A stretch of 64,000 nucleotides of DNA from Blautia sp. An249 (lineage in GTDB: Bacteria; Bacillota; Clostridia; Lachnospirales; Lachnospiraceae). Positions 1 to 64,000 of the stretch are shown here, piece by piece. Position 1 is the first letter of the stretch. Each line of letters opens with the position of its first letter. The position numbers and the translations under genes are program-made. The DNA lies in contig NZ_NFJL01000006.1 in assembly GCF_002159835.1 (NCBI RefSeq), positions 1 through 64,000 on the forward strand. Direction: 5' to 3'. Under the pieces are notes generated by a model. That model ran no database searches, was not told the DNA's origin, and saw only the letters and a list, made by a program, of their open reading frames with translations.

Positions 1-1146
1 GGCAGGGGACCGGCACCGGTGCTTTCGCATGGTCCTTTCATATAATTCATGCAAAGGAACGGGTTTGTGGTTGAAATATAATTCAAGAAACAGCATGGGC
101 GTACCGCAGGAAGGACATTTTAAAGGGTCATATCCGAAGGAAAGCAGGATGGAATCCCGCCAACGGTTAAAAGAAAGAAATATTTTATGCTTGTCCCTTG
201 AGATAGCCCTGTGAAGATATCTGTCAGATTTACGATGTCTGGCATAAATCCCATAATAACGGATCATTTTGAAATGTTTTTCCGGGATATGCTGGGTGAG
301 GCGTGCCATGAAATCAAGAACGGGGATGGTTTCCGTGACCAGCTTCCCGTCTTCATGGCGGTTGTAATGAAACGTAACAAATTCGCCGTCATAGGAGTCA
401 ATACGTGAAGTAGCGATAACTGGTCTGCCAAGGTAACGGCCAATGTATTTGATCACTTGGGAAGGATTACATTTATTGGGCATGGCTCGGACATAAAACC
501 CATTTTTGTGGTCGGCATAGACAGAAGCCTTAAGCTTTTTAAAGGAATCGCCGATTTTGGAATGCAATTCGTTCAAAAGGGCGGTCTGAAAGGAGTCACG
601 CAAGAGTTTGTAGTTGAAGTGTTTTTTATGACGCCAGCGAAGAGAATTCCCAACCCCGCCTTCAGAAACGAGACAATGGATATGGGGATTCCATTTCAGG
701 TCCCTGCCAAAGGTATGAAGGACACAGATAAACCCAGGAGTAAAGAGTTCGGATTTGTTATCTTTATGGAACATACGAGAGACAACACTGTTAACGGAAG
801 AGAAAAGGCAGTTTAAAAGAGAACGGTCAGATAAGAACAAAGGACGGAGTTCCCTGGCGATAGTGAAAACGCAATGGCGATGCTGGACATTGATGATCTT
901 AAAAGACATAGAGGTAGTCCTGTCAATGGCATACATGTTGCCGCAGGAAGGACAGAAGCGGGAATGACAGCGGAAGGGGACAAATTTGAAATTTCGGCAG
1001 GAAGGGCAGGCATACATGGCGCCGCCAAAAGAGGGGTCGCCGCAATGGATCATTTTTTCTACATTTTCAATGACAGAGTCACGGGGATGTTGGATATAGA
1101 GCATTTCTTCAAAATGGTCTGTAAAAATTTTTTGTAGGATATTCAT
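1..1146 (-). CDS. IS91-family transposase, partial at left edge
   Basis: A continuous reading frame runs from an ATG at 1146 to base 1 (382 codons) without a stop, so the C-terminus is outside the window. The N-terminal part has a zinc ribbon of the form CPSC...CHSRFCPSC around residues 47-68. An HUH-type motif, NPHIHCLV, lies near residues 153-160, and a YIGRYLGRP stretch further on resembles the tyrosine region of these single-strand transposases. A second CPSC pair lies near the visible end. IS91-type enzymes move by rolling-circle transposition. No frameshift is seen, so the gene may be active. It points away from the accessory operon that begins at 1253. Confidence 0.85.
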   Translation of the reverse strand, partial: MNILQKIFTDHFEEMLYIQHPRDSVIENVEKMIHCGDPSFGGAMYACPSCRNFKFVPFRCHSRFCPSCGNMYAIDRTTSMSFKIINVQHRHCVFTIARELRPLFLSDRSLLNCLFSSVNSVVSRMFHKDNKSELFTPGFICVLHTFGRDLKWNPHIHCLVSEGGVGNSLRWRHKKHFNYKLLRDSFQTALLNELHSKIGDSFKKLKASVYADHKNGFYVRAMPNKCNPSQVIKYIGRYLGRPVIATSRIDSYDGEFVTFHYNRHEDGKLVTETIPVLDFMARLTQHIPEKHFKMIRYYGIYARHRKSDRYLHRAISRDKHKIFLSFNRWRDSILLSFGYDPLKCPSCGTPMLFLELYFNHKPVPLHELYERTMRKHRCRSPA

Positions 1147-1181
1147 AAGACTATTATGAGGGAAAAAGACGCAAAAAGTAA

Positions 1182-1213
1182 CCCCTAATCCCCTCAAGAT
1201 TGAGGGGTAGGGG
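1182..1213. repeat. Imperfect palindrome next to the IS91 transposase start
   Basis: CCCCTA-AT-CCCCTCAA pairs with TTGAGGGGTAGGGG across a two-base gap. It lies just outside the transposase start, so it may be the terminal hairpin (ori or ter end) of the IS91-like element. This is an inference from position. Confidence 0.45.
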
Positions 1214-1218
1214 AGTTG

Positions 1219-1240
1219 AAGTGTCGAAGACACTTTTTTA
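1219..1240 (+). terminator. Short hairpin with T-run
   Basis: AGTGTC-gaa-GACACT is followed by six Ts. It sits directly before the ribosome site of the next small gene, so it either ends transcription entering from the left or marks the edge of the IS91-like element. Confidence 0.5.
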
Positions 1241-1252
1241 AGGAGGATAGGA

Positions 1253-1426
1253 ATGAATACAGAACAGAAAAAAGATCCTGCAATTCAGCTGAATCAGGAA
1301 GATTCCATGGATATACAGGGAGCAGGAGCATTTACATTATCGTGTCTGAAAGAGGAACTAGGAAAAATGGAAGGAATAGAATTTGTGATGTTTATACCAT
1401 TGGGAGGTGAAGCTTATGGCAGATAA
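1253..1426 (+). CDS. Small 57-aa protein at the head of the accessory operon
   Basis: It starts at ATG 1253 behind an AGGAGG site at 1241-1246 and ends at TAA 1424-1426, overlapping the next gene's ATG at 1416. The sequence begins MNTEQKKDPAIQLNQ and contains a hydrophobic EGIEFVMFIPLGGEAYGR-type tail. I do not recognise the family. Good ribosome site, overlap with the next gene and position in an element accessory operon support a real gene. Other frames across this stretch look like shadows. Confidence 0.55.
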   Translation: MNTEQKKDPAIQLNQEDSMDIQGAGAFTLSCLKEELGKMEGIEFVMFIPLGGEAYGR

Positions 1427-3902
1427 ACTGAATCAGGTTGCGATCCGCATGATCGAACAGCCGCCCTTATTAAGTAAAGAACCTATGGATAGTCCGGAAG
1501 CAGCGATTCGTGTTATGCAGGAATTTCTAAGCGAAATGGACCGGGAACTTTTCTGTATCGTAAATCTGCAGTCGGATTTAAAGCCCATCAACATGAATAT
1601 CGTTTCTGTGGGGGCGTTGAATCAATCCCTCACACACCCCAGAGAAGTGTATAAAAGCGCAATCTTATCCAATGCGGCAGGGATACTGATGATCCACAAT
1701 CATCCGTCCGGGAATCTGGCTCCTTCCAAAGAGGATATTTACATTACGGATCGACTGCGGCAGGCAGGAGAACCCTTAGGAATCCCACTTTTTGATCATA
1801 TCATTACAGGACGGGAAAAGGAGTATTTTTCTTTCCAGGAACGCCGTACCTTATCCGGAAATTCTCCCCATTTTGTGTCTGATTTGGAGGAATTGCGGAT
1901 ACCCCGTATGGTGGCAGAAACAGATCGCGTCAGGGAGCAGATATCAGGATATGCCTCTGATCCGGTTTCCTCTTCTACCCGTACACTTCCAATGCCTGGA
2001 AAAGATATGGACAGTATTCTGGAATCATTAAAAGCTGGTGTGGAAGAACTTTTTACCAGTGAAAGATATGCGGATTATCTGAAGACAATGGCAAAGTTTC
2101 ATAATTACTCTTTTAATAATACCCTTCTGATCGCCATGCAGCGTCCGGATGCAACTTTAGTGACAGGATATAAAAACTGGCAGTCTATGGGACGTCAGGT
2201 GAAGAAGGGCGAAAAAGGGATCACGATCATTGCACCTGCCCCAGTAAAGAGTAAAAAACAAAGAAAGGTATTGGATCAGGAACATCGACCTGTATTTGAT
2301 GAACAGGGAAATCCTGTACTGGAGGAGGTTGAGGTAAAGATTCCCAGATTTAAAGCAATCACGGTGTTTGATATTGCACAGACGACGGGTGAACCGATTG
2401 AGCTTCTGGCTCCCAAAGAATTACAGGAAGCAGTTAACGACTATGATCTTTTTATGAGAGCAATTACTGAAATCGCCACAGTCCCGATCCGATTCGATGA
2501 GATTTCTAGCGGAGCAAAGGGATATTATCATAACGTAGATAAGGAAATCGTGATCCAGCAGGGAATGAGTGAAAGCCAGACGATCAAAACGGCAATTCAT
2601 GAATCCAGTCATGCGAGGCTGCATGATAAGGATCTTATGGAAAGCCGTGGAGAGGAAAAAGACCGCCTGACAAAAGAAGTAGAGGCAGAATCTGTTGCTT
2701 ATTGTGTCTGCAGTGCATTAGGTCTGGATACATCCGAGTACAGTTTTCCATATATTGCCGGCTGGAGCTCCGGAAAGAATATGAAAGAGCTAAAAGCGTC
2801 TATGGATGTCATCCGGCAGACAGCAGGTGAGATGATCGATGAGCTGAATGATAAGATATCTGAACTTGTGGAAGAAAAACAGAAAGAAAAGCTTATTCCG
2901 GCAATGGAAGCAGCTGGATATCGCTTTGATGAACTGGAAAGTACCAAGGAACAGCTCCGTTTTATACCAGATGGAGTCCATCAGATATCCGGTGTCATGC
3001 TTGCTGGGTCCTGGGGCGAAGTGCAGGAATGGCTGGATCAAGTTATCGATAAAGATTCATTTGATGCGGAACGGATAGAAAGAATTTTGTATCCGGAACA
3101 GTATAAGAAAACTTCTGAAGAGATGATGTATGACAACGAAGGTGACCGGTTTGCCATTTATCAGATCAAAGAACATACGCAATCTGAATCATATCGATTC
3201 CTTGGAATGGAGGATCTCAAAAAGAAAGGGATTTCTGTTATTTCCTCGGACTATGAGTGTGTCTACTCAGGACTACTTTTACATTCCGATGATCTGAATA
3301 CACTTTACAGTATGTTTAATGATGATCCACCGGCAGATTTTAAAGCTCATTCTATGTCTGTCAGTGATGTAGTGGTCATGAACCGTAATCATGAATTGCA
3401 TGCGTACTATGTGGATCGGTTTGGTTTTACCGAACTTCCGTCATTTGTATCGGAAAAACAGATGGAGCTTTTAGATAACTGGAATCCAAAGCCGTTTGAT
3501 ATTCTGGATGACAGCAGCTGTATCAGTTTTTATGCAGCAGAATGTTCAGAATTTCCAGTTTTAGGAGAGGTACATTACGATCTGACATTAACAGAAGCTT
3601 TTGAGGCATATGACAGAATTCCGGATAACCGCATGAATGGGATAAAGGAAATCGGGTTCAATCTGAAGGATGGAAGCGACTGGGAAGGTTTATTCCCGCT
3701 TGTTACAGGTGAAAAGATCGATAAGGAACTGATCAATTCTATTCCTGGATTCCGTGAAAATAAGCTTGTCCAGGAAGCGGTGTCCAGAGCAGAGAAGATT
3801 TTAGAGAGAAGACATCAAGAAAAGACACGTTCTGATGCTTCAAAAACAGATATGAAGAAAGAAGAAAAAAAGCAAGCGAAAAAGGAGGATATGTGTTTAT
3901 GA
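1416..3902 (+). CDS. JAB (RadC-like) / ArdC metallopeptidase / YodL fusion protein
   Basis: I place the start at ATG 1416, behind GGGAGG at 1402-1407, giving 828 aa; a GTG nine bases upstream is also in frame. Residues ~25-160 form a RadC-type JAB domain with the HNHPSGN metal motif near 94-100. An ArdC-like N-terminal single-strand-binding domain follows (FHNYSFNNTLLIAMQ, then GYKNW). A gluzincin-like HESSH motif lies near residue 395, with EAESVAY downstream. A YodL domain spans ~578-680 (AYYVDRFG), and the tail is Lys/Glu-rich. ArdC proteins protect incoming DNA from restriction, so an anti-restriction or establishment role during conjugation is likely. It overlaps the next gene by four bases (ATGA). 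Confidence 0.8.
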   Translation: MADKLNQVAIRMIEQPPLLSKEPMDSPEAAIRVMQEFLSEMDRELFCIVNLQSDLKPINMNIVSVGALNQSLTHPREVYKSAILSNAAGILMIHNHPSGNLAPSKEDIYITDRLRQAGEPLGIPLFDHIITGREKEYFSFQERRTLSGNSPHFVSDLEELRIPRMVAETDRVREQISGYASDPVSSSTRTLPMPGKDMDSILESLKAGVEELFTSERYADYLKTMAKFHNYSFNNTLLIAMQRPDATLVTGYKNWQSMGRQVKKGEKGITIIAPAPVKSKKQRKVLDQEHRPVFDEQGNPVLEEVEVKIPRFKAITVFDIAQTTGEPIELLAPKELQEAVNDYDLFMRAITEIATVPIRFDEISSGAKGYYHNVDKEIVIQQGMSESQTIKTAIHESSHARLHDKDLMESRGEEKDRLTKEVEAESVAYCVCSALGLDTSEYSFPYIAGWSSGKNMKELKASMDVIRQTAGEMIDELNDKISELVEEKQKEKLIPAMEAAGYRFDELESTKEQLRFIPDGVHQISGVMLAGSWGEVQEWLDQVIDKDSFDAERIERILYPEQYKKTSEEMMYDNEGDRFAIYQIKEHTQSESYRFLGMEDLKKKGISVISSDYECVYSGLLLHSDDLNTLYSMFNDDPPADFKAHSMSVSDVVVMNRNHELHAYYVDRFGFTELPSFVSEKQMELLDNWNPKPFDILDDSSCISFYAAECSEFPVLGEVHYDLTLTEAFEAYDRIPDNRMNGIKEIGFNLKDGSDWEGLFPLVTGEKIDKELINSIPGFRENKLVQEAVSRAEKILERRHQEKTRSDASKTDMKKEEKKQAKKEDMCL

Positions 3903-4159
3903 GATGTATATCGTTGAATCATGATGAGCTGATGATTATAGGGTGTTTTTATGAAGGAAGCAAAGAGGAAACCATTCTGCTGTTAGAAGATACCATGAAT
4001 GTATTAAAAGAGGTTCGGATGGATGAATCTGATGATGAAATGATACAGATGCTTGAAACAGCTATCGAGAAATTGAAGAAGATGGATGAAGCAACATTTG
4101 CTTCTCTTGATCTGCAGAAATATCTCAATGATCTGCAGGAGGATCAGAAAAATGACTGA
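3899..4159 (+). CDS. Small acidic element protein, 86 aa
   Basis: ATG 3899 overlaps the TGA of the preceding gene and has AAGGAGG 12 bases upstream. A GTG at 3893 is in frame but fits less well. The protein is acidic and looks helical (LLLEDTMNVLKEVRMDESDDEMIQ), with no signal peptide or membrane segment. I recognise no domain. Its translational coupling to the ArdC fusion and to the YodL gene downstream suggests that the three products work together during element transfer. Confidence 0.65.
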   Translation: MRCISLNHDELMIIGCFYEGSKEETILLLEDTMNVLKEVRMDESDDEMIQMLETAIEKLKKMDEATFASLDLQKYLNDLQEDQKND

Positions 4160-5006
4160 CCAGTATGCAATCTATCGTGCGAATCTGCTGACAGAAGGAA
4201 AGAACCTGTGGCAGAAAAGTTTTGAACAGGTACGAAAGGAACATCTTCCGGTAAGAATTGATCTTTACAGGCAGATACATATCAGTTTTTCTGAAAAAGA
4301 CGAGTCTGTGATGGAAATCTGGAAGAAAACCAGAGATATTACCGAAGTCAGTGATGTGCTTGTGCTGAACCGTTCCGGAGAAATCTCCTGTTACTATGTG
4401 AATGAAGATGCTCCCCGGAGGATCACCGGATTTATCCGGCTTAATCCGTCAGGAACACTGGTTACACTGGATACCAGAGATTATAAGATCGAAGGGTATG
4501 AAGGAAACTGGATGGCTGCAGATGATATGATCATTGACGGAAGACAGTTTTTTCTGATGGAACATCAGGAATTTCATCGACAGGCAGCCATGATCGTATT
4601 AGACAGTTACGGAAGAAAGGTAGTAGAGGAATGTAAGGAAGGATTTAATCAGGAGGTAAAAGATAAAATCTATGCTTTTCTCCAATCTCAGGAAAAGAAA
4701 CGGTATCCGAACAAAGAACTGAAACAGAGGTTAGAGTTCTGGCAGAAATTCTTTGAAAACGGACATTATGAAAGAAGCTGGGAATCCGGAATGGAGGTCA
4801 ATTATGATGCGATTGACGGTTGTGTGAATCATCAGAAAGATGATCCAGGAAAGGCTTTAAAAGAACCAAAAGTTCAGCCAGCCAGATCACGAAAGAAAAC
4901 TTCTGTGATCCGGAAACTTCATCAGAAACAGATCGCTATCGCAAAGAGATCCGGAAAGCCCATCCCACGATATCTGGAACAGCAAATGGTGAGGGAAAAA
5001 GTATAA
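4152..5006 (+). CDS. YodL and DUF4316 domain protein
   Basis: I take ATG 4152, behind AGGAGG at 4136-4141, giving 284 aa. The longer frame upstream only shadows the preceding gene, whose stop it overlaps by eight bases. A YodL-like segment is seen near residues 50-90 (VSDVLVLNRSGEISCYYVNE). The middle region matches the DUF4316 type, and the basic tail (RKKTSVIRKLHQKQIAIAKR) is typical of DUF4316 proteins in clostridial integrative elements. The biochemical role is unknown. It shares the YodL module with the large fusion two genes upstream. Confidence 0.7.
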   Translation: MTDQYAIYRANLLTEGKNLWQKSFEQVRKEHLPVRIDLYRQIHISFSEKDESVMEIWKKTRDITEVSDVLVLNRSGEISCYYVNEDAPRRITGFIRLNPSGTLVTLDTRDYKIEGYEGNWMAADDMIIDGRQFFLMEHQEFHRQAAMIVLDSYGRKVVEECKEGFNQEVKDKIYAFLQSQEKKRYPNKELKQRLEFWQKFFENGHYERSWESGMEVNYDAIDGCVNHQKDDPGKALKEPKVQPARSRKKTSVIRKLHQKQIAIAKRSGKPIPRYLEQQMVREKV

Positions 5007-5060
5007 AGTTTATGAGGAATGGAATCCGGATTTTGTATCGTTTCGGTACAATTTATGAGA

Positions 5061-5088
5061 AAAATGCTCTATCGCGATGGGCTTTTTT
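5061..5088 (+). terminator. Putative terminator after the YodL gene
   Basis: A hairpin with ATCGCGAT at its centre and GCTC/GGGC arms is followed by TTTTTT. It separates the YodL gene from the 94-aa gene. Confidence 0.45.
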
Positions 5089-5163
5089 GTATGGAAATTT
5101 ATCTGGATGATAGTTTCCCTATCCAAGACATCTTTTGTTACAAAATAAAGAAGGGAGGTAAAA

Positions 5164-5448
5164 ATGCGACTGACAAAATCTGAGAAAGAAACGATAATCT
5201 TATTTAATGAGTCCGAAGATGAGGCGAGTATCTACACATATAACACCGGTTTAAAAAACCGTTTGAAAAAGTTCAGCAGGCAATACCCACAGTTGTGTCA
5301 TCTGAAAGAAAAAAATAAATATGGTGGTGTGGAGTATCTGATCGATAAATCCAGACTATCTATCCATTTTCAGTCGCCTTATAGTGAAGAACGTATAGAA
5401 ATTGTAACCCAGAATTTGTTAAAAAGAATGGAGCATCCTGCTGAATAA
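5164..5448 (+). CDS. 94-aa conserved element protein
   Basis: ATG 5164 follows GGGAGGT closely. The product opens MRLTKSEKETIILFNE, contains TYNTGLKNRLKKF and ends YSEERIEIVTQNLLKRM. Proteins of this size and opening recur in clostridial integrative elements without a known function; I recognise the type but not a role. An IS256 copy is inserted immediately after its stop codon. The stop TAA lies inside the duplicated target GAATAAAC, so the coding sequence is still complete. Confidence 0.65.
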   Translation: MRLTKSEKETIILFNESEDEASIYTYNTGLKNRLKKFSRQYPQLCHLKEKNKYGGVEYLIDKSRLSIHFQSPYSEERIEIVTQNLLKRMEHPAE

Positions 5449-5477
5449 ACGGCGGTGTGAAAGTTTTTCTGTAAATA
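5443..5477 (+). repeat. Left target duplication and inverted repeat of the IS256 element
   Basis: GAATAAAC (5443-5450) is the target duplication. The next 27 bases match the reverse complement of the right end at 17 positions, including TGTGAA and CTGTAAATA. A further inner inverted repeat, TTCTTCTATGATAA, lies at 5493-5506. Confidence 0.8.
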
Positions 5478-5534
5478 CGTAAATATAAGAGGTTCTTCTA
5501 TGATAAAATCTAAATCATAGGAGGGCCTTTTATT

Positions 5535-6776
5535 ATGGCAAAACAAAAGAAACCTGTTCATCGGGTACAAATGACGGAAGGAAAACGAAACATTATCCAT
5601 CAACTCCTGGAAGAATACGACATTCAGACCGCTGAAGATATCCAGGATGCCTTGAAAGATCTTCTTGGCGGGACCATTAAAGAAATGATGGAAGCAGAAA
5701 TGGATGATCATCTTGGCTATGAAAAGTCCGAACGCTCTGACAATGACGATTACCGGAATGGCTATAAGCGCAAACGGGTAAACAGCAGTTACGGCTCCAT
5801 GGAAATCGAAGTCCCGCAAGACCGCAAATCAACCTTCCAGCCGCAGGTGGTTAAAAAACGTCAGAAAGATATCTCGGATATTGACCAGAAGATCATATCC
5901 ATGTATGCAAAGGGAATGACAACCCGGCAGATTTCAGAGACCATAGAGGATATTTACGGTTTTGAAACATCTGAAGGTTTTATCTCAGATGTGACGGATA
6001 AGATCCTGCCGCAAATAGAGGATTGGCAAAACCGGCCTTTGGATGAAATATATCCGATCCTTTTTATTGATGCAATCCACTATTCTGTGCGGGATAACGG
6101 CATCATCCGAAAACTGGCTGCATATGTGATTTTGGGTATCAATACAGATGGCAAGAAAGAAGTCCTCACCATTCAGGTTGGTGATAATGAGAGTTCCAAA
6201 TACTGGCTGTCTGTCCTGAATGAATTAAAAAACCGCGGTGTAAAAGACATCCTGATCCTTTGTGCAGATGGTCTGACTGGAATCAAGGAAGCTATTGCCG
6301 CTGCCTTTCCAAACACAGAGTATCAGCGCTGTATCGTACATCAGGTACGGAATACGCTGAAATATGTTCCGGATAAAGACAGGAAAGCCTTTGCAACGGA
6401 TTTAAAAACAATCTATCAGGCATCCGATGAGAAGAAAGCTCTGGACGCACTTGACCGGGTAACAGAGAAATGGACACCTAAATATCCGAACTCCATGAAA
6501 CGCTGGAAAGATAACTGGGATGCGATTTCTCCGATTTTCAAATTTTCAACAGATGTGCGGAAGGTCATATATACAACCAATGCTATAGAATCATTAAATT
6601 CCACCTATCGGAGACTCAACCAGCAGAGAAGCGTTTTTCCGAGCGATACAGCACTGTTGAAAGCCCTGTATCTGGCCACCTTTGAAGCCACCAAAAAATG
6701 GACAACTACCATCCGAAACTGGGGCCAGGTCTATGGTGAGTTGAGTATTATGTATGAAGGACGGCTGCCAGATTAA
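5535..6776 (+). CDS. IS256-family transposase
   Basis: ATG 5535 follows AGGAGGG, giving 413 aa, the normal length for the family. The MULE-type DDE core is visible: ILFIDAIHYSVRDNG carries the first Asp, LILCADGLTGIKEAI the second, and the C-terminal IYTTNAIESLNSTYRRLN block carries the conserved Glu. CIVHQVRNTLKYV is the usual family block between them. The frame is complete, so it is probably active. The enzyme catalyses cut-and-paste or copy-type transposition of its own element. A terminator (6793-6818) follows inside the element. Confidence 0.95.
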   Translation: MAKQKKPVHRVQMTEGKRNIIHQLLEEYDIQTAEDIQDALKDLLGGTIKEMMEAEMDDHLGYEKSERSDNDDYRNGYKRKRVNSSYGSMEIEVPQDRKSTFQPQVVKKRQKDISDIDQKIISMYAKGMTTRQISETIEDIYGFETSEGFISDVTDKILPQIEDWQNRPLDEIYPILFIDAIHYSVRDNGIIRKLAAYVILGINTDGKKEVLTIQVGDNESSKYWLSVLNELKNRGVKDILILCADGLTGIKEAIAAAFPNTEYQRCIVHQVRNTLKYVPDKDRKAFATDLKTIYQASDEKKALDALDRVTEKWTPKYPNSMKRWKDNWDAISPIFKFSTDVRKVIYTTNAIESLNSTYRRLNQQRSVFPSDTALLKALYLATFEATKKWTTTIRNWGQVYGELSIMYEGRLPD

Positions 6777-6792
6777 ATCCATATCCAGGTTA

Positions 6793-6818
6793 AAACAGGC
6801 GGAAAAGCCGCCTGTTAT
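6793..6818 (+). terminator. Terminator of the IS256 transposase gene
   Basis: AACAGGCGG-aaaag-CCGCCTGTT hairpin, 17 bases after the transposase stop. Confidence 0.6.
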
Positions 6819-6891
6819 TGACATGCCATCAAACGGATGGTATATATAAAACAAGGGTGAAAAGCTTATTTTTCAAGCCTTTCACCCGTTC

Positions 6892-6943
6892 TTATCATAG
6901 AAGAATCCTATTTACAGACTTTTCTTCACAGGCTCGAATAAAC
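6892..6943 (-). repeat. Right inverted repeats and target duplication of the IS256 element
   Basis: The outer repeat is 6909-6935, pairing with 5451-5477. The inner copy of TTCTTCTATGATAA lies on the minus strand at 6893-6906. The target duplication GAATAAAC is at 6936-6943. Confidence 0.8.
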
Positions 6944-6963
6944 CATACCGGTTCTATAATATT

Positions 6964-7006
6964 AGAGGAGTCAATATCCTTAATGGATTATTGGCTCCTC
7001 TTTTTC
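6964..7006 (+). terminator. Strong terminator beyond the IS256 insertion
   Basis: GAGGAGTCAATA pairs with TATTGGCTCCTC and is followed by five Ts. Before the insertion it would have been the terminator of the 94-aa gene. It also faces the end of the minus-strand HTH gene. Confidence 0.75.
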
Positions 7007-7008
7007 GG

Positions 7009-7221
7009 TTAAAACACGTTATCATCTGGATAATGTGTCATAATATCTTCTACTTTGCATTCAAGAATATTGCAAAGCTTATCTATCGTATTTACTTCTA
7101 CATTTTGATTATGCCGAAGTCTGTTTAACTGGGAACGGTTCATATGATACTTGGTATATAGATCATACTGGGTGATCCCTTTAGACTTCATGGTCTCCCA
7201 CAAATTATCGTACTTTATCAT
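7009..7221 (-). CDS. Small Cro/C1-type HTH regulator
   Basis: The reading frame ends at 7009. I prefer the start at 7221 (MIKYDNLWETMKSKG, 70 aa), the common length of this family; an ATG at 7260 would add 13 residues. A Cro/C1-like helix-turn-helix is visible: GITQYDLYTKYHMNRSQLNRLRH, then VEVNTIDKLCNILECKVEDIM. Such proteins regulate element genes by binding operators as dimers. It is divergent from the membrane-anchored gene at 7332 and may control the shared 7222-7331 promoter region. Confidence 0.75.
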   Translation of the reverse strand: MIKYDNLWETMKSKGITQYDLYTKYHMNRSQLNRLRHNQNVEVNTIDKLCNILECKVEDIMTHYPDDNVF

Positions 7222-7331
7222 ATCCCAGTGGTTCACTTTCCTTAATCTTTTTATTGCCATATAACTATTATTATCGTAAAATATGTTCAATAATAGTATT
7301 CGTATACGAACACTATTCGGAGAGGGGTTTT

Positions 7332-7691
7332 TTGAAAAAACGAAATTGGACATGGGTGATACTTGTCGGTATTGTACTCCTCTTGGCATATTTGCAGTTT
7401 GGTCGTGATGTCAGGGTCATTTCCAGTATGCTTATGAGTTCAGATCAGTATTATGAACAGAAACTGACGATTGTTGCTAATAAGCTTTTTATTCTGGATA
7501 AAGATAAATTTGCAGAAGAAATGATAGAACGTTGCATGGATAATGATTTTCGTGAAATGAAGTTTTCGTATGACTTGCTGGGTTCTCCGGACAAAATTGA
7601 AATTACAGTGTATTTAAACGAAAGAGATAGAAAGTGTGCGCATCAATTTTTTGTTATTGAGTATGACAGCATCTGTAGATTGTGGAAATAA
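7332..7691 (+). CDS. Single-pass membrane-anchored protein, 119 aa
   Basis: I take the TTG at 7332 behind GGAGAGGGG; the longer frame upstream lacks a ribosome site. The product begins LKKRNWTWVILVGIVLLLAY, an N-terminal membrane segment after a short basic tail. A hydrophilic domain of about 90 residues follows, ending with two Cys-containing stretches (RCMDND, RKCAHQ). No family is recognised. It lies between the HTH regulator and the TetR gene and is probably cargo or a regulatory partner of the HTH protein. The TTG start is the least certain point. Confidence 0.55.
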   Translation: MKKRNWTWVILVGIVLLLAYLQFGRDVRVISSMLMSSDQYYEQKLTIVANKLFILDKDKFAEEMIERCMDNDFREMKFSYDLLGSPDKIEITVYLNERDRKCAHQFFVIEYDSICRLWK

Positions 7692-7930
7692 AATATCGAA
7701 TAACTAGATTAACGAAATATGGACAATCTTGAACGAATCCCTTTTTTATGATATATTATAAATGTATAATTTTAAGTATAAAGATATCTTGACTATAACA
7801 GTAATTAAGTAGAAAATGCGGATAATTAAAGTGTAACCATCCCTTTTTGTGTTGCTTGAGCGGTGACGCAAAAATTTTTTCTCACAGAATTTACTACTTA
7901 GTCAATCAAAATATTTTGGGGGAGGGGTGA

Positions 7931-8539
7931 ATGATATTGCAAGAAAAAGGTATCCCGGAAAGACGTACAGAATTTTTGGAAACCTGTTTCGATACCTTTT
8001 GCAAGAGTGGACTGGAAAATACCAGCCTACAAAAGTTGGCGGAATCCTGTGGTGTGACCAACGGGGCGCTGCTGTACTATTTTGGCAGCAAGGATAATCT
8101 TGTCATCGAAGCCACCGCCCACTGTATGGCAAAGGTGGAGGACGACTTTATGTCACAGGCCCCAACCAGTTTTGCGGACATCGAACGTTTCTTGCGGGAA
8201 ATGCCTTATCTCACCGCAAAGCTCCACGGAGCAAAATACCGCTTTATGTATCAGGTATATGCAAGTCCAAAGTACCGGGAATGCGGCAAGGAATTTTTCA
8301 AAGGCGTTAATATCAGGTATCACAACTATGCCGAACTGCTTTCCGGCAAATTGGGGATGCCCGCAGATTTTATCCAGGGCATGACCTATCTGTTTGTCCG
8401 AGCCTGTGTTCATTTTGCTCTGTTTGAGGACGAGGACTATTTACAGTTACAGTTAAATGCAATTCGTACTTCCCTGCGGGCATTTATTGCCACAAAAACC
8501 GGGAGTGAAGATTGGAAAGCAGGTGGTACCCATGAGTAA
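7931..8539 (+). CDS. TetR/AcrR-family transcriptional regulator
   Basis: ATG 7931 follows GGGGGAGGGG, giving 202 aa, a typical TetR length. The N-terminal HTH is clear: TSLQKLAESCGVTNGALLYYFGSKDNLV near residues 33-60. The C-terminal ligand domain is not diagnostic. Its last codons overlap the next gene by eight bases, and a surface protein gene follows, so it probably controls this three-gene cargo operon. The base use here is richer in GC than in the flanking element genes, which suggests that the TetR-surface protein block was acquired separately. Confidence 0.9.
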   Translation: MILQEKGIPERRTEFLETCFDTFCKSGLENTSLQKLAESCGVTNGALLYYFGSKDNLVIEATAHCMAKVEDDFMSQAPTSFADIERFLREMPYLTAKLHGAKYRFMYQVYASPKYRECGKEFFKGVNIRYHNYAELLSGKLGMPADFIQGMTYLFVRACVHFALFEDEDYLQLQLNAIRTSLRAFIATKTGSEDWKAGGTHE

Positions 8540-8867
8540 AGTCAATCGCTATGAATATGAGGGGAAGATAATAGAGATTCCCCTGCGATGGGATGAACAC
8601 TCAAAGAAAGAAATCGAGGATTACAGTTTATTTATAGAACAGTCCCCGATCTACACTCCGGAGGGACGTCCCCTTCTTCTGACCATTGAGGACGCCTGTC
8701 CTCACGCCGTCATGGTAGATGATGATCCCGCAAGTATTGACTGCGGTTCCTGCGTCTACTTCCGGCAGCCAGCCGAATCAATTCTGGGTGTCTGCCACAA
8801 TGAAAAAATGCGCTGTGTTTCGGCAAAGCAAAGGAACACAAGTTCAAACAAGGAGGAAACATTATGA
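8532..8867 (+). CDS. Cys-containing protein of unknown function, 111 aa
   Basis: ATG 8532 overlaps the TetR stop, and its own end overlaps the next gene by four bases, so translation is coupled through all three. The middle carries DACPHAVMVDDDPASIDCG, then CVYF and GVCHNEKMRC, five cysteines that could bind a metal. No signal peptide or membrane segment is seen. I recognise no named family. Its place between a regulator and a sorted surface protein suggests an accessory function to that system. Confidence 0.65.
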   Translation: MSKVNRYEYEGKIIEIPLRWDEHSKKEIEDYSLFIEQSPIYTPEGRPLLLTIEDACPHAVMVDDDPASIDCGSCVYFRQPAESILGVCHNEKMRCVSAKQRNTSSNKEETL

Positions 8868-11800
8868 AAAAACGATTATTTGCGGCGTTTGTCTGCCTGT
8901 GCATGATCGTGTCTCTGCTGCCGACAATGGCGTTTGCCGAAGCAGGCGTACAGGACAGCGGTATTGTCACAAGTGAAAGCGGGCTGTGTGAACACCACAC
9001 CCAGCATGACGAAAGCTGCGGCTACACCGAGGGGACAGCGGAAATTCCCTGTTCCCATGAACACAACGAGAGTTGCGGCGGGCTGACCGACCCGGAAGCC
9101 TGCAATCACAGCCATGATGAAACCTGCGGCTATGTTCCCGCCACAGAGGGAACGCCCTGCACCTTTGTTTGTGAAGTCTGCGACGCACAGGACAGTGGAA
9201 ACCCGGCAACTCCGTCCGACGCACAGCCGGAAGAATGTACCTGTGAAACCCTCTGCACCGAGGAAGAAATCAATGCGGATTGCCCGGTCTGCTCTGTGGA
9301 GGGTGCTGAACTGGACAAGGTTTGCGTCGGTGTAGCTCCTATGCTGCCCGTCACGGCGCTGGCGGCTGCGCCGATCGGACAGGTGCTTTATGTAGGTGGT
9401 GTGCAAATATCTTCCACCGGCTACTGGACGACCGACAGCGATGGAAACGTCACCGCATCCACAGCCGGTGAAACACCGACGGACAACTATATCAGTTATG
9501 ACGCAGAGAACAATGTCCTGACCCTGCACAACGCCACCATTAAAAATGAATTGGAGTTTAATGAGAGTATTGAAGGTGGCACATTCATTAGTGGTTCGGC
9601 CATTGGCGTGTTCAATAAGTCTGGCAATGCAGAATTGACCATCAGCTTGGTGGGCACCAATACAATCGCAAACGTCGGCAAAGGGATTTTTGTATTGGCC
9701 AGCTCCGCTTCTACCGGCAGCTCCAACCTGACCATCCAGGGCGACGGCAGTCTGAATGCCAGCGCCAGTCAGACCGGCATCTGGGTTCAGAGCAACGGTA
9801 ACAATGCTGCCCTGTGTGTCGAGAATGCCGAGGTCACTGCATCACCTGATGGCGCTGTCAAAAATGGTGTTTTAGTGCAGGCCAAAGATGGCTCGGATGT
9901 ATCGCTGACTGTGAACGGCGGCAGTCTGACCGCCAGTGTTAATGCTAATATCTGGTTTCAGTTTGGCTCCGGTGTTTCCGGCTCCGGCACACCCACAGTG
10001 ACCGTCAGCAACAATGCCATTGTGCGGGCCAACGGCGGGATTGCGAATACTTCTTCTACTTCGATTCAGTACGGAACAGGCAACAAAGAAAACGGCGGCA
10101 TCGTCTGGAACGGCACGGGCGGCACCGTGTACGGCGATGTGGAATTGCAGGAGGATTTGGAGATTGGCGAGGGCGAGAGCCTGACGCTGGATGACGGTGC
10201 AAGCCTGGACGCTGGAAATCATAATGTGATCGTGGACGGCGGAACGCTGGACGAAAACCTTGCAAATAGTTTGGGCGACAGTGTGAAGTATGCGCCCACC
10301 ATCACGACCCACCCGAAAAATGTGGAAGTAAAAGAAAAGGAAACTGCTACCTTTACCGTGGAAGCCACCGGCAGCGATTTGTCCTATCAGTGGCAGCAAA
10401 GCACCGATAACGGAAGTAAGTGGACGAATATTACAGGCGAAACCAACGCCACCTATACCATTGCGACTACCACAATGGACATGAGCGGCACTCAATACCG
10501 TTGTGTTGTGAAAAACAGTATAGATGAAGTAACAAGTGACGTTGCTCTCCTCAAGGTAAAACATAATTTGGTAAAGATCGAATATAAAGCACCAACCTGC
10601 ACAGTGAATGGAAACGAAGAATACTGGACTTGCGACACCTGCGATAAATACTTCAGCGACGCCAACGGTGATACCGAAATTGCAAAGGATTCCTGGATTA
10701 TTAGCGCAATTAATCATGATTGGAACGATGCGGTTTACACATGGGACGATGACGGAAGCACCTGTACTGCTACCCGTACCTGCAAAAACGACAGCGCTCA
10801 TACGGAAAAAGCTACGGCAACGGTAACAGGCGCACAGACCAAAGCGCCGACCTGCACCCAGATGGGCGAAACCACCTATACGGCTGCCTTTGAGGCGAGC
10901 TAGGCAATGACACAGACAAAAGTGCTTGCAGACATTCCTGCCATCGGTCACAGCTATGGTGAACCGGTCTGGAGCTGGTCAGAGGATGGAAAAACCTGCA
11001 AGGTGACATTTACCTGTGAAAAGGATGAAACCCATAAGGAAAGCCCGAAGGTAGATGTAACATCAGCAGTAAAGACCCCTGCTACCTGCACGGAAACAGG
11101 TGTAACCACTTATACAGCAACCGTTGAATTTAACGGCCAGACCTACACAGATACGAAGGATGTGGCAGACATCCCGGCCACCGGCCACAGCTATGGCAAA
11201 CCTGTTTGGAACTGGTCGGAGGATGGAAAAACCTGCACGGTGACGTTTACCTGTGAAAAGGATGAAACCCATAAGGAAAGCCCGAAGGTAGATGTAACAT
11301 CAGCAGTAAAGACCCCTGCTACCTGCACGGAAACAGGTGTAACCACTTATACAGCAACCGTTGAATTTAACGGCCAGACCTACACAGATACGAAGGATGT
11401 GGCAGACATCCCGGCCACCGGTCACAGCTATGACAATGGCAAATGTACTGTCTGCGGTGCGATTGCTTCCGATTTCAAGGTCATCATCACAGCCGGGGCA
11501 AACGGTAGCTGGCAGAAAGGCACAAAGGACGGTCTTACCTTTACTTCCAATGCAGCTTATAAACACTTCCAGAAGGTACAGGTAGACGGCAAAGACCTGG
11601 ATGCTTCCAACTACACAGTAAAGGAAGGCAGCACCATTGTCACTTTGAAAACTTCCTATCTGGAAACTCTGTCTGTGGGCAAACACACACTGGCTATCGT
11701 TTCTGAAACCGGTACTGCTACTACAGAATTTACCATCAAGGCAGCGGCTTCTGCTAATGATCGTAATCCGGCAAATCCGAATGGAGAAGCTACAGAGTCT

Positions 11801-11914
11801 GTACAGACTGGGGACAATACCAATATAATGTTATGGATAGTTATGCTGTTTGTTTCAGCGAGCATTCTTGGAATTGCTGTTTATGAAAAACGAAAAAAAC
11901 ATATGGAAAATTAG
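8864..11914 (+). pseudogene. Large sorted surface protein gene interrupted by one in-frame TAG
   Basis: The frame starts at ATG 8864 with a signal peptide (MKKRLFAAFVCLCMIVSLLP) and runs to 11914 in a single frame (1017 codons) except for a TAG at 10901-10903. Order of parts: a Cys/His-rich segment with HDESCGY-type repeats; a beta-helix-like repeat region; an Ig-like domain near 10290-10560 (APTITTHPKNVEVKEKE, SYQWQQ); Cys-containing 79-aa repeats; and a C-terminal sorting signal, VQTGD, followed by a membrane segment and KRKK. The context EAS-stop-AMTQTKVLADIPA suggests a TGG to TAG change. As it stands, the first part (679 aa) lacks the anchor and the second lacks a signal peptide. A cell-wall adhesin-like role is inferred. 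Confidence 0.8.
10946..11419 (+). repeat. Two tandem 237-bp repeats in the surface protein gene
   Basis: Two nearly identical 79-residue units start with GHSYG at 10946 and 11183; a third truncated unit begins at 11420. Most of each unit is identical at the DNA level, so copy number may vary by recombination. Confidence 0.9.
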
Positions 11915-11925
11915 GGTACAGTAAC

Positions 11926-11955
11926 AATAGAGCAGCGAATTTACGCTGCTCTATT
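11926..11955. terminator. Bidirectional terminator between surface gene and dut
   Basis: AATAGAGCAGC and GCTGCTCTATT form a perfect 11-bp stem. It serves the plus-strand surface gene and the minus-strand dut operon. Confidence 0.8.
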
Positions 11956-11977
11956 TCTTAGTGTAAAACTATTTAAT

Positions 11978-12391
11978 TTATATTCCAGTGCTTCCAAAAG
12001 AATTTTTCCCCCGCTGTTTTCCATGTTCAAAAACAAAATCTGCAATAATCACGGGAGTAATAACCAACTGTCCAATCCTAGTGTTTTTCTTTAAGATATG
12101 CTCCTGATTGCTAACATTACTGATGATAGCGTGAATTTCACCTCGATAGCCGGAGTCAATAGGCGGCAGTTCGCAGATTAGTCCTTTGATTGCCATGCTG
12201 CTTCTTGGAAAGACATATCCGGCGTATCCATCAGGGATTTCCAGTCCAAAGCCGAGTGGGATTTTGATAATATCTCCGGGTTTTAGTGTGCAGTCAAAAG
12301 GAATATATACATCCGCTCCAGCGTCATTTTCATGAGGGCGGAAAGGACAATGCTCTTTGGCGACGCCAAAATCAATCAGTCTTATTTTCAT
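11978..12391 (-). CDS. dut: dUTP diphosphatase
   Basis: The 137-aa protein has all five motifs of trimeric dUTPases: NDAGADVY, PRSSMA, PIDSGYRGEIHA, RIGQLVI and the C-terminal RGKNSFGSTG. It hydrolyses dUTP to dUMP and pyrophosphate, keeping uracil out of DNA and supplying dUMP. Its ATG overlaps the stop of the thyX gene (TAATG), so it is the last gene of a coupled operon headed by mobC. With ThyX next to it, the product dUMP can go straight to dTMP. A dut gene on an integrative element recalls phage nucleotide modules. Confidence 0.95.
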   Translation of the reverse strand: MKIRLIDFGVAKEHCPFRPHENDAGADVYIPFDCTLKPGDIIKIPLGFGLEIPDGYAGYVFPRSSMAIKGLICELPPIDSGYRGEIHAIISNVSNQEHILKKNTRIGQLVITPVIIADFVFEHGKQRGKNSFGSTGI

Positions 12392-13155
12392 TAATTGTCA
12401 CCTCCCATGAGAAGCGGATAGTCCTGTAAGAGGATATCAGTTGGTCTCAACGCCTTGGCGATAGGATGTCCGCAGCCCATTTTTCCTTCCAGGCATTTTC
12501 CACGCTGACAGAATGGGCCAGTCAGTTCCGGGAGAAAGAGCGCAGGACTTAAATCATACAGAGCTTTCCAGATTTTCAGGATCACGATCCTCATTTCATC
12601 CGTATTACGTCTGCAGGAACGCTGCCCGATCATATGCTTCCACTGATAGGGAGTTGCACTGATAAGCAATACATTTCTAAGTGCCTGGGGCAGCAGATAT
12701 CCTGCCGAGTCATGACCGATACCTGTATTGCAGAGCTGTCCATAATAATTTATATCGGACAGACAACTTGTTTCATATAACTTCTGAACTGCTGGCGGAG
12801 CTGCAAGGATCTCATAAGGTTTTACAAAATCCGCCTGTCCGAAATAGTTGCTGTACTGGAGAGAAGCGCTCATGAACTTTACCTCGTTCTGGTGCCGGGT
12901 GATCTGGGAAAGAAATCTCCGGCTGGCACCCACTACAGCTACCGTGATCACGGCAAATTTCTGAATGGCAGGGTGTGGAAGACTTCCCATATTTTTTACA
13001 GTGTCATTTGTAAAGGCATGGTTATACAGCCGGATCAGATCCTCCATGTTGTGAATGAGATGTCCGCGCTGGGTCAGTCTGGCGGCAAATACCATAGTCT
13101 TTTCTGCTTCACTGACTGCAGAACAATTCAGGATCTTCGTTTCAATTCTGTTCAT
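12391..13155 (-). CDS. thyX: FAD-dependent thymidylate synthase (ThyX), divergent signature
   Basis: The 254-aa protein resembles ThyX, which makes dTMP from dUMP using methylene-tetrahydrofolate and FAD. The signature region reads RHQNEVKFMSASLQYS in place of the classic RHRxxSxNExSxRYS, so several usual contacts are changed. The C-terminal block QWKHMIGQRSCRRNTDEMR matches the family's Arg-rich substrate region. A Cys-rich tail (CQRGKCLEGKMGCGHP) is additional. It overlaps both neighbours, the 108-aa gene and dut. The call is fairly firm; activity with the altered signature is not shown. Confidence 0.8.
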   Translation of the reverse strand: MNRIETKILNCSAVSEAEKTMVFAARLTQRGHLIHNMEDLIRLYNHAFTNDTVKNMGSLPHPAIQKFAVITVAVVGASRRFLSQITRHQNEVKFMSASLQYSNYFGQADFVKPYEILAAPPAVQKLYETSCLSDINYYGQLCNTGIGHDSAGYLLPQALRNVLLISATPYQWKHMIGQRSCRRNTDEMRIVILKIWKALYDLSPALFLPELTGPFCQRGKCLEGKMGCGHPIAKALRPTDILLQDYPLLMGGDN

Positions 13156-13468
13156 ATGTGCCCTCCTCTTTGATGATCGCTGCCAACAGAAAGAGATAGT
13201 TCAGGCTGTCGGTGATCTTTTCATCCCATAAGTCTTTTGTAAAAGAAGTATTTTTTGCATAACACATATCATATAAAGATACGATATGTTTTGCCATCAT
13301 GCCAACGAGTGCCCTCTGGGGCGTGCAGTCCTGGAGTGATGCGGCTATCTTAAAAGCACTGAGCCTATCTTCATGGTCGCCTGTATATTCTTTTTTCTTC
13401 ATGCGTAACGTCTCTTCGCATTTATTTACCTGATCTGCAAAGATCAGTCTGAATTCTGATTGTGTCAT
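13142..13468 (-). CDS. 108-aa helical protein, possibly nucleotide-related
   Basis: The protein begins MTQSEFRLIFADQVNKCEETL and contains KKKEYTGDHEDRLSAFKIAA and WDEKITDSLNYLFLLAAI. The KEY...D...R...F pattern and helical make-up resemble small phage proteins of the DUF1599 / MazG-like nucleotide-modification type, an uncertain match. Its ATG overlaps the relaxase stop, and its end overlaps thyX by 14 bases. Between a relaxase and thyX-dut, a role in nucleotide supply or dNTP clearing is a reasonable guess. Confidence 0.6.
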   Translation of the reverse strand: MTQSEFRLIFADQVNKCEETLRMKKKEYTGDHEDRLSAFKIAASLQDCTPQRALVGMMAKHIVSLYDMCYAKNTSFTKDLWDEKITDSLNYLFLLAAIIKEEGTYEQN

Positions 13469-15120
13469 AGTGATTCCTCTTTCCTTTCTTTTGTTGATTT
13501 ATCATGTGATGCTGAATGAACGAGAGCTTTTTCTGTCTCCATCGCTCTTCTGTCAAGAATGGCATCTACGTTATAGGAAACGGTCTCCAGTTCTGTGCAG
13601 CGCTTTTTTAGCTCTTTCAGTTTATTTTCCTGATAGATGATTTTATCCTGTAGTTCCTGTTTCTGGGGTTTTAATGTTTTCATCGAAAGCATTTTCCCAT
13701 CAGGATAGAAGTTTTTAAGCCAGTCTCTGGCCTGTTCGTATGCCTGCAGTTCGGAACCATGTTCACGGCGGAATACCTTTTTCTTTTTGGATTTTATGAA
13801 CTCCGCATAGATACTTTTTGATGAAAAGTACTGCCCGGTGTAATGGATCTGTGCATTCAGAGTCTTCAATTCTGCTGTAAGTTCATTTAGAGTGTTACGT
13901 GCCTCGTTCAGATCCTCTTTCGCTTTAGAGGTAACTGCCGACAGATCTTCTCTGGTATCGTATCCGTGTTCCTGAATGTAGATCAGGGTATTTGCCATCT
14001 GCTGTAGATTGGTGATCTTGACCTTGCGGGCATAGGCATCGCTTTGCATTGCTTTCACATTTGTCTGTAGATCGACAACCAGGCGTAGCTGGGTTTGGTA
14101 ATAAATGATAGCGACAGGATCCTTGTGGTAATCTGCCTCTGTATAGCTGGATGCGGTCGCGCTGATCTCTGGTCGGATTCTTTTTTTGTTCTGGAGAAAC
14201 CGCTCTTCCAGATGTTCCTTGCCGTAGTTTGTTCCCAGAGCTTTTTCTGTGATCCTTCGGTCACGGTCCGGGTGCAGATAGCGGTATCTTCCCCGTTGGG
14301 AAAGCACGGATATGTTGTAATTCTCCAGAAGAAGAGATTGGAACTCTTTAAAATTTCTGGCAGATTTGGAACATTCTTCGATGGCTTTCCTGAGAAAATC
14401 TTTCTGAGTCTGAAATGTTGTGGAAGCTGGCTTGAGCCCTTTCTGTATAATTTCCCGATTGATCTGTTCAAGTTTTTTCTGGCCTCTGGCATTTGCTCGG
14501 AATTCTGTTTCTGTTATTTTTTCCGGGGCAGGTGTGAGCAGATCAAGCTGATGGAGACCTTCCCTTTCACACATGGCCATGACTTCTTTTTTCAAATGTT
14601 CCAGAAATCGGTTTGTTGAGCGATGTTTATAGCCGGCATTTTCTTCATTCGGCTTATCCATATAATTCTGGCGTTCCACAGCATATTTGCGGACACTGTT
14701 GATCACGATATGTGTATGGATGTTGCCGGAGTGATTGCTGCCATCTGTGTGAGTAACGACTACTGTCTGATAGCCGGGAAAGTTCTTTTTGGCAAATTCT
14801 AGGCAAAGCTCTTGGGCTCTTTTCCCGGTAAGTCCGCACTCCGATACATCTACAGGGTCAAAGCTGATGATGTAATGGTGACTTTTCAATTCGTTTCGTC
14901 TGCGGTTTTTCTTAAATGCTTCGTTCGTCATCCTGCATTCAATATCAAATGTATCAGGATTGCAATTAAGCCCATCCTGATAGAATTCATCTCGCAGGAT
15001 TTTCTGCCCCAGTTCATTCCGCAGGACTTCGCCGGTCTTCTCATCATGCTGAAACAGCAGGTACTCCATCGTGTCAGAATAATTGGCATTATGGCTTTTT
15101 ATGTGTTTGAGGACTGCCAG
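13465..15120 (-). CDS. Relaxase of the MobP / Tn1549 type
   Basis: The protein nicks oriT and leads single-strand transfer. The mature N-terminus probably reads AVLKHIKSHNANYSDTMEYL, typical of Tn1549-like relaxases. The metal triad region HTDGSNHSGNIHTHIVIN is clear, and the tail is a long coiled coil. The frame stays open to 15240, but those 40 codons only shadow mobC. In that frame no ATG lies near the family start. A CTG at 15120 has AGGTGA five bases upstream and is my choice (551 aa); GTG 15129 is the alternative. It overlaps mobC by 32 bases, so expression is coupled. Confidence 0.85.
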   Translation of the reverse strand: MAVLKHIKSHNANYSDTMEYLLFQHDEKTGEVLRNELGQKILRDEFYQDGLNCNPDTFDIECRMTNEAFKKNRRRNELKSHHYIISFDPVDVSECGLTGKRAQELCLEFAKKNFPGYQTVVVTHTDGSNHSGNIHTHIVINSVRKYAVERQNYMDKPNEENAGYKHRSTNRFLEHLKKEVMAMCEREGLHQLDLLTPAPEKITETEFRANARGQKKLEQINREIIQKGLKPASTTFQTQKDFLRKAIEECSKSARNFKEFQSLLLENYNISVLSQRGRYRYLHPDRDRRITEKALGTNYGKEHLEERFLQNKKRIRPEISATASSYTEADYHKDPVAIIYYQTQLRLVVDLQTNVKAMQSDAYARKVKITNLQQMANTLIYIQEHGYDTREDLSAVTSKAKEDLNEARNTLNELTAELKTLNAQIHYTGQYFSSKSIYAEFIKSKKKKVFRREHGSELQAYEQARDWLKNFYPDGKMLSMKTLKPQKQELQDKIIYQENKLKELKKRCTELETVSYNVDAILDRRAMETEKALVHSASHDKSTKERKEESL

Positions 15121-15484
15121 TATAATCACCTGCCAATCGAAGCACTTCTTTCCGCAGTGCATATAGTTCCGCGATGGCTTGTTGTATCTCTTCCTGCATG
15201 GCAAGAGAGCGCTCTCCGCCACTGTTAAAATGCCGGGCAATTTGGTTTAGGTTGGATCCGATCTTTCCATATTGTGCGAGCAGCGATTTAATTTCCTCGC
15301 CGTCAATTACAATCTGGTATTTCGGAGTCAGTTTCCTGTTTAAGATCAGATTTCGGATGAAGTCAGACCTTGTCATTTTGCATTTTTCAGCCCGATCTTC
15401 TAAGACGGACAATTCAATATCCGTCAGTCTCAGGCATATGATGTGTGTGCGTTTGTTTTCCTTGTTTCTTCTTACGGTTTTCAT
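15089..15484 (-). CDS. mobC: MobC-like relaxosome accessory protein
   Basis: The 131-aa basic protein starts MKTVRRNKENKRTHIICLRL with an RHH-like N-terminal strand and helix (DRAEKCKMTRSDFIRNLIL). It then has the MobC signature LLAQYGKIGSNLNQIARHFN. Such proteins bind oriT and help the relaxase nick it. It is the first gene of the coupled mobC-relaxase-108aa-thyX-dut operon. A GGAGGAG site precedes its ATG. The upstream region 15485-15620 has inverted repeats expected of oriT. Confidence 0.88.
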   Translation of the reverse strand: MKTVRRNKENKRTHIICLRLTDIELSVLEDRAEKCKMTRSDFIRNLILNRKLTPKYQIVIDGEEIKSLLAQYGKIGSNLNQIARHFNSGGERSLAMQEEIQQAIAELYALRKEVLRLAGDYTGSPQTHKKP

Positions 15485-15975
15485 ACTCCTCCTTCCACTT
15501 CGTGATAGATAGAGCCGCCAACAGAGGCGCCATTCACTGAAATACCGGCTGTCCCTTCCGGGTAGATTTCAGTGCTGCTCCCAACATTCTGTTGGAAGCC
15601 AATATAATTCCGATACATTTTTGATCAGTGTCTGGATTATAAAATGTACGGAAATTACTGAGGGTATGGGGAACCGGAATCCCCATCAAGAGCCCGACCA
15701 CGGAGAATGCAAAAGTCAGAAAATCTGCTTTTGTATTACGGGGTGGATCTTGCTCTTTGAAAATTCATACCCTCTCACTAATAGAAACGAAAAGGCTTAA
15801 TTTTACAGTGCAAATTATAAAAAATCTAAAACTTTTTTCTATTATCATTTGGTCTGTCAAAAATAATCAAAAAAAGTTAATTTCAGACACTGTAAATTCC
15901 CCTGATTTCCTTTCTATATATGAAGAGGTTCATATCATGCCTCTTCGTATTAAAGAATGGAAAGAGGTATGCGTG
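15485..15975. other. Noncoding region with candidate oriT inverted repeats
   Basis: This gap between mobC and the Xis-like gene has no convincing gene. It holds an inverted repeat, ACTGAAAT (15536-15543) with ATTTCAGT (15566-15573), with CCGG steps inside. It also holds CCAACA-ttc-TGTTGG (15581-15595). Position directly before mobC and the paired arms make 15520-15600 the best oriT candidate. The AT-rich remainder (15770-15930) probably holds the promoter of the Xis-like gene. Confidence 0.5.
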
Positions 15976-16158
15976 ATGGTAGAAAAACGATGTTATACAG
16001 TAGCAGAATTACAGGAAATCCTTGGAGTCAGCCGACCAACAGTCTATAGCCTTTTGAAAAGGAATGAATTTCGCTGGATCCAGTTGGACGGTGGGAAGTA
16101 CCGGATCTCCAAAAAAAGTTTTGATGACTGGCTTGATAAGCAGCCTTCTGGAGAATAA
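15976..16158 (+). CDS. Excisionase-like HTH protein
   Basis: I take ATG 15976 with GAGG eight bases upstream, giving 60 aa; the open frame extends upstream without support. The sequence YTVAELQEILGVSRPTVYSLLKR, then RKIS-like KYRISKKSFDDWLDKQ, is a helix_turn_helix_17 (excisionase) domain nearly end to end. Such small proteins bind att DNA and direct excision. It lies in front of the four-module HTH protein and the integrase, all on the same strand. Confidence 0.75.
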   Translation: MVEKRCYTVAELQEILGVSRPTVYSLLKRNEFRWIQLDGGKYRISKKSFDDWLDKQPSGE

Positions 16159-16239
16159 TTTCATATGAAAAAGTTTATCGACATAGTAACGTATTTTTAA
16201 TATTTCCGTTATCCTTTCAGCAGGAAGGGAGAATTGTCT

Positions 16240-17235
16240 ATGGATAAAAAGGAAGAATGGATGAAAGAAGAATATCAGGATTTGATCAAGGACATTGAAT
16301 CCAATAGTCCATATAAAAGAAACCCATCTCCTCAAAAGAAATGGATGAGCGTAACGGAAATGGGAGAATTGTTGGGACTTAAGAAGACGGATCGGTACTG
16401 GCTCCTTCATAAGAATGTATTTGAGTCCAGGGAGATCGCCGGCAAGCTGAGGATCAATATTGCCAGTTTTGAAAAGTGGTATGCCAATCAGGTGAAATAC
16501 CAGAAAGTGACCGGGGAAGAACCGGGACTGGAGTTAAAGGAATGGTCCTTTTCTGTACGTGATATCGCGCAGCTGTTGGAAATTGAAGAAAGCGTTGCTT
16601 ATGACTTGGTTAAAAGGGAAGAGCTTGAGACAGTTACGATTGACTACTGGAAACGGATCCCGAAAGATATATTTTGGAATTGGTACAATGGGCAGTCGAA
16701 GTATCAGACGGTTGAGGATCGCAAAGCGAACCGAGAATTATATGAGGCGACCATTAGTATGCCAGAAATGGCAAGGCTGCTAGGGATTAGCAGAAAAGAT
16801 GTTTATGCGCTGCTGAAGAGTAAAAGATATGGAAAATATTTTTCAACCGTTATTATTGCTGATCAGAAGCGGATTACAAAAGAAAGTTTTCAAAGATTTC
16901 TTGATGAGCAGGAAGAATATCAGTTGTCTCCCATTAATGATTATAAAGAACTTGCTATGGAAGAGAATATTGCTCTGGCAAATTTCAGAAGAAAGAAACT
17001 TTTACAAACCGGGGATCGAAGATGCAACGGAAATCTTAATTATCTTACCCCGGAAGAAGCGGCGCTGATGGCAAAGGTTTCACGATCCACGATCGTAAAC
17101 TGGTATCAGTGGGAAGAATTCCCGATCATACATATTGGAAACCGTGTACGGATCAGCAGAAAAGAATTTGAATCATGGCTGAAAGAAAGGGGAAAGAAAA
17201 ATGGCGTCCATACAGGAACGAAACCACAAGTATAA
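16240..17235 (+). CDS. Protein with four tandem excisionase-type HTH modules
   Basis: ATG 16240 follows GGAAGGGAG, giving 331 aa. Four similar modules are visible: MSVTEMGELLGLKKTDRYWLL, FSVRDIAQLLEIEESVAYDL, ISMPEMARLLGISRKDVYALL, and LTPEEAALMAKVSRSTIVNW. Each is followed by a strand ending in a basic R(I/K)...F..W-type unit. A single such module is usually one excisionase. Four in a row suggests binding to a multi-site region such as att arms or oriT. It overlaps the integrase start by 35 bases and is likely co-transcribed with it. Confidence 0.75.
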   Translation: MDKKEEWMKEEYQDLIKDIESNSPYKRNPSPQKKWMSVTEMGELLGLKKTDRYWLLHKNVFESREIAGKLRINIASFEKWYANQVKYQKVTGEEPGLELKEWSFSVRDIAQLLEIEESVAYDLVKREELETVTIDYWKRIPKDIFWNWYNGQSKYQTVEDRKANRELYEATISMPEMARLLGISRKDVYALLKSKRYGKYFSTVIIADQKRITKESFQRFLDEQEEYQLSPINDYKELAMEENIALANFRRKKLLQTGDRRCNGNLNYLTPEEAALMAKVSRSTIVNWYQWEEFPIIHIGNRVRISRKEFESWLKERGKKNGVHTGTKPQV

Positions 17236-18601
17236 GGTGGTCTATTATTATAAGAACGATGCGGGTGTGAGGAAACAGAAATGGGAAACCTATGATACAA
17301 AAGCAGAAGCCCGTAAAAGGAAGAAAGAAATTGAATATAAGCAGGAACTGGGAACATTTGTGGCTCCTAAGTGTACTTATCTGTCTGAGCTTCTCGATGA
17401 ATATGTTTTTATTTATGGGACAAAGGCATGGGTAATGACTACCTATCAGGGAAAAATCGGTCTGATCAATAACTATATCAAGCCGATGATCGGCAATGTA
17501 AAATTGTCAGATTTAAATACGCATTTTATGGAAAAATACTATCAGACGCTCCTAAAGACACCAGCGGTTGTCAATCCGATGACAAAAAAGCCAAAAAATG
17601 AATTTGTAGGAACAGGCACAATACGGGAGATACACAAACTGCTCCGCAGCTGTTTTGAGCAGGCAATTAAATGGGAACTGATGGAGAAAAATCCGTGCCA
17701 GCGGGCAACTGTCCCCAAGCATACGCCTAAAAAGCGTGAGATATGGGAAGCGGACACTATGATGCATGCAATGAATCTGTGCGTTGATGAGAGAGTTGTC
17801 CTTGCCTGTAACCTTATTTTTGCCTGTACCCTCCGCCCCGGAGAAGCTACGGGGCTTACCTGGGACAGTATGGATATTTCTGAGAAAGCGATTGAAGAGG
17901 ACCGGGCTTATATCATCATCAATAAAGAACTGCAGAGAGTGCGGAAGGATGCTTTGCAGGCATTAGATGGAAAAGATGTTCTCCTTGTATTTCCGGGAAC
18001 CAGAAAATCCAATAAAACAGTCCGCATCCTGAAAAAGCCAAAGACGGAAGACAGCGAAAGAAAAATATTCCTTCCGCGGACAGTAGCTCTTATGCTCGTA
18101 GATTGGAAAAAGAAACAGGACCAGGAAAAAGAAGTCCTTGGTGAAGAATATATGGACTACAATCTAGTACTGGCAACGGCCTATGGTCTTCCGGTCGGGG
18201 AGGATGTGATTCTGAGAGGACTGAAAAAACTTATCGCAGATAATAATCTGCCTCCTGTAGTTATGCATAGTCTCCGGCATACCAGCGTTACCTATAAGCT
18301 GAAACTGAATGGCGGAGACATTAAGGCTACGCAGGGAGATTCCGGCCATTCCCAGGCCAATATGATCTTGAATGTATATTCCCATATACTGGACGATGAC
18401 AGGAGAAAGAATGCGGAACTCTTTGAAAAAGCATTTTATGAAAAGAAAGAGCTTGAACCGGATATTCACCAAAAGATGCCGGAGAATACAATGCAGGTGC
18501 CGGAGGGAGTGGATCCGGAACTGCTGGGAAAAGTGCTGGCAGATCCGGAAATGACGGCGTTACTGGCAGCTATGGCCTCAAAAATGAAAGGAGAAGCGTG
18601 A
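17201..18601 (+). CDS. Tyrosine recombinase / integrase
   Basis: The 466-aa protein has an N-terminal arm-binding region (KYKVVYYYKNDAGVRKQKWETYDTKAEA, split here by a strand turn), a SAM-like core-binding domain and a C-terminal catalytic domain. Catalytic residues visible: Arg in TLRPGEATGL, His and Arg in HSLRHTSVTYK, His in GHSQANMIL and the Tyr in NVYSHIL. It integrates and, with the Xis-like proteins, excises the element. Its position 800 bp from the tRNA-Arg fragment fits integration into that tRNA. The C-terminal extension of about 50 residues is longer than usual. Confidence 0.95.
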   Translation: MASIQERNHKYKVVYYYKNDAGVRKQKWETYDTKAEARKRKKEIEYKQELGTFVAPKCTYLSELLDEYVFIYGTKAWVMTTYQGKIGLINNYIKPMIGNVKLSDLNTHFMEKYYQTLLKTPAVVNPMTKKPKNEFVGTGTIREIHKLLRSCFEQAIKWELMEKNPCQRATVPKHTPKKREIWEADTMMHAMNLCVDERVVLACNLIFACTLRPGEATGLTWDSMDISEKAIEEDRAYIIINKELQRVRKDALQALDGKDVLLVFPGTRKSNKTVRILKKPKTEDSERKIFLPRTVALMLVDWKKKQDQEKEVLGEEYMDYNLVLATAYGLPVGEDVILRGLKKLIADNNLPPVVMHSLRHTSVTYKLKLNGGDIKATQGDSGHSQANMILNVYSHILDDDRRKNAELFEKAFYEKKELEPDIHQKMPENTMQVPEGVDPELLGKVLADPEMTALLAAMASKMKGEA

Positions 18602-18696
18602 TCAAGATAGACAGTAAATGTGGATTTGCTTATAATGAAGATATCAGATTGAGATATTTTTGTCTGTTGGTATTTCAGAAAAAGGGCAATTGAAAA

Positions 18697-19002
18697 ATGG
18701 AGGTAAATTATAATGAAACTAAAATGCCTAAATTCCGATTTGACAGATACCAGTCTACGGTGGTGATGCCAAATCTGAATTATAATGTCCCCCGGAATGT
18801 CCCTCAGAATGTCTCTCAGGATAATATGGAGGATCAGATTATTAGCTTAATTCAAAAAAACAACAAGATAAGCACAGAAAAGATGGCTATGATTTTAGGT
18901 GTGAGTTCTAAGACGGTAAAACGTCGGATAAAAGAAATGGAACGTGTAAATTATATTGGCCGGGGATCCAATGGGCACTGGGAAATTTCAGAGGAGGGAT
19001 AA
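18697..19002 (+). CDS. Winged-HTH protein, probable C-terminal remnant
   Basis: The 101-aa frame has a low-complexity N-terminal part (NVPRNVPQNVSQ) followed by a winged HTH: QIISLIQKNNKISTEKMAMIL, GVSSKTVKRRIKEMERVNYI, then GRGSNGHWEI. This pairing is the usual C-terminus of AlbA_2 / RecG-like ATP-binding regulators, whose large N-terminal domains are absent here. It may therefore be a fragment that survives as a small DNA-binding protein. AGGT lies near the ATG but spacing is short, so expression is uncertain. It lies between the integrase and the att site. Confidence 0.5.
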   Translation: MEVNYNETKMPKFRFDRYQSTVVMPNLNYNVPRNVPQNVSQDNMEDQIISLIQKNNKISTEKMAMILGVSSKTVKRRIKEMERVNYIGRGSNGHWEISEEG

Positions 19003-19398
19003 TAGTTTACATTTATGCTTAAATAGATAAAAATATAAGAAAAAATGTAAAGCGAGGATGGATATGTTTAAAAGACGATAGAGAAAGGCCGTAGTCGAAA
19101 AAACGTAGACAAACCGACTATTACACGGTATAGTATAGATAGTAAATCTGATCAATTGAATATTGTATATCATTCCTGCTAAGGCGGGCATGGTAGCCGA
19201 TCCTGTCGGGAGCCATTGACAGTAATGCGGACACCTTTTATTAGCCGTAGCCAATAGCCGGCTAATATTTACCGGTTGTTCCGGGTTTACAGAGGCTGAC
19301 AGCAATTGACCAGAAACGATTTGAACAATAGTAAAAATGCTTTAACAGCGTGCCTTGTGTGAACTGAACATGACTCAGATTGACAGTGGTCGGGAGAC
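19003..19398. other. Noncoding element end between wHTH gene and att site
   Basis: No gene is seen. There is an inverted repeat TATTAGCCG (19239-19247) with CGGCTAATA (19259-19267) and several related AGCCG words. These could be integrase or Xis arm sites, because they lie within 160 bases of the att core. Confidence 0.4.
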
Positions 19399-19439
19399 CT
19401 CCTAAGCGCTAGTTGTGAGTTCGATTCTCGCAGGGAACG
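19399..19439 (+). other. att site: 3' part of a tRNA-Arg(CCT) gene
   Basis: The sequence CTCCTAA (anticodon loop with CCT), GCGCT, a variable stretch, GTGAG-TTCGATT-CTCGC (a perfect T arm) and the acceptor strand AGGGAAC plus discriminator G reads as the 3' part of a tRNA-Arg. The bases before CTCCTAA do not pair with GCGCT, and no GTTCCCT acceptor strand lies upstream, so the 5' part is absent. This is the expected right junction of an element integrated in the tRNA gene. Confidence 0.8.
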
Positions 19440-19443
19440 CTGA

Positions 19444-19485
19444 AACACCGAAGACTCTGGTTAGAAGGGTTTTCGGTGTTTTTTG
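19444..19485 (+). terminator. Terminator of the original tRNA-Arg gene
   Basis: AACACCGAA pairs with TTCGGTGTT and is followed by a T-run. It begins five bases after the tRNA fragment, so it is probably the native tRNA terminator. Confidence 0.75.
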
Positions 19486-19510
19486 TTTTCCAGAAAAAAT
19501 CGAACGCATA

Positions 19511-19553
19511 GCCATTTTGATTAGCAAGAACCATTTTTGCTAATCAAAATGGC
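19511..19553. repeat. Perfect 17-bp inverted repeat
   Basis: GCCATTTTGATTAGCAA (19511-19527) is mirrored at 19537-19553 with a nine-base loop. It lacks a T-run, so it is not an obvious terminator. Confidence 0.75.
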
Positions 19554-19598
19554 TTTCCTGCTAATTTGCTTTAAAATGCTGCTAAAAACCGTGCTAAT
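19539..19598 (+). repeat. GCTAA words in 21-bp phase
   Basis: GCTAA occurs at 19539, 19560 and 19581, exactly 21 bases apart, and again at 19593. A 21-base step is two turns of the helix, as in sites for a cooperatively bound protein. No adjacent regulator is known. The whole 19486-19710 stretch otherwise holds nothing I can name. Confidence 0.45.
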
Positions 19599-19710
19599 TG
19601 AAAAGGCAATAACAGCAGATATGGAACGGTAACAGACTTTGTACATTTGTATTGTGGAAATCTGGGCATTATAATAAGGTGCAGATGAATAAACAGCGGA
19701 GGTGGTAAAG

Positions 19711-19860
19711 GTGTCTGGTGAGTTCAGATTTGAAACATTTGTCGATGTCCACAGCAATATTTTTAATGAGTATCTCAGCTCTGTCATAGCGAAGCTCTCA
19801 AAGGAAAATGGGGAATACCGTTCCGTGCAAGCGAGATTGAGGGATTTTATAACGGACTGA
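19711..19860 (+). CDS. Possible 49-aa small protein
   Basis: A GTG at 19711 lies eight bases after GGAGGT and opens a 49-codon frame containing FRFETFVDVHSNIFNEYL and ENGEYRSVQARLRDFITD. No family is recognised. It lies among gene remnants and may itself be a degraded piece; the ribosome site is the main support. Confidence 0.35.
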   Translation: MSGEFRFETFVDVHSNIFNEYLSSVIAKLSKENGEYRSVQARLRDFITD

Positions 19861-19891
19861 CCGAAGAAAAGGCGGCGTTGGCGAGGAGCTA

Positions 19892-20236
19892 ATGCCGTCC
19901 GAAACTGATTTTTATATGGATTTACTTTTCTACCATGTGCGGCTTCATTGTTATGTTGTGGTTGAATTAAAGACGGAAAAATTCAAGCCTGAGTTTGCAG
20001 GAAAATTAAATTTCTATGTTACGGCAGTCAACAAAAATATGAAATCAGAGCAGGATAATCAGACAATCGGGATTCTTATCTGCAAGGACAAGGACGATGT
20101 TGTTGCTGAGTACGCTCTGGATGATATGTCACAGCCTATAGGAATAGCCAAATATGAATTGACAAAAGTGCTTCGGGAGGAATTTAAGAGCAGCCTGCCG
20201 ACGATTGAAGAAATTGAAAATGAGCTGTCAGAGTAA
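19892..20236 (+). pseudogene. C-terminal remnant of a YhcG / DUF1016 PDDEXK nuclease
   Basis: The 114-aa frame reads DFYMDLLFYHVRLHCYVVVELK, then FKPEFAGKLNFYVTAVN, then NQTIGILICKDKDDVVAEYAL. This is the PDDEXK core of YhcG-family proteins: Asp of FYMDLLFYH, and E-x-K in VVELK. The family is about 330-350 aa long; the whole N-terminal domain is missing upstream. With no good ribosome site at the first Met, this is best read as a truncated gene at a site disturbed by earlier insertions, next to the tRNA-Arg hotspot. The intact protein is a nuclease linked to restriction loci. Confidence 0.75.
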
Positions 20237-20573
20237 ATTGGCTTACAAGCTGTAAGCCAATTCCTAGTAACATGAACAGCAGAGTTTTACATAGCCGAGA
20301 GGTTTTCATTAACGAAAGCCCCTCGGCTTATTTTATGAGTAGTCTCGGAAACTCTTGAATATGCCACCCACGCATATATCGCAGGGCTATACGATGCTTT
20401 TCGGAGTCTTCTTTGTAGATTTATGTGGTAAAACCACTGCTGTATGGTATAATGGATTTGTTGAGAAAAGAGATTTTCGGCAGGAATAAAGAAGGAAAGC
20501 GAGTCCGTAAACAGTTGGAGCGGAATAATCCTTCTTTATTCCTGCGGTTTTGGTTTCAGAGTTTATACGACTA
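20237..20573. other. Intergenic stretch with three hairpins
   Basis: It contains ATTGGCTTACA/TGTAAGCCAAT at 20237-20261, an AGCCGAG/CTCGGCT hairpin with T-rich tail at 20291-20335, and the 16-bp inverted repeat listed next. No gene is supported; short frames here shadow the metY end. Confidence 0.6.
20481..20544 (-). terminator. Long inverted repeat downstream of metY
   Basis: CAGGAATAAAGAAGGA (20481-20496) is perfectly mirrored at 20529-20544 with a 32-base loop. It lies 30 bases past the metY stop, so it may act as its transcript end. Confidence 0.5.
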
Positions 20574-21872
20574 TTAATAAGTAACTGCTTGGAAGGCCTG
20601 TTCCAGATCCCAGAGGATGTCCTCAATGTTTTCAGTTCCGATGGAGAGCCGGATTGTATTGGGCTTGATGCCCTGTTCTTCCAGTTCCTGTTCATTTAAC
20701 TGGGAGTGGGTGGTGGTTGCAGGGTGGATGACCAGGCTTTTTACATCGGCTACGTTGGCCAGCAGGGAGAACAGCTTCAGATGATCAATGAACTGATGGG
20801 CTTCCTTCTGGCCCCCTTTGATTTCAAAGGTAAAAATGCTGGCGCCGCCGTTGGGGAAATATTTTTCATATAAGGCATGATCCGGATGAGCGGGCAGGGA
20901 CGGATGGCTGACATGCTCTGCCAGGGGATGTTTATCCAGATATTCTACTACCTTTCTGGTGTTCTCTGCGTGGCGTTCCAGGCGCAGTGAGAGAGTCTCC
21001 ACTCCCTGCAGCAGAAGGAACGCATTAAAGGGAGAAATAGCCGCTCCGGTATCCCGTAAAAGGATGGCGCGGATATAGGTTACAAATGCTGCCGGGCCCG
21101 CAGCATCGGTAAAGGAAATATTGTGATAGCTGGGATTCGGGGAGGCAATGGGGGCATATTTTCCACTGGCCTTCCAGTCGAAGTTTCCGGAATCTACAAT
21201 GATGCCGCCCAGGGTAGTTCCGTGGCCGCCGATAAATTTGGTGGCGGAATGGACCACAATGTCGGCTCCGTGTTCGATGGGGCGGATCAGATAAGGAGTG
21301 CCGAAGGTATTGTCAATGACCAGGGGAAGTTTATGTTTGTGAGCGATTTCTGCAATTGCATCAATGTCCGGAATATCACAGTTGGGATTTCCCAGGGTTT
21401 CCAGGTATATAGCTTTTGTGTTTTCTTTAATAGCCGCTTCCACTTCCTGCAGATCATGCACATTTACAAAGGTTGTGGAAATGCCGTATTGAGGCAGAGT
21501 ATGAGCCAGAAGATTATAGCTGCCTCCGTAGATGGTTTTCTGGGAGACGATGTGCTCTCCGGCCTGGGCCAGGGCCTGAATGGTATAAGTAATGGCGGCG
21601 GCGCCGGAAGCCAGAGCCAGGGCGGCAACTCCGCCTTCTAAAGCTGCCAGTCTTTTTTCCAGGACTTCCTGTGTGGAATTGGTCAGCCGGCCGTAGATAT
21701 TTCCGGATTCCTGCAGATCGAAACGGGCGGCGGCGTGAGCTGAGTTTTTGAAAACATAGGAAGTGGTCTGATAGATGGGCACCGCTCTGGCGTCTGTAGC
21801 CGGATCCGGCTGTTCCTGTCCCACATGGAGCTGTAAAGTTTCAAATTGATAAGTTCTGTTGTCGTCTTTCAT
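20574..21872 (-). CDS. metY: O-acetylhomoserine aminocarboxypropyltransferase (sulfhydrylase)
   Basis: The 432-aa PLP enzyme belongs to the Cys/Met metabolism family and has full length for the MetY group. It uses O-acetylhomoserine plus sulfide (or methanethiol) to make homocysteine (or methionine). Visible motifs: [58 protein letters not shown] and the PLP lysine in [12 protein letters not shown]. The C-terminal [15 protein letters not shown] and RLSIGTE match the family. It stands alone, divergent from an Rrf2-type regulator, with a shared palindrome between them, a common arrangement for sulfur genes in Firmicutes. An AGGAG site precedes its ATG. Confidence 0.93.
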
Positions 21873-21949
21873 TGTGTAGTATCTCCTTTTTTTAATTCAT
21901 AACCGGATGCATGGTGCGCTTTTTGGTTGTAGACATTTTATATCTATTT

Positions 21950-21968
21950 ACCTACTATGTCAATAGGT
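21950..21968. promoter_or_regulatory. Palindromic operator between metY and the Rrf2 regulator
   Basis: ACCTACTATGTCAATAGGT is an imperfect palindrome with ACCTA/TAGGT ends. A further TAGGT half lies by a TATAAT box at about 22012. It sits 77 bases from the metY start and 79 from the regulator start, so it is a likely Rrf2/CymR-type site controlling both. Confidence 0.6.
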
Positions 21969-22047
21969 GAAAAGGTGAATTTTGGCTTGCTTTCTTTATT
22001 TATCCTAAAGTATAATAGGTAAAAGTATGAGACAGGAGGGATTTCAT

Positions 22048-22461
22048 ATGATCTCTACGAAAGGACGCTATGCTCTGCGGGTTATGGTAGATCTTGCAGA
22101 ACACAGGGAGGAGGGTTATATTCCTCTGAAAGACATTGCCCTGCGCCAGGAAGTCTCCAAGAAATATCTGGAGATTATTGTAAAAGAACTGGTAAAGGGA
22201 GAACTGGTGACGGGAATCAGCGGACGAGGAGGAGGATACAGGCTCTGTCGGGCCCCCCGGGAATATACAGTGGGAGAAATCTTAGAGCGGATGGAAGGAT
22301 CTCTTGCAACGGTTGCCTGTCTTTCCCAAAATGCGAAGCCGTGTAAAAGAGCTGACTCCTGTAAGACGCTTCCCTTGTGGGCCGAATTTAATCAGCTTGT
22401 CCATGACTTCTTTTACGGAAAGACCCTGGCGGATTTAGCGGAAAGTGATTTGGAAAAATAA
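22048..22461 (+). CDS. Rrf2-family regulator (CymR/IscR type)
   Basis: I take ATG 22048, seven bases after AGGAGGG, giving 137 aa (MISTKGRYALRVMVDLAEH). A winged HTH follows (IPLKDIALRQEVSKKYLEIIVKEL, then ISGRGGGYRL). Three cysteines, in CLSQNAKPCKRADSC, sit where IscR binds an Fe-S cluster, although the spacing (8 then 5 residues between) differs from that of IscR (5 and 5). It therefore may sense iron-sulfur or sulfur status. Divergent from metY across a palindrome, it is the obvious candidate regulator of metY. Confidence 0.88.
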   Translation: MISTKGRYALRVMVDLAEHREEGYIPLKDIALRQEVSKKYLEIIVKELVKGELVTGISGRGGGYRLCRAPREYTVGEILERMEGSLATVACLSQNAKPCKRADSCKTLPLWAEFNQLVHDFFYGKTLADLAESDLEK

Positions 22462-22474
22462 GAAATATAAAACG

Positions 22475-22517
22475 AAAGCCAGATGGCTGCGGATGCAGTT
22501 ATCTGGCTTTAATTTTT
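22475..22517 (+). terminator. Terminator of the Rrf2 gene
   Basis: AAAGCCAGAT...ATCTGGCTTT hairpin followed by a T-rich stretch; a second A/T-rich hairpin (AGGT...ACCT) follows at 22524-22556. Confidence 0.8.
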
Positions 22518-22610
22518 GATTTCAGGTCTTAAAATTACAATTTTAAAACCTGCTTTTTAGACAGGATAAACATAAAAAGGATAATATGTTCAATAATTTA
22601 ATTGATTTAC

Positions 22611-22709
22611 TGGTTAAATTATACAAAAAAATCGTCGTAACAGAAAGTCCGAATAGGTGGGGTTTTAGACTTGAATGCTATTTTTTGTGAAAAAGGCAGA
22701 ACTTATAAT
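22611..22709 (+). promoter_or_regulatory. Activator motif and promoter of operon A
   Basis: The 19-mer TGGTTAAATTATACAAAAA (22611-22629) lies 93 bases before the TATAAT at 22704-22709; no consensus -35 box precedes it. The identical 19-mer lies 93 bases before a TATAAT in front of the GPH symporter gene at 33902. This indicates a shared activator site, most likely for the AraC protein encoded at 32869-33801. Confidence 0.75.
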
Positions 22710-22752
22710 AAGGTCAGATAAAACGAAGAACATTCTAAAAGGGATGATGAAA

Positions 22753-24387
22753 ATGGCAGATCGCAAAAAAAGAAATGAATTTATCTATAGAGGGAATGAA
22801 TGCTGGGAGGAAGACATCCTTAAAGGATTGGTGAAAACCAAAATGGACAGCACAGAATATTACAGATACTGGTATGAGCCGGAAAGTCTGTACGAGTCGC
22901 TGCGGCAGACACAGGAGCGATTTCCGGACAGAATCTGCCTTGTGGACGATGACGGCAGGAGTTATACATACAGTCAGTTTAAAGAGTTTGTGGACAGATT
23001 TTCGAGGATACTGTATTACATCTATCACGTGAGACAGGGACAACAGGTGGGGATACTCTTGTACAACAGCCTTGCGTTTTGTATGAGTATATACGCATTA
23101 AGCAGACTGAGAGCAGTTTCGGTGCCGTTTTCCACAAAATACCGGGAACCGGAGATAAAGTCTCTGATTGAAAAATCGGATATAAAAGGACTCATATTCC
23201 ACAGAGACTATGCAGGGTGGATGAAAGATCTTTTGGGAAATCTGTTCTGTATCTGTATTGATATGGACGAGATATGCAGGCTGTCACATATGCCGGAAAT
23301 ACCGGAATTAAAGGCGGAAGCCGGGGACGGAGCCGTTTTAATGTTTACTTCGGGAACCACGTCCCAAAGCAAAGGGGTGCTTTTAAAGAACTTTAATATT
23401 ATGCATGGGATAGAAGTCTATCAGAGGATATTCCATATATCAGAAAGGGATATAACCATTCTTCCGGTTCCTGCGTACCATGTTACAGGTCTTTTCGCAT
23501 TGCTGGGCCTTTTCATCTATGCGGGGGGATGTGTTCGCCTCCATAAGTTTTTTAATGCAGAGAGGGTACTGAAGGAGATGGAGAAAGAGAGGATAACGTT
23601 TATCCACGCTTCTCCTGCAGTTTATTCCATGCTGCTGGAAAAAAGGGAAAAATATCCGAAAATGCCGGATATGAGAATTATGGCATGCGGAAGCGGAAAC
23701 ATGCCCGGACAGAAGCTGGAAGAAATCAGACAGTGGATACCCCAGGTTCAGTTCCGAACGGTGTACGGTCTCACAGAGACTTCATCACCGGCCACGATTT
23801 TCCCTGTAAATGCGGCGGAAAGTCCACATATCGGCTCATCAGGGCGTCCCATACCGGGATTAGAGTTTAAGATATGTGATGATTGCGGAGAGTCTCTCGC
23901 ACCGTATGAGACAGGAACTGTACTGGTGAGAGGAACAACTGTCATAGAAGAATATTATAAACAGACAACAGGAGCGATTAATTCGGAGCACTGGCTGGAT
24001 ACCGGCGATATAGGATATTTTGACAGAGACGGATACCTGTATATTACGGACAGGAAGAAAGACATGATAAACCGGGGCGGTGAGAAGATATGCAGTTACG
24101 ATGTGGAAAATATTCTGTATGAAATACCGGGAATCCGGGAAGCAGCAGTGGTAGGAATCCCGGATGAGCGGTACGGAGAAGTTCCGGCAGCAATGATTGT
24201 CCTGGAAGATGAAAATTGTCCCGGAGAGGAAGAAATCAGAGCTTATCTGCAGAAGAAACTGGCGAAATTTCAGATACCCGTAAGATTTATCTGCAGAGAA
24301 AATCTTCCCATGACGCCTAATTTGAAAATAGATAAAAAGGAAATTCGGAAAATATTAGCGGAAGATAAGGAGGTAAATAAGAAATGA
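22753..24387 (+). CDS. Class I acyl-CoA ligase (AMP-forming)
   Basis: I take ATG 22753, which has AGGG at a fair distance; ATG 22744 is also possible. The 544-aa enzyme activates an acid with ATP and CoA. Core motifs of adenylate-forming enzymes are all present: FTSGTTSQSKGV (P-loop), YGLTETSSPAT, DTGDIGYFDRDGYLYI, DRKKDMINRGGEKI, and the C-terminal lysine in PNLKIDKKEI. Closest in style are medium-chain or carnitine/aryl-CoA ligases; the substrate is not readable. It is the first gene of operon A and overlaps the CoA-transferase gene by four bases, so both may load the same acid with CoA. Confidence 0.85.
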   Translation: MADRKKRNEFIYRGNECWEEDILKGLVKTKMDSTEYYRYWYEPESLYESLRQTQERFPDRICLVDDDGRSYTYSQFKEFVDRFSRILYYIYHVRQGQQVGILLYNSLAFCMSIYALSRLRAVSVPFSTKYREPEIKSLIEKSDIKGLIFHRDYAGWMKDLLGNLFCICIDMDEICRLSHMPEIPELKAEAGDGAVLMFTSGTTSQSKGVLLKNFNIMHGIEVYQRIFHISERDITILPVPAYHVTGLFALLGLFIYAGGCVRLHKFFNAERVLKEMEKERITFIHASPAVYSMLLEKREKYPKMPDMRIMACGSGNMPGQKLEEIRQWIPQVQFRTVYGLTETSSPATIFPVNAAESPHIGSSGRPIPGLEFKICDDCGESLAPYETGTVLVRGTTVIEEYYKQTTGAINSEHWLDTGDIGYFDRDGYLYITDRKKDMINRGGEKICSYDVENILYEIPGIREAAVVGIPDERYGEVPAAMIVLEDENCPGEEEIRAYLQKKLAKFQIPVRFICRENLPMTPNLKIDKKEIRKILAEDKEVNKK

Positions 24388-25958
24388 AACGACCTGTATT
24401 CGTCAGTCCCGCAGAAGCGGCAGAGATGATTCGAGACAACAGCACAATAGCTACTATTGGAATGACGCTGGTTTCTGCTTCAGAGAGTATCCTGAAAGCA
24501 ATTGAAAACCGCTTTCTGACGGAACATACACCGGCCGGATTAACCCTTGTGCATTCCTGTGGACAAAGCGACAGAGACAGAGGCATTCAGCATTTTGCAC
24601 ATGAAGGGATGCTTAAAAAGATCATAGGCGGGCACTGGGGGCTTCAGCCCAGGATGATGGAACTGATAGCAGAAAATAAAATAGAAGCGTACTGTATTCC
24701 CCAGGGCCAGTTTGCACAATTGTACCGGTCTATGGCAGGGGGAGAGCCGGGAAAGATCACGAAAGTGGGACTTGGAACATTTGTAGATCCCCGTATTGAA
24801 GGGGGAAAAATGAATGAACGCACCAGACAGGCGCCGGATATTTCGGAAATTCTCACAATCAATGGAGAGGAGTATATGTGCTATAAACCGATTCCACTGG
24901 ATTATGTCATTATCAGAGGGACTTACGTGGATGAGGATGGAAATCTGACGACAGATGAAGAGGCAATGCAGCTGGAAGTGTTCCCGGCAGTTATGGCCTG
25001 CAGGAAATTCGGTGGAAAAGTAATCGCACAGGCAAAATATAAAGTGAAAAACGGACAGCTGCACTGTAAGAAAGTGACAGTTCCGGGAGTATTTATAGAT
25101 GCGGTTGTTATGTGCGACGACCCGGAGCAGGATCACCGCCAGACCCACAGTTTTGCCTTTGATCCGGCATACTGCGGCGATATAAAGACTCCGGTCAGCC
25201 AGTCAGATGTGCTGCCTCTGACGATCCGGAAGTTAATCGGCAGGCGCGCGGTAATGGAGCTGGCGCAGGACGATGTTTTAAATGTGGGGACAGGAATCCC
25301 TAACGATGTGGTGGGAGCCATCATCGCAGAAGAAGGAATTGGCCAGGAGGTGACAGTTACAGTAGAATCCGGTATTTATGGAGGAATTCCTCTGGGAGGA
25401 GTCGACTTTGGAATTGCAAAAAATAATTTCGCACTGGTTCGCCATGATGATCAGTTTGATTATTATAACGGAGCAGGAGTCGATGTGACCTTTATGGGAG
25501 CAGGGCAATTAGATGCAGACGGAAATGTAAATGCAACGAAGCTCGGCAAGATGCCTACAGGTGCGGGCGGTTTCATAGATATAACCACTAATGCAAAACA
25601 CGTGGTATTTTGTTCCACATTTACCGGAAAAGGTCTGAAGTGCAGCTTTGACGGGGGAAAACTCCGGATTGATCAGGAGGGCAGCCTGATAAAGATGGTA
25701 AAGAATGTAACGCAAATCTCTTATAATGGGAAAATTGCCAGAAAGAAACATCAGAAGATGCATTATGTAACAGAGCGGGCAGTATTTGAATTGGGTCAGG
25801 ATGGTGTGGTACTTACGGAAGTAGCGCCGGGAATTGATCTTCAGACCCAGGTACTGGATCTTATGGAATTTAAACCGATAATAAGCCCGCACTTAAAGGA
25901 AATGAATCCGAAGCTGTTCTGTGAAGAACCCTTTGGGTTAAAAGAATTACTAAAGTAA
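24384..25958 (+). CDS. Family I CoA-transferase, fused alpha/beta (YdiF/Pct type)
   Basis: The 524-aa protein joins both halves of a 3-oxoacid/propionate CoA-transferase. The N-terminal half has LVHSCGQSDRDRGIQHFAH. The C-terminal half has the catalytic glutamate E328 in VTVESGIYGGIP, followed by GGVDFGIAKN. FMGAGQLDADGNVNAT is the usual block near the CoA site. It moves CoA between acyl-CoA and a free acid, which saves ATP compared with the ligase just upstream. ATG 24384 overlaps the ligase stop and has AAGGAGG. The likely donor is acetyl-, propionyl- or butyryl-CoA. Confidence 0.9.
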   Translation: MKRPVFVSPAEAAEMIRDNSTIATIGMTLVSASESILKAIENRFLTEHTPAGLTLVHSCGQSDRDRGIQHFAHEGMLKKIIGGHWGLQPRMMELIAENKIEAYCIPQGQFAQLYRSMAGGEPGKITKVGLGTFVDPRIEGGKMNERTRQAPDISEILTINGEEYMCYKPIPLDYVIIRGTYVDEDGNLTTDEEAMQLEVFPAVMACRKFGGKVIAQAKYKVKNGQLHCKKVTVPGVFIDAVVMCDDPEQDHRQTHSFAFDPAYCGDIKTPVSQSDVLPLTIRKLIGRRAVMELAQDDVLNVGTGIPNDVVGAIIAEEGIGQEVTVTVESGIYGGIPLGGVDFGIAKNNFALVRHDDQFDYYNGAGVDVTFMGAGQLDADGNVNATKLGKMPTGAGGFIDITTNAKHVVFCSTFTGKGLKCSFDGGKLRIDQEGSLIKMVKNVTQISYNGKIARKKHQKMHYVTERAVFELGQDGVVLTEVAPGIDLQTQVLDLMEFKPIISPHLKEMNPKLFCEEPFGLKELLK

Positions 25959-26005
25959 CTGTTATCAGAAGAAAAAATAAATATAAAAATCAGGGGGACA
26001 AAAGG

Positions 26006-26749
26006 ATGAGATTAAAAGACAAAGTAGCAATTGTAACAGGAGCAGGCAGAGGACTTGGAAAAGGAATTGCCCTTAAGTTGGCAGAAGAGGGAGCAAAAGT
26101 GGTGATTGCAGATATGAATCTGGCAGAGGATGTTGTATCTGAAATTACAGAAAAAGGCCAGACGGCTTCCTGCATTAAAGTAAATGTTGCGGATCAGGCG
26201 GAAGTTGCAGCTATGGTGCAGTTTGCAGCAGATACTTACGGAACACTTGACATTATGGTAAATAATGCAGGGATCAACCGGGACGGTATGCTTCATAAGA
26301 TGCCGAAGGAGAACTGGGATACGGTGATTGCAGTTGACCTGACAGGAACTTTCTACGGGACACAGGAAGCACTGAAATATATGCGTACAAAAAATTACGG
26401 ACGTATCATCAATATTTCATCAGGAAGCTGGCTGGGAAATATCGGACAGGCAAACTATGCGGCTGCGAAAGCCGGAGTTGTGGGACTGACCAAGACAGCG
26501 GCCCGGGAGAATGCAAAGAAAGGAATTACATGTAATGCTATTTGCCCGGGATTTATTGAGACAGATATGACTTTGAAGTTAAAAGAAGTAAACGACGGTG
26601 CGGCATGGGAAAGCATGATGCAGAGAATCCCTATGGGATATGCAGGAAAACCGTCAGATGTTGGCAATATGGTAGCCTTTCTGGCATCCGACGAAGCTGC
26701 ATATATAACGTCAGAAGTGATTAATGTAGGCGGAGGAATGATTGTATAG
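26006..26749 (+). CDS. SDR-family 3-oxoacyl reductase / dehydrogenase (FabG-like)
   Basis: The 247-aa short-chain dehydrogenase has the cofactor motif [10 protein letters not shown] near residues 12-21, [11 protein letters not shown], the catalytic serine region [11 protein letters not shown] and Y-x-x-x-K in NYAAAKAG. It resembles FabG and acetoacetyl-CoA reductases. In this operon, between CoA-activating enzymes and a thiolase, the likely step is interconversion of a 3-hydroxyacyl-CoA and a 3-oxoacyl-CoA. An AGGGGG site lies eight bases before ATG 26006. Confidence 0.88.
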
Positions 26750-26796
26750 CAAAGGAAGTAACCGGAAGGTTTTATAGAAGAAGAGGAGGATATAGA

Positions 26797-27984
26797 ATGG
26801 ACGGATTAAAAGAAGTAGTGATAGTAAGCGGAGTGAGACTTCCGGTAGGATCTTACGGAGGAAGTCTGAAAGATATTCCTGCAATTGACCTGGGTGCAAT
26901 GGTAGTGAAAGAAGCGGTAAAAAGGGCAGGAATCCAGCCCTCAGATGTAAATGAAGTTATTGTGGGACAAGTAGGAGAAGTTGCAGAGAACGGATTTATT
27001 GCCCGTGCGATAAGCTTAAAGGCAGGAATGCCTAAAGAGTGTACAGCATATTCTGTGAACCGGCAGTGTGGATCCAGCCTGCAGGCCATTGCAGATGCAG
27101 TCATGGAGATTCAGACAGGGTTTGCAGATGTAGTGGTTGCAGCCGGTGCGGAGAACATTTCACAGCTTCCCTATTACGTAAAAGACGCCCGCTGGGGAGC
27201 AAGAATGGGACATAAATCCTTTGAGGACGGTGTAATTGATATTCTTACGTGGCCGTTAGACGGAAATCATAACGGGGTAACAGCGGAAAATGTGGCAAGA
27301 GAATACAACGTGACAAGAGAAGAACAGGATCAGTTTGCTCTTGAGAGCCATCAGAAAGCGTGTGCAGCGATTAAAGCAGGAAAATTCAAAGAGGAAATAC
27401 TTCCTGTGGAACTGAAAGACAGAAAGGGAAATGTAACAGTCTTTGATACAGACGAGGGTCCCAGAGACGGCCAGACAATAGAGAAACTGCAGAAACTTCG
27501 TCCGTGCTTTGTAAAGGGCGGAACCGTAACTGCGGGCAATTCCTCTTCCCTAAATGACGGGGCGGCGGCAGTCGTTGTGATGTCCAGAGAAAAGGCAGAA
27601 GAACTGGGAGTTGTTCCAAAGCTGAAAATTGAGGGCTATACTGTGGCCGGATTTGACGCAGAGCTGATGGGCTATTCCCCGAAGCTCTCCAGCGAACAAC
27701 TGGCAGAGAAACTGAACATCAATTTAGCAGACATTGATATGTTTGAGATTAATGAAGCTTTCGCAAGTCAGGCATATGCCGTCTCCAGAGATCTGGGACT
27801 TGATAAAAACAAGGTGAATATTTATGGAGGAGGTATCTCCATCGGACATCCCATCGGCGCTACTGGATGCATCCTTGCGGTTAAAGTACTCTATGAACTG
27901 ATGCGGACAGATAAAAAAGACGCAATGATCTCCATGTGTATCGGCGGTGGCCAGGGAATCTCCATGTACTTTACAAAGTGCTGA
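26797..27984 (+). CDS. Thiolase (acetyl-CoA C-acyltransferase)
   Basis: The 395-aa thiolase has the nucleophilic cysteine C91 in VNRQCGSSLQAI, the NEAFASQAYAV block, the GGGISIGHPIGATGC histidine block and the C-terminal CIGGGQGISMYF cysteine block. All catalytic residues are present. Thiolytic cleavage of a 3-oxoacyl-CoA gives acetyl-CoA and a shortened acyl-CoA; the reverse direction builds acetoacetyl-CoA. Set behind a CoA ligase, CoA-transferase and SDR, cleavage fits a catabolic operon. A GAGGAGGA site precedes the ATG. Confidence 0.93.
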   Translation: MDGLKEVVIVSGVRLPVGSYGGSLKDIPAIDLGAMVVKEAVKRAGIQPSDVNEVIVGQVGEVAENGFIARAISLKAGMPKECTAYSVNRQCGSSLQAIADAVMEIQTGFADVVVAAGAENISQLPYYVKDARWGARMGHKSFEDGVIDILTWPLDGNHNGVTAENVAREYNVTREEQDQFALESHQKACAAIKAGKFKEEILPVELKDRKGNVTVFDTDEGPRDGQTIEKLQKLRPCFVKGGTVTAGNSSSLNDGAAAVVVMSREKAEELGVVPKLKIEGYTVAGFDAELMGYSPKLSSEQLAEKLNINLADIDMFEINEAFASQAYAVSRDLGLDKNKVNIYGGGISIGHPIGATGCILAVKVLYELMRTDKKDAMISMCIGGGQGISMYFTKC

Positions 27985-28026
27985 TAAACAGGGAGAAAAA
28001 AGAATTTTAAGAAAGGAACGAGGACA

Positions 28027-28653
28027 ATGAAAATAGGTGTAATTAATGAAGTCAGCGCAAGTCAGAGAAATGAGGACATTGTTCAGGCAATCCGTGAAGC
28101 CACAGATGCAGAAGTTTTAAATTTCGGGATGAAAAATCCCGAGGAAGAACCACAGCTGACGTATATCCAGACCAGCTATATGGCGGCCGTTCTGCTGGGC
28201 ACGAAGGCGTGTGACTTTGTGGTAAGCGGCTGCGGTACAGGACAGGGATTCTTAAATGCGGTGATGCAGTTTCCGGGCGTAAGCTGCGGACTGATCGCAG
28301 ATCCCCTGGATGCATGGCTCTTTTCCCAGATTAATGGGGGAAACTGTATTTCTCTTCCCCTGAATAAGGGATATGGATGGGCGGCAGATATTAACCTGAA
28401 GTACATCTTTGAGAAACTGTTTGCAGATCCCTTTGGACAGGGGTACCCCAAAAGCAGGGCTCAGAGCCAGGGAGAAAGCAGAAAGATTCTCTCAGACCTT
28501 TCCCGGATGGCCCATAAGAGTCTGGCCGAAATTCTGAAAAATACAGATGTTGAAATTTTAAGACCGGTGGTGGCAAATCAGGCGTTTATGGACGCAGTGA
28601 CGGCCACGTCAGAAGAGGAGATAAAGAATATTCTGAAAAATATCCGGCCGTGA
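28027..28653 (+). CDS. RpiB/LacA/LacB-family isomerase-like protein
   Basis: The 208-aa protein starts MKIGVINEVSASQRNEDIV and has the phosphate-site loop VVSGCGTGQGF plus ADPLDAWLFSQINGGNCISLP, as in RpiB and LacAB. RpiB proteins are near 150 aa; this one has an extra C-terminal segment of about 60 residues (KSLAEILKNTDVEILRP). The family isomerises aldose and ketose phosphates through an enediol. Here the substrate may be a sugar phosphate or a related polyol product. It lies between the thiolase and the second SDR, 43 bases after the thiolase stop. Confidence 0.8.
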   Translation: MKIGVINEVSASQRNEDIVQAIREATDAEVLNFGMKNPEEEPQLTYIQTSYMAAVLLGTKACDFVVSGCGTGQGFLNAVMQFPGVSCGLIADPLDAWLFSQINGGNCISLPLNKGYGWAADINLKYIFEKLFADPFGQGYPKSRAQSQGESRKILSDLSRMAHKSLAEILKNTDVEILRPVVANQAFMDAVTATSEEEIKNILKNIRP

Positions 28654-28683
28654 AAGAAATTCATATTAGAGGAGGAAGCAGGT

Positions 28684-29457
28684 ATGAATACGTTTATTAA
28701 TAAATTTGATTTAACAGGAAGAAAAGCAATTGTTACAGGCGGTGCAAAGGGGCTTTGCAATGGTATGGCTCAGGCTTTGCATGATTCCGGTGCAGAGGTG
28801 GTACTCCTGGATATTCTGGATCTTGTGGAAGAGTCTGCAAAGGAAATGGGAAAAGAAGGCGCCCCCGTACATGCGGTAAAAGGGGATCTTTCCAAACCGG
28901 AGACACTGGATGATGTGTATGCGGAGTGTCTGGAAAAGCTGGGAGGACGTGTTGATATTCTGCTGAATGGAGCAGGGATTCAGTACCGCTGCCCCGCGGT
29001 TGACTTTCCTGCTGACAAATGGCAGAAGATTCTCGATATAAACTTAAGCGGCGTATTTCATATGTCTCAGCGTGCAGGACGTACCATGCTGGAACAGGGC
29101 TATGGAAGAATTATTAATGTCTGCTCCATGACCGCTTACTTTGCCAGTGTTATGATCCCCGCATACAGCGCAAGCAAAGCCGGCGTTATGCAGCTTACCC
29201 GGGCATTCTCCAATGAGTGGGCCCACAAAGGGGTAACTGTAAATGCCATTGCTCCCGGATATATGGCCACTGAGCTGACGGCAAACATGAAGGAAGTAAA
29301 TCCAAAACAGTACGAAGAGATTACAGGAAGAATCCCCATGGGACGCTGGGGAAATCCGGAAGATTTGCAGGGAGCCGTTATTTTCCTTGCTTCAGAGGCA
29401 GCATCCTACGTATCCGGCGCTATTCTTCCGATTGACGGCGGATTTATGGGAAAATAG
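28684..29457 (+). CDS. SDR-family polyol/uronate dehydrogenase (KduD/gluconate 5-dehydrogenase-like)
   Basis: The 257-aa enzyme has TGGAKGLCNGMA near residues 18-29, where the third glycine of the usual TGxxxGxG motif is Cys. It also has LLNGAGIQYRCPA, INVCSMTAYFAS, the catalytic YSASKAGV and the C-terminal GAILPIDGGFMGK. The overall look is of KduD or gluconate 5-dehydrogenase, NAD(P)-dependent oxidation of a hydroxyl next to a carboxylate or ring carbon. Its position between the RpiB-like and IolD-like genes suggests that it makes or uses a keto sugar acid or cyclic ketone. AGAGGAGGAAG precedes the start. Confidence 0.88.
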   Translation: MNTFINKFDLTGRKAIVTGGAKGLCNGMAQALHDSGAEVVLLDILDLVEESAKEMGKEGAPVHAVKGDLSKPETLDDVYAECLEKLGGRVDILLNGAGIQYRCPAVDFPADKWQKILDINLSGVFHMSQRAGRTMLEQGYGRIINVCSMTAYFASVMIPAYSASKAGVMQLTRAFSNEWAHKGVTVNAIAPGYMATELTANMKEVNPKQYEEITGRIPMGRWGNPEDLQGAVIFLASEAASYVSGAILPIDGGFMGK

Positions 29458-29480
29458 AACAGTTAAATGGGAGGTACAAA

Positions 29481-31361
29481 ATGAATAACGAAAGAATCGA
29501 ACAAAGAAGAAAACGTGCCCGGGAAATAAAAAAGTATGGTACCGTTCAAAAGGCAGTTGCTGCAGGAGCGCTGGAGCAGTTTCAGGATATTAGTCTCAGC
29601 GAAGCAGTGGTTTTAGGACTGGTAAACCAGGGTGTAAAGAATTTCGTGGGAATTTTCGGCCATGGAATGACCGATGTGGGCGAGGCCCTTCGTATCTATG
29701 AAGAGGAAGGTGCAGTGAAGACAGTAAATGTCCGCAATGAAGTAGAGGCGGCACATATTGCTTCTATGCTGAAATGGAAATATAATGAAACTTCTGCTGT
29801 ATTTACCTCTATCGGACCGGGCGCTCTGCAGGCAACAGCAGGTTCTCTGGCAGCTTTGGCAAATGGGCTGGGTGTGTATTATTTATTTGGAGATGAGACC
29901 AGCCACAGTGAAGGACCCAATATGCAGCAAATCCCCAGAAGAGAGCAGGAGCTGTTCCTGAAGCTGCTGTCAACATTCGGACCGGCGTATTCACTGCATA
30001 CTCCGGAGGCTGTCTTTACAGCGTTAAAAAGAGGAGATGCCGCCGTACACGGAAGAACGAAACAGACTCCGTTCTATCTATTGCTGCCTATGAATATTCA
30101 GCCAAAGGTTATGGAAAGCTGCAACCTTCTGGAGCTTGTGGAAGCTTCCGAAGAGTCTAAGATTGTAAGCGTGGATGCGAAGTGCTATGAAGAAGCAGCT
30201 AAGGCTATCGCTCAGGCGGCCAGAGTTACAGTAAAGGCAGGCGGAGGAGCGAAAAGAGTTCCGGCCAAAGTCATTGAGGAATTCTTAGAAGCTTCAGACG
30301 CTGTATATGTACATGGCCCCCAGGTACCGGGATTATACCCCTATTCTAAGGAACGCAACATGGGTGTCGGCGGTTCCAAGGGATCGATCTGCGGAAATTA
30401 TGCCATGAATGAAAGTGATCTGGTGGTGGCTGTAGGAGCAAGGGGAGTCTGCCAGTGGGACAGCTCGGGAACAGCCTTTCGCAATGCGAAAAAAATTGTG
30501 AACATCAACTGTGATTATGACGACCTTGCCCAGTATGGAAACTCTGTCCGTATTCAGGGAGACGCAGAGGAAGTATTGGTAAGATTAACCGCATTGCTGA
30601 AAAAGGAAAATAAAAAAGTAAATCCTGAATGGTTAAAAACCTGTGTGGAAAAGAAGGCAGAGTGGGAAGCTTATAAGCAGGCGAGATATGATCATCCTGT
30701 TTTAATGGATGAAAAGCGTGGGGAATCCATTCTTACGGAGCCGGCTGCAATTAAGAAAGCCGTTGATTTTGCAGATGCCCATAACTGTATCAAGATTTTT
30801 GACGCGGGGGATGTGCAGGCAAACGGTTTCCAGATTGTGACGGATGAAAAGCCGGGACAGACTATTACAGATACGGGCTCCTCTTATATGGGATTTGCAG
30901 TGTCCTCCACCCTTGCCTTTGCGCTGGCAGGAGGAAAAGATTATCCTGTGGCCTTTACCGGCGACGGAAGCTTCATGATGAATCCACAGATTCTCATTGA
31001 CGCAGTTGAACACGGATTAAAGGGAATGATTGTGCTCTTTGACAATCGCCGTATGGGTGCAATTACAAGCCTGCAGTATGGCCAGTATGACGTGGAATTT
31101 AAGACAGACGACGGGGTTGTAGTGGACTATGTTCAGATGGCGGAATCCGTAAAGGGCGTGAAAGGTTTTTACGGAGGAAGCACCTTAGAAGAATTTGAAA
31201 AAGCGCTGGAGCAGGCATATGCCCATGACGGTCTGTCGCTGGTACATGTTCCCGTTTATTTCGGAAGAGAAGAATTCGGCGGACTTGGCACATTTGGCGA
31301 CTGGAATGTAGGTAACTGGTGTGAGAGAGTTCAGAAGATGAAACATACCATTGGTTTTTAA
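29481..31361 (+). CDS. IolD-like ThDP-dependent C-C hydrolase
   Basis: The 626-aa protein has the three-domain plan of ThDP enzymes. Motifs: GIFGHGMTDVGEAL, NEVEAAHIA with the catalytic Glu, FTSIGPGALQATAG, and the ThDP-binding GDGSFMMNPQILIDA ending in NRRMG. The FGHG and GPGA blocks and 600+ aa length match IolD, which opens the ring of a cyclic 1,2-dione in inositol breakdown. Other members of the superfamily, such as acetolactate synthases, fit less well. IolE, IolB, IolC and IolJ are absent nearby, so the pathway differs from the standard one. Confidence 0.75.
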   Translation: MNNERIEQRRKRAREIKKYGTVQKAVAAGALEQFQDISLSEAVVLGLVNQGVKNFVGIFGHGMTDVGEALRIYEEEGAVKTVNVRNEVEAAHIASMLKWKYNETSAVFTSIGPGALQATAGSLAALANGLGVYYLFGDETSHSEGPNMQQIPRREQELFLKLLSTFGPAYSLHTPEAVFTALKRGDAAVHGRTKQTPFYLLLPMNIQPKVMESCNLLELVEASEESKIVSVDAKCYEEAAKAIAQAARVTVKAGGGAKRVPAKVIEEFLEASDAVYVHGPQVPGLYPYSKERNMGVGGSKGSICGNYAMNESDLVVAVGARGVCQWDSSGTAFRNAKKIVNINCDYDDLAQYGNSVRIQGDAEEVLVRLTALLKKENKKVNPEWLKTCVEKKAEWEAYKQARYDHPVLMDEKRGESILTEPAAIKKAVDFADAHNCIKIFDAGDVQANGFQIVTDEKPGQTITDTGSSYMGFAVSSTLAFALAGGKDYPVAFTGDGSFMMNPQILIDAVEHGLKGMIVLFDNRRMGAITSLQYGQYDVEFKTDDGVVVDYVQMAESVKGVKGFYGGSTLEEFEKALEQAYAHDGLSLVHVPVYFGREEFGGLGTFGDWNVGNWCERVQKMKHTIGF

Positions 31362-31375
31362 CAGTGAGGATAAAG

Positions 31376-31409
31376 CGGGCGGTTTCCTGTATGTACAGGA
31401 AGCCGCCTG
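31376..31409 (+). terminator. Hairpin between the IolD-like and MATE genes
   Basis: GGCGGTTTCCTGTA pairs perfectly with TACAGGAAGCCGCC. No T-run follows, so it may only attenuate or stabilise the operon A message. Confidence 0.55.
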
Positions 31410-31435
31410 TCCTGCATAAGGAAGAGGTTTGGAAA

Positions 31436-32812
31436 ATGAAAATGCTTAAGACTGGGTCAGGAGAGGCCTTTTTTACAGAAAACCTCTTTTTTTATAAGAG
31501 ATTTTTTTCGCTTATGGTTATGGTACTTCTCCAGAATATCGCAGCGTATACCGTAAATATGGCAGATAATATTATGCTGGGAAATTACAGTCAGAATAGT
31601 CTTTCCGCAGCGGCAGCAGTAAATCAGATATTTTTTATCGTTCAGCAAATTGCCCTGGCAGTGGGGGAAGGCTTTATAGTAATAGGTTCTCAGTATTGGG
31701 GACAGAAGCGCACAGAACCTCTTTGTCATCTGGCGGGAACAGCCTTAAAGACAGGGATGTTCTTCGGTATAGCTATTGCAGCAGGATGTTCTGCATTTCC
31801 ACAGGCTATTATGGAATTGTTTACAAAAGACCCTGCAGTAACGGCACAGGGAATGGAATATATGGTCATTTTGAAGTATACATTTGTTCTGTTTATTATT
31901 ACGAATGTACTGCTTGCTGTTCTGAGATGTGTGGAGACGGTGAAAATTTCTATTTTTGCCTCATTTATAACGCTGCTGATTAACATATGTGGAAATTATC
32001 TGCTGATATATGGAAACTGGGGATTTCCCAGGCTGGGAATAAGAGGAGCGGGGATTGCCACACTGATTGCGCGTATTGGGGAATTGGCTATTGTTTTAGT
32101 ATATATTTTTAAATTTGATACGAAAATAAAACTTACTGTCAGAAAGATTTTAAAAACAGATAGATCTCTTCGCAGAGACTACATAAAAGTGGAGATCCCT
32201 GTTATGCTTTCACAGCTTTTGTGGGCGGTAGCTGTTCCGCTGCAGACAGCCCTTCTTGGTCATATGTCTTCTGAAGCAATGGCGGCAAATTCTATTGCAA
32301 CCACATTTTATCAGTATTTAAAAGTGATTGTAATGGCAGTATCCTCTGCTTCTGCAGTTATGATTGGCAGCGCAGTGGGATCCGGAGATAGAGAAAAAGT
32401 ACGTTCTGAAGCAAGAACGTTATCCGTTTTCGATGCGGGAATAGGAGTGATTCTGGGATCTGCCCTATTTCTGCTGAAAGAACCGCTGCTTGGACTGTAT
32501 AGTCTGACTGAAAATACTCGGACACTGGCCAGCCAGATGATGACAGTTATGAGCATTGTTATGGCTGGAATGTCTTATCAGATGCCGGTCAGTTCCGGAA
32601 TCCTGCGGGGAGGAGGAGATACAGGATTTTTTATGATGATGAATCTTATCTGTACATGGGGAGTAGTGATTCCACTGTCTTTCATTGGTGTGTTCTGGTG
32701 GCACTGCTCTGCTGTGGAAACAGTTATTCTGATACAATCGGATCAGATATTTAAAGTAGTACCGGTATTTCTGCGGTTTTGCAGTTATAAATGGATAAAA
32801 AGGCTGGCCTGA
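31436..32812 (+). CDS. MATE-family efflux transporter
   Basis: I take ATG 31436 behind GAGG, giving 458 aa; a GTG at 31364 lies before the hairpin. The protein has about twelve hydrophobic segments in two halves, with family blocks MADNIMLGNYSQNSLSAAAA, GSQYWGQKR, GIRGAGIATLIAR and SSGILRGGGDTGF. MATE proteins export drugs or metabolites using Na+ or H+ gradients. As the last gene of operon A it could export a pathway side product or an antibiotic-like form of the substrate. The DNA is complete with no frameshift. Confidence 0.88.
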   Translation: MKMLKTGSGEAFFTENLFFYKRFFSLMVMVLLQNIAAYTVNMADNIMLGNYSQNSLSAAAAVNQIFFIVQQIALAVGEGFIVIGSQYWGQKRTEPLCHLAGTALKTGMFFGIAIAAGCSAFPQAIMELFTKDPAVTAQGMEYMVILKYTFVLFIITNVLLAVLRCVETVKISIFASFITLLINICGNYLLIYGNWGFPRLGIRGAGIATLIARIGELAIVLVYIFKFDTKIKLTVRKILKTDRSLRRDYIKVEIPVMLSQLLWAVAVPLQTALLGHMSSEAMAANSIATTFYQYLKVIVMAVSSASAVMIGSAVGSGDREKVRSEARTLSVFDAGIGVILGSALFLLKEPLLGLYSLTENTRTLASQMMTVMSIVMAGMSYQMPVSSGILRGGGDTGFFMMMNLICTWGVVIPLSFIGVFWWHCSAVETVILIQSDQIFKVVPVFLRFCSYKWIKRLA

Positions 32813-32843
32813 AAATATAATGCTTTTCGGGCCGCCTTTTTTA
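32799..32843. terminator. Terminator after the MATE gene
   Basis: AAGGC...GCCTT hairpin with inner TGAAAA/TTTTCG pairing and a T-run. It separates the convergent MATE and AraC genes. Confidence 0.8.
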
Positions 32844-32868
32844 TTACAGCAAACGTTGCATTATTCTG

Positions 32869-33801
32869 TTAGATCCGGTTCTTTTTCCGATAATCTTTCG
32901 GGGTACACCCCATAAATTCCTGAAATACTTTACTGAAATAGCTGCTGGAGCTGAAACCGCAGTTTTCGCTTATGGTGATAATACTCTCATTTGTCCGCAG
33001 CAGCATCTGAGATGCCGTACGGATGCGGTATTCACTGAGATAATTCACAGGAGGAATTTTTATACACCGCTGAAAGCAGCGGCTGCATTCCCGGGTGCTG
33101 ATGCTGGCGGAGGCGGCAATGTCCTCGAGAGTTACTTTTTCTGCAAAATGTTTATGGATATAATCCATCATTGTCTTCAGTCGTTCCGCATCAATAGTGT
33201 TTCTTTCAACTGTCTGTGAACGTAATTCTTTCGTTTCTTCAAAAAGCAGATACCACAGGCGGCTTAATTCTATTCTGATCTCAAATTCATATCCGGATGG
33301 CTCTGTGCGGCTTAACTCTATAACCTTCAGAACTTTTTCTATCATACGGATTCTGGGGTAAGAGTCGGGAGAGATAACATAAACCTGAAAGGCCTTATTC
33401 TGTATGATGGGAAGAAAATATTTTTGTTCAAGAATGCTGTTGTACATTCCGGACAGAAAGTGCATATCGAACAGGTGGGCATAGGTTCTGCAGCCGCTCA
33501 TTCTGTTATGAGATCCTATGGTGTGCAGGACGCCGGAATTTATAAAAACAACGGTTCCCTTTGGAAGGATGTAGGTGTTGTCTGACGTACGCAGTTCTGC
33601 CGTACCTTCTTCGATATAATCAAATTCCAGAAGAGGATGCCAGTGCCATGTAAGATAACGGTTCATGTATTTGTTCAAATCCGTATAGTTACAGACATAT
33701 GGAAAGGTTGCGGCATCCATGGGAAGAATTTCTTTTTGTTCCGGTGTGGTTTGAAAATCAGATGAAGATATCATAAGTCTCCTCCTGTTATTTTGTGCCA
33801 T
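32869..33801 (-). CDS. AraC-family regulator, likely activator of operons A and B
   Basis: The 310-aa protein has an N-terminal cupin-like sensor (WHWHPLLEFDYIEEGTAEL, then GTVVFINSGVLHTIG). Its C-terminal double HTH reads VTLEDIAASASISTRECSRCF, then ESIITISENCGFSSSSYFSKVFQEFMGCTPKDYRKK. It is divergent from the GPH gene, and operon A lies on the far side of the MATE gene. The identical 19-mer at 22611 and 33902 is the best candidate for its binding site. AraC sensors of this type bind sugars or related small molecules. Confidence 0.9.
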   Translation of the reverse strand: MAQNNRRRLMISSSDFQTTPEQKEILPMDAATFPYVCNYTDLNKYMNRYLTWHWHPLLEFDYIEEGTAELRTSDNTYILPKGTVVFINSGVLHTIGSHNRMSGCRTYAHLFDMHFLSGMYNSILEQKYFLPIIQNKAFQVYVISPDSYPRIRMIEKVLKVIELSRTEPSGYEFEIRIELSRLWYLLFEETKELRSQTVERNTIDAERLKTMMDYIHKHFAEKVTLEDIAASASISTRECSRCFQRCIKIPPVNYLSEYRIRTASQMLLRTNESIITISENCGFSSSSYFSKVFQEFMGCTPKDYRKKNRI

Positions 33802-33901
33802 AAATTAATGTTTTTTGTCTTGAAATTGCTGTTTTTAAAAATGCGATTTGGACAATAAAAATATAAAGGAAAGCCGTAAATTCAAAAAGAAGAAGTAATG
33901 T

Positions 33902-34000
33902 TGGTTAAATTATACAAAAATCAATTAGACTTTGCAAGTCTTGATAGTGGTATTTTATGGCTTGAAGCATATTTAAGGGGGAAAACATAAAAAGTATAAT
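33902..34000 (+). promoter_or_regulatory. Activator motif and promoter of operon B
   Basis: TGGTTAAATTATACAAAAA (33902-33920) lies 93 bases before TATAAT (33995-34000), the same geometry as in front of operon A. The GPH start is 47 bases after the start of the -10 box. It also lies 101 bases from the divergent araC start, so it may serve autoregulation. Confidence 0.75.
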
Positions 34001-34041
34001 AAAAATACAATAAATCAGAGAAAAAATGTAGGAGGGTTGTT

Positions 34042-35415
34042 ATGAACAAAAAAAAGACAGGAGTGTCATTCGGCGTCAGAATGGCATATGGAGGCGGTGA
34101 TGCGGCGGCCAATATCGTTTTTGGTATGATTTCCACAATTTTAACGCTGTTTTACACAGATTATGCGGGCATCCCGGCAGCCACGGTCGGCATTGTTATG
34201 CTGATAACAAGAATATTCGATGGTTTTTCAGATGTTATTATGGGCTACATCATTGAGAATACCCATTCGAAATGGGGAAAAGCCAGACCCTGGCTTTTAT
34301 GGATGTGCGTGCCCTATGCGATTTCCGCTGTACTGCTTTTTGCCGTACCGGATTCCAGCGTTATGACAAAAGCAGTCTATATGTTTGTTACATATAATCT
34401 GTGTACAACCATTTGTTATACGGCAACAAACGTTCCGTATAGTACACTGACATCCATGATTTCCAGAGACCAGCATGACCGTGATATGCTTAGTATTTAC
34501 AGAATGGGGATAGCCCCCTTTGGAAGGATACTGGCAGTAAGCTTTACACTTCCTCTGGTGAAGATGTTCGGAGATACTCAGTCATCATGGGTGAAAACAA
34601 TGGCCATCTGGGCGGCTATTGCCGTGGTTTTAAACCTCTGGTGTTTCGCAAAATGTAAAGAAAATGTGGATATACCGGCAAGGAATGATACCAAAGTGCC
34701 TTTAAGAAAATGTCTGAAAGCCCTACTTACCAATCAGTATTTCTATGCGGGTATCTTCTTTCAGATGTTCCAGAACATACTCTTTGCAATAACGGGAACC
34801 ATGCTTCCCTATTACTGCAAGTATGTATTCGGCAATGATTCATGGCTGTACAGCGCTATGTATACGGCAGAAACCCTGTTAATGATAGTTATCACAATGG
34901 CATTCAGCCCATACCTGCTGAGAAAGTTTGGAAAGAAGAAAATGTCTCTCGGCGGACTGGTGATTGCTTTAGCCGGACAGATTATCTTTATGTTCAATCC
35001 TTATAATCAGACCCTGGTTTTCTTAAGCTGTATCCTGAGGGGAATCGGATTTGCTCCTCTCAACTCTGTCTTCTATGGCTTTGTGAATGAAGCGGTAGAA
35101 TTCGGACAGTGGAAATCTCATATCCGCCAGGAAGGTCCCATTTTTGCAGGCAGCAATATGGGTACGAAATTCGGCGCCGGAGCCGCTTCTGCGCTGATGA
35201 CATCTCTGATGGGATGGGCCGGATATATCAGTACAACAGGGACGACCGTGGTTCAGCCGGACAGTGCGGTCAATATGATTATAGGCATTTATACATGGGG
35301 ACCGATTCTGGTTTACGCAGGGTATACGCTTCTGCTGCTGTTATACAAACTGGATAAGAAGTATCCCGCTATTATGAAAGAATTAGAAGAAAGAGAAGCA
35401 AGAGGAGAACTGTGA
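34042..35415 (+). CDS. GPH-family sugar:cation symporter
   Basis: The 457-aa protein has about twelve membrane segments. Family blocks: MAYGGGDAAANIVFGMIST, the ITRIFDGFSDVIMGYIIE loop, TPWGKARPWLL-like KWGKARPWLLWM, and GFAPLNSVFYGFVNEAVEF. GPH transporters import glycosides, pentosides or hexuronides with Na+ or H+. As first gene of operon B, with the same operator as operon A, it is the probable importer of the operon A substrate. GGAGGG lies before ATG 34042. Confidence 0.92.
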   Translation: MNKKKTGVSFGVRMAYGGGDAAANIVFGMISTILTLFYTDYAGIPAATVGIVMLITRIFDGFSDVIMGYIIENTHSKWGKARPWLLWMCVPYAISAVLLFAVPDSSVMTKAVYMFVTYNLCTTICYTATNVPYSTLTSMISRDQHDRDMLSIYRMGIAPFGRILAVSFTLPLVKMFGDTQSSWVKTMAIWAAIAVVLNLWCFAKCKENVDIPARNDTKVPLRKCLKALLTNQYFYAGIFFQMFQNILFAITGTMLPYYCKYVFGNDSWLYSAMYTAETLLMIVITMAFSPYLLRKFGKKKMSLGGLVIALAGQIIFMFNPYNQTLVFLSCILRGIGFAPLNSVFYGFVNEAVEFGQWKSHIRQEGPIFAGSNMGTKFGAGAASALMTSLMGWAGYISTTGTTVVQPDSAVNMIIGIYTWGPILVYAGYTLLLLLYKLDKKYPAIMKELEEREARGEL

Positions 35416-35456
35416 TATTACAGATACACAGCTCAGATAAAAAAGGAGGATTAAAA

Positions 35457-36656
35457 ATGAAGGTTGATAAGGTAAAAGTTGGAGTGGTTGGTCTTGGTAT
35501 GGTGTGTTATTCCCATATTGATGCGTATGAGGCGCATCCCAATGCAGAGGTTGTTGCGGTATGTGATCTGAATGAGGCGCAGGCGAAAGCAGTGGCAGAA
35601 AAGTATGGCATTCCGAAATACTATACAGATTATGAAGAAATGCTGAAAGACACAGATATTAATACCATCGATATTGCAACGCCCACATTTACACATTCCA
35701 GAATGACTATCCAGGCAGCAGAAGCAGGCAAGAATATTTCCTGTGAAAAGCCGTTCTGTCTTACTCTGGAAGACGGCATGGCGGCGTGTGAAGCCGCAAA
35801 GAAAAACGGCGTGACTTTAATGGTAGGAGAATCTTACGTATTTATGACTTCCATTATGAAAGCAAGAGAATTAATCGATGCCGGCGAGATCGGAAAGCCA
35901 ACCCAGATCCGTGAAAGATTCGGCGCATGGATTGAAAAGGGAGGCGTTATGGATAACCGTCCTGTATCTGCCAACAGAGAGTGGCGGATGGATTCCTCTA
36001 AAGCAGGCGGAAACGGTTTCCCGTGGATGTTTGACCACTGTGTACATTTCTTCTCCACAGCAGAATATCTGATGAATGACTCGAAGATTAAAGAGGTATA
36101 CTCTCTCAAGAGCAGCCTTGACTGGATGAATGACCAGCAGAAACATAAGGTTGAAAATGATAAGATGCACTTGTATGGAACCAATGCGGCAGGAGACATT
36201 CCGATTATGACATGGACATATGAAGATTCCGCGTGTCAGGGTGTCTGGATGCGTGCGGAATATCTGAACGGAAAGTATGATCCATACACAGGATTTTCTG
36301 TAATTGTAAGTGGAGATAAGGGAATGATTGAAGTTCTCGGAGAAGGCGGAAAAGGCTTAAAGCACCAGGGAAAAGACGCCCATCTGGTACTGTACCGTCA
36401 GGACGGCACATCAGAAATGTTCCGTTTTGATGAAGGCGGGGATGAAATCTGGGATTCCGAAGTTTCTTATTACAGCAGAGCGCACAGAAATCAGATATTC
36501 GAGTTCGTAGATAATCTGGTAGAAGGAAAGGAAACGAGATACAGCGGTGTGGACGGAACACGCGCCGTACGTACTACCATGGCGGCTATTTGCTCCGCAA
36601 AGGAGGATGTACCGGTAAAAGTTGATGAAGTAGACGACGCAAGATACAATAAATAA
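35457..36656 (+). CDS. Gfo/Idh/MocA-family oxidoreductase
   Basis: I take ATG 35457, with AAAAGGAGG upstream, giving 399 aa. The Rossmann motif VGVVGLGMVCYSHIDAY is followed by VCDLNEAQA and the catalytic lysine block SCEKPFCLTLEDG. The D-x-x-x-H type pair occurs in WMFDHCVHFF. The family oxidises one hydroxyl of sugars, inositols or glycosides with NAD(P). With an IolD-like enzyme in the coregulated operon, an inositol dehydrogenase-like first step (cyclitol to ketone) is a plausible guess, but C-glycoside or sugar-acid oxidation is also possible. Confidence 0.88.
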   Translation: MKVDKVKVGVVGLGMVCYSHIDAYEAHPNAEVVAVCDLNEAQAKAVAEKYGIPKYYTDYEEMLKDTDINTIDIATPTFTHSRMTIQAAEAGKNISCEKPFCLTLEDGMAACEAAKKNGVTLMVGESYVFMTSIMKARELIDAGEIGKPTQIRERFGAWIEKGGVMDNRPVSANREWRMDSSKAGGNGFPWMFDHCVHFFSTAEYLMNDSKIKEVYSLKSSLDWMNDQQKHKVENDKMHLYGTNAAGDIPIMTWTYEDSACQGVWMRAEYLNGKYDPYTGFSVIVSGDKGMIEVLGEGGKGLKHQGKDAHLVLYRQDGTSEMFRFDEGGDEIWDSEVSYYSRAHRNQIFEFVDNLVEGKETRYSGVDGTRAVRTTMAAICSAKEDVPVKVDEVDDARYNK

Positions 36657-36667
36657 GGAAAATACCG

Positions 36668-37900
36668 ATGTGTATAAAAAAAGACGCCGCGTATATTATA
36701 GAAGAATCCATAAAAAAAGTGATGCCTGATGAGGCGGTGATACGCGCTCTTCATGGAAAAAAATTTGATACCGGGAAGCTGTATGTGGTTGCTGTGGGAA
36801 AGGCAGCCTGGCGTATGGCGAAAACGGCTTCAGAGATATTGAAAGACAGAATCTATGCAGGAGTCGTATGTACAAAGTACGATCATGTTAAATCAGAGAT
36901 AAAAGGCTTTCAGTGTTTTGAAGGAGGACATCCTGTGCCCGATAAAAATTCTTATCTGGGTACGCAGGCGGCGCTGGATATGGTGTCAAATCTTAGTGAA
37001 GAGGATACCGTACTGTTTCTGCTCTCAGGAGGAAGCTCCGCACTGTTTGAAAAGCCGCTGATAAGGGAAGAGGAAATGGCCGGTATAACACAGCAGCTTC
37101 TCGCCTGCGGTGCAGATATAACAGAAATCAATACGTTACGTAAAAGACTTTCTGCAGTAAAAGGAGGAAAGTTTGCACAGATATGCAAACCTGCACATGT
37201 ATACAGCATCATTTTAAGCGATGTACCGGGAGATTCCATGGACATGATTGGTTCAGGTCCTGCATATCCTGATAAAAGTACCAGCGAAGACGCACTGAAA
37301 ATTGTAAAGAAATATGGGCTGTGCTTAAGCAGGGAAGCGTCGGATCTGCTTCGGACAGAAACACCCAAAGAGCTGTCCAATGTGGAAAATGTGGTTACCG
37401 GGAGTGTGGGTGATTTATGCAGAGCTGCAGCGGATGCGTGCAGGGGAAGGGGGTATGAACCTGTCATTCTGACAGAGTATCTGGATTGTCAGGCAAAAGA
37501 GGCCGGTTCGTTTATGGCCTCTATCGCCAGAAGTCATCAGAAAAGCTGTAAAAGTCTCGCCTTCATAGCAGGAGGCGAGACGGTTGTTCAGCTTACCGGA
37601 GATGGAAAAGGCGGAAGAAATCAGGAGCTTGCTCTGTCCGCAGCCGTAGGACTTGCAGACCTTAAAAACACAGCTCTCTTTAGTATAGGCAGCGACGGAA
37701 CCGACGGTCCCACAGACGCCGCAGGCGGTTACTGCGATGGTGAGACAAAGAAAAAGCTGGATCATCAGGGAATTGATATTTTTGAAGTATTGAAGAGGAA
37801 TGACGCATACAATGCTTTGAAGAAAGCAGATGGATTGATCAGAACAGGCGCTACAGGGACTAATGTAAATGACGTAGCGGTATTACTGATTAAAAGGTAG
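36668..37900 (+). CDS. Glycerate 2-kinase (GckA/MOFRL family)
   Basis: The 410-aa protein has the family's N-terminal block KLYVVAVGKAAWRMA, LFLLSGGSSALFE, SDVPGDSMDMIGSGPA and the C-terminal MOFRL domain with GGETVVQLTGDGKGGRNQE and DGTDGPTDAAGG. It phosphorylates D-glycerate to 2-phosphoglycerate, feeding lower glycolysis. It follows the dehydrogenase by 11 bases. Its presence suggests that the pathway releases a three-carbon glycerate unit, for example from an oxidised C6 ring after C-C cleavage. GGAAAA-type ribosome site is weak. Confidence 0.92.
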   Translation: MCIKKDAAYIIEESIKKVMPDEAVIRALHGKKFDTGKLYVVAVGKAAWRMAKTASEILKDRIYAGVVCTKYDHVKSEIKGFQCFEGGHPVPDKNSYLGTQAALDMVSNLSEEDTVLFLLSGGSSALFEKPLIREEEMAGITQQLLACGADITEINTLRKRLSAVKGGKFAQICKPAHVYSIILSDVPGDSMDMIGSGPAYPDKSTSEDALKIVKKYGLCLSREASDLLRTETPKELSNVENVVTGSVGDLCRAAADACRGRGYEPVILTEYLDCQAKEAGSFMASIARSHQKSCKSLAFIAGGETVVQLTGDGKGGRNQELALSAAVGLADLKNTALFSIGSDGTDGPTDAAGGYCDGETKKKLDHQGIDIFEVLKRNDAYNALKKADGLIRTGATGTNVNDVAVLLIKR

Positions 37901-37932
37901 TGTTTAAGGCTGCAGCGCGTTCTGGTAATTAT

Positions 37933-39141
37933 TTAAAATACATATTGTTTTAAGCGTGAGAATGCCTCAACTACTTTTTCATGGGGCAAGGCCAGGTTCA
38001 TCCGGATTCCGTAAGGCACATGATACATACTTCCCTCTCTCCAGATTACACCGACGCGGATTCCCGCCTGCTGAAGTTCCTCGATGGATTTGCCGTGCTT
38101 TTGGCACCATCCGGAACAGTCAAGCAGGATCATGTAGGTACCCTGGGGCATGGACAGACGGACGCCTTCAAAGTTTTCCCGGATGAAATGAAAAGCATAC
38201 GTAATGTTTTTTTCTAACACGGTTTTTAACTGGCTCAGCCAGATGCGCCCCTCCGCCTGATAGGCGCCAATCAGCGCGTGCATGGAAAGAACATTCATAT
38301 CATTGTAATGAGAAAGAGCTTCGTACCGTCTGATTCGTTCACGAAGGTATTTGTTGTAGATAATATGGTAGCTGCCAACCAGACCAGCCAGATTGAATGT
38401 TTTAGACGGTGCGTAAAATGCAACGGTGCGGTTTCTGGCATCTTCGGATACTGATTGGGCGGGAGTATGTGCCTGCCCGAATAAAGTGAGATCAGACCAG
38501 ATTTCGTCTGCAATAACGTAAACATCATTGTTACGGAAAATTTCCATTGCCTGTGAAATCTCCCGGCGTTCCCATACACGGCCGGTGGGATTGTGCGGGG
38601 AGCAGAATAAGGCAGTGTGAATGTGATGTTCCTTGATTTTGCGCTCCATATCTTCAAAGTCCATACGCCATACGTTGTTTTCGTCCAGCTTTAACGGACT
38701 TAAGACGATCTTGTATCCATTGCGTTCAAGCTGAGCTGTGAAACCATTGTAAGTAGGAGAATGAAGCAGGACCGGATCGCCGTCAGAACACAGAACCCGC
38801 ATGGCGCTTGTAATACCGCCAAGGACACCGTTCTCATAGCCGATATGTTCCGGCAGCAGATTGGTAACGCCGTTTCCCTCTTTCTGCCAGCGGATAATTG
38901 CCTGATAGTAATCATCAGAGGGGATGAAATATCCGAATGAGGGATGAGAGGCTCTGTGTATAATCGCTTCTGTTACGGTATTTACTGTGGCAAAGTTCAT
39001 ATCTGCAATCCACATGGGAATCTGTTCGAAGCCGGGCAGGGTTTCTCCCTTCGGGATTCCCCAAAGCTCGTTTTCTTTCATATCCACGGCAATGGAATCC
39101 CAGCCGTGGCGGTTTAACATCGTTGTAAAATCGTATTTCAT
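37933..39141 (-). CDS. MalY/PatB-type PLP beta-lyase or aminotransferase
   Basis: The 402-aa protein has fold-type I aminotransferase motifs: MWIADMNFAT, GYENGVLGGITSAMRVL, FCSPHNPTGRVW, VIADEIWSDL and the PLP lysine in YAPSKTFNLAG. MalY/PatB proteins cleave cystathionine or other C-S conjugates to thiol, pyruvate and ammonia, and some act as aminotransferases. It is convergent with glycerate kinase and divergent from the AraC gene at 39295, with AGGACA before the ATG. It is probably controlled by that AraC protein and not part of the cyclic-polyol regulon. Confidence 0.9.
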   Translation of the reverse strand: MKYDFTTMLNRHGWDSIAVDMKENELWGIPKGETLPGFEQIPMWIADMNFATVNTVTEAIIHRASHPSFGYFIPSDDYYQAIIRWQKEGNGVTNLLPEHIGYENGVLGGITSAMRVLCSDGDPVLLHSPTYNGFTAQLERNGYKIVLSPLKLDENNVWRMDFEDMERKIKEHHIHTALFCSPHNPTGRVWERREISQAMEIFRNNDVYVIADEIWSDLTLFGQAHTPAQSVSEDARNRTVAFYAPSKTFNLAGLVGSYHIIYNKYLRERIRRYEALSHYNDMNVLSMHALIGAYQAEGRIWLSQLKTVLEKNITYAFHFIRENFEGVRLSMPQGTYMILLDCSGWCQKHGKSIEELQQAGIRVGVIWREGSMYHVPYGIRMNLALPHEKVVEAFSRLKQYVF

Positions 39142-39177
39142 GTCTGTTGTCCTTTCAAATAGTTATTCTTTCCTGTC

Positions 39178-39207
39178 TTGACATACCCTGTAAGCGGTTT
39201 TTATAAT
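39178..39207 (+). promoter_or_regulatory. Near-consensus sigma-A promoter for araC
   Basis: TTGACA (39178-39183), an 18-base spacer and TATAAT (39202-39207) lie 88 bases before the AraC start at 39295. Both boxes match consensus exactly. Confidence 0.75.
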
Positions 39208-39294
39208 ATTATCACAGAAAAAAGCTATAAAATATCTGAAAATCGTCAAAATATATTCTGATATATTCAGGATATAAAAACGGGAGGACAGGAT

Positions 39295-40182
39295 ATGAAG
39301 CACAACAGTCAATACATAAACTCTGTGAACCTGAACGCCGGTACGGATTTTCCCTATCTGGTGATGGAAATTATAAATGAACAGAGTTATCCCAGAAATC
39401 CAGGATTTCAGGTTATGCACTGGCATGAGGATGTTCAGTTTATTTATCTTCTGGAAGGAAACGTTACGATTCGGACATTATATGGGAATACGGATATTCA
39501 GGCCGGGGAAGGCGTGTTTATTAACAAAAATGTTGTTCATATGGTGGAACATGAGGGGTGCTGCCATTATTACAGTTTTGTATTTCCGGATTACTTTCTG
39601 AAATTTTATTTCGGCAGCCCGGCAGCAGGATTTGTTGAGGCAATTACGGGAAATACACAGCTTTTGGTATACGCTTTTACAAAGGAACAGCCATGGTGCC
39701 TCCGGATACTGGACATATTAAGGGAATTAATAGAACTGGATAAAAAGAAAACAGAATACTATGTTTATGAGGTACTGGTCCGGATTTCCTCCGTTTGGCT
39801 GGAATTTATAAAAAATATAACGCTGTCTCCAGGGAAAAAACAGGGCGCCCTGGGGGAAAGGATGCAGGAGTTCTTAAAATATATTGAAGAGCATTATGCA
39901 GAAGACATTTCTCTGGAAAACCTTGCACAAAGCGCTCATGTAAGCAAATCGGAATGTCTGCGGTGTTTCAGACAGAGTATGCAGACAACGCCTTTTAAAT
40001 ACCTTATGGAATATCGCCTGTTAAAGGCAGCCGAACTGCTGAGCACCACAGAAGAACCTGTTGGAACAGTTGCAATGAATGTGGGTTTCCGCCAAACCAG
40101 TCATTTTGGGAAATGCTTCCGGGAAAAAACGGGGTATTCACCCCGCGAGTATAGAAAAAGGGCAGAAACATCTAATTTGTAA
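39295..40182 (+). CDS. AraC-family regulator
   Basis: The 295-aa protein has a cupin-type sensor (HWHEDVQFIYLLEGNVTIR, then AGEGVFINKNVVHMVE). A double HTH follows: ISLENLAQSAHVSKSECLRCF, then VGTVAMNVGFRQTSHFGKCF with the final TGYSPREYRKR. It is divergent from the MalY-type gene and has a near-consensus promoter (39178-39207). It resembles the AraC protein at 32869-33801 in plan but not closely enough to infer the same effector. AGGACAGG precedes the ATG. Confidence 0.92.
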   Translation: MKHNSQYINSVNLNAGTDFPYLVMEIINEQSYPRNPGFQVMHWHEDVQFIYLLEGNVTIRTLYGNTDIQAGEGVFINKNVVHMVEHEGCCHYYSFVFPDYFLKFYFGSPAAGFVEAITGNTQLLVYAFTKEQPWCLRILDILRELIELDKKKTEYYVYEVLVRISSVWLEFIKNITLSPGKKQGALGERMQEFLKYIEEHYAEDISLENLAQSAHVSKSECLRCFRQSMQTTPFKYLMEYRLLKAAELLSTTEEPVGTVAMNVGFRQTSHFGKCFREKTGYSPREYRKRAETSNL

Positions 40183-40194
40183 AATAAGAAATAG

Positions 40195-40231
40195 CTGCGG
40201 CGCGATTTGGGAATATGAAATCGCGCCGCAG
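40195..40231. terminator. Bidirectional terminator between araC and esterase genes
   Basis: CTGCGGCGCGATTT (40195-40208) and its exact complement (40218-40231) form a 14-bp stem, followed by a T-rich stretch. It separates the convergent AraC and hydrolase genes. Confidence 0.85.
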
Positions 40232-40240
40232 TTTGTATTT

Positions 40241-41083
40241 TTATAGAGAGGAGCCAGGGAAATCCGTTTTGTAAATAAAATCCACAGCCGGATTCAGCCA
40301 GGCGCTGCAGGCATAAGGCTGTTCGTAGGGGATTTCCTGGCTGGTCATGTAAGTTGCCAGACTCAATCCGTGTTTTCCCTCCGGGTAAATATGCATTTCC
40401 AGAGGAATTCCCTTTTCTGCCAGGGCCATGGCCAGAAGAAGAGAATTCTGTACGGGAACTGTTTTATCTGTATAAGTATGCCACAGATAAACGGGAGGAA
40501 AGTCTTCCGTTATCTGCTTTTCTATGGACAGTCGTTCCAGAAGCTGAGAGTCTGCGGCATCTTTTCCTAAAAGATTGGAAAAAGACGGTTTGTGGCCGTA
40601 GGTTCCGCTGCTGACTACGGGATAGGACAGAATCAGTTTATCGGGACGCAGAAGAGATTTGGGATCTCCAAGGAGATTCTGAATCTCTTTTTCTTTCCAG
40701 AAGACGGCGGTGCATAAAGCCAGATGGCCTCCGGCAGAGAACCCGCAGACGGAAATATTATCCGGCTGTATATGGTACTGGGAGGCATGGCTGCGAATCC
40801 GGTAAAAAGCCGTAAGGGCTTCATAGAGAGCCTGGGGGTAGGTGTCGGGAGCCACGCTGTATTTCAGGGTAAAGGCGGATATGCCTCTGGCTGCAAACTG
40901 CAGGGCGACGGGTTCACATTCCCGGTCGGAAACTTTTTCATAGCCGCCGCCCGGTAAGATCAGGACTGCGGGATGCAGACGGTCAGCGTCAATACATTCG
41001 TAATTGGAGCAGAGATAACCGGTAAAAAGTGCCTGGGAGTTCGGGAATCCCGGAACCTGTATTGTTTCCTGTATGATTTTCAT
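40241..41083 (-). CDS. Alpha/beta hydrolase, acetyl-esterase type
   Basis: I take the start at 41083, behind CAGGAGG, giving 280 aa. The oxyanion region PAVLILPGGGY, the nucleophile elbow VCGFSAGGH (Ser of GFSAG), the acid in WHTYTDKTVP and the His in PEGKHGLSLA form a full catalytic set of a BD-FAE or acetyl-xylan-esterase-like hydrolase. It removes acetyl or feruloyl groups from carbohydrates or small esters. It is read away from the TAXI operon; the start region lies near the LysR palindrome at 41150-41166, so it may share control. Confidence 0.85.
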   Translation of the reverse strand: MKIIQETIQVPGFPNSQALFTGYLCSNYECIDADRLHPAVLILPGGGYEKVSDRECEPVALQFAARGISAFTLKYSVAPDTYPQALYEALTAFYRIRSHASQYHIQPDNISVCGFSAGGHLALCTAVFWKEKEIQNLLGDPKSLLRPDKLILSYPVVSSGTYGHKPSFSNLLGKDAADSQLLERLSIEKQITEDFPPVYLWHTYTDKTVPVQNSLLLAMALAEKGIPLEMHIYPEGKHGLSLATYMTSQEIPYEQPYACSAWLNPAVDFIYKTDFPGSSL

Positions 41084-41149
41084 AAAAACCTCCTGACAAA
41101 TCAAGAATCTATTTCTTTTAGATTAAGAAACACGGCGGGAAAAGTCAAG

Positions 41150-41215
41150 TATTCGATTTTAGAATAGCAGTTAAGCCGAAACGGAATTGTTATAAATAAC
41201 TGAAAACTGTAAAAT
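41150..41215 (+). promoter_or_regulatory. LysR-type operator and promoter of the TAXI operon
   Basis: TATTC-GATTTTA-GAATA (41150-41166) is centred 29 bases before the -35 box TTGTTA (41187-41192), which has a 17-base spacer to TAAAAT (41210-41215). The same palindrome and distance occur before the UGSC operon (50955-50971). The expected start near 41222 puts the operator at about -64, the classic LysR activator position. Confidence 0.8.
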
Positions 41216-41358
41216 TGTAATTGAAAATAATGCAATATTAAATAAAACTTCCTATTAATGACAGAATGTATAAAGGATTTTTAGCAGATTGTCCGGGAAG
41301 CAGTATCAGAAGTAGGAACCTAAAGAACGAGTATAAAAAAGAAAAAGGAGAACGAGCT

Positions 41359-42516
41359 ATGAAGAAGAAAATGGTATCAGTCTTACTTACCCTGGTGTTG
41401 ACAGTTTCAATGTTCGCAGGATGCGGATCCGAGGAAGGAACGGGAGATTCTTCTGAGACTGCGAGTACAGAAACCAAGGAGGAAGAGACAGAGGAAGAAG
41501 AATCCCAGGGAGAAACAGAAACCGAATCGGATGGGGAATGGAAGTCGGACCCCAGCCATGAACCTTATGAAATCGAAATTTATACAAACGCCCAGGGAGG
41601 ATCCACCTATATTCTGGGAGTGGCCTTTGCTGATTTGATCAATGAACACAGTGAATGGCTGACAGCTACTGCCATGGAATCTCCGGGGCCGGATCAGACA
41701 GCCTCCATGGTATTATCCGACGAATATTATCAGGAACACGTTTTAGGCTATATGATTGGAATTGACGCAATTTTAGGAGAGGATCCTTTTACAGGTCCCA
41801 ATTATGATTTGCGGTGCCTTATAGGATACGGTCTGGTTTCCAATGTTTTTATTACTCTGGATGAAAATATTAAGACACTGGAAGATCTGGACGGAAAGAG
41901 GGTAGCGTTAAGAACCAAGCCCAATGTGCCCTGTGTGGATATTCCCACAAAGATGTTCGAGCTTCTGGGAATTGAACCGGAGTATGAATATCTCTCCTTC
42001 GGAGATTCCGCCACAGCACTGGCAGACGGAAAGGTAGACGCTATTTTATCAGGAGGGCAGGCCCTGAGTGCGGATGCAGATGAATGGACCCAGATGGCGG
42101 CCCTGGCGGAAGTCTATGCCCGCAACGATGTTTATTACGTATCCATGGATGAGGAAGCTTTGCTGGAGGCAAAAGATTCCCTGGGACATTCCCTGCTCCC
42201 CGGTATCATGACCCTGGAAAATGGCATTTATGATCCGGACTTTGACGGAGAGGTTACGATTATGGCGGATTATCTCTGCTGGTATGTTCATAAGAACTTC
42301 CCGGAAGACGTACAGGAAGAAATTCTGAATATTTATTACGAATACTGCGATCAGTTTGCCAGCTACAAGGATGAGGGGGCTTACTGTACACAGGAAAATA
42401 TGGGAAATTTAGATACGCCGGAGTTAATATCCGATGTGGCGAAAGATTTCTATGAGGAAAAGGGGATTGAAGTAAATTACAGAGAGACTCCTTATGAGAA
42501 GTATGTACCTCAATAA
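41359..42516 (+). CDS. TAXI-family TRAP transporter solute-binding lipoprotein
   Basis: I take ATG 41359, behind AAAAGGAG, giving 385 aa. The signal peptide ends in a lipobox (MFAGC), then a long acidic Glu/Ser/Thr linker (residues ~25-60). The TAXI fold follows: YTNAQGGSTYILGVAFADL, then LEDLDGKRVALRTKPN, then DSATALADGKVDAILSGGQAL. It captures an organic acid outside the membrane and hands it to the permease. The substrate is unknown; TAXI proteins usually bind carboxylates. It is the first gene of the LysR-controlled operon, 118 bases after the predicted -10 box. Confidence 0.9.
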   Translation: MKKKMVSVLLTLVLTVSMFAGCGSEEGTGDSSETASTETKEEETEEEESQGETETESDGEWKSDPSHEPYEIEIYTNAQGGSTYILGVAFADLINEHSEWLTATAMESPGPDQTASMVLSDEYYQEHVLGYMIGIDAILGEDPFTGPNYDLRCLIGYGLVSNVFITLDENIKTLEDLDGKRVALRTKPNVPCVDIPTKMFELLGIEPEYEYLSFGDSATALADGKVDAILSGGQALSADADEWTQMAALAEVYARNDVYYVSMDEEALLEAKDSLGHSLLPGIMTLENGIYDPDFDGEVTIMADYLCWYVHKNFPEDVQEEILNIYYEYCDQFASYKDEGAYCTQENMGNLDTPELISDVAKDFYEEKGIEVNYRETPYEKYVPQ

Positions 42517-42554
42517 CAGAGCATAACCAAAGATACGAATGAGGAGGTATCCGG

Positions 42555-44534
42555 ATGGGGTTTGGTAAGAAAAAGAAAGACAAAGCACAGCAGGCGGTGG
42601 AACAGGCAGTGGAAAGCAAGGCTTACGGAGGGGTTCTCCCGGAGAAGATTTATGATTATCTTCTGGTATTCTTCTGCCTGGGCATGTGTGTGATGCATAT
42701 GATTTATGCCAAGAAAAGTTTTCTGCAGCAGGAAGTCTATCTGACCATGCATATGTTTTTTTCCTTTATTATTTTGTTTCTTTCTACAGCAAAGAAAAGT
42801 GAAAGTAAGATACATAATGCCTTTTTGTTTCTGTCAGTGGCGCTGACCTTTGCTTTTACCATTTATATTTGCTGTAACCTGGAAGGACTGAGAGTGCGTC
42901 AGTGGGTCAGTACGAACCTGGATGTGGTTGTGGGGATTACCATGATTATTCTTGCGCTGTATGCGTGCTGGCTGGGGTTCGGAAAATTTATTCCCATCCT
43001 GGTGATCATTGTCTGTATTTATCCCTTCTTCGGGAAATATATGCCGGGACCTTTCCGGACCAGCGCGCTGCCTTTTAGCAGAACCATCTCCAACTTATCC
43101 ATTGGCCTGACTACAGGGCTTTATGACAGTACCCTGACCATTTCCGCCAATTATACGTTTCTGTTTTGTGTCTTCGGCGGCGTTATGTCCGCCACCGGTG
43201 TTCAGAAATTTTTCGGCGAATTCGGGAAATGGACGGTGGGACGGTTCCGCTCCGGAAGTGCACAGATCACAGTAGTAAATACGGCTATGGTGGGTATGGT
43301 CTGCGGAAATGCCATTGCAAACGTGACTATGACAGGTCCTTACTGTATTGACAATATGAAGAAAAACGGCTATGACGCCACCACGGCTACAGCGATTTCC
43401 TGTGTGGGCGCTAACGGAGGGCAGATTCTTCCTCCGGTTATGGGAATTGTGGCCTTTTCCATGGCCGGCTATGCAGGGATTCCTTATTGGAGCATCTGTA
43501 AAATGGCGATTATCTCGGCGGTTTTATATTATTTGTCGCTGTCTCTGTATGCCCATTTACATGCATTGAAAACCCCGGAGCTTCGTACCCATATTGCGGA
43601 GAAACCGGTGATTGACTGGGATGTGATGAAGTGGAAAGGCCCGGCCTTTGTGGTTCCTTTTGTAATTATTATTACCCTCCTGGTACAGGGAAAATCCGTA
43701 ATGGTCTGCGGATTCTGGGCAATTCTTTCCGTTATCCTTATGAGTTATCTGGCGCCTGCCAGACACCGGCCGAAAGTCCGGGATTTAATCGACGGCTTTG
43801 TGGAAGGAGCTAAGCAGGGAGCCCAGATGGGCGCCTGCTGTGCGGTAATCGGAATGCTGGTCTGCACCTTTACCACCAGCGGTATGGGCGTAAAGCTGAC
43901 CTCCGGAATTGAAAGCTGGAGTCACGGCTCTTTATTCCTGGCTCTTTTGATTCTGTATATTGCCAGTATTGTGGCAGGAATGGCAGGAGTATCGGTAGCA
44001 GCTTATTTTACAGCGGCGGCCTTTGCAGTTCCGGCTCTGCAGCAGTTGGGAATTGCCTATGAAACGGCACATTTCTTCTGTGTTTATCCTGCTTCTTATG
44101 CAACGATTACTCCTCCGGTGGCGTTAACCACCTTAGTGGGGACCCAGATTTCAGGAACCCCTTATGGAAAGACGGCGGTGGAATGCTGTAAAATCTGCGG
44201 AGTTTCTTTCCTGGCGCCGTTTTTATTCGTCTATGCGCCGGTGCTGCTTCTGGAGGGGAGCTGGACAGATCCCACGACCTATCTGCAGCTTCTGGCGGTG
44301 ATTATCCTTACAGTAGCGGCACAGTTCTGTTGGGTAAATTATTTCTGTACAGATTTAACTCTGGCAGAAAGAGCCATGTTTTTTATCAGTTTCCTTTCGC
44401 TGATTCTCTATATCTTCCTGGGAAATAGGATTCTCCTCTGCCTGGGAATGGCAGTATTTGCAGCGGTGATTGTTCTTCATATGGGAAGATGGAAGAAAAT
44501 GAAAAGCAGCGTGCCTCCTGCGGCCGCTGTGTAA
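42555..44534 (+). CDS. TRAP transporter fused permease (TAXI type)
   Basis: The 659-aa membrane protein has many hydrophobic segments and belongs to the fused small-large permease (DctQM-like) class typical of TAXI systems. Visible landmarks: GVQKFFGEFGKWTVGRFRSGSAQITVV-type cytoplasmic loop, NAIANVTMTGPYCIDNMKKN, and ANGGQILPPVMGIVAFSMA. It moves the substrate with Na+ or H+. The spacing to the binding protein is 38 bases with GAGGAGG. The frame is complete. Confidence 0.9.
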   Translation: MGFGKKKKDKAQQAVEQAVESKAYGGVLPEKIYDYLLVFFCLGMCVMHMIYAKKSFLQQEVYLTMHMFFSFIILFLSTAKKSESKIHNAFLFLSVALTFAFTIYICCNLEGLRVRQWVSTNLDVVVGITMIILALYACWLGFGKFIPILVIIVCIYPFFGKYMPGPFRTSALPFSRTISNLSIGLTTGLYDSTLTISANYTFLFCVFGGVMSATGVQKFFGEFGKWTVGRFRSGSAQITVVNTAMVGMVCGNAIANVTMTGPYCIDNMKKNGYDATTATAISCVGANGGQILPPVMGIVAFSMAGYAGIPYWSICKMAIISAVLYYLSLSLYAHLHALKTPELRTHIAEKPVIDWDVMKWKGPAFVVPFVIIITLLVQGKSVMVCGFWAILSVILMSYLAPARHRPKVRDLIDGFVEGAKQGAQMGACCAVIGMLVCTFTTSGMGVKLTSGIESWSHGSLFLALLILYIASIVAGMAGVSVAAYFTAAAFAVPALQQLGIAYETAHFFCVYPASYATITPPVALTTLVGTQISGTPYGKTAVECCKICGVSFLAPFLFVYAPVLLLEGSWTDPTTYLQLLAVIILTVAAQFCWVNYFCTDLTLAERAMFFISFLSLILYIFLGNRILLCLGMAVFAAVIVLHMGRWKKMKSSVPPAAAV

Positions 44535-44552
44535 CAGGAAAGGAGCGGTCAG

Positions 44553-45863
44553 GTGAATTTTACAGAGTTATATCAGAAGAAACGATGCTCTCCGGTGCAG
44601 GCCGTATCCGGGGTTACGTCAGGGCAGAGAGTTCTGCTTTGCAGTGAACCGGTAACGTTAGTGGAAGCTTTATATCAGAAAAGGGAAAGCTTTCACCCCC
44701 TTTATCTCTATTCCATGATGGGCTTTGCCAATCCAGGAATCTATGAACGTCTGTATGGAGAAGAAGGGATTGGACATTTTCAGGTATCTGTCAGTTATAT
44801 GACCCGGCCGGAAGCCCAGGCCATCAGGCGGGGCGTCCGGGTGGACCACCTCCTGACCCATTTCGGATATATCGAAGAGATGTTTCAGGAACAGATTCGC
44901 CCCGATTATGTTTTCTGCCATGTTTCCCCCATGGATGAGGAAGGCTATTTCTATATGGGTATCTGCCCCGGCCCCGGGCGGGTATCCATTGACCGGGGCG
45001 CAAAGGTAATTTTACAGGTAAATGAGAGGATTCCCCGGATTTCCACCTCATTTCAGCGGATTCATATCCGTGAAGTGGAAGCTCTCTGTGAGAGTTCTAC
45101 GGTTCTTCCGGAGATTCCGGATATGGAACCTACGGATTTAGAAGTAAAGATGGCGCGGCACATTGTGGAACGGATCGAAGATGGTTCTGTTATTCAGCTG
45201 GGCGTAGGGGGAGTCCCAAGCGCTGTGGGAAACTTTCTGATGGATCACCGGCATCTGGGAATCCATACGGAAGTATTTACCGATGTGATGCGGGTTTTGA
45301 TGGAAAAAGGGGTTGTGGACAACAGTCAGAAGCAGATCTGTCCGGGAAAATCGGTGGCCGGTTTTATCCAGGGAACCAGGGAGACCTACCGGTTTGTGGA
45401 CGAAAATCCGGAGATCTTCTTTGACCGGCTTTCCTGGGTGAACAATCCGGATGTCATTGGTCAGAATGAGAAGATGATTTCCATTAATTCCTGTATGGGT
45501 GTGGATCTGCGGGGGCAGGTCTGTTCGGAATGTATTGGTCTGGATACGTATGCGGGAAGCGGAGGTCAGCTCGACTTTGTCCGGGGCGTCCGGAGATCCA
45601 AAGGGGGGAAATCCTTCATCGCTATGCGTTCTTCTCTGGAGAAGAAGGACGGGACGCGGATTTCAAAAATTACTCTGACCCTGCCGCCGGGTTCTGCGGT
45701 GACCACACCCAGAAACGACGTTCACTATATTGTAACGGAATACGGTATCGCCCAGATGAGAAACCGCACACTAAAAGAAAAGGCGGAGGCGCTGATACAG
45801 ATTGCTCACCCACAGTTTCGGGAAGAATTAACTTATCAGGCCCAAAAAGCGGGGATTCTCTGA
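44553..45863 (+). CDS. Acetyl-CoA hydrolase / CoA-transferase family (Cat1/Cat2-like)
   Basis: GTG 44553 follows AAAGGAGCGG and gives 436 aa. The family's blocks are GVTSGQRVLLCSEPVTLVEAL, IQLGVGGVPSAVG, and the C-terminal GSGGQLDFVRGVRRSKGGK before GSAVTTPRNDVHYIVTEYG. These enzymes move CoA between acetyl-, butyryl- or 4-hydroxybutyryl-CoA and a free acid. The gene lies between the importer and the 2-oxoacid oxidoreductase, so it may activate the imported acid or recycle acetyl-CoA formed by the oxidoreductase. The exact donor cannot be read. Confidence 0.88.
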   Translation: MNFTELYQKKRCSPVQAVSGVTSGQRVLLCSEPVTLVEALYQKRESFHPLYLYSMMGFANPGIYERLYGEEGIGHFQVSVSYMTRPEAQAIRRGVRVDHLLTHFGYIEEMFQEQIRPDYVFCHVSPMDEEGYFYMGICPGPGRVSIDRGAKVILQVNERIPRISTSFQRIHIREVEALCESSTVLPEIPDMEPTDLEVKMARHIVERIEDGSVIQLGVGGVPSAVGNFLMDHRHLGIHTEVFTDVMRVLMEKGVVDNSQKQICPGKSVAGFIQGTRETYRFVDENPEIFFDRLSWVNNPDVIGQNEKMISINSCMGVDLRGQVCSECIGLDTYAGSGGQLDFVRGVRRSKGGKSFIAMRSSLEKKDGTRISKITLTLPPGSAVTTPRNDVHYIVTEYGIAQMRNRTLKEKAEALIQIAHPQFREELTYQAQKAGIL

Positions 45864-45885
45864 AGATACCATGGAAGGAGAAAGA

Positions 45886-46101
45886 ATGAGCCGAATTGTA
45901 ATTGAGAAAGAACTGTGCAAAGGCTGTGAGTATTGCGTAACTTACTGTCCGAAACAGTTGATACATATAGGAACTGCATTTAATTCTATGGGGTTTAAGT
46001 ATGCAGTCCCGGAGGATAAAGAGGGACAGTGTACAGCCTGCGGAATCTGTGCGCTGATGTGTCCGGATGCAGCCATTGAGGTTTATCAGACAGAAAAATA
46101 A
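45886..46101 (+). CDS. 2[4Fe-4S] ferredoxin subunit of 2-oxoacid oxidoreductase
   Basis: I take ATG 45886, six bases after AAGGAG, giving 71 aa (MSRIVIEKELCKGCEYC). Two typical cluster motifs are present: CKGCEYCVTYCPK and CTACGICALMCPD, each with C-x2-C-x2-C-x3-C spacing. It is the delta-type subunit of a KorABCD-like oxidoreductase, passing electrons from ThDP chemistry to soluble ferredoxin. It precedes the alpha gene by 31 bases in the operon order delta, alpha, beta, gamma. Confidence 0.92.
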   Translation: MSRIVIEKELCKGCEYCVTYCPKQLIHIGTAFNSMGFKYAVPEDKEGQCTACGICALMCPDAAIEVYQTEK

Positions 46102-46112
46102 GGAGGAGACCT

Positions 46113-47192
46113 ATGTCACGAAAATTTATTGACGGGAATGTGGCCATGGCAGAAGCTGCAGTGGCAGCAGGCTGCCGTCTGTTTGCCGGATTTCCCATTA
46201 CCCCTCAAAGTCCCATGCCGGAGTATTTATCCGACCGGCTGCCCCAGGTGGGAGGCAGTTTCATACAGGCAGAAAGTGAAGTGGTTTCCGCCAATATTTT
46301 ACTGGGCGCCAGTTACGGAGGTCTGCGGTGTATGACAAGTACTTCAGGACCCGGATTCTCCCTGATGGCAGAGGGAATCAGCTTCATTATCGGAAGTGAA
46401 GCTCCCTGTGTGCTTATTGACGTTGCCAGGCCAGGTCCGGGAATGGGCGGCATCGGGGGATGCAGCCAGGACTATCTTTATGCGGTAAAAGGACTGGGAG
46501 CCGGAGGCGGCAGAGCCTTTGTCATTTCTCCGTCTACCATACAGGAGGCGGTAGATGTGGTTTATGAAAGTTTTGATCTTGCAGATCAGTACCGGACGCC
46601 GGTGGTGGTTCTGACAGATAAACTTCTGGCGGCGACCACAGAAGCGGTGGAGCTTCCGCCCCTGCGGGATTTATCCACCCTCCCTGATAAATCTTCCTGG
46701 CTGATTACGAAAAGGGACAGTATGAAATTTGAAGATAAACGAATCTGCCAGTCCATGCTGCTTCCCGTTTCTGCCCAGGAAGAATTCTGTATAAAACTGG
46801 CAGAGAAATATCAGCAGTGGGAAGAAAAGGAAGTCCGCTGGGAAGAATTTCTGATGGAAGACGCCCAGGTGGTATTGTTTGCCTACGGATCCGTGGGAAG
46901 AATCGTCCGGGAGGCGGTACGGCAGCTTCGGGCCATGGGAATTCCGGCAGGACTGTTCCGTCCAATTACCCTGTTTCCTTTCCCTCAGAAACAGATTGAA
47001 AACTTACGCTATGAAAATCTGAAAAAAGCTGTCTGCGTGGAAATGGCTATTCCCGGGCAGATGCTGGAGGATGTCCAGCGCAGTGTGAAAGGAAAAATAG
47101 AAGTGGATTTCTATGGCCGCGGCGGCGGTATGCTGGTGACGCCTCAGGAGGTCGTGCAGTATGTGAAAGAACAGTGGGAAAGGGGCGTGTGA
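46113..47192 (+). CDS. 2-oxoacid:ferredoxin oxidoreductase alpha subunit
   Basis: The 359-aa subunit has GFPITPQSPMPEYLSDRLP, the acid-rich QAESEVVSANILLGASYGG, TSTSGPGFSLMAEG and VDVARPGPGMGGIGG-type blocks of KorA/VorB proteins. It forms the ThDP and CoA half-site with the beta subunit and turns a 2-oxoacid plus CoA into acyl-CoA and CO2 with reduced ferredoxin. Substrate choice (pyruvate, 2-oxoglutarate, branched or aryl 2-oxoacids) is not readable. Start at ATG 46145? no: ATG 46113 after AGGAGGAG is preferred. Confidence 0.92.
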   Translation: MSRKFIDGNVAMAEAAVAAGCRLFAGFPITPQSPMPEYLSDRLPQVGGSFIQAESEVVSANILLGASYGGLRCMTSTSGPGFSLMAEGISFIIGSEAPCVLIDVARPGPGMGGIGGCSQDYLYAVKGLGAGGGRAFVISPSTIQEAVDVVYESFDLADQYRTPVVVLTDKLLAATTEAVELPPLRDLSTLPDKSSWLITKRDSMKFEDKRICQSMLLPVSAQEEFCIKLAEKYQQWEEKEVRWEEFLMEDAQVVLFAYGSVGRIVREAVRQLRAMGIPAGLFRPITLFPFPQKQIENLRYENLKKAVCVEMAIPGQMLEDVQRSVKGKIEVDFYGRGGGMLVTPQEVVQYVKEQWERGV

Positions 47193-47194
47193 AA

Positions 47195-47932
47195 ATGGAA
47201 AAAGCAGTTTATCAGCGGTCAAAATTATATATGGGCGGTCATCCCCTGTGTTCAGGCTGTATGCACGGCTTAATCGGAAAACTGATTCTGGATACTCTGG
47301 AGGAATTAGAGATTGCACCAGAGAATACCACTTTGCTGTTTCCGCCGGGGTGCGGTCCTCAGCAGGATTTCTGCATAAATATTAACACGGTAATGGTAGG
47401 ACTGGGAAGATCGGCGGCTGTGGCCACGGGAATTAAAAGAGGAAATCCGGATCATTTTGTCCTTTGCTGGGACGGGGACGGGGCCGATGCAGCCATAGGA
47501 ATAGGAGATGTAATCCATGCGGCGGCACGAAAAGAAAATATTACTGTAATTATGGTAAATAACTCCCTGTTTGCCAATACGGGAGGACAGATGGCGCCTA
47601 CCACTTTACTGGGACAAAAGTCCACCACCTGTCCACAGGGAAGAAAGGAGGACGTGGAAGGCTATCCCATTAATCTGGCAGAAATCCTGGCTCAGGTAGA
47701 AGGGACCCGGTTCTCAGCCAGAATGGCAGTTTACGATCCAGCTCATGTGAGAAAGGCGAAGAAAGCTTTAAAAACAGCCTTCCGTCTGCAGGTGGAGAAG
47801 AAAGGGTTTGCCTTTGTGGAGTTTTTGTCCAACTGTCCCACCAACTGGCATATGACGCCGCTTAAGTCCATTGAACATATTAAGGAGATGTCGCAGCTTC
47901 AATATCCCATCGGTATTTTTAAAGGAGAATGA
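47195..47932 (+). CDS. 2-oxoacid:ferredoxin oxidoreductase beta subunit
   Basis: I take ATG 47195, after AAGGGG; a GTG at 47174 lies inside the alpha gene. The 245-aa subunit has HPLCSGCMHGLIGKLI, PPGCGPQQD and the ThDP-binding GDGDGADAAIGIGD ending in NNSLFANTGGQM. It binds ThDP and, with a CxxC-type Cys pair near residues 20-23, is likely to hold a cluster. It is read in the same operon and ends four bases inside the gamma gene. Confidence 0.92.
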   Translation: MEKAVYQRSKLYMGGHPLCSGCMHGLIGKLILDTLEELEIAPENTTLLFPPGCGPQQDFCININTVMVGLGRSAAVATGIKRGNPDHFVLCWDGDGADAAIGIGDVIHAAARKENITVIMVNNSLFANTGGQMAPTTLLGQKSTTCPQGRKEDVEGYPINLAEILAQVEGTRFSARMAVYDPAHVRKAKKALKTAFRLQVEKKGFAFVEFLSNCPTNWHMTPLKSIEHIKEMSQLQYPIGIFKGE

Positions 47933-47934
47933 GT

Positions 47935-48498
47935 ATGGAAACGAAAATTTTTTTAGGCGGTCTTGGAGGCCAGGGCGTGGTAATGGGAGGAAAACTGCTG
48001 GGTATGGCGGCAGTGAGGAAAGGCGGTTTTGCCACCTCCTATTCAGAATATGCCCCTGCCATGAGAAACGGATATACTTATACTACGTTGATTCTGTCGG
48101 AAAAAGAAGTAGGCGCCCAGGTAACTTCTTCTTATGACTGTATGGCATTTTTCGATGAGGATTCCTGCGTCACCCAAAGCCCGTATCTGAAAGAGAATGG
48201 CTGTTATCTGGTAAATACCAGTCTGGTAAAAACCATGCCTGATACAAAAAGAGGAAAACTGTATCAGATCCCTGCCTCGGAAATTGCGGATGAGCTGGGA
48301 AATCCCCGGTTTCTGAATGTAATTATGATGGGAGCCATTGTGGAGGCCAGTAACTGTCTGGAACCGGAAGAGGTGGAGGCAGCTATCCGGGAATCTTTCG
48401 GGAAGAAACCCCAGGTTGCTCTGGCCAACATTCAGGCATTTCAAAGGGGAAGAGAGACGGTTCGTTCGCAGAAAAACCAACAGGAGGGAGAAGAATGA
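47935..48498 (+). CDS. 2-oxoacid:ferredoxin oxidoreductase gamma subunit
   Basis: ATG 47935 follows AAAGGAG by seven bases, so I prefer it to ATG 47929; the product is 187 aa. The glycine-rich GGLGGQGVVMGGKLLGMAA at the N-terminus, then FATSYSEYAPAMRNGYTYTT, are the marks of KorC/VorA-type gamma subunits. It completes the four-part enzyme. Its stop overlaps the ATG of the next gene (ATGA), so the ketopantoate-reductase-like enzyme is coupled to it. Confidence 0.92.
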   Translation: METKIFLGGLGGQGVVMGGKLLGMAAVRKGGFATSYSEYAPAMRNGYTYTTLILSEKEVGAQVTSSYDCMAFFDEDSCVTQSPYLKENGCYLVNTSLVKTMPDTKRGKLYQIPASEIADELGNPRFLNVIMMGAIVEASNCLEPEEVEAAIRESFGKKPQVALANIQAFQRGRETVRSQKNQQEGEE

Positions 48499-49466
48499 AG
48501 ATAGCAGTACTGGGAGCCGGCGCCATGGGTTCCTTAGTGGGGGCCCATCTGAAAAAAGGCGGCCAGCAGGTCTTTTTCGTAGATCCTTATGAAGCTCATA
48601 TGAAGGCGGTACAGGAAAAAGGAATTACCATGGACCTGGAAGGCAGGGAAGAAGAAACGGTCAGGATAGACGCAGCGGTAACAAAGGGCTGGGAAGTTGG
48701 CTGCTGTGATTTGGTGATTCTGCTGGTAAAAGGGATGAACACGGAGCGTATTATTTTAGAAAATCCGGAATTATTCGGGGATCATACGGTAGTCATTTCC
48801 CTGCAAAACGGGATCGGAAACGCAGATACTCTGGCCGGAATATTTCCCAGAGACCGCATTGGCTACGGTGTTTTAAAATCCTCGGCCACCCTTACAAAAC
48901 CGGGGAAGATTAAGGGGAGGGTGAAGTTTCCTTACAGTTCCAAAGGGGTCTGGTTCTCCCCTCTGGAGAAAAATACCCGGTACGCCTATGTCTTTCATGA
49001 ATTGGAAAAGGCGTTAAATCAGGGTGGTTTTCCTGCGGCTCTTTCTGAGGAGACTGAAAAAATCCTCTGGGATAAGCTGTATATTAACGTGCTTTATAAC
49101 GCCCCCTGCGCCTTGCTGCAGCTGGCCGGGGAAGACTTTATGCGGGAGGAAGACGGGAAGAAACTGCTAAAGGAGCTGGCCGGGGAAGTCTGCCGGGTGG
49201 CAAATGCAAAGGGAATTCCTATGGATGAAAAGGAGTACTGGGAAAAAGAATGTGAAAATATCAGTCAGGTACCAAAGGGGGAACATCACTTTACCTCCAT
49301 GGTTCTGGATGTTTTTTATGAGCGCCCCACAGAAGTGGAATTTCTGAATGGAGCTGTCTGCCGGGAAGGGAAGAAACTGGGAATTTCGACTCCTTATAAT
49401 GAGGCGGTTTACTATCTGATGAAGGTTCGGCAGAAAACTTATTCTCTTATTTATGGAAAACAGTAA
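48495..49466 (+). CDS. Ketopantoate reductase-family oxidoreductase
   Basis: The 323-aa protein has the Rossmann motif AVLGAGAMGSLVGAHL, LVKGMNTERI, the ISLQNGIGNADTL block and KLYINVLYNAPCALLQL, as in PanE. Its C-terminal half has the family's substrate-binding lysine region. PanE reduces 2-dehydropantoate with NADPH, but the context of catabolic genes and overlap with the oxidoreductase suggest a different 2-oxoacid or 2-hydroxyacid substrate. It is likely to interconvert the pathway's 2-oxoacid with a hydroxy acid. Confidence 0.85.
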   Translation: MKIAVLGAGAMGSLVGAHLKKGGQQVFFVDPYEAHMKAVQEKGITMDLEGREEETVRIDAAVTKGWEVGCCDLVILLVKGMNTERIILENPELFGDHTVVISLQNGIGNADTLAGIFPRDRIGYGVLKSSATLTKPGKIKGRVKFPYSSKGVWFSPLEKNTRYAYVFHELEKALNQGGFPAALSEETEKILWDKLYINVLYNAPCALLQLAGEDFMREEDGKKLLKELAGEVCRVANAKGIPMDEKEYWEKECENISQVPKGEHHFTSMVLDVFYERPTEVEFLNGAVCREGKKLGISTPYNEAVYYLMKVRQKTYSLIYGKQ

Positions 49467-49537
49467 GTGCGGTCAAAAACTGGAAATAAGTGGAAACTAC
49501 CGGTCAGCCTTACTATTTTAAAGGAGGTATGTTATAA

Positions 49538-49966
49538 TTGTTGTACCAAATTCAGGAAGAAACCAAGCATGAATTAAAACAATTTCATATTCTTGTTCAT
49601 GAAGACAGATTTCAGGTGCATCTGACCGCTATGCAGTGTGGGAAAGACTGGAATGTACTCCTGATAGGAGGGGAAAAGCATCATGTGGGAGCCATTGCCC
49701 TCGGTGTTCCCGGCTATATTGATGAAGACAGAAGCCGGCCAACCGTTTCTGTAAGTTCCCTGTGCGTTACAGGACATAAGGACGATGAACTTGCCCGGAT
49801 GGCTGCGGAAGAGCTGGGGAAAAACCTGGCCGCACGGGTGGTTGTTGTGGTAGGAATTCATCTGGATAAGGCAACCCCGAAAGAGATTAGCTCCATATGC
49901 AATGCTGCGATGACTTGCTGTAAGAAACTGGAAGAACAGATAGATTTGACGAAAGTGGGAGCCTGA
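49538..49966 (+). CDS. LpdD-like prenylated-flavin decarboxylase partner protein
   Basis: TTG 49538 follows AGGAGG, giving 142 aa. The sequence KHHVGAIALGVPG, then TVSVSSLCVTGHKDDELAR, then VVVVVGIHLDKATPKEI matches the small LpdD subunit type that accompanies UbiD-like decarboxylases and UbiX (gallate decarboxylase LpdB-C-D). I recall the family by pattern only. UbiX and UbiD lie 4-6 kb downstream in the second operon under the same operator, which supports the call. It may help load or mature the prenylated FMN enzyme. Confidence 0.65.
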   Translation: MLYQIQEETKHELKQFHILVHEDRFQVHLTAMQCGKDWNVLLIGGEKHHVGAIALGVPGYIDEDRSRPTVSVSSLCVTGHKDDELARMAAEELGKNLAARVVVVVGIHLDKATPKEISSICNAAMTCCKKLEEQIDLTKVGA

Positions 49967-49971
49967 AAAAC

Positions 49972-50871
49972 GTGACATTTGAGCAGTTAGAATATTTTAT
50001 GTTAATCGAAAAGTATAAAAGTTTTTCCAGAGCGGCTGAGGAGAATTATCTTTCTCAGCCTACTTTGTCCAAACAGATCAAAGCCCTGGAAAAAGAGCTG
50101 GGAGTTGAACTGTTTGTACGTACTTCCAGAAGTATCCGCCTGACAGATGCCGGGCGGGAGTTCTCACAGTTTGTACATAAAGTCATGCAGGAATACTACA
50201 GGATTAAAACAACCCTGAGGGACTACGGGAAGGCGAAAAAGAAGCTGGTAATCTCCACCATTCCCGTGGCGCCCCGCTATGGCCTTCTGAAAGTAATCCG
50301 GGAGTTCTGTAAATTCTATGAAAATGTGGATGTGGAACTGGTGGAGCAGAATACGGATCTGGCTTTAAAAGCCCTGGAAAACGATACTTCCGATATGGCC
50401 TTTATCAGAAGCAAGTACATCCCCGACGGAGAGTACGGAGCCTATCCTCTGATTAAAGACGAGCTGGTTCTGGTAGTATCCAAGGATCATCCCTTTGCCC
50501 AGGAAAAAAGCATTTTTCTCAGAGACGCCCAGTATGAGCAGTTTATCTTTCTGGGGACCAATACGGGCCTTTACCGTATCTGTATGGACGAGTGCAGGAG
50601 AGCAGGCTTTATTCCGAAAGCCAGGGAGCGAAATGTGCGGGTGGAGACGCTGGAGGAACTGCTGATTGAAGAAAACTGCGCTTCTCTTCTGATGAACAGC
50701 GTGGCCAGCCGTCTTTCCCTGGATAAGCTGAAGATTGTGAGACTGAAAGAACATCCACAGATGGATATTTGTCTTGTTTTAAAGCTGGAACAACTGACGG
50801 ATTTAAAGAAAACGTTTATTGAATATGCAACAGATTATATGATGGACTATTATACGAAAGGAACTTTCTAG
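49972..50871 (+). CDS. LysR-family transcriptional activator of both operons
   Basis: GTG 49972 lies six bases past the lpdD-like gene, so the regulator is the last gene of the operon it probably controls. The 299-aa protein has an N-terminal winged HTH (FEQLEYFMLIEKYKSFSRAAEEN, then LSQPTLSKQIKALEKELGVELF) and a periplasmic-binding-like effector domain. The palindromes TATTC-N7-GAATA at 41150 and 50955 fit its box. The effector is probably a pathway acid. A hairpin (50881-50906) follows the stop. Confidence 0.92.
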   Translation: MTFEQLEYFMLIEKYKSFSRAAEENYLSQPTLSKQIKALEKELGVELFVRTSRSIRLTDAGREFSQFVHKVMQEYYRIKTTLRDYGKAKKKLVISTIPVAPRYGLLKVIREFCKFYENVDVELVEQNTDLALKALENDTSDMAFIRSKYIPDGEYGAYPLIKDELVLVVSKDHPFAQEKSIFLRDAQYEQFIFLGTNTGLYRICMDECRRAGFIPKARERNVRVETLEELLIEENCASLLMNSVASRLSLDKLKIVRLKEHPQMDICLVLKLEQLTDLKKTFIEYATDYMMDYYTKGTF

Positions 50872-50880
50872 GAAAGTGAA

Positions 50881-50906
50881 GAGGCATGGCCGGACGGCCA
50901 TGCCTC
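50881..50906 (+). terminator. Hairpin after the LysR gene
   Basis: GAGGCATGGCC pairs exactly with GGCCATGCCTC, followed by TTGT. The T-run is weak but the stem is strong. Confidence 0.6.
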
Positions 50907-50951
50907 TTGTACACTGACGCTGATTTTTTTCTATATCACCATTACAAAATT

Positions 50952-51021
50952 ATCTATTCGATTTCGGAATAGATAGCCTTCCTTATTAGAATTGCATAGA
51001 AATAAAGTGTAATGATACTAT
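50952..51021 (+). promoter_or_regulatory. LysR-type operator and promoter of the UGSC operon
   Basis: ATCTATTC-N7-GAATAGAT (50952-50974) is a perfect 8-bp palindrome. Its centre is 29 bases before the -35 box TTGCAT (50992-50997), which has an 18-base spacer to TACTAT (51016-51021). The core TATTC-N7-GAATA and this distance match those before the TAXI operon. Confidence 0.8.
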
Positions 51022-51062
51022 TAAGTCAGATAATTTAAACCGACAAAAGGAAGGAGAGGCTT

Positions 51063-52766
51063 ATGGGAGAATATTTAAACCGCTTATTAGATCCAAGGGG
51101 GTATCAGGAAAGAGAGGTTATTCAGCTGGCCAAAAGAGTCAGTCTGGAAGAGCTGAGACAGGGGAAACTTCTGTTTTATAACAACACCAAACTGGACTTC
51201 TGCAACTATTATACAGTGTTTGACCGGATCAAAGAACGGCTGGAAGAACTGGGAATCACCAATTACGTGGAATATAAAGAAACTGTCCGTGGAAAAGATG
51301 CCCGGAAACTGGAGGAATATGCCCGGATGCTGGCACAGGAAAAACCTACGGCGGCCATTGTTGCTTTCGGGGATATGGGAACCTCTTCTTCTACTACCGT
51401 CTTAACTATTGCCCTGGAGAAACTGGGGATTCCCACTGTCTACATGACAGCGCCTCCGGGAACCGGGATTACAGAAGGCGTGGGAGTATACCGGGCAGGA
51501 CATCTCTGTATGTGCTCTGTGGATATTTACCAGGCCAGTACCGTGGAAGAAATTGCAGCGGAAGTGGACAGGCACTGGGATTACATTATTAAGTCCCTGA
51601 CCGTAAACGGAGAAGAACTGGAAGAGCTGGCGCACATTGATTTTAAAATGGATAAAACGGCTCCGGCAAAAGACGGATTCCTCCCCTATATGATAGAAAA
51701 AGATGAGGAAAGGGAAAAGGAACCGGGCGCTTATCTGGAAGAAATTAATGAATATTTTAATCAGGAACATATCAGCGACGGTCTGCCGATCATCCCTCCT
51801 ACCCGGCGGCGCTACGAGGCCATGCTGGAATATTGCCCCTTTGATGAGAATATGGTGCTGTGCGCCCCCAGCGGTCCCAGTGGAAAAACAGTCACCGTAA
51901 AAGATGTGGCAGTTGCCGCCGTTATGGCAGGCTGTAAGCCAAATGCCATGCCGGTTTTAATCGCAGCCTTTAAAGCTTTAAACAGTCCCCTTTACAATCT
52001 GAATCAGTCCGTAACCACATCCCATCCGGGAGGAAACATGGTTCTGGTTTCCGGCCCCATTGCCCAGGAAATCGGCATTTCCGGAAAACAGGGCTGCTTA
52101 GGGCCGGGATGGCCGGCAAATGCCACCATCGGCCGGGCGGTCAATCTGGTGATTATGAATGTTTTCCGTTCGGTTCCCGGTATCTGTGATCTGGACTGTA
52201 TTGCTTCTCAGGCAGAGTTTACTTACTGCTTTGCAGAAGAACCGGAGCTGGCACAGTGGAAGATGATCAACGAAGACCGTTTCGACTCAGAAACAACCAC
52301 CGTCTACGTGCTGAAAGCGGAGCCTCTCCATGACATCATTGATTTCCTCAGTCTGAACGGACATGACCTGCTGGATACCATTACGGCCTGCTGTACCACC
52401 TTAGGTTCCAACAATGCGTATATGCCGGGACCGCTGGTGGTCTGCCTGACGCCGGATCATGCCATGATGCTGAAAAAAGCAGGATATACCAAGGAAATGA
52501 TTCAGGAGCATATTCACCAGTACGTATACCATGAAGTACCTATGGTCAGAAACAGGGGCCTGGTTCCCGTAAGACCGAAAGAATGGGAGAACCGCCATCC
52601 TCTGCCTGTAACCCGTACGCCCAAAGATGTGGAAGTTGTGGTAATCGGAGGACGGGGCGGCCATTCCGGAGTCATCCTGCCATGGGCGCTGCACAGCGAA
52701 GGATGTGTGGAAGCAGTCCGCCTGCCGGATGGAACAGCAGCAAAAACCATAGAGGAATTTAAATAA
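51063..52766 (+). CDS. UGSC-type domain fused to its partner domain; redox residues lost
   Basis: The 567-aa protein opens with MGEYLNRLLDPRGYQ. Residues ~35-240 match the UGSC (seleno)protein type: KLLFYNNTKLDFCNYY, then AAIVAFGDMGTSSSTT, then LGIPTVYMTAPPGTG. The motif normally reads GD-U/C-GSC; here M105 replaces the Sec/Cys and S108 the Cys, so the thiol/selenol pair is gone. Residues ~250-567 form the larger partner domain (SDGLPIIPPTRRRYEAMLE, then GCLGPGWPANATIGRAVNL), which in other genomes is often separate. No UGA is seen at M105 (ATG). Function is unknown; as the first gene of the operon, it may be the pathway's key new enzyme. Confidence 0.7.
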   Translation: MGEYLNRLLDPRGYQEREVIQLAKRVSLEELRQGKLLFYNNTKLDFCNYYTVFDRIKERLEELGITNYVEYKETVRGKDARKLEEYARMLAQEKPTAAIVAFGDMGTSSSTTVLTIALEKLGIPTVYMTAPPGTGITEGVGVYRAGHLCMCSVDIYQASTVEEIAAEVDRHWDYIIKSLTVNGEELEELAHIDFKMDKTAPAKDGFLPYMIEKDEEREKEPGAYLEEINEYFNQEHISDGLPIIPPTRRRYEAMLEYCPFDENMVLCAPSGPSGKTVTVKDVAVAAVMAGCKPNAMPVLIAAFKALNSPLYNLNQSVTTSHPGGNMVLVSGPIAQEIGISGKQGCLGPGWPANATIGRAVNLVIMNVFRSVPGICDLDCIASQAEFTYCFAEEPELAQWKMINEDRFDSETTTVYVLKAEPLHDIIDFLSLNGHDLLDTITACCTTLGSNNAYMPGPLVVCLTPDHAMMLKKAGYTKEMIQEHIHQYVYHEVPMVRNRGLVPVRPKEWENRHPLPVTRTPKDVEVVVIGGRGGHSGVILPWALHSEGCVEAVRLPDGTAAKTIEEFK

Positions 52767-52800
52767 ATCTTATTCTGTACCACGGAAGGAAAGGAGTTTT

Positions 52801-54296
52801 ATGAGTTATACAACCGTTTATGATGTGATTGTGTGCGGCGGCGGTACCTCCGGCGTGGCAGCGGCCATTTCAGCCGCCAGAACCGGATCGAAGACGCTCC
52901 TGGTGGAGCGGACCGGGGTACTGGGCGGCCAGATGAGTCTTTCCGGACCTCCGGGTTTCGCATACGCCAGACTTTTTAATCCTCAGGGGAAAAGAGATAT
53001 TGGAGGAATTGTAGAAGAAACTTATCAGCGGCTGTACCGCAGCGGACACGCCCTTCCCCACCTGCGGTATCCCATCCGGGAAAAGGCCGGCTACGGATTT
53101 TCTTATGTGGATCCGGACTGGTGGGTGGATCTGATCTTCACCATGATGGAGGAAGAAGGGGTTCAGCTTCTGCTGGATTCCTTAGTGGTAGGGGTTACCA
53201 AAGAAGAAAATAAGGTTACAGGCATTGTGGTTGAAAATGCCAATGGGAGAAATGAGATTGCAGGTAGAGTGGTCATTGACTGTACCGGCGAGGGCTATGT
53301 GGCCATACAGGCAGGATGTGAAATAACAGTGTGCCAAGGGACGAAGTGCAGCCCCATACTTTGGCATTTACCGTGGACGGGGTGGACTGGGAACGGCTTT
53401 TACAGTACATCCGCACCCATCCGCAGCAGTTTTCCTTTAAGCAGTTAATCTTCCCTCTGGAAGATGCCAATACCAGAGAAGATGTGGAAGAGATGTACAG
53501 AAACTGTTACGACATTAAAGAACTGGGAGAGATCATGGGCTTTTATGAGCTTCGTGACATAGCTTTTAAAAACGGTGACTGGCATCCTTATTCCGGAGCA
53601 GGATTTTTCCTGACGCCTAAAGAGGGCGGACATATTCAGGCTCATTTCCAGCATTCCTCCCAGGTGGATCACGCAGTGGCGACCGACGCCTGGGATTTAA
53701 CCAGATGCAATATTGAGTGCCGGAAACAGAACCGGATTGCCTGGAGATTTTTCAAAAACTATGTGCCCGGTTTTGAAAACGCCTATATTACGAAAACCTG
53801 CACTGAGCTGAGACTGAGGGAAGGCCCCAGGATTGTGGGAGATTATATGCTGACCAGAGACGATGTTGCAGAGTGCAGACAGTTTGAAGATACCATCGGA
53901 AAATCGTCTTTCAAAGCAGGGGGCTACCATGTGGCTTCTATGGATACCTTAAATCATGTGGCCGTAGTGGGGAATGAAGACCGCAAGGACAATATCCAGT
54001 TTAAAAGCGATCTGGCCATTCCCAAAGACGGTGGGTCTTATGATATTCCGTATCGCTGTCTGGTGCCTCAGAAAGTGGAGAACCTGCTGGCAGCAGGAAA
54101 ATGTGTATCTACGGATCGGCCTGCTTATTTAAGGTACCTGCACCAGACCATGGTCACCGGACAGGCGGCCGGAACGGCGGCAGGATTATGCGTACAAAGA
54201 GGAATCACCCCCAGGGAGCTGGAAAAAGATGTGAAAGAGCTTCAGAAGCGGCTTCTTGACCAGGGAGCCATTCTCTTTGAATGCCCGGACAGGTAA
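52801..54296 (+). pseudogene. FAD-dependent oxidoreductase gene with one frameshift
   Basis: The first frame (from ATG 52801) has the dinucleotide motif VIVCGGGTSGVAAAISAARTG, then GVLGGQMSLSGPPGF, as in the FAD_oxidored family. Near 53325-53331 the frame changes: GTGTG precedes CCAAGG, and only loss of TG (or gain of one base) would continue the protein into DEVQPHTLAFTVDGVDWERL. From there the second frame runs to 54296, ending PYRCLVPQKVENLLAAGKC, then the FAD-fold tail. The joined protein is near 498 aa. A dinucleotide slip is likely; sequencing error or strain-level mutation cannot be told apart. Confidence 0.8.
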
Positions 54297-54311
54297 GAAA
54301 GGGGAAGAACC

Positions 54312-54911
54312 ATGGAGCAGAAGACAAAGAGGGAACGGGTTGTAATAGGTATCAGCGGCGCCAGCGGAATGGCCGTGGCCCATTACATTCTGAAAGTCTT
54401 AAGGGAAAAGCCGGAAATCGAGACTCATCTGGTGGTATCGGAAAGCGCCAGGCTGACCATACAGACGGAATTAAACAGCAGCTTACAGGAGTTGGAAGAC
54501 CTGGCAGATGTGGTTCATGATATTCATAAGATGAGCGCTTCCATTGCCAGCGGGTCTTTCCCGGTAAAGGGAATGATTGTAGTCCCCTGCAGCATGAAGA
54601 CAGCAGCAGGGATTGCAGGCGGCTATACGGACAACCTACTGTTAAGGGCTGCAGACTGCATGATAAAGGAGCGAAGAAGGCTGGTGCTGGTGGTAAGAGA
54701 GTGTCCTTTTAGTCCCATTCATCTAAGAAATCTGACCTTTCTGGCAGAATGCGGCGTGGATATTCTGCCCATGGTAATGACCTTCTATAACGGGCCTCAG
54801 ACCATTGAGGATATGGTGATACATATAGCTTCCAAAGCCCTGGAACGTCTGGGGATTGATTCGGGATCCTACAGGCGCTGGGGAGATACGATACAAGAGG
54901 GCTTGGCTTAG
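54312..54911 (+). CDS. ubiX: Flavin prenyltransferase (UbiX/Pad1 family)
   Basis: The 199-aa protein has the FMN-binding GISGASGMAVAHYIL, VVSESARLTIQTEL, the VVPCSMKTAAGIAGGYTDNLLLRAADC block and RRLVLVVRECPFSPIHLRN, all diagnostic of UbiX. It joins a dimethylallyl group to FMN to make the prenylated FMN needed by UbiD-type decarboxylases. The UbiD gene lies 1.2 kb downstream in the same operon, and an LpdD-like gene lies in the coregulated operon. GGGGAAG precedes the start at 54312. Confidence 0.95.
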   Translation: MEQKTKRERVVIGISGASGMAVAHYILKVLREKPEIETHLVVSESARLTIQTELNSSLQELEDLADVVHDIHKMSASIASGSFPVKGMIVVPCSMKTAAGIAGGYTDNLLLRAADCMIKERRRLVLVVRECPFSPIHLRNLTFLAECGVDILPMVMTFYNGPQTIEDMVIHIASKALERLGIDSGSYRRWGDTIQEGLA

Positions 54912-54929
54912 AAAGAAAGGAAGAAGGCA

Positions 54930-56087
54930 ATGAATTTACAGAGTTTTTCAGTAAAACAGGATATTCTGTTTGGCATAGGGGCAGTTGCCAAGCTGCCGGA
55001 GAAAATGAAAGAATTAAAAGGAAAGAAAGCCCTGTTGGTTTCTGATCCCGGTTTGATTGAAGCAGGAACCACAGGAAAAATTGAGAAGATCTTAAAGGAT
55101 GCGGGGATCGATTATGCGGTTTTCAGCCATATTGAGCCGGATCCGGGATGCTGGATTGTTCATGAGTGCCGGGATCGGATCATGGAGGAAAACTGCGATA
55201 TTTTAGTGGCCCTGGGAGGCGGAAGCGCCATGGACACGGCCAAAAGCGCGTCCATCATCGGATATACGGGAAAGAGGATTCATGATTACTGGGGCTATTA
55301 TAAACCCGTGGACAATGAGACAATTCCGGTAATTGCGATCCCCACCACAGCAGGAACAGGATCAGAAGTGACCAGAAACACGGTGATTACCGATGAAGAG
55401 CATTACAAAATGGTTATCTTAAACGATAAGATGCTGCCGGAAGTGGCTCTTCTGGATCCGGAGATGATTATGACCTGTCCCGTATCTGTAGCAGCCGCCA
55501 GCGGGCTGGATGCTATGATTCATGCTGTAGAGTGTTATTTAAGCGATTTGGCAACTCCCTTTTCCGATGCTGTGGCAGAAAAAGCCATGGAACTCATTGG
55601 CCCGGCTCTGCCCCGTTTTGTAGCAAACCGAAAGGACGTACAGGCAGCCAGTGATATGCTGATGGGAAGTACCCTGGCCGGAATCACCCTGTCTTTATGT
55701 CTGCCCACCCAGGCTCACGCCTTATCCCATCCTCTGACGGGATATTACGGGATTTCTCATGGTATGGCAAACGCCATGCTGTTCCCCACAACCATGGAAT
55801 TTAATGCCCTTGCAGATCGGGGAAAATATAAAAAGATTTATAATCTCCTTCGCACAGGACATCCCTATACAGAAGACTTCGAAACAGAAATGCTTATTGA
55901 CTATCTGAAGGAATTGAACAGAAAGCTGGGACTGCCGAAAAATTTAAGCGAGATGGGTGTGGATGAGTCTCATATGGAAGAGATGTTAAAGGACGCCCAG
56001 AGGACGAAGATCTGGGAACACTGTCCCAGGACAACCTCTGTAAAAGAGATGGAAATGCTGTATAAAAAAGCCCTTTACCGGGAGTGA
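54930..56087 (+). CDS. Iron-dependent alcohol dehydrogenase
   Basis: The 385-aa enzyme has the NAD(P) motif ALGGGSAMDTAKSAS, TTAGTGSEVTRNTVI, and the metal-binding histidines in DAMIHAVECYLSD, QAHALSHPLTGYYGISHGMANAM. This is the group III alcohol dehydrogenase family (PF00465). It would oxidise an alcohol to an aldehyde, or the reverse, alongside the ALDH encoded 2.5 kb downstream. The start at 54930 follows GGAAG. Its last bases overlap the UbiD start region, consistent with one transcript. Confidence 0.93.
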   Translation: MNLQSFSVKQDILFGIGAVAKLPEKMKELKGKKALLVSDPGLIEAGTTGKIEKILKDAGIDYAVFSHIEPDPGCWIVHECRDRIMEENCDILVALGGGSAMDTAKSASIIGYTGKRIHDYWGYYKPVDNETIPVIAIPTTAGTGSEVTRNTVITDEEHYKMVILNDKMLPEVALLDPEMIMTCPVSVAAASGLDAMIHAVECYLSDLATPFSDAVAEKAMELIGPALPRFVANRKDVQAASDMLMGSTLAGITLSLCLPTQAHALSHPLTGYYGISHGMANAMLFPTTMEFNALADRGKYKKIYNLLRTGHPYTEDFETEMLIDYLKELNRKLGLPKNLSEMGVDESHMEEMLKDAQRTKIWEHCPRTTSVKEMEMLYKKALYRE

Positions 56088-56092
56088 CGCCT

Positions 56093-57565
56093 ATGAAAAA
56101 AATAGAAGATTTGCGTTCTGCTATAGAAGTATTAAAGACTGTGCCGGGACAATACCAGGAGACGTATGTTCCGGCAGAACCCCATGCAGAGATTTCCGGA
56201 ATCTATCGGTATGTGGGCGCCGGCGGTACGGTAAAAAGACCCACTAAAACAGGCCCGGCCCTGCTGTTTCATAACGTAAAAGGACATGAAGATGCGAAAG
56301 TGCTGATTGGCCTGCTGGCTTCCAGAGAACGGGTGGCTCTTCTTTTGCAGGATCGGCCGGAGCATCTGGGATTTTTATTAAAAGAAGCGGTACAAAACCC
56401 GATACCGCCTGTACTGACAGATTCCGGGGACGCCCCCTGTCATCAGGTGGTGCACTATGCCTGGGAAGAAGGATTTGACATCCGCAGACTGATTCCGGCG
56501 CCGACCAATACCCCGGAAGACGCAGGCCCCTACATTACCATGGGGATGTGCTATGCCTCTGATGTGGAGACCAAAGAGTCGGATATTACCATTCATCGTC
56601 TGTGTCTCCAGGATAAAGACTTAATTTCCATGTATTTCGTACCGGGAGCCAGACACCTTGGGGCATTCCGGGAGAAGGCGGAAGCATTGGGCAAACCCCT
56701 GCCCATTTCCATCAGCATCGGTGTGGATCCGGCAATCGAAATCGCCTCCTGTTTCGAGCCGCCCACAACCCCTATGGGATACAATGAACTGGGAGTGGCA
56801 GGGGCTATCCGCAAAGAAGGAGTAAAGCTGACTGACTGCCTTACCATAGAGGAAAAATGCATTGCCAATGCAGAGTATGTGATTGAAGGGGAACTGCTTC
56901 CCAACACCTATGTGCGGGAAGATCAGAATACCAATACGGGTAAAGCCATGCCGGAATTTCCCGGCTATACAGGAGCTGCCAATCCCAAGGTGCCCCTGAT
57001 TAAAGTAAAGGCAGTAACCCACCGGAAAAATCCCATTATGCAGACCTGCATCGGCCCCAGTGAAGAGCATGTAAATATGGCCGGAATCCCCACGGAAGCC
57101 AGTATTATTCAGATGGTGGAACGAGCCATGCCGGGAAGGCTGAAAAACGTCTACTGCCATTCTTCCGGAGGAGGAAAATATATGGCCATTCTTCAGTTTG
57201 AGAAGAAATCACCAAGCGATGAAGGAAGACAAAGGCAGGCGGCGCTTCTGGCTTTTTCTGCTTTTTCCGAATTAAAGCATATTATTTTAGTGGATGAAGA
57301 TGTGGATCCCTTTGATACCAATGATGTATTATTTGCCTTAAATACCCGTTACCAGGGGGATGTGGATACGATTTTTATTCCGGGCGTGCGCTGTCACCCC
57401 CTGGATCCTTCCCAGAGAACGTATTACAATCCTTGTCTTCGAGATCAGGGGATTTCCTGTAAGACTATCTTTGACTGTACCGTTCCCTATGAACTAAAAG
57501 ACAAGTTTATCCGTTCCCGGTTTTTAGAACTGGATCCCACCCACTGGGTACCGGAGAAAGGATAA
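56093..57565 (+). CDS. UbiD-family prenylated-FMN decarboxylase
   Basis: I take ATG 56093, after GGGAG; GTG 56084 is an alternative. The 490-aa enzyme has AGPYITMGMCYASD, HRLCLQDKDLISMYFVPG with the catalytic arginine region, SISIGVDPAIEIASCF, GYNELGVAGAIRKEGV and PNAEYVIEGELLPNTY with the ExxxE residues that act with the cofactor. It decarboxylates (or carboxylates) unsaturated or aromatic acids. UbiX supplies the cofactor, and the LpdD-like protein may assist. Aromatic hydroxy acids are a possible substrate class, but the gene alone does not tell which. Confidence 0.93.
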   Translation: MKKIEDLRSAIEVLKTVPGQYQETYVPAEPHAEISGIYRYVGAGGTVKRPTKTGPALLFHNVKGHEDAKVLIGLLASRERVALLLQDRPEHLGFLLKEAVQNPIPPVLTDSGDAPCHQVVHYAWEEGFDIRRLIPAPTNTPEDAGPYITMGMCYASDVETKESDITIHRLCLQDKDLISMYFVPGARHLGAFREKAEALGKPLPISISIGVDPAIEIASCFEPPTTPMGYNELGVAGAIRKEGVKLTDCLTIEEKCIANAEYVIEGELLPNTYVREDQNTNTGKAMPEFPGYTGAANPKVPLIKVKAVTHRKNPIMQTCIGPSEEHVNMAGIPTEASIIQMVERAMPGRLKNVYCHSSGGGKYMAILQFEKKSPSDEGRQRQAALLAFSAFSELKHIILVDEDVDPFDTNDVLFALNTRYQGDVDTIFIPGVRCHPLDPSQRTYYNPCLRDQGISCKTIFDCTVPYELKDKFIRSRFLELDPTHWVPEKG

Positions 57566-57568
57566 GAG

Positions 57569-58534
57569 ATGACGAGAAAAGATAATGTAAAGCTGGTGAT
57601 GGAGCACAAAAAACCTTTATGGACGCCCAATCTGTTTACAGATATTGATATGGCTCTTCAGTCAGCGGTTATGGAACGGTATGAAGGCCGTGAGACAGGT
57701 AAAGATGAATTCGGAGTAACTTATCAGTACAACGAAGAAGCCAGAGGTCCCGTGCAGGTTCCGGGGGACCGGGTGGTAAAGGATATTGAGAACTGGAGAG
57801 AGTATGTGACCTTTCCCGATGTGGAAAACAGGGACTGGGAAGCTGCCGCAGCCAGAGATACGGCAGGCTGGGATCGGGAGAACAAATTCACCATTGTCCA
57901 GATGTTTAACGGAATGTTTGAGCGTTCCCATCTTCTGATGGGATATGAAGATACCCTGTGCGCGCTGCTGACAGATCCGGAGATTATGGAAGAATTTTAT
58001 ACGGAATTTGTGGACTACCGGATCTCAATGATACGGAAGATTGCGCAGTATTATAAGCCGGATGCCATTATGATCTTCGATGATTACGCGGCTAAGGATG
58101 CGCTGATGATGTCTGCGGAGACCTGGCGGAAGATTTTTAAGAAGCAGCTGAAACGTCTGATTGATGCGGCCCATGACTGCGGAATGTACTATATTCTTCA
58201 TTGCTGCGGGTATCTCAGGCCTCTTCTGGAGGATTTTATTGAGATTGGAGCGGACGCCGTTCATCCGGTACAGGGAGAAAATAATCCCCAGGAGCTGAAA
58301 GCAAAGTATGGAGATCAGATTTGTTTCTGCGGATGCTACAACAATATCCGTATCCTGGATCGGGAGGGAGTTACAGAAGAAGAAATCAAAGAGGAGGTTC
58401 GCCATATCATGGAGGATATTGCCCCCGGCGGCGGATTCATTGCCTGGAGTTCCTTCTTCTGCCAGAAGCCAGAGCTTTACCGCCGGGAGATTCAAAAATA
58501 CATAGACAAGGAGAAACAGGATATACACACTTAA
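57569..58534 (+). CDS. Uroporphyrinogen decarboxylase-domain protein (methyltransferase-like)
   Basis: The 321-aa protein has the URO-D fold: VQMFNGMFERSHLLMGYED, a DAIMIFDDYAAKDALMMS block and the Zn-type residues in LHCCGYL and FCGCYNN. Such proteins include MtaA-like and O-demethylase methyltransferases that pass methyl groups to corrinoid proteins, as well as members of unknown function. No corrinoid protein gene is present in the window. Placed right after UbiD (3 bases apart), it may act on the same aromatic or methoxylated compound, or have a new role. GAGAAAGGA precedes ATG 57569. Confidence 0.8.
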   Translation: MTRKDNVKLVMEHKKPLWTPNLFTDIDMALQSAVMERYEGRETGKDEFGVTYQYNEEARGPVQVPGDRVVKDIENWREYVTFPDVENRDWEAAAARDTAGWDRENKFTIVQMFNGMFERSHLLMGYEDTLCALLTDPEIMEEFYTEFVDYRISMIRKIAQYYKPDAIMIFDDYAAKDALMMSAETWRKIFKKQLKRLIDAAHDCGMYYILHCCGYLRPLLEDFIEIGADAVHPVQGENNPQELKAKYGDQICFCGCYNNIRILDREGVTEEEIKEEVRHIMEDIAPGGGFIAWSSFFCQKPELYRREIQKYIDKEKQDIHT

Positions 58535-58549
58535 AGAGAGGGAAAGTGT

Positions 58550-60055
58550 ATGAAAATGTTGATAAACGGAAGGAAAACCGAAAGCAGAAGTGGAAAACTC
58601 ATCCCCGTAACCAACCCGGTAACAGGAGAGGTGCTGGATACCGTTTTCCAGGCAGGGGAAGAGGAGATGGAAGAAGCTCTGGAGGCATCTGTCCATGGCT
58701 TCCGGCGGTGGAGGGCCGTTCCTTTAAAGGAAAAAGAGAAAATCTTTCAGAAGTTTTATCAGCTTCTGGAAGAACCGGAGAAAAAGAGAGAGATTCTTTC
58801 TGTTTTAATAAAAGAGAGCGGGAGCAGCATCCGCAACGGGCTCTTTCAGTACCAGGGGATGCCGGAGATTTTTAAGGGGTATCTGGAATCGGCCAAAAGG
58901 TATCTTGGTTCTGTACTGGTTCCGGGGACAGAAGCCGGCCATGACGGAAAGACGGAGAAAGATTTACAGATGGTCATTTATGAGCCGGTGGGAACCGTAT
59001 TTTCCATTGTACCCTTTAATGCGCCTCTTATGCTGTTTGCCTATAAAGTGGCTCCGGCTCTGGCTGCAGGCTGTGCTGTCATTGTAAAGCCGCCCACCAG
59101 CAATCCTCTGGCCCTAATGAAGGTGGTGGAGCTTTTGTGGGAAGCCGGAATTCCCGGAGATGTGCTCCAGGTGGTGACAGGAAGCGGATCCGTTATTGGA
59201 GATCGGATGGTATCTGATAAGCGGATTCAGGCGGTATCCCTGACCGGAAGTACAGAAGTGGGACTTCATGTGGCACAGACCATGGCAAAGCGTCTGGCGC
59301 CCTGTGCACTGGAACTGGGCGGCAACGATCCATTTCTGGTATTGGAGGATGCGGATATAAAGGCTGCGGTACGGGATGCGGCATTCTGGCGGATGAATTC
59401 CGCCGGGCAGGTATGTATTGCACCTAAACGGTTCCTCGTGCATCGTTCGGTAAAAGATGATTTTATCCAGGGCGTTCTCTCCTTTGTAAAAACCATCGAA
59501 ATGGGATTTGATTTGGATGTGGATGCAGAGCTGGAAAAATATCTTGCCACTGATTTTTCCAGATTTGCCGGAGATCACATGGTGATGAACAGCCTAATCT
59601 CCGAAGAAGCAGCTATCCGGGTGGAAGAGCAGGTGAAAAAGACTCTGGAACAGGGAGCAAAACTGGCTGTTGGAGGAAAACGGCGGGGAAGTTTCTATGA
59701 GCCTACTGTTCTGACAGAGGTAACGAAAGACATGGATGTAATGAAGGATATGGAGATCTTCGGCCCGGTAATGCCCGTCTGTGTATTTGATACTATAGAA
59801 GAGGCCGTTGCCATTGCCAACCAGAGCAGCTTTGGGCTGTCCGGATGTGTTTTCACACGAGACTGGAAGAAGGGAATGGAGATTGCCGGAAAGATAGAAT
59901 CGGGAACTGTGGTGGTAAACGGGACGGGAACTTATCGGAATATGATGCAGCCCTTCGGCGGATGGAAGTTAAGCGGACAGGGAAAAGAGGGATTCTTTAC
60001 TTTGGGAGAAGTAATGGAATCAAAAAATATTGTACTGAAAGGATTTCTGGAATAA
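58550..60055 (+). CDS. NAD(P)-dependent aldehyde dehydrogenase
   Basis: The 501-aa ALDH has FNAPLMLFAYKVAPALAAGC, the catalytic glutamate in CALELGGNDPFLVLEDAD, the nucleophilic cysteine in NSAGQVCIAPKRFLVH, and the C-terminal EIFGPVMPVCVFD and MQPFGGWKLSGQGKEG motifs. It oxidises an aldehyde to an acid, or to a thioester in the CoA-acylating subfamily; the choice is not readable. It ends the operon at a strong terminator. The Fe-ADH upstream could supply its aldehyde. GAGGGAAAGTGT precedes the ATG. Confidence 0.93.
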   Translation: MKMLINGRKTESRSGKLIPVTNPVTGEVLDTVFQAGEEEMEEALEASVHGFRRWRAVPLKEKEKIFQKFYQLLEEPEKKREILSVLIKESGSSIRNGLFQYQGMPEIFKGYLESAKRYLGSVLVPGTEAGHDGKTEKDLQMVIYEPVGTVFSIVPFNAPLMLFAYKVAPALAAGCAVIVKPPTSNPLALMKVVELLWEAGIPGDVLQVVTGSGSVIGDRMVSDKRIQAVSLTGSTEVGLHVAQTMAKRLAPCALELGGNDPFLVLEDADIKAAVRDAAFWRMNSAGQVCIAPKRFLVHRSVKDDFIQGVLSFVKTIEMGFDLDVDAELEKYLATDFSRFAGDHMVMNSLISEEAAIRVEEQVKKTLEQGAKLAVGGKRRGSFYEPTVLTEVTKDMDVMKDMEIFGPVMPVCVFDTIEEAVAIANQSSFGLSGCVFTRDWKKGMEIAGKIESGTVVVNGTGTYRNMMQPFGGWKLSGQGKEGFFTLGEVMESKNIVLKGFLE

Positions 60056-60080
60056 GAGTTCTGAAAGCCCCTCATATATA

Positions 60081-60121
60081 AAAAATAAGGTTTTTGCAAT
60101 TCCTGCAAAAACCTTATTTTT
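60081..60121. terminator. Strong bidirectional terminator ending the UbiD operon
   Basis: AAAAATAAGGTTTTTGCA (60081-60098) and its exact complement (60104-60121) form an 18-bp stem. It ends the plus-strand operon and the convergent DUF3100-type genes. Confidence 0.9.
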
Positions 60122-60161
60122 ATGAATGTTTCTTATTGTGCGTAAGATAACAGTGAGGTGG

Positions 60162-60650
60162 TTAGATGATTCCCTGTGCGCTTAAGATAATCTGAGCGAT
60201 CAGGGCAGATCCCACATAAGTACCAATCATAACGAAGATAGCGACAACGATACCTCTCCATCCGATTTTCTTGAATTCCAGCCAGTCTTTACCCATGGAT
60301 ACACCGGCGTAAGCCAGTACAGGAGTAACGGAAGGAAGCAGGCCGATTTTATTTACCTGTTCCGCCACATAAGCTCCGGTGGGGCTGTAAGGCATACCCA
60401 GTATAATACCGATAAAGGTGATATAAATAATCGTCGGAATTTTCGGGAAAACGGCATTTAACAGGGTGCTTACAATCGCAATTGCGAAAAGAATTAACAT
60501 TCCGGGAAGTCCGTCCAGGATGGAAACGAAGGTATCCGGATTTCCGTCGGTTATAGTATTAATGGTATTTCCGATTAAGCTGATTACAGCAGAGATTGCC
60601 AGAATTAGGACGAACTCTGCTACTTTGTCCATTGTAAGTTTTTTCTCCAT
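60162..60650 (-). CDS. Small membrane protein, partner of DUF3100 protein
   Basis: The 162-aa protein has four to five hydrophobic segments (FVLILAISAVISLIG, GMLILFAIAIVSTLL, GIVVAIFVMIGTYVG). A loop TPVLAYAGVSMGKDWLEFKKIGW lies between. It starts 15 bases after the DUF3100 gene and looks like the second half of the same transport system, with the same phase and AGGAGG-type site. The two genes could be one gene in other genomes. It ends close to the terminator at 60081. Confidence 0.7.
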   Translation of the reverse strand: MEKKLTMDKVAEFVLILAISAVISLIGNTINTITDGNPDTFVSILDGLPGMLILFAIAIVSTLLNAVFPKIPTIIYITFIGIILGMPYSPTGAYVAEQVNKIGLLPSVTPVLAYAGVSMGKDWLEFKKIGWRGIVVAIFVMIGTYVGSALIAQIILSAQGII

Positions 60651-60664
60651 ACTGATTCCTCCTG

Positions 60665-61471
60665 TCAGGCTTTTTTCTTGCGGCTAAAGAGTGGTTCCAG
60701 TTTCCGGTAAAGGAAGTTACACATGGGAAGACCGATAAATACAGTCATCACAATACCGTCTGCGTTGGAAAGTACGTTACTGGTTCCGGCGTAAGCGGTA
60801 ATCTGTTCTGCCATTTCCGGAAATGCAGAAACTAAAGAGGCAGAAGAAGCTGCCATCATACTTCCGCTTCCTACACCGCAGGCCATTGCCAGAGCATAAG
60901 GATGAAGCAGGCCGGTAGCGCCCAGAGCGCTGGCCATGATACCCATGAAAATGGTACCAACTAAAGTTCCTACGACATAAACGGTCATGACACCACGGCC
61001 TTCCGGAGAATCCAGACCGTATTTGGATGCGATGTATCCTACGTTTGGTTCCCGGCAGATGGAATGAGTCATACCAACTGCTTCTCTCTTAAATCCAAGA
61101 AGAAGAGCGAAAGGAAGAGCCAGAATAATGGTTCCCAGGTTTCCGAATTCCTGAAGAATCAGCGCAGGGCCGGCTGCCAGTACCTGGGGAAGCTGCGTAC
61201 CGCTGGTAACGGCAACTTTTGCCAGAAAGATACCGATTGCAATAATAACAAATTTGCTGGACAGAACGGACTGTTCCTTTTTTACAATTTTTACCGGTTT
61301 TGTCAGATAGAGAATCAGACTCACTACCATGGCAAAAAGCATGGGAAGGAACATGATACTTCCTGTAGATACAGGAATAGAAATCGTATTTACTGCTTCA
61401 CATAGAAGAACAACCACACAAATGACCAGATGGAAAGGCCAGTTCTTTAATATATTTTTCGTATTTTCCAT
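60665..61471 (-). CDS. DUF3100-family membrane protein
   Basis: The 268-aa protein has about seven hydrophobic segments and the family-like blocks NTISIPVSTGSIMFLPML, REPNVGYIASKYGLDSPEGRG and ALAMACGVGSGSMMAASSASL. DUF3100 proteins are thought to be transporters; genes for M20 amidohydrolases are often next to them. Here the M20 gene lies 54 bases upstream, so the pair probably imports or exports an amide or its acid product. AGGAGAT precedes its ATG. Confidence 0.75.
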   Translation of the reverse strand: MENTKNILKNWPFHLVICVVVLLCEAVNTISIPVSTGSIMFLPMLFAMVVSLILYLTKPVKIVKKEQSVLSSKFVIIAIGIFLAKVAVTSGTQLPQVLAAGPALILQEFGNLGTIILALPFALLLGFKREAVGMTHSICREPNVGYIASKYGLDSPEGRGVMTVYVVGTLVGTIFMGIMASALGATGLLHPYALAMACGVGSGSMMAASSASLVSAFPEMAEQITAYAGTSNVLSNADGIVMTVFIGLPMCNFLYRKLEPLFSRKKKA

Positions 61472-61524
61472 AAGATCTCCTTTTCCTCATATAAAATCTT
61501 TATCAGATAGTTATAAAATAATAA

Positions 61525-62715
61525 TTATTTTTTACTCAGGTGTTCAATTGCCTTAAAGACGGACATGGCATAGGTGCCTGCCCCGATGGCAATACAGCGT
61601 TCATCTGCTTTAAAGTGAGGGCTGTGCCAGGAATAAACACAGTCATTTTCTTCGTTCCGGGTTCCCAGCCAATAGAAGAAACCGGGACATTCTTCCATGA
61701 AAATGGAGAAATCTTCTCCGCCGGTGGAAGGAATGGGATCTACCGGTTCTGCACCGATAGAGGTAACAGCCTCATGGGCGGCCGGATAGAGAGCCTCATC
61801 ATTGGTTGTAGGCGGCAGCTCATAGATATAGTTCAGATTTCCTTCACATTCATAAGCGGCGCAGATAGAATCCACAAGGGCGGTCAGGCGTTTTACCACA
61901 CAGGCTTCCACTTCTTTGGAATAGGTACGTACCGTTCCCAGCATGGTTACGGAATCCGGTGTGACGTTATTGGCGCCTTCTCCGGCTTTGACACTGCAGA
62001 TAGATATAACACAGGAATCAATTGGACTGACATTGCGGCTGACAATGGTTTGCGCTCCCTGGATAATTGCTGCTGCACAGACAACGGGATCTACATTCCG
62101 CTGGGGAATACCTCCGTGTCCGCCTTTTCCTTTAATCGTAATTTCAATTCTGTCTACAGCAGCCATTAAAGCTCCATGCTTAACAGCCACAGTTCCCAGC
62201 GGGATTTCAGGAGAATTGTGAAGACCAAAGATTGCATCCACACCTTCCAGACATCCAAGTTTAACCATTTTCTTGGCTCCCAGATTGATCTCTTCCGCCG
62301 GCTGGAAAAAGAATTTCACACTGCCGTGAATCTGATCCTTTAACTGAGCCAGGATTCTGGCTGCGGAAAGAAGAGACGATGCATGGGTGTCATGGCCGCA
62401 GGCATGCATCATGCCGGGGCGTTTGGACGGATAGGTGCAGGTAGATTCTTCTGTGACAGGGAGAGCGTCAATGTCTGCCCGAAGAGCAATACAAGGACCT
62501 TCCTCCCCTCCGCGGAGATAACCTACCAAGCCGGTTTCCAATCCTGAATCCAGAATTTCGATACCTAAAGCTTCCAGCTCTTTACGGATATATGCGGTAG
62601 TATCAAATTCTTTAAAACTCATCTCAGGATTTTCATGAAACCAGTGCAGATCTTCAATGAATTTAGGTTCCAGTTCTTTCATTAGCTCCTGTACTTTCTG
62701 ACTGAGCACATCCAT
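61525..62715 (-). CDS. M20-family amidohydrolase
   Basis: The 396-aa enzyme has the metal-site blocks ALRADIDALPVTEES, MHACGHDTHASSLLSA, FFFQPAEEINLGAKKMV and GLHNSPEIPLGTV, and the final GGEDFSIFMEECPGFFYWLG. This is the IAA-amino-acid/hippurate hydrolase group, which hydrolyses N-acyl amino acids. It lies first in a three-gene minus-strand operon with the DUF3100-type genes, so the substrate is probably imported or its product exported by them. AGGAATC lies before the ATG at 62715. Confidence 0.93.
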   Translation of the reverse strand: MDVLSQKVQELMKELEPKFIEDLHWFHENPEMSFKEFDTTAYIRKELEALGIEILDSGLETGLVGYLRGGEEGPCIALRADIDALPVTEESTCTYPSKRPGMMHACGHDTHASSLLSAARILAQLKDQIHGSVKFFFQPAEEINLGAKKMVKLGCLEGVDAIFGLHNSPEIPLGTVAVKHGALMAAVDRIEITIKGKGGHGGIPQRNVDPVVCAAAIIQGAQTIVSRNVSPIDSCVISICSVKAGEGANNVTPDSVTMLGTVRTYSKEVEACVVKRLTALVDSICAAYECEGNLNYIYELPPTTNDEALYPAAHEAVTSIGAEPVDPIPSTGGEDFSIFMEECPGFFYWLGTRNEENDCVYSWHSPHFKADERCIAIGAGTYAMSVFKAIEHLSKK

Positions 62716-62930
62716 AACGATTCCTCCATTTCTTTGATGATAAAACCTTAAAAAACTAGCTAAATTACGTCCTCTATTCTATCACTTTTTGAAAGAATTG
62801 TGAAGTATCAATAAATGAGTAAACAAAAATGGTAAAAATAAAAGCATAATGCATAAAAGGAAAAATTTCTGTTGAGAAGGAAGAAAAGAAAGCATATAAT
62901 CAGAACAACAGGAAAGGAGAATTCTGAAAA

Positions 62931-64000
62931 ATGGAAAAAAAGAAACTGGATTTTCGGATTGTAAAATATATGATTTTTGCAGCGGCTCTGGTTCTGGTGG
63001 TTTTATATTTTGAGCCGATTTTAAGGATGGCCGGAAATTTATGGGGGATTTTATTTCCGCTGACGCTGGGATGCGTTCTGGCTTATATCCTGAATATTAT
63101 TATGAGCGGACTGGAGAAACTGTATTTTCCCAATGGGTCTTCCGGATTTGTCAGAAAATCCAGAAGGCCGGTCTGCGTACTGTTGTCTATTATTCTGACG
63201 CTGGGAATTGTTATTTTCATTGTCAAACTGGTACTGCCGGAACTGCTGAATGCGATTGTGGTGCTGGGGAAGGGAATTCCGCCTTATCTGGAGAGATTCC
63301 AGACCTGGCTGTTAAGCTACAGTAGGGAATGGCCCCAGATCCGGGACTGGATTAACAACGCCCAGCTTGACTGGGAAAATATTATTAAGAATGTGTTTAC
63401 CTATGTGACAAGCGGTGTGGGAGGGATCTTAAATTCCACCTTTACCATTGTGGGCGTGTTGGGAAAATGGATCATCAATCTGGTGATCTCTCTGATCTTT
63501 TCCATTTATTTTCTTATGAATAAAGAAACCCTTTTAGGACAGTTTAAACGAATGCTGAATGTTTATGTAAAGCCCCACAAGACAGAGAAATTCTACCGGG
63601 TTGCAAAAGTGGCCCACGATACGTTCCGCCACTTTATTATCGGGCAGTGTACGGAGGCGGTCATTCTGGGAACCCTGTGTGCAGTGGGAATGCTGATCCT
63701 TCGCTTCCCTTATGCGGCTATGGTGGGAACCCTGGTGGGAGCCACAGCCCTTCTGCCTATCGTGGGCGCTTATATCGGAGCGGCTGTGGGGGCCTTTCTG
63801 ATTTTTACAGAGAATCCCTTACAGGCTCTGGGATTTTTAGTTTTTCTGGTGATTTTGCAGCAGATTGAAGGAAATCTGATTTATCCCAAAGTGGTGGGTT
63901 CTTCTATCGGACTTCCCGGCATGTGGGTGCTGGCGGCAGTTACCGTGGGAGGCGGAATCGGCGGAATCATGGGAATGTTAGTGGGAGTTCCCCTTACGGC
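62931..64000 (+). CDS. AI-2E family membrane protein, partial at right edge
   Basis: The frame opens at ATG 62931 behind GGAAAGGAG and stays open to base 64000 (356 codons), so its C-terminus is outside the window. It has a conserved N-terminal half with KLDFRIVKYMIFAAAL and GILFPLTLGCVLAYIL. Later come RVAKVAHDTFRHFIIGQCTEA, then LPIVGAYIGAAVGA, then QQIEGNLIYPKVVGSSIGLP, the family's most conserved segment. These proteins are permease-like; some export AI-2 or act as Na+/H+ antiporters. The function here is not settled. Confidence 0.9.
   Translation, partial: MEKKKLDFRIVKYMIFAAALVLVVLYFEPILRMAGNLWGILFPLTLGCVLAYILNIIMSGLEKLYFPNGSSGFVRKSRRPVCVLLSIILTLGIVIFIVKLVLPELLNAIVVLGKGIPPYLERFQTWLLSYSREWPQIRDWINNAQLDWENIIKNVFTYVTSGVGGILNSTFTIVGVLGKWIINLVISLIFSIYFLMNKETLLGQFKRMLNVYVKPHKTEKFYRVAKVAHDTFRHFIIGQCTEAVILGTLCAVGMLILRFPYAAMVGTLVGATALLPIVGAYIGAAVGAFLIFTENPLQALGFLVFLVILQQIEGNLIYPKVVGSSIGLPGMWVLAAVTVGGGIGGIMGMLVGVPLT

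What the first reader, a model, noticed from the sequence alone, without database searches (positions are those of the whole stretch)
50952..60121. LysR-controlled prenylated-FMN decarboxylase operon with a redox-dead UGSC fusion
A seven-gene operon joins a UGSC/partner-domain fusion, FAD oxidoreductase, UbiX, Fe-ADH, UbiD, URO-D-type protein and ALDH. I know of no described pathway with this set. The first operon under the same operator adds a TAXI importer, CoA-transferase, 2-oxoacid:ferredoxin oxidoreductase and an LpdD-like protein. Together they form a full route: uptake of a carboxylate, decarboxylation on prenylated FMN, alcohol/aldehyde steps, and CoA and ferredoxin chemistry. The substrate is unknown.
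Basis: partly seen in the sequence, partly recalled or inferred. Interest (0 to 1): 0.85.

Follow-up and report, generated by a model that had tools for sequence, protein, structure and literature searches.

The report
Aromatic-acid regulon with unknown core enzyme
A gut-type bacterium carries a rare set of co-regulated genes that probably takes up and decarboxylates a plant-type dihydroxybenzoic acid, built around a widespread pair of enzymes whose own reaction is unknown.

Summary
Two operons (41.2-50.9 and 51.1-60.1 kb) share a TATTC-N7-GAATA box; its 19-nt form has two places in the 3.9 Mb genome at up to one mismatch, and the box stands again before both operons in Lactonifactor longoviformis. 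The UbiD is not a blank: it is 58% identical to the protocatechuate decarboxylase AroY and keeps five activity-critical residues, so with UbiX and the LpdD-like protein it very likely decarboxylates 3,4-dihydroxybenzoate-type acids. The single-route idea is only partly right. In 32 related loci the constant part is the UGSC fusion plus FAD protein (30 of 32); UbiD is in 6, and the TAXI/oxidoreductase operon was found in 2 of 7 genomes searched. The fusion's N-domain is a distant, indirectly shown relative of the selenocysteine domain of glycine reductase GrdB, with Met at the selenocysteine position (35 of 35 sequences); its C-domain has no clear fold match. The pair's reaction is unknown. Best reading: a horizontally acquired catechol-acid catabolic regulon around an uncharacterised enzyme pair.

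The parts
41150..41166 (.). LysR-type box TATTCGATTTTAGAATA before operon 1
   Evidence: same box type before the orthologous TAXI gene in Lactonifactor, L023:14535
41266..42516 (+). TAXI-type TRAP solute-binding protein
   Evidence: PF16868; TIGR02122 69.5 bits, below its cut-off 84.35
42555..44534 (+). Fused TRAP permease
   Evidence: PF06808, TIGR02123 above cut-off
44553..45863 (+). CoA-transferase
   Evidence: PF13336; TIGR03948 butyryl-CoA:acetate type only 271.9 of 674.8 bits
45871..46101 (+).
   Evidence: sequence read by eye; no family search run on it
46113..47192 (+). 2-oxoacid:ferredoxin oxidoreductase alpha (VorB subfamily)
   Evidence: NF005507 408.3 of 399 bits
47174..47932 (+). 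2-oxoacid:ferredoxin oxidoreductase beta (TPP)
   Evidence: PF02775; TIGR02177 below cut-off
47929..48498 (+). 2-oxoacid:ferredoxin oxidoreductase gamma
   Evidence: PF01558
48495..49466 (+). Ketopantoate-reductase-family dehydrogenase
   Evidence: PF02558, PF08546; TIGR00745
49538..49966 (+). LpdD-like protein, probable third subunit of the UbiD decarboxylase
   Evidence: PF21758; homologues follow UbiD-UbiX in 5 of 6 congener loci
49972..50871 (+). LysR-type regulator
   Evidence: PF00126, PF03466
50879..50908 (+). Hairpin after the LysR gene, probable end of operon 1
   Evidence: -28.7 kcal/mol, z -6.6
50955..50971 (.). LysR-type box TATTCGATTTCGGAATA before operon 2
   Evidence: identical in L028
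51063..52766 (+). UGSC fusion: N-domain about 1-215 (motif MGTS at 105-108, no Sec/Cys), C-domain about 216-567 without a clear fold match
52801..54296 (+). FAD oxidoreductase PF12831, frameshifted near 53,330 in this assembly (ORFs 52801-53448 and 53331-54296)
54312..54911 (+). UbiX flavin prenyltransferase
   Evidence: TIGR00421 and NF004685 above cut-off
54930..56087 (+). Iron-containing alcohol dehydrogenase
   Evidence: PF00465, PF25137; best PDB matches are methanol dehydrogenases and lactaldehyde reductase
56093..57565 (+). UbiD decarboxylase of AroY (3,4-dihydroxybenzoate) type
57569..58534 (+). URO-D superfamily protein with HxC pair (H211, C213)
   Evidence: PF01208
58550..60055 (+). 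Aldehyde dehydrogenase
   Evidence: PF00171
60081..60121 (+). Terminator-like hairpin
   Evidence: -21 kcal/mol, z -7.7

Best explanation
An accessory, probably horizontally acquired, LysR-controlled catabolic regulon for a 3,4-dihydroxybenzoate-type (catechol) aromatic acid. SHOWN by sequence: two operons with one shared regulator box; a UbiX/UbiD/LpdD-like set whose UbiD keeps the AroY site; a near-constant neighbour pair, UGSC fusion plus FAD protein. INFERRED: operon 1 imports an acid through the TAXI-TRAP system and, where the acid carries a 2-hydroxy or 2-oxo side chain, shortens it (dehydrogenase, 2-oxoacid:ferredoxin oxidoreductase, CoA-transferase) to a dihydroxybenzoate; UbiX makes prenylated FMN, and UbiD with the LpdD-like subunit removes CO2 to give a catechol-type phenol. 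The FAD protein and the Sec-less UGSC fusion do a committed, still unknown step on the ring compound or its acid: the FAD protein moves the hydride, and the fusion, having lost the chalcogen, binds substrate and does non-redox chemistry (hydration, elimination or C-C hydrolysis). Fe-ADH and ALDH handle aldehyde/alcohol products, and the URO-D protein handles methyl groups or a one-carbon unit. The steps other than the decarboxylation are weakly supported.
For: UbiD: 284 of 487 alignment columns identical (58%) to AroY 5ny5, 655 bits. Four residues of AroY's putative catechol-binding motif (R188, H327, K363, H436) and Glu289, whose exchange abolished activity (PMC5656893, passages), are R187, H326, K362, H435, E288 here and kept in 7 of 7 fusion-linked UbiDs. 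LpdD-like homologues follow UbiD-UbiX in 5 of 6 congener loci. Shared box: 2 in the window, 0.12 expected, 19-nt form at two places in the genome at up to 1 mismatch; in Lactonifactor before the fusion, a URO-D gene and the TAXI gene, 0.02 and 0.01 expected in the two stretches. FAD partner in 30 of 32 fusion loci; the other two (L031, L054) are cut by a contig end. An uptake system in 22 of 32. The UbiD label needs 5 changes on the fusion tree, at least 4 forced by well-supported branches: repeated joining or loss. Fusion in 1 of 64 genomes of the genus yet 72-91% identical across loci titled as Lachnospiraceae and other Clostridia and, one MAG each, Acidobacteria, Chloroflexi and Treponema: fits horizontal spread. 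Sporobacter termitidis, which has a fusion locus (L049), is described as growing exclusively on some methoxylated aromatics such as syringate and vanillate, with O-demethylation and ring cleavage (PMC4585845, passage).
Against: UbiD is not in the stretch held (up to 10 kb each side, some contigs shorter) of 26 of 32 fusion loci, Sporobacter's included, so the pair's substrate need not be a catechol acid; the UbiD label is not clearly clustered on the tree (39 of 500 shuffles as low). The TAXI/oxidoreductase operon was found in 2 of 7 genomes. Curated VdcB, VdcC and TIGR00148 cut-offs are not met. 25 of 32 fusion genes have no ATTC-N7-GAAT within 300 bp upstream (7 do, 0.64 expected; several of the 7 are close relatives). 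The FAD gene is frameshifted here. AroY's Arg181 could not be placed: that chain position is not Arg in the printed alignment. No ring-opening or ring-reducing enzyme is identified. The genome's three corrinoid-type matches lie outside both operons.
Confidence: 0.55

Rival explanations
1. The decarboxylase set is an ordinary stand-alone hydroxyarylic-acid decarboxylase (detoxification or acid-stress role) that happens to share a promoter with an unrelated UGSC-FAD biotransformation module; there is no single pathway.
For: In congeners the nearest UbiDs (63-70% identical, in 6 of 60 other genomes searched) sit with UbiX and an LpdD-like gene in 5 of 6 loci, mostly near a LysR gene, in genomes without the fusion. 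UbiD is in 6 of 32 fusion loci.
Against: In window, L028 and L059 UbiD lies inside one run of genes with fusion, FAD, Fe-ADH, URO-D and ALDH in the same order; the tree forces at least 4 separate changes of UbiD association with the fusion.
Confidence: 0.25
2. Overlaps with the best reading. The UGSC-FAD pair is a one- or two-step biotransformation (for example a reductive or dehydrogenative change of an imported carboxylate or cyclitol, possibly as electron sink), reused with many uptake systems; UbiD only processes one of the products.
For: TRAP loci (10 of 32) and TAXI-type loci (3 of 32) carry a transporter and LysR-type genes with the fusion, and none of these 13 has Fe-ADH or ALDH in the stretch held; of 9 sugar-type ABC loci, 6 have both Fe-ADH and ALDH. 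The N-domain is related, indirectly, to the selenocysteine domain of GrdB, the substrate-binding subunit of a reductive deamination (PMC13188914, passages).
Against: The chalcogen residues of GrdB chemistry are gone in 35 of 35.
Confidence: 0.4
3. A methoxy-aromatic O-demethylation cluster, with the URO-D protein as methyltransferase and the rest cleaning up the demethylated acid.
For: Sporobacter grows on methoxylated aromatics (PMC4585845, passage); the URO-D protein keeps an HxC pair; a corrinoid protein lies in one fusion locus, L114, and corrinoid and pterin-binding proteins lie about 30 kb downstream of operon 2 in this genome.
Against: No corrinoid-type match in either operon; URO-D is in 9 of 32 fusion loci; the MtaA cut-off is missed by far (43.7 of 400 bits).
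Confidence: 0.2

Closest known systems
AroY / VdcBCD-type non-oxidative hydroxyarylic acid decarboxylase (UbiX + UbiD + LpdD/VdcD-like)
   Same: Three components present; UbiD 58% identical to AroY with five activity-critical residues kept.
   Different: Split over two operons, with the LpdD-like gene beside LysR in the other operon; below the curated VdcB and VdcC cut-offs; embedded with UGSC, FAD, Fe-ADH, URO-D and ALDH.
UGSC family (seleno)protein, PF24696 / NF041046, and its 'Unknown_1' fusion in GOS data (PMC2398784, passages)
   Same: The fusion matches PF24696 at 35.1 bits (cut-off 25), and its N-domain the Sec/Cys-type profile at 98% probability. A UGSC fusion is already on record from ocean metagenomes; I did not compare that partner's sequence.
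   Different: No Sec or Cys: MGTS in 35 of 35. A highly conserved lineage (72-91%) with an FAD partner in 30 of 32 loci.
Glycine/betaine reductase selenoprotein GrdB (PF07355)
   Same: The Sec/Cys-type UGSC profile aligns to the Sec site of GrdB, 94% probability, E 1.5e-7.
   Different: About 100 columns are shared; no Sec or Cys here; the window lineage's N-domain compared directly gave 8%; none of the operon genes was named as a GrdA-, GrdC- or GrdE-type protein by Pfam.
MtaA/CmuA-type URO-D methyltransferases
   Same: PF01208 above cut-off; HxC pair.
   Different: Far below the MtaA cut-off; no corrinoid partner in the operons.

Membership tests
AroY/VdcBCD-type decarboxylase | UbiD fold domains (N, Rift, C) | tested here: met
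   PF20695, PF01977, PF20696 all above cut-off; TIGR00148 is not (212.9 of 244.85 bits)
AroY/VdcBCD-type decarboxylase | Flavin prenyltransferase partner UbiX | tested here: met
   TIGR00421 209 of 108.9, NF004685 234.9 of 188 bits
AroY/VdcBCD-type decarboxylase | Small LpdD/VdcD-like subunit | tested here: met
PF21758 117.8 of 27 bits; homologues next to UbiD-UbiX in 5 of 6 congener loci.
AroY/VdcBCD-type decarboxylase | Catechol-acid residues R188, H327, K363, H436, E289 (AroY numbers) | tested here: met
   Arg181 could not be placed
AroY/VdcBCD-type decarboxylase | Curated VdcC (NF041204) and VdcB (NF041206) cut-offs | tested here: not met
   450.2 of 650 and 241.2 of 290 bits: works like it, not filed as VdcBCD itself
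AroY/VdcBCD-type decarboxylase | Decarboxylation of a 3,4-dihydroxybenzoate | not testable with these tools
   needs an enzyme assay
UGSC family | Pfam PF24696 gathering score | tested here: met
   35.1 of 25 bits
UGSC family | U/C-G-S-C motif | tested here: not met
   MGTS in 35 of 35; NF041046 27 of 125 bits
GrdB (PF07355) | Match to the family model | tested here: not met
   not among the fusion's hits at E 0.01; no PF07355 match in the genome
GrdB (PF07355) | Sec/Cys at the UxxC site | tested here: not met
   Met at the Sec column, Ser at the Cys column
GrdB (PF07355) | Homology of the Sec-bearing domain | tested here: inconclusive
   via Sec/Cys-type UGSC 94%, E 1.5e-7; whole fusion with distant members 81.8%, E 1.1e-5; window lineage's N-domain alone 8%; control C-domain 0.2%
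URO-D methyltransferase (MtaA/CmuA) | URO-D domain | tested here: met
   59.2 of 23.9 bits
URO-D methyltransferase (MtaA/CmuA) | MtaA equivalog score | tested here: not met
   43.7 of 400 bits
URO-D methyltransferase (MtaA/CmuA) | Corrinoid partner in the operon | tested here: not met
   PF02607 only at C55:90.6-92.2 kb and on C1
Fe-S fumarase or cyclic-amide-hydrolase ('Toblerone') fold for the C-domain | Fold match | tested here: inconclusive
   Foldseek 7xky E 2.9e-4 but TM 0.27; 5hy4 E 0.018; best VIA Z 6.3 over 92 residues, a chorismate mutase

The most novel reading that the evidence does not exclude
The UGSC fusion and its FAD partner are a new two-component enzyme of anaerobic aromatic or cyclic-acid breakdown: a domain related to the glycine-reductase selenoprotein that has shed its selenocysteine, fused to a domain of unknown fold, and spread between phyla as a cassette that repeatedly recruits different uptake systems and, several times separately, an AroY-type decarboxylase.
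Probability: 0.35. Interest if true: 0.8.

Novelty: new variant of a known kind. Interest (0 to 1): 0.55.

Why it matters
Anaerobic handling of catechol-type acids by gut and termite-gut bacteria is, to my knowledge, poorly mapped. The cluster gives a testable substrate class for one regulon, and points to a near-constant, phylum-crossing enzyme pair of unknown reaction with named organisms to work on (Lactonifactor longoviformis, Sporobacter termitidis, Schaedlerella arabinosiphila). [quoted passage not shown] this host genome has no SelA match.

Tried and rejected
Considered and set aside. (a) 'UbiD is the centre of the system': rejected, 6 of 32 loci. (b) 'The two operons always travel together': rejected, 2 of 7 genomes. 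(c) A programmed frameshift in the FAD gene: not pursued, since the relatives' FAD frames that are not cut by a contig end are open over 476-512 aa and one base is missing here against L028. (d) Fold of the C-domain: Foldseek and VIA-align gave only weak hits; this is no evidence that the fold is new. N-domain hits were common alpha/beta folds, best Z 10.0 over 131 residues. (e) No PDB sequence match for the fusion at E 1, a PHROG match at E 0.18 only, no relative in viral contigs. (f) PDB matches of the FAD protein cover mainly its start. (g) Transcription signals by consensus scan were no better than shuffles (12 against 11.9 promoter-like, 9 against 11.1 terminator-like). (h) Literature: searches for UGSC, Lactonifactor with FAD oxidoreductase (none), Sporobacter and demethylation, protocatechuate decarboxylase and gut, AroY, Lactonifactor, gene cluster, catechol, gallate decarboxylase and Lachnospiraceae, GrdB with UGSC, and UbiD, LpdD, TRAP, FAD, operon (none): the listings shown, which are capped, gave no title describing this gene set. 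Only PMC13188914, PMC2398784, PMC4585845, PMC5656893 and PMC9312934 were opened, and only passages of them were read. Subscription literature was not searched.


Full report
WHAT IS THERE. The seven genes described lie at 51063-60055 on the + strand, with spacers of -4 to +34 nt apart from the 118-nt overlap of the two FAD frames. The FAD gene is split by a one-base frameshift near 53,330: the two frames match positions 1-160 and 168-416 of PF12831, the frames in L028 and L059 are open, and there is no second copy in the genome at E 1e-8. Operon 1 (41266-50871) codes for a TAXI-TRAP importer, CoA-transferase, a 2-oxoacid:ferredoxin oxidoreductase whose alpha subunit is of the VorB subfamily, a ketopantoate-reductase-type dehydrogenase, an LpdD-like protein and LysR. 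A hairpin follows LysR (50879-50908) and another ends operon 2 (60081-60121).

SHARED OPERATOR. TATTC-N7-GAATA stands at 41150 and 50955, the only two in the window (0.12 expected; 1 of 100 shuffles reached 2). The 19-nt form CTATTCGATTTNNGAATAG has three matches at up to 2 mismatches in 3.94 Mb: these two (0 and 1 mismatch) and one with 2 on another contig. In L028 it is identical to the window's. Among 32 fusion genes (the window and 31 of the 32 loci; L055 starts inside the gene), 7 have ATTC-N7-GAAT within 300 bp upstream (0.64 expected) and 25 do not; several of the 7 are close relatives. This supports one regulator for both operons in two genomes; it does not show the ligand.

THE DECARBOXYLASE. 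The only PF01977 match of the genome gives 655 bits and 284 of 487 identical columns to AroY, 3,4-dihydroxybenzoate decarboxylase 5ny5. The AroY paper (PMC5656893, passages) gives Arg188, His327, Lys363 and His436 as the putative catechol-binding motif and Glu289 as a likely catalytic acid, with loss of activity on exchange. All five are present and are kept in 7 of 7 fusion-linked UbiDs. Arg181 of that paper could not be placed. UbiX is a clear family member. In congeners the related UbiD sits with UbiX and an LpdD-like gene in 5 of 6 loci. So the set works like an AroY/VdcBCD decarboxylase; the curated VdcB, VdcC and TIGR00148 cut-offs are not met, so I do not file it under those names.

THE CORE PAIR. 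A scan of one genome per species for the fusion gave 32 loci, 72-91% identical, titled as Lachnospiraceae, Oscillospiraceae, Clostridiales Family XIII and other Clostridia and, one MAG each, Treponema, Acidobacteria and Chloroflexi. By tblastn of each locus (up to 10 kb each side, many cut by contig ends), FAD is in 30 of 32, LysR-type genes in 20, an uptake system in 22 (TRAP 10, sugar-type ABC 9, TAXI 3), Fe-ADH 10, URO-D 9, ALDH 8, UbiD 6, UbiX 5, LpdD 4, aconitase-X 2. The two loci without FAD (L031, L054) are cut by a contig end. Gene order of operon 2 is the same in window, L028 and L059. On a tree of 36 rows the UbiD label needs 5 changes, at least 4 forced, but is not clearly clustered (39 of 500 shuffles as low). 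In the family, 11 of 397 genomes matched, of which four (own, G133, G136, G225) at 84% or more over nearly the full length and seven at 26-36% over parts of the C-domain. Within the genus the fusion is in 1 of 64 genomes. This is an accessory cassette.

WHAT THE FUSION IS. It matches PF24696 (35.1 of 25 bits), but the Sec/Cys motif reads MGTS in 35 of 35 close sequences. In 299 genomes of the phylum, 14 had a UGSC match; 15 of the 28 matches hold one in-frame TGA, and in the two read out in full, L073 and L087, it is the U of UGSC. The C-domain is shared by such proteins. A profile of 13 Sec/Cys-type domains aligns to the Sec site of four GrdB proteins at 94% (E 1.5e-7); the window lineage aligns to that profile at 98% (E 1.2e-13), and the fusion profile puts Met 105 opposite Sec. 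The window lineage's N-domain alone against GrdB gave only 8%, the C-domain control 0.2%. So the UGSC-GrdB link is good but indirect. The passages that I saw in PMC2398784, PMC9312934 and PMC13188914 list UGSC as a family of its own and do not state the link. The predicted models are good (pLDDT 84 whole, 87 C-domain); the C-domain has no clear fold match. The host genome has no SelA match.

THE OTHER OPERON. Orthologues of its permease and oxidoreductase (89-90%) were found in 2 of 7 genomes searched, window and Lactonifactor; G136, whose fusion is 91% identical, has none (only a 42% alpha-subunit paralogue), nor do G225, G777 (L059), G778 (L037) and G779 (L043), some of which are small or incomplete. 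Near L028 and L059 sugar-type ABC genes stand instead. So the operons look co-regulated where both exist, but operon 2 does not need operon 1.

HOW IT PROBABLY WORKS. Import of an aromatic acid; if it carries a 2-hydroxy/2-oxo side chain, conversion to the dihydroxybenzoate by dehydrogenase, oxidoreductase and CoA-transferase (inference from the gene set only); decarboxylation by UbiD (strong inference); an unknown step by FAD protein plus fusion (place in the route unknown); Fe-ADH and ALDH on aldehyde/alcohol products (inference). The URO-D role is open: H211 and C213 are kept in at least 90% of 13 rows, a Cys at position 298 in 4 of 13.

VERDICT. Observation confirmed with corrections; interpretation partly supported. 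The decarboxylase is a new member of a known kind; the Sec-less fusion lineage with its FAD partner is a new variant of a known selenoprotein family with unknown reaction, and is the part worth bench work.

Noticed in passing
window 53320-53340: One-base frameshift in the FAD gene of this assembly, open in L028 and L059; a strain defect or assembly error.
   Followed up: partly
   Followed up: no
L049, L057, L114: Aconitase-X-type large-subunit genes (named by eye) stand near the fusion-FAD pair in Sporobacter, a Clostridiales MAG and G676; in G676 a corrinoid protein follows.
   Followed up: no
G492 and G676 (L100, L104, L105, L114, L115): Genomes with 7 and 5 UGSC matches, 9 of the 12 with an in-frame TGA; L104 and L105 hold tandem pairs beside genes that look like short-chain dehydrogenases by eye.
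   Followed up: partly
L101, L106, L107, L108: UGSC fusions with lipoprotein- or signal-peptide-like starts by eye, L106 and L108 beside response-regulator-like genes: perhaps exported members of the family.
   Followed up: no
L021 (G136:C205), L024/L025 (Lactonifactor, G133:C26): Second copies of fusion-FAD with a different Fe-ADH (35-37% to the window's) and no UbiD nearby, in genomes that also have the UbiD-type locus.
   Followed up: no
G000:C55:88631-93079 (L127), outside the window: Corrinoid proteins, a pterin-binding protein, DUF2284 and a PucR-type regulator: a methyltransferase-like group on the same contig.
   Followed up: no
window 60162-62715: Minus-strand DUF3100 gene, a small gene with a sub-threshold LysO match, and an M20 peptidase gene next to the end of operon 2.
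   Followed up: no
window 35412-37900: GFO/IDH/MocA oxidoreductase and MOFRL/DUF4147 genes upstream of the regulon.
   Followed up: no
L019:16447-19333 (same contig as L028): Split transketolase halves plus a zinc-type dehydrogenase beside the closest relative of operon 2.
   Followed up: no
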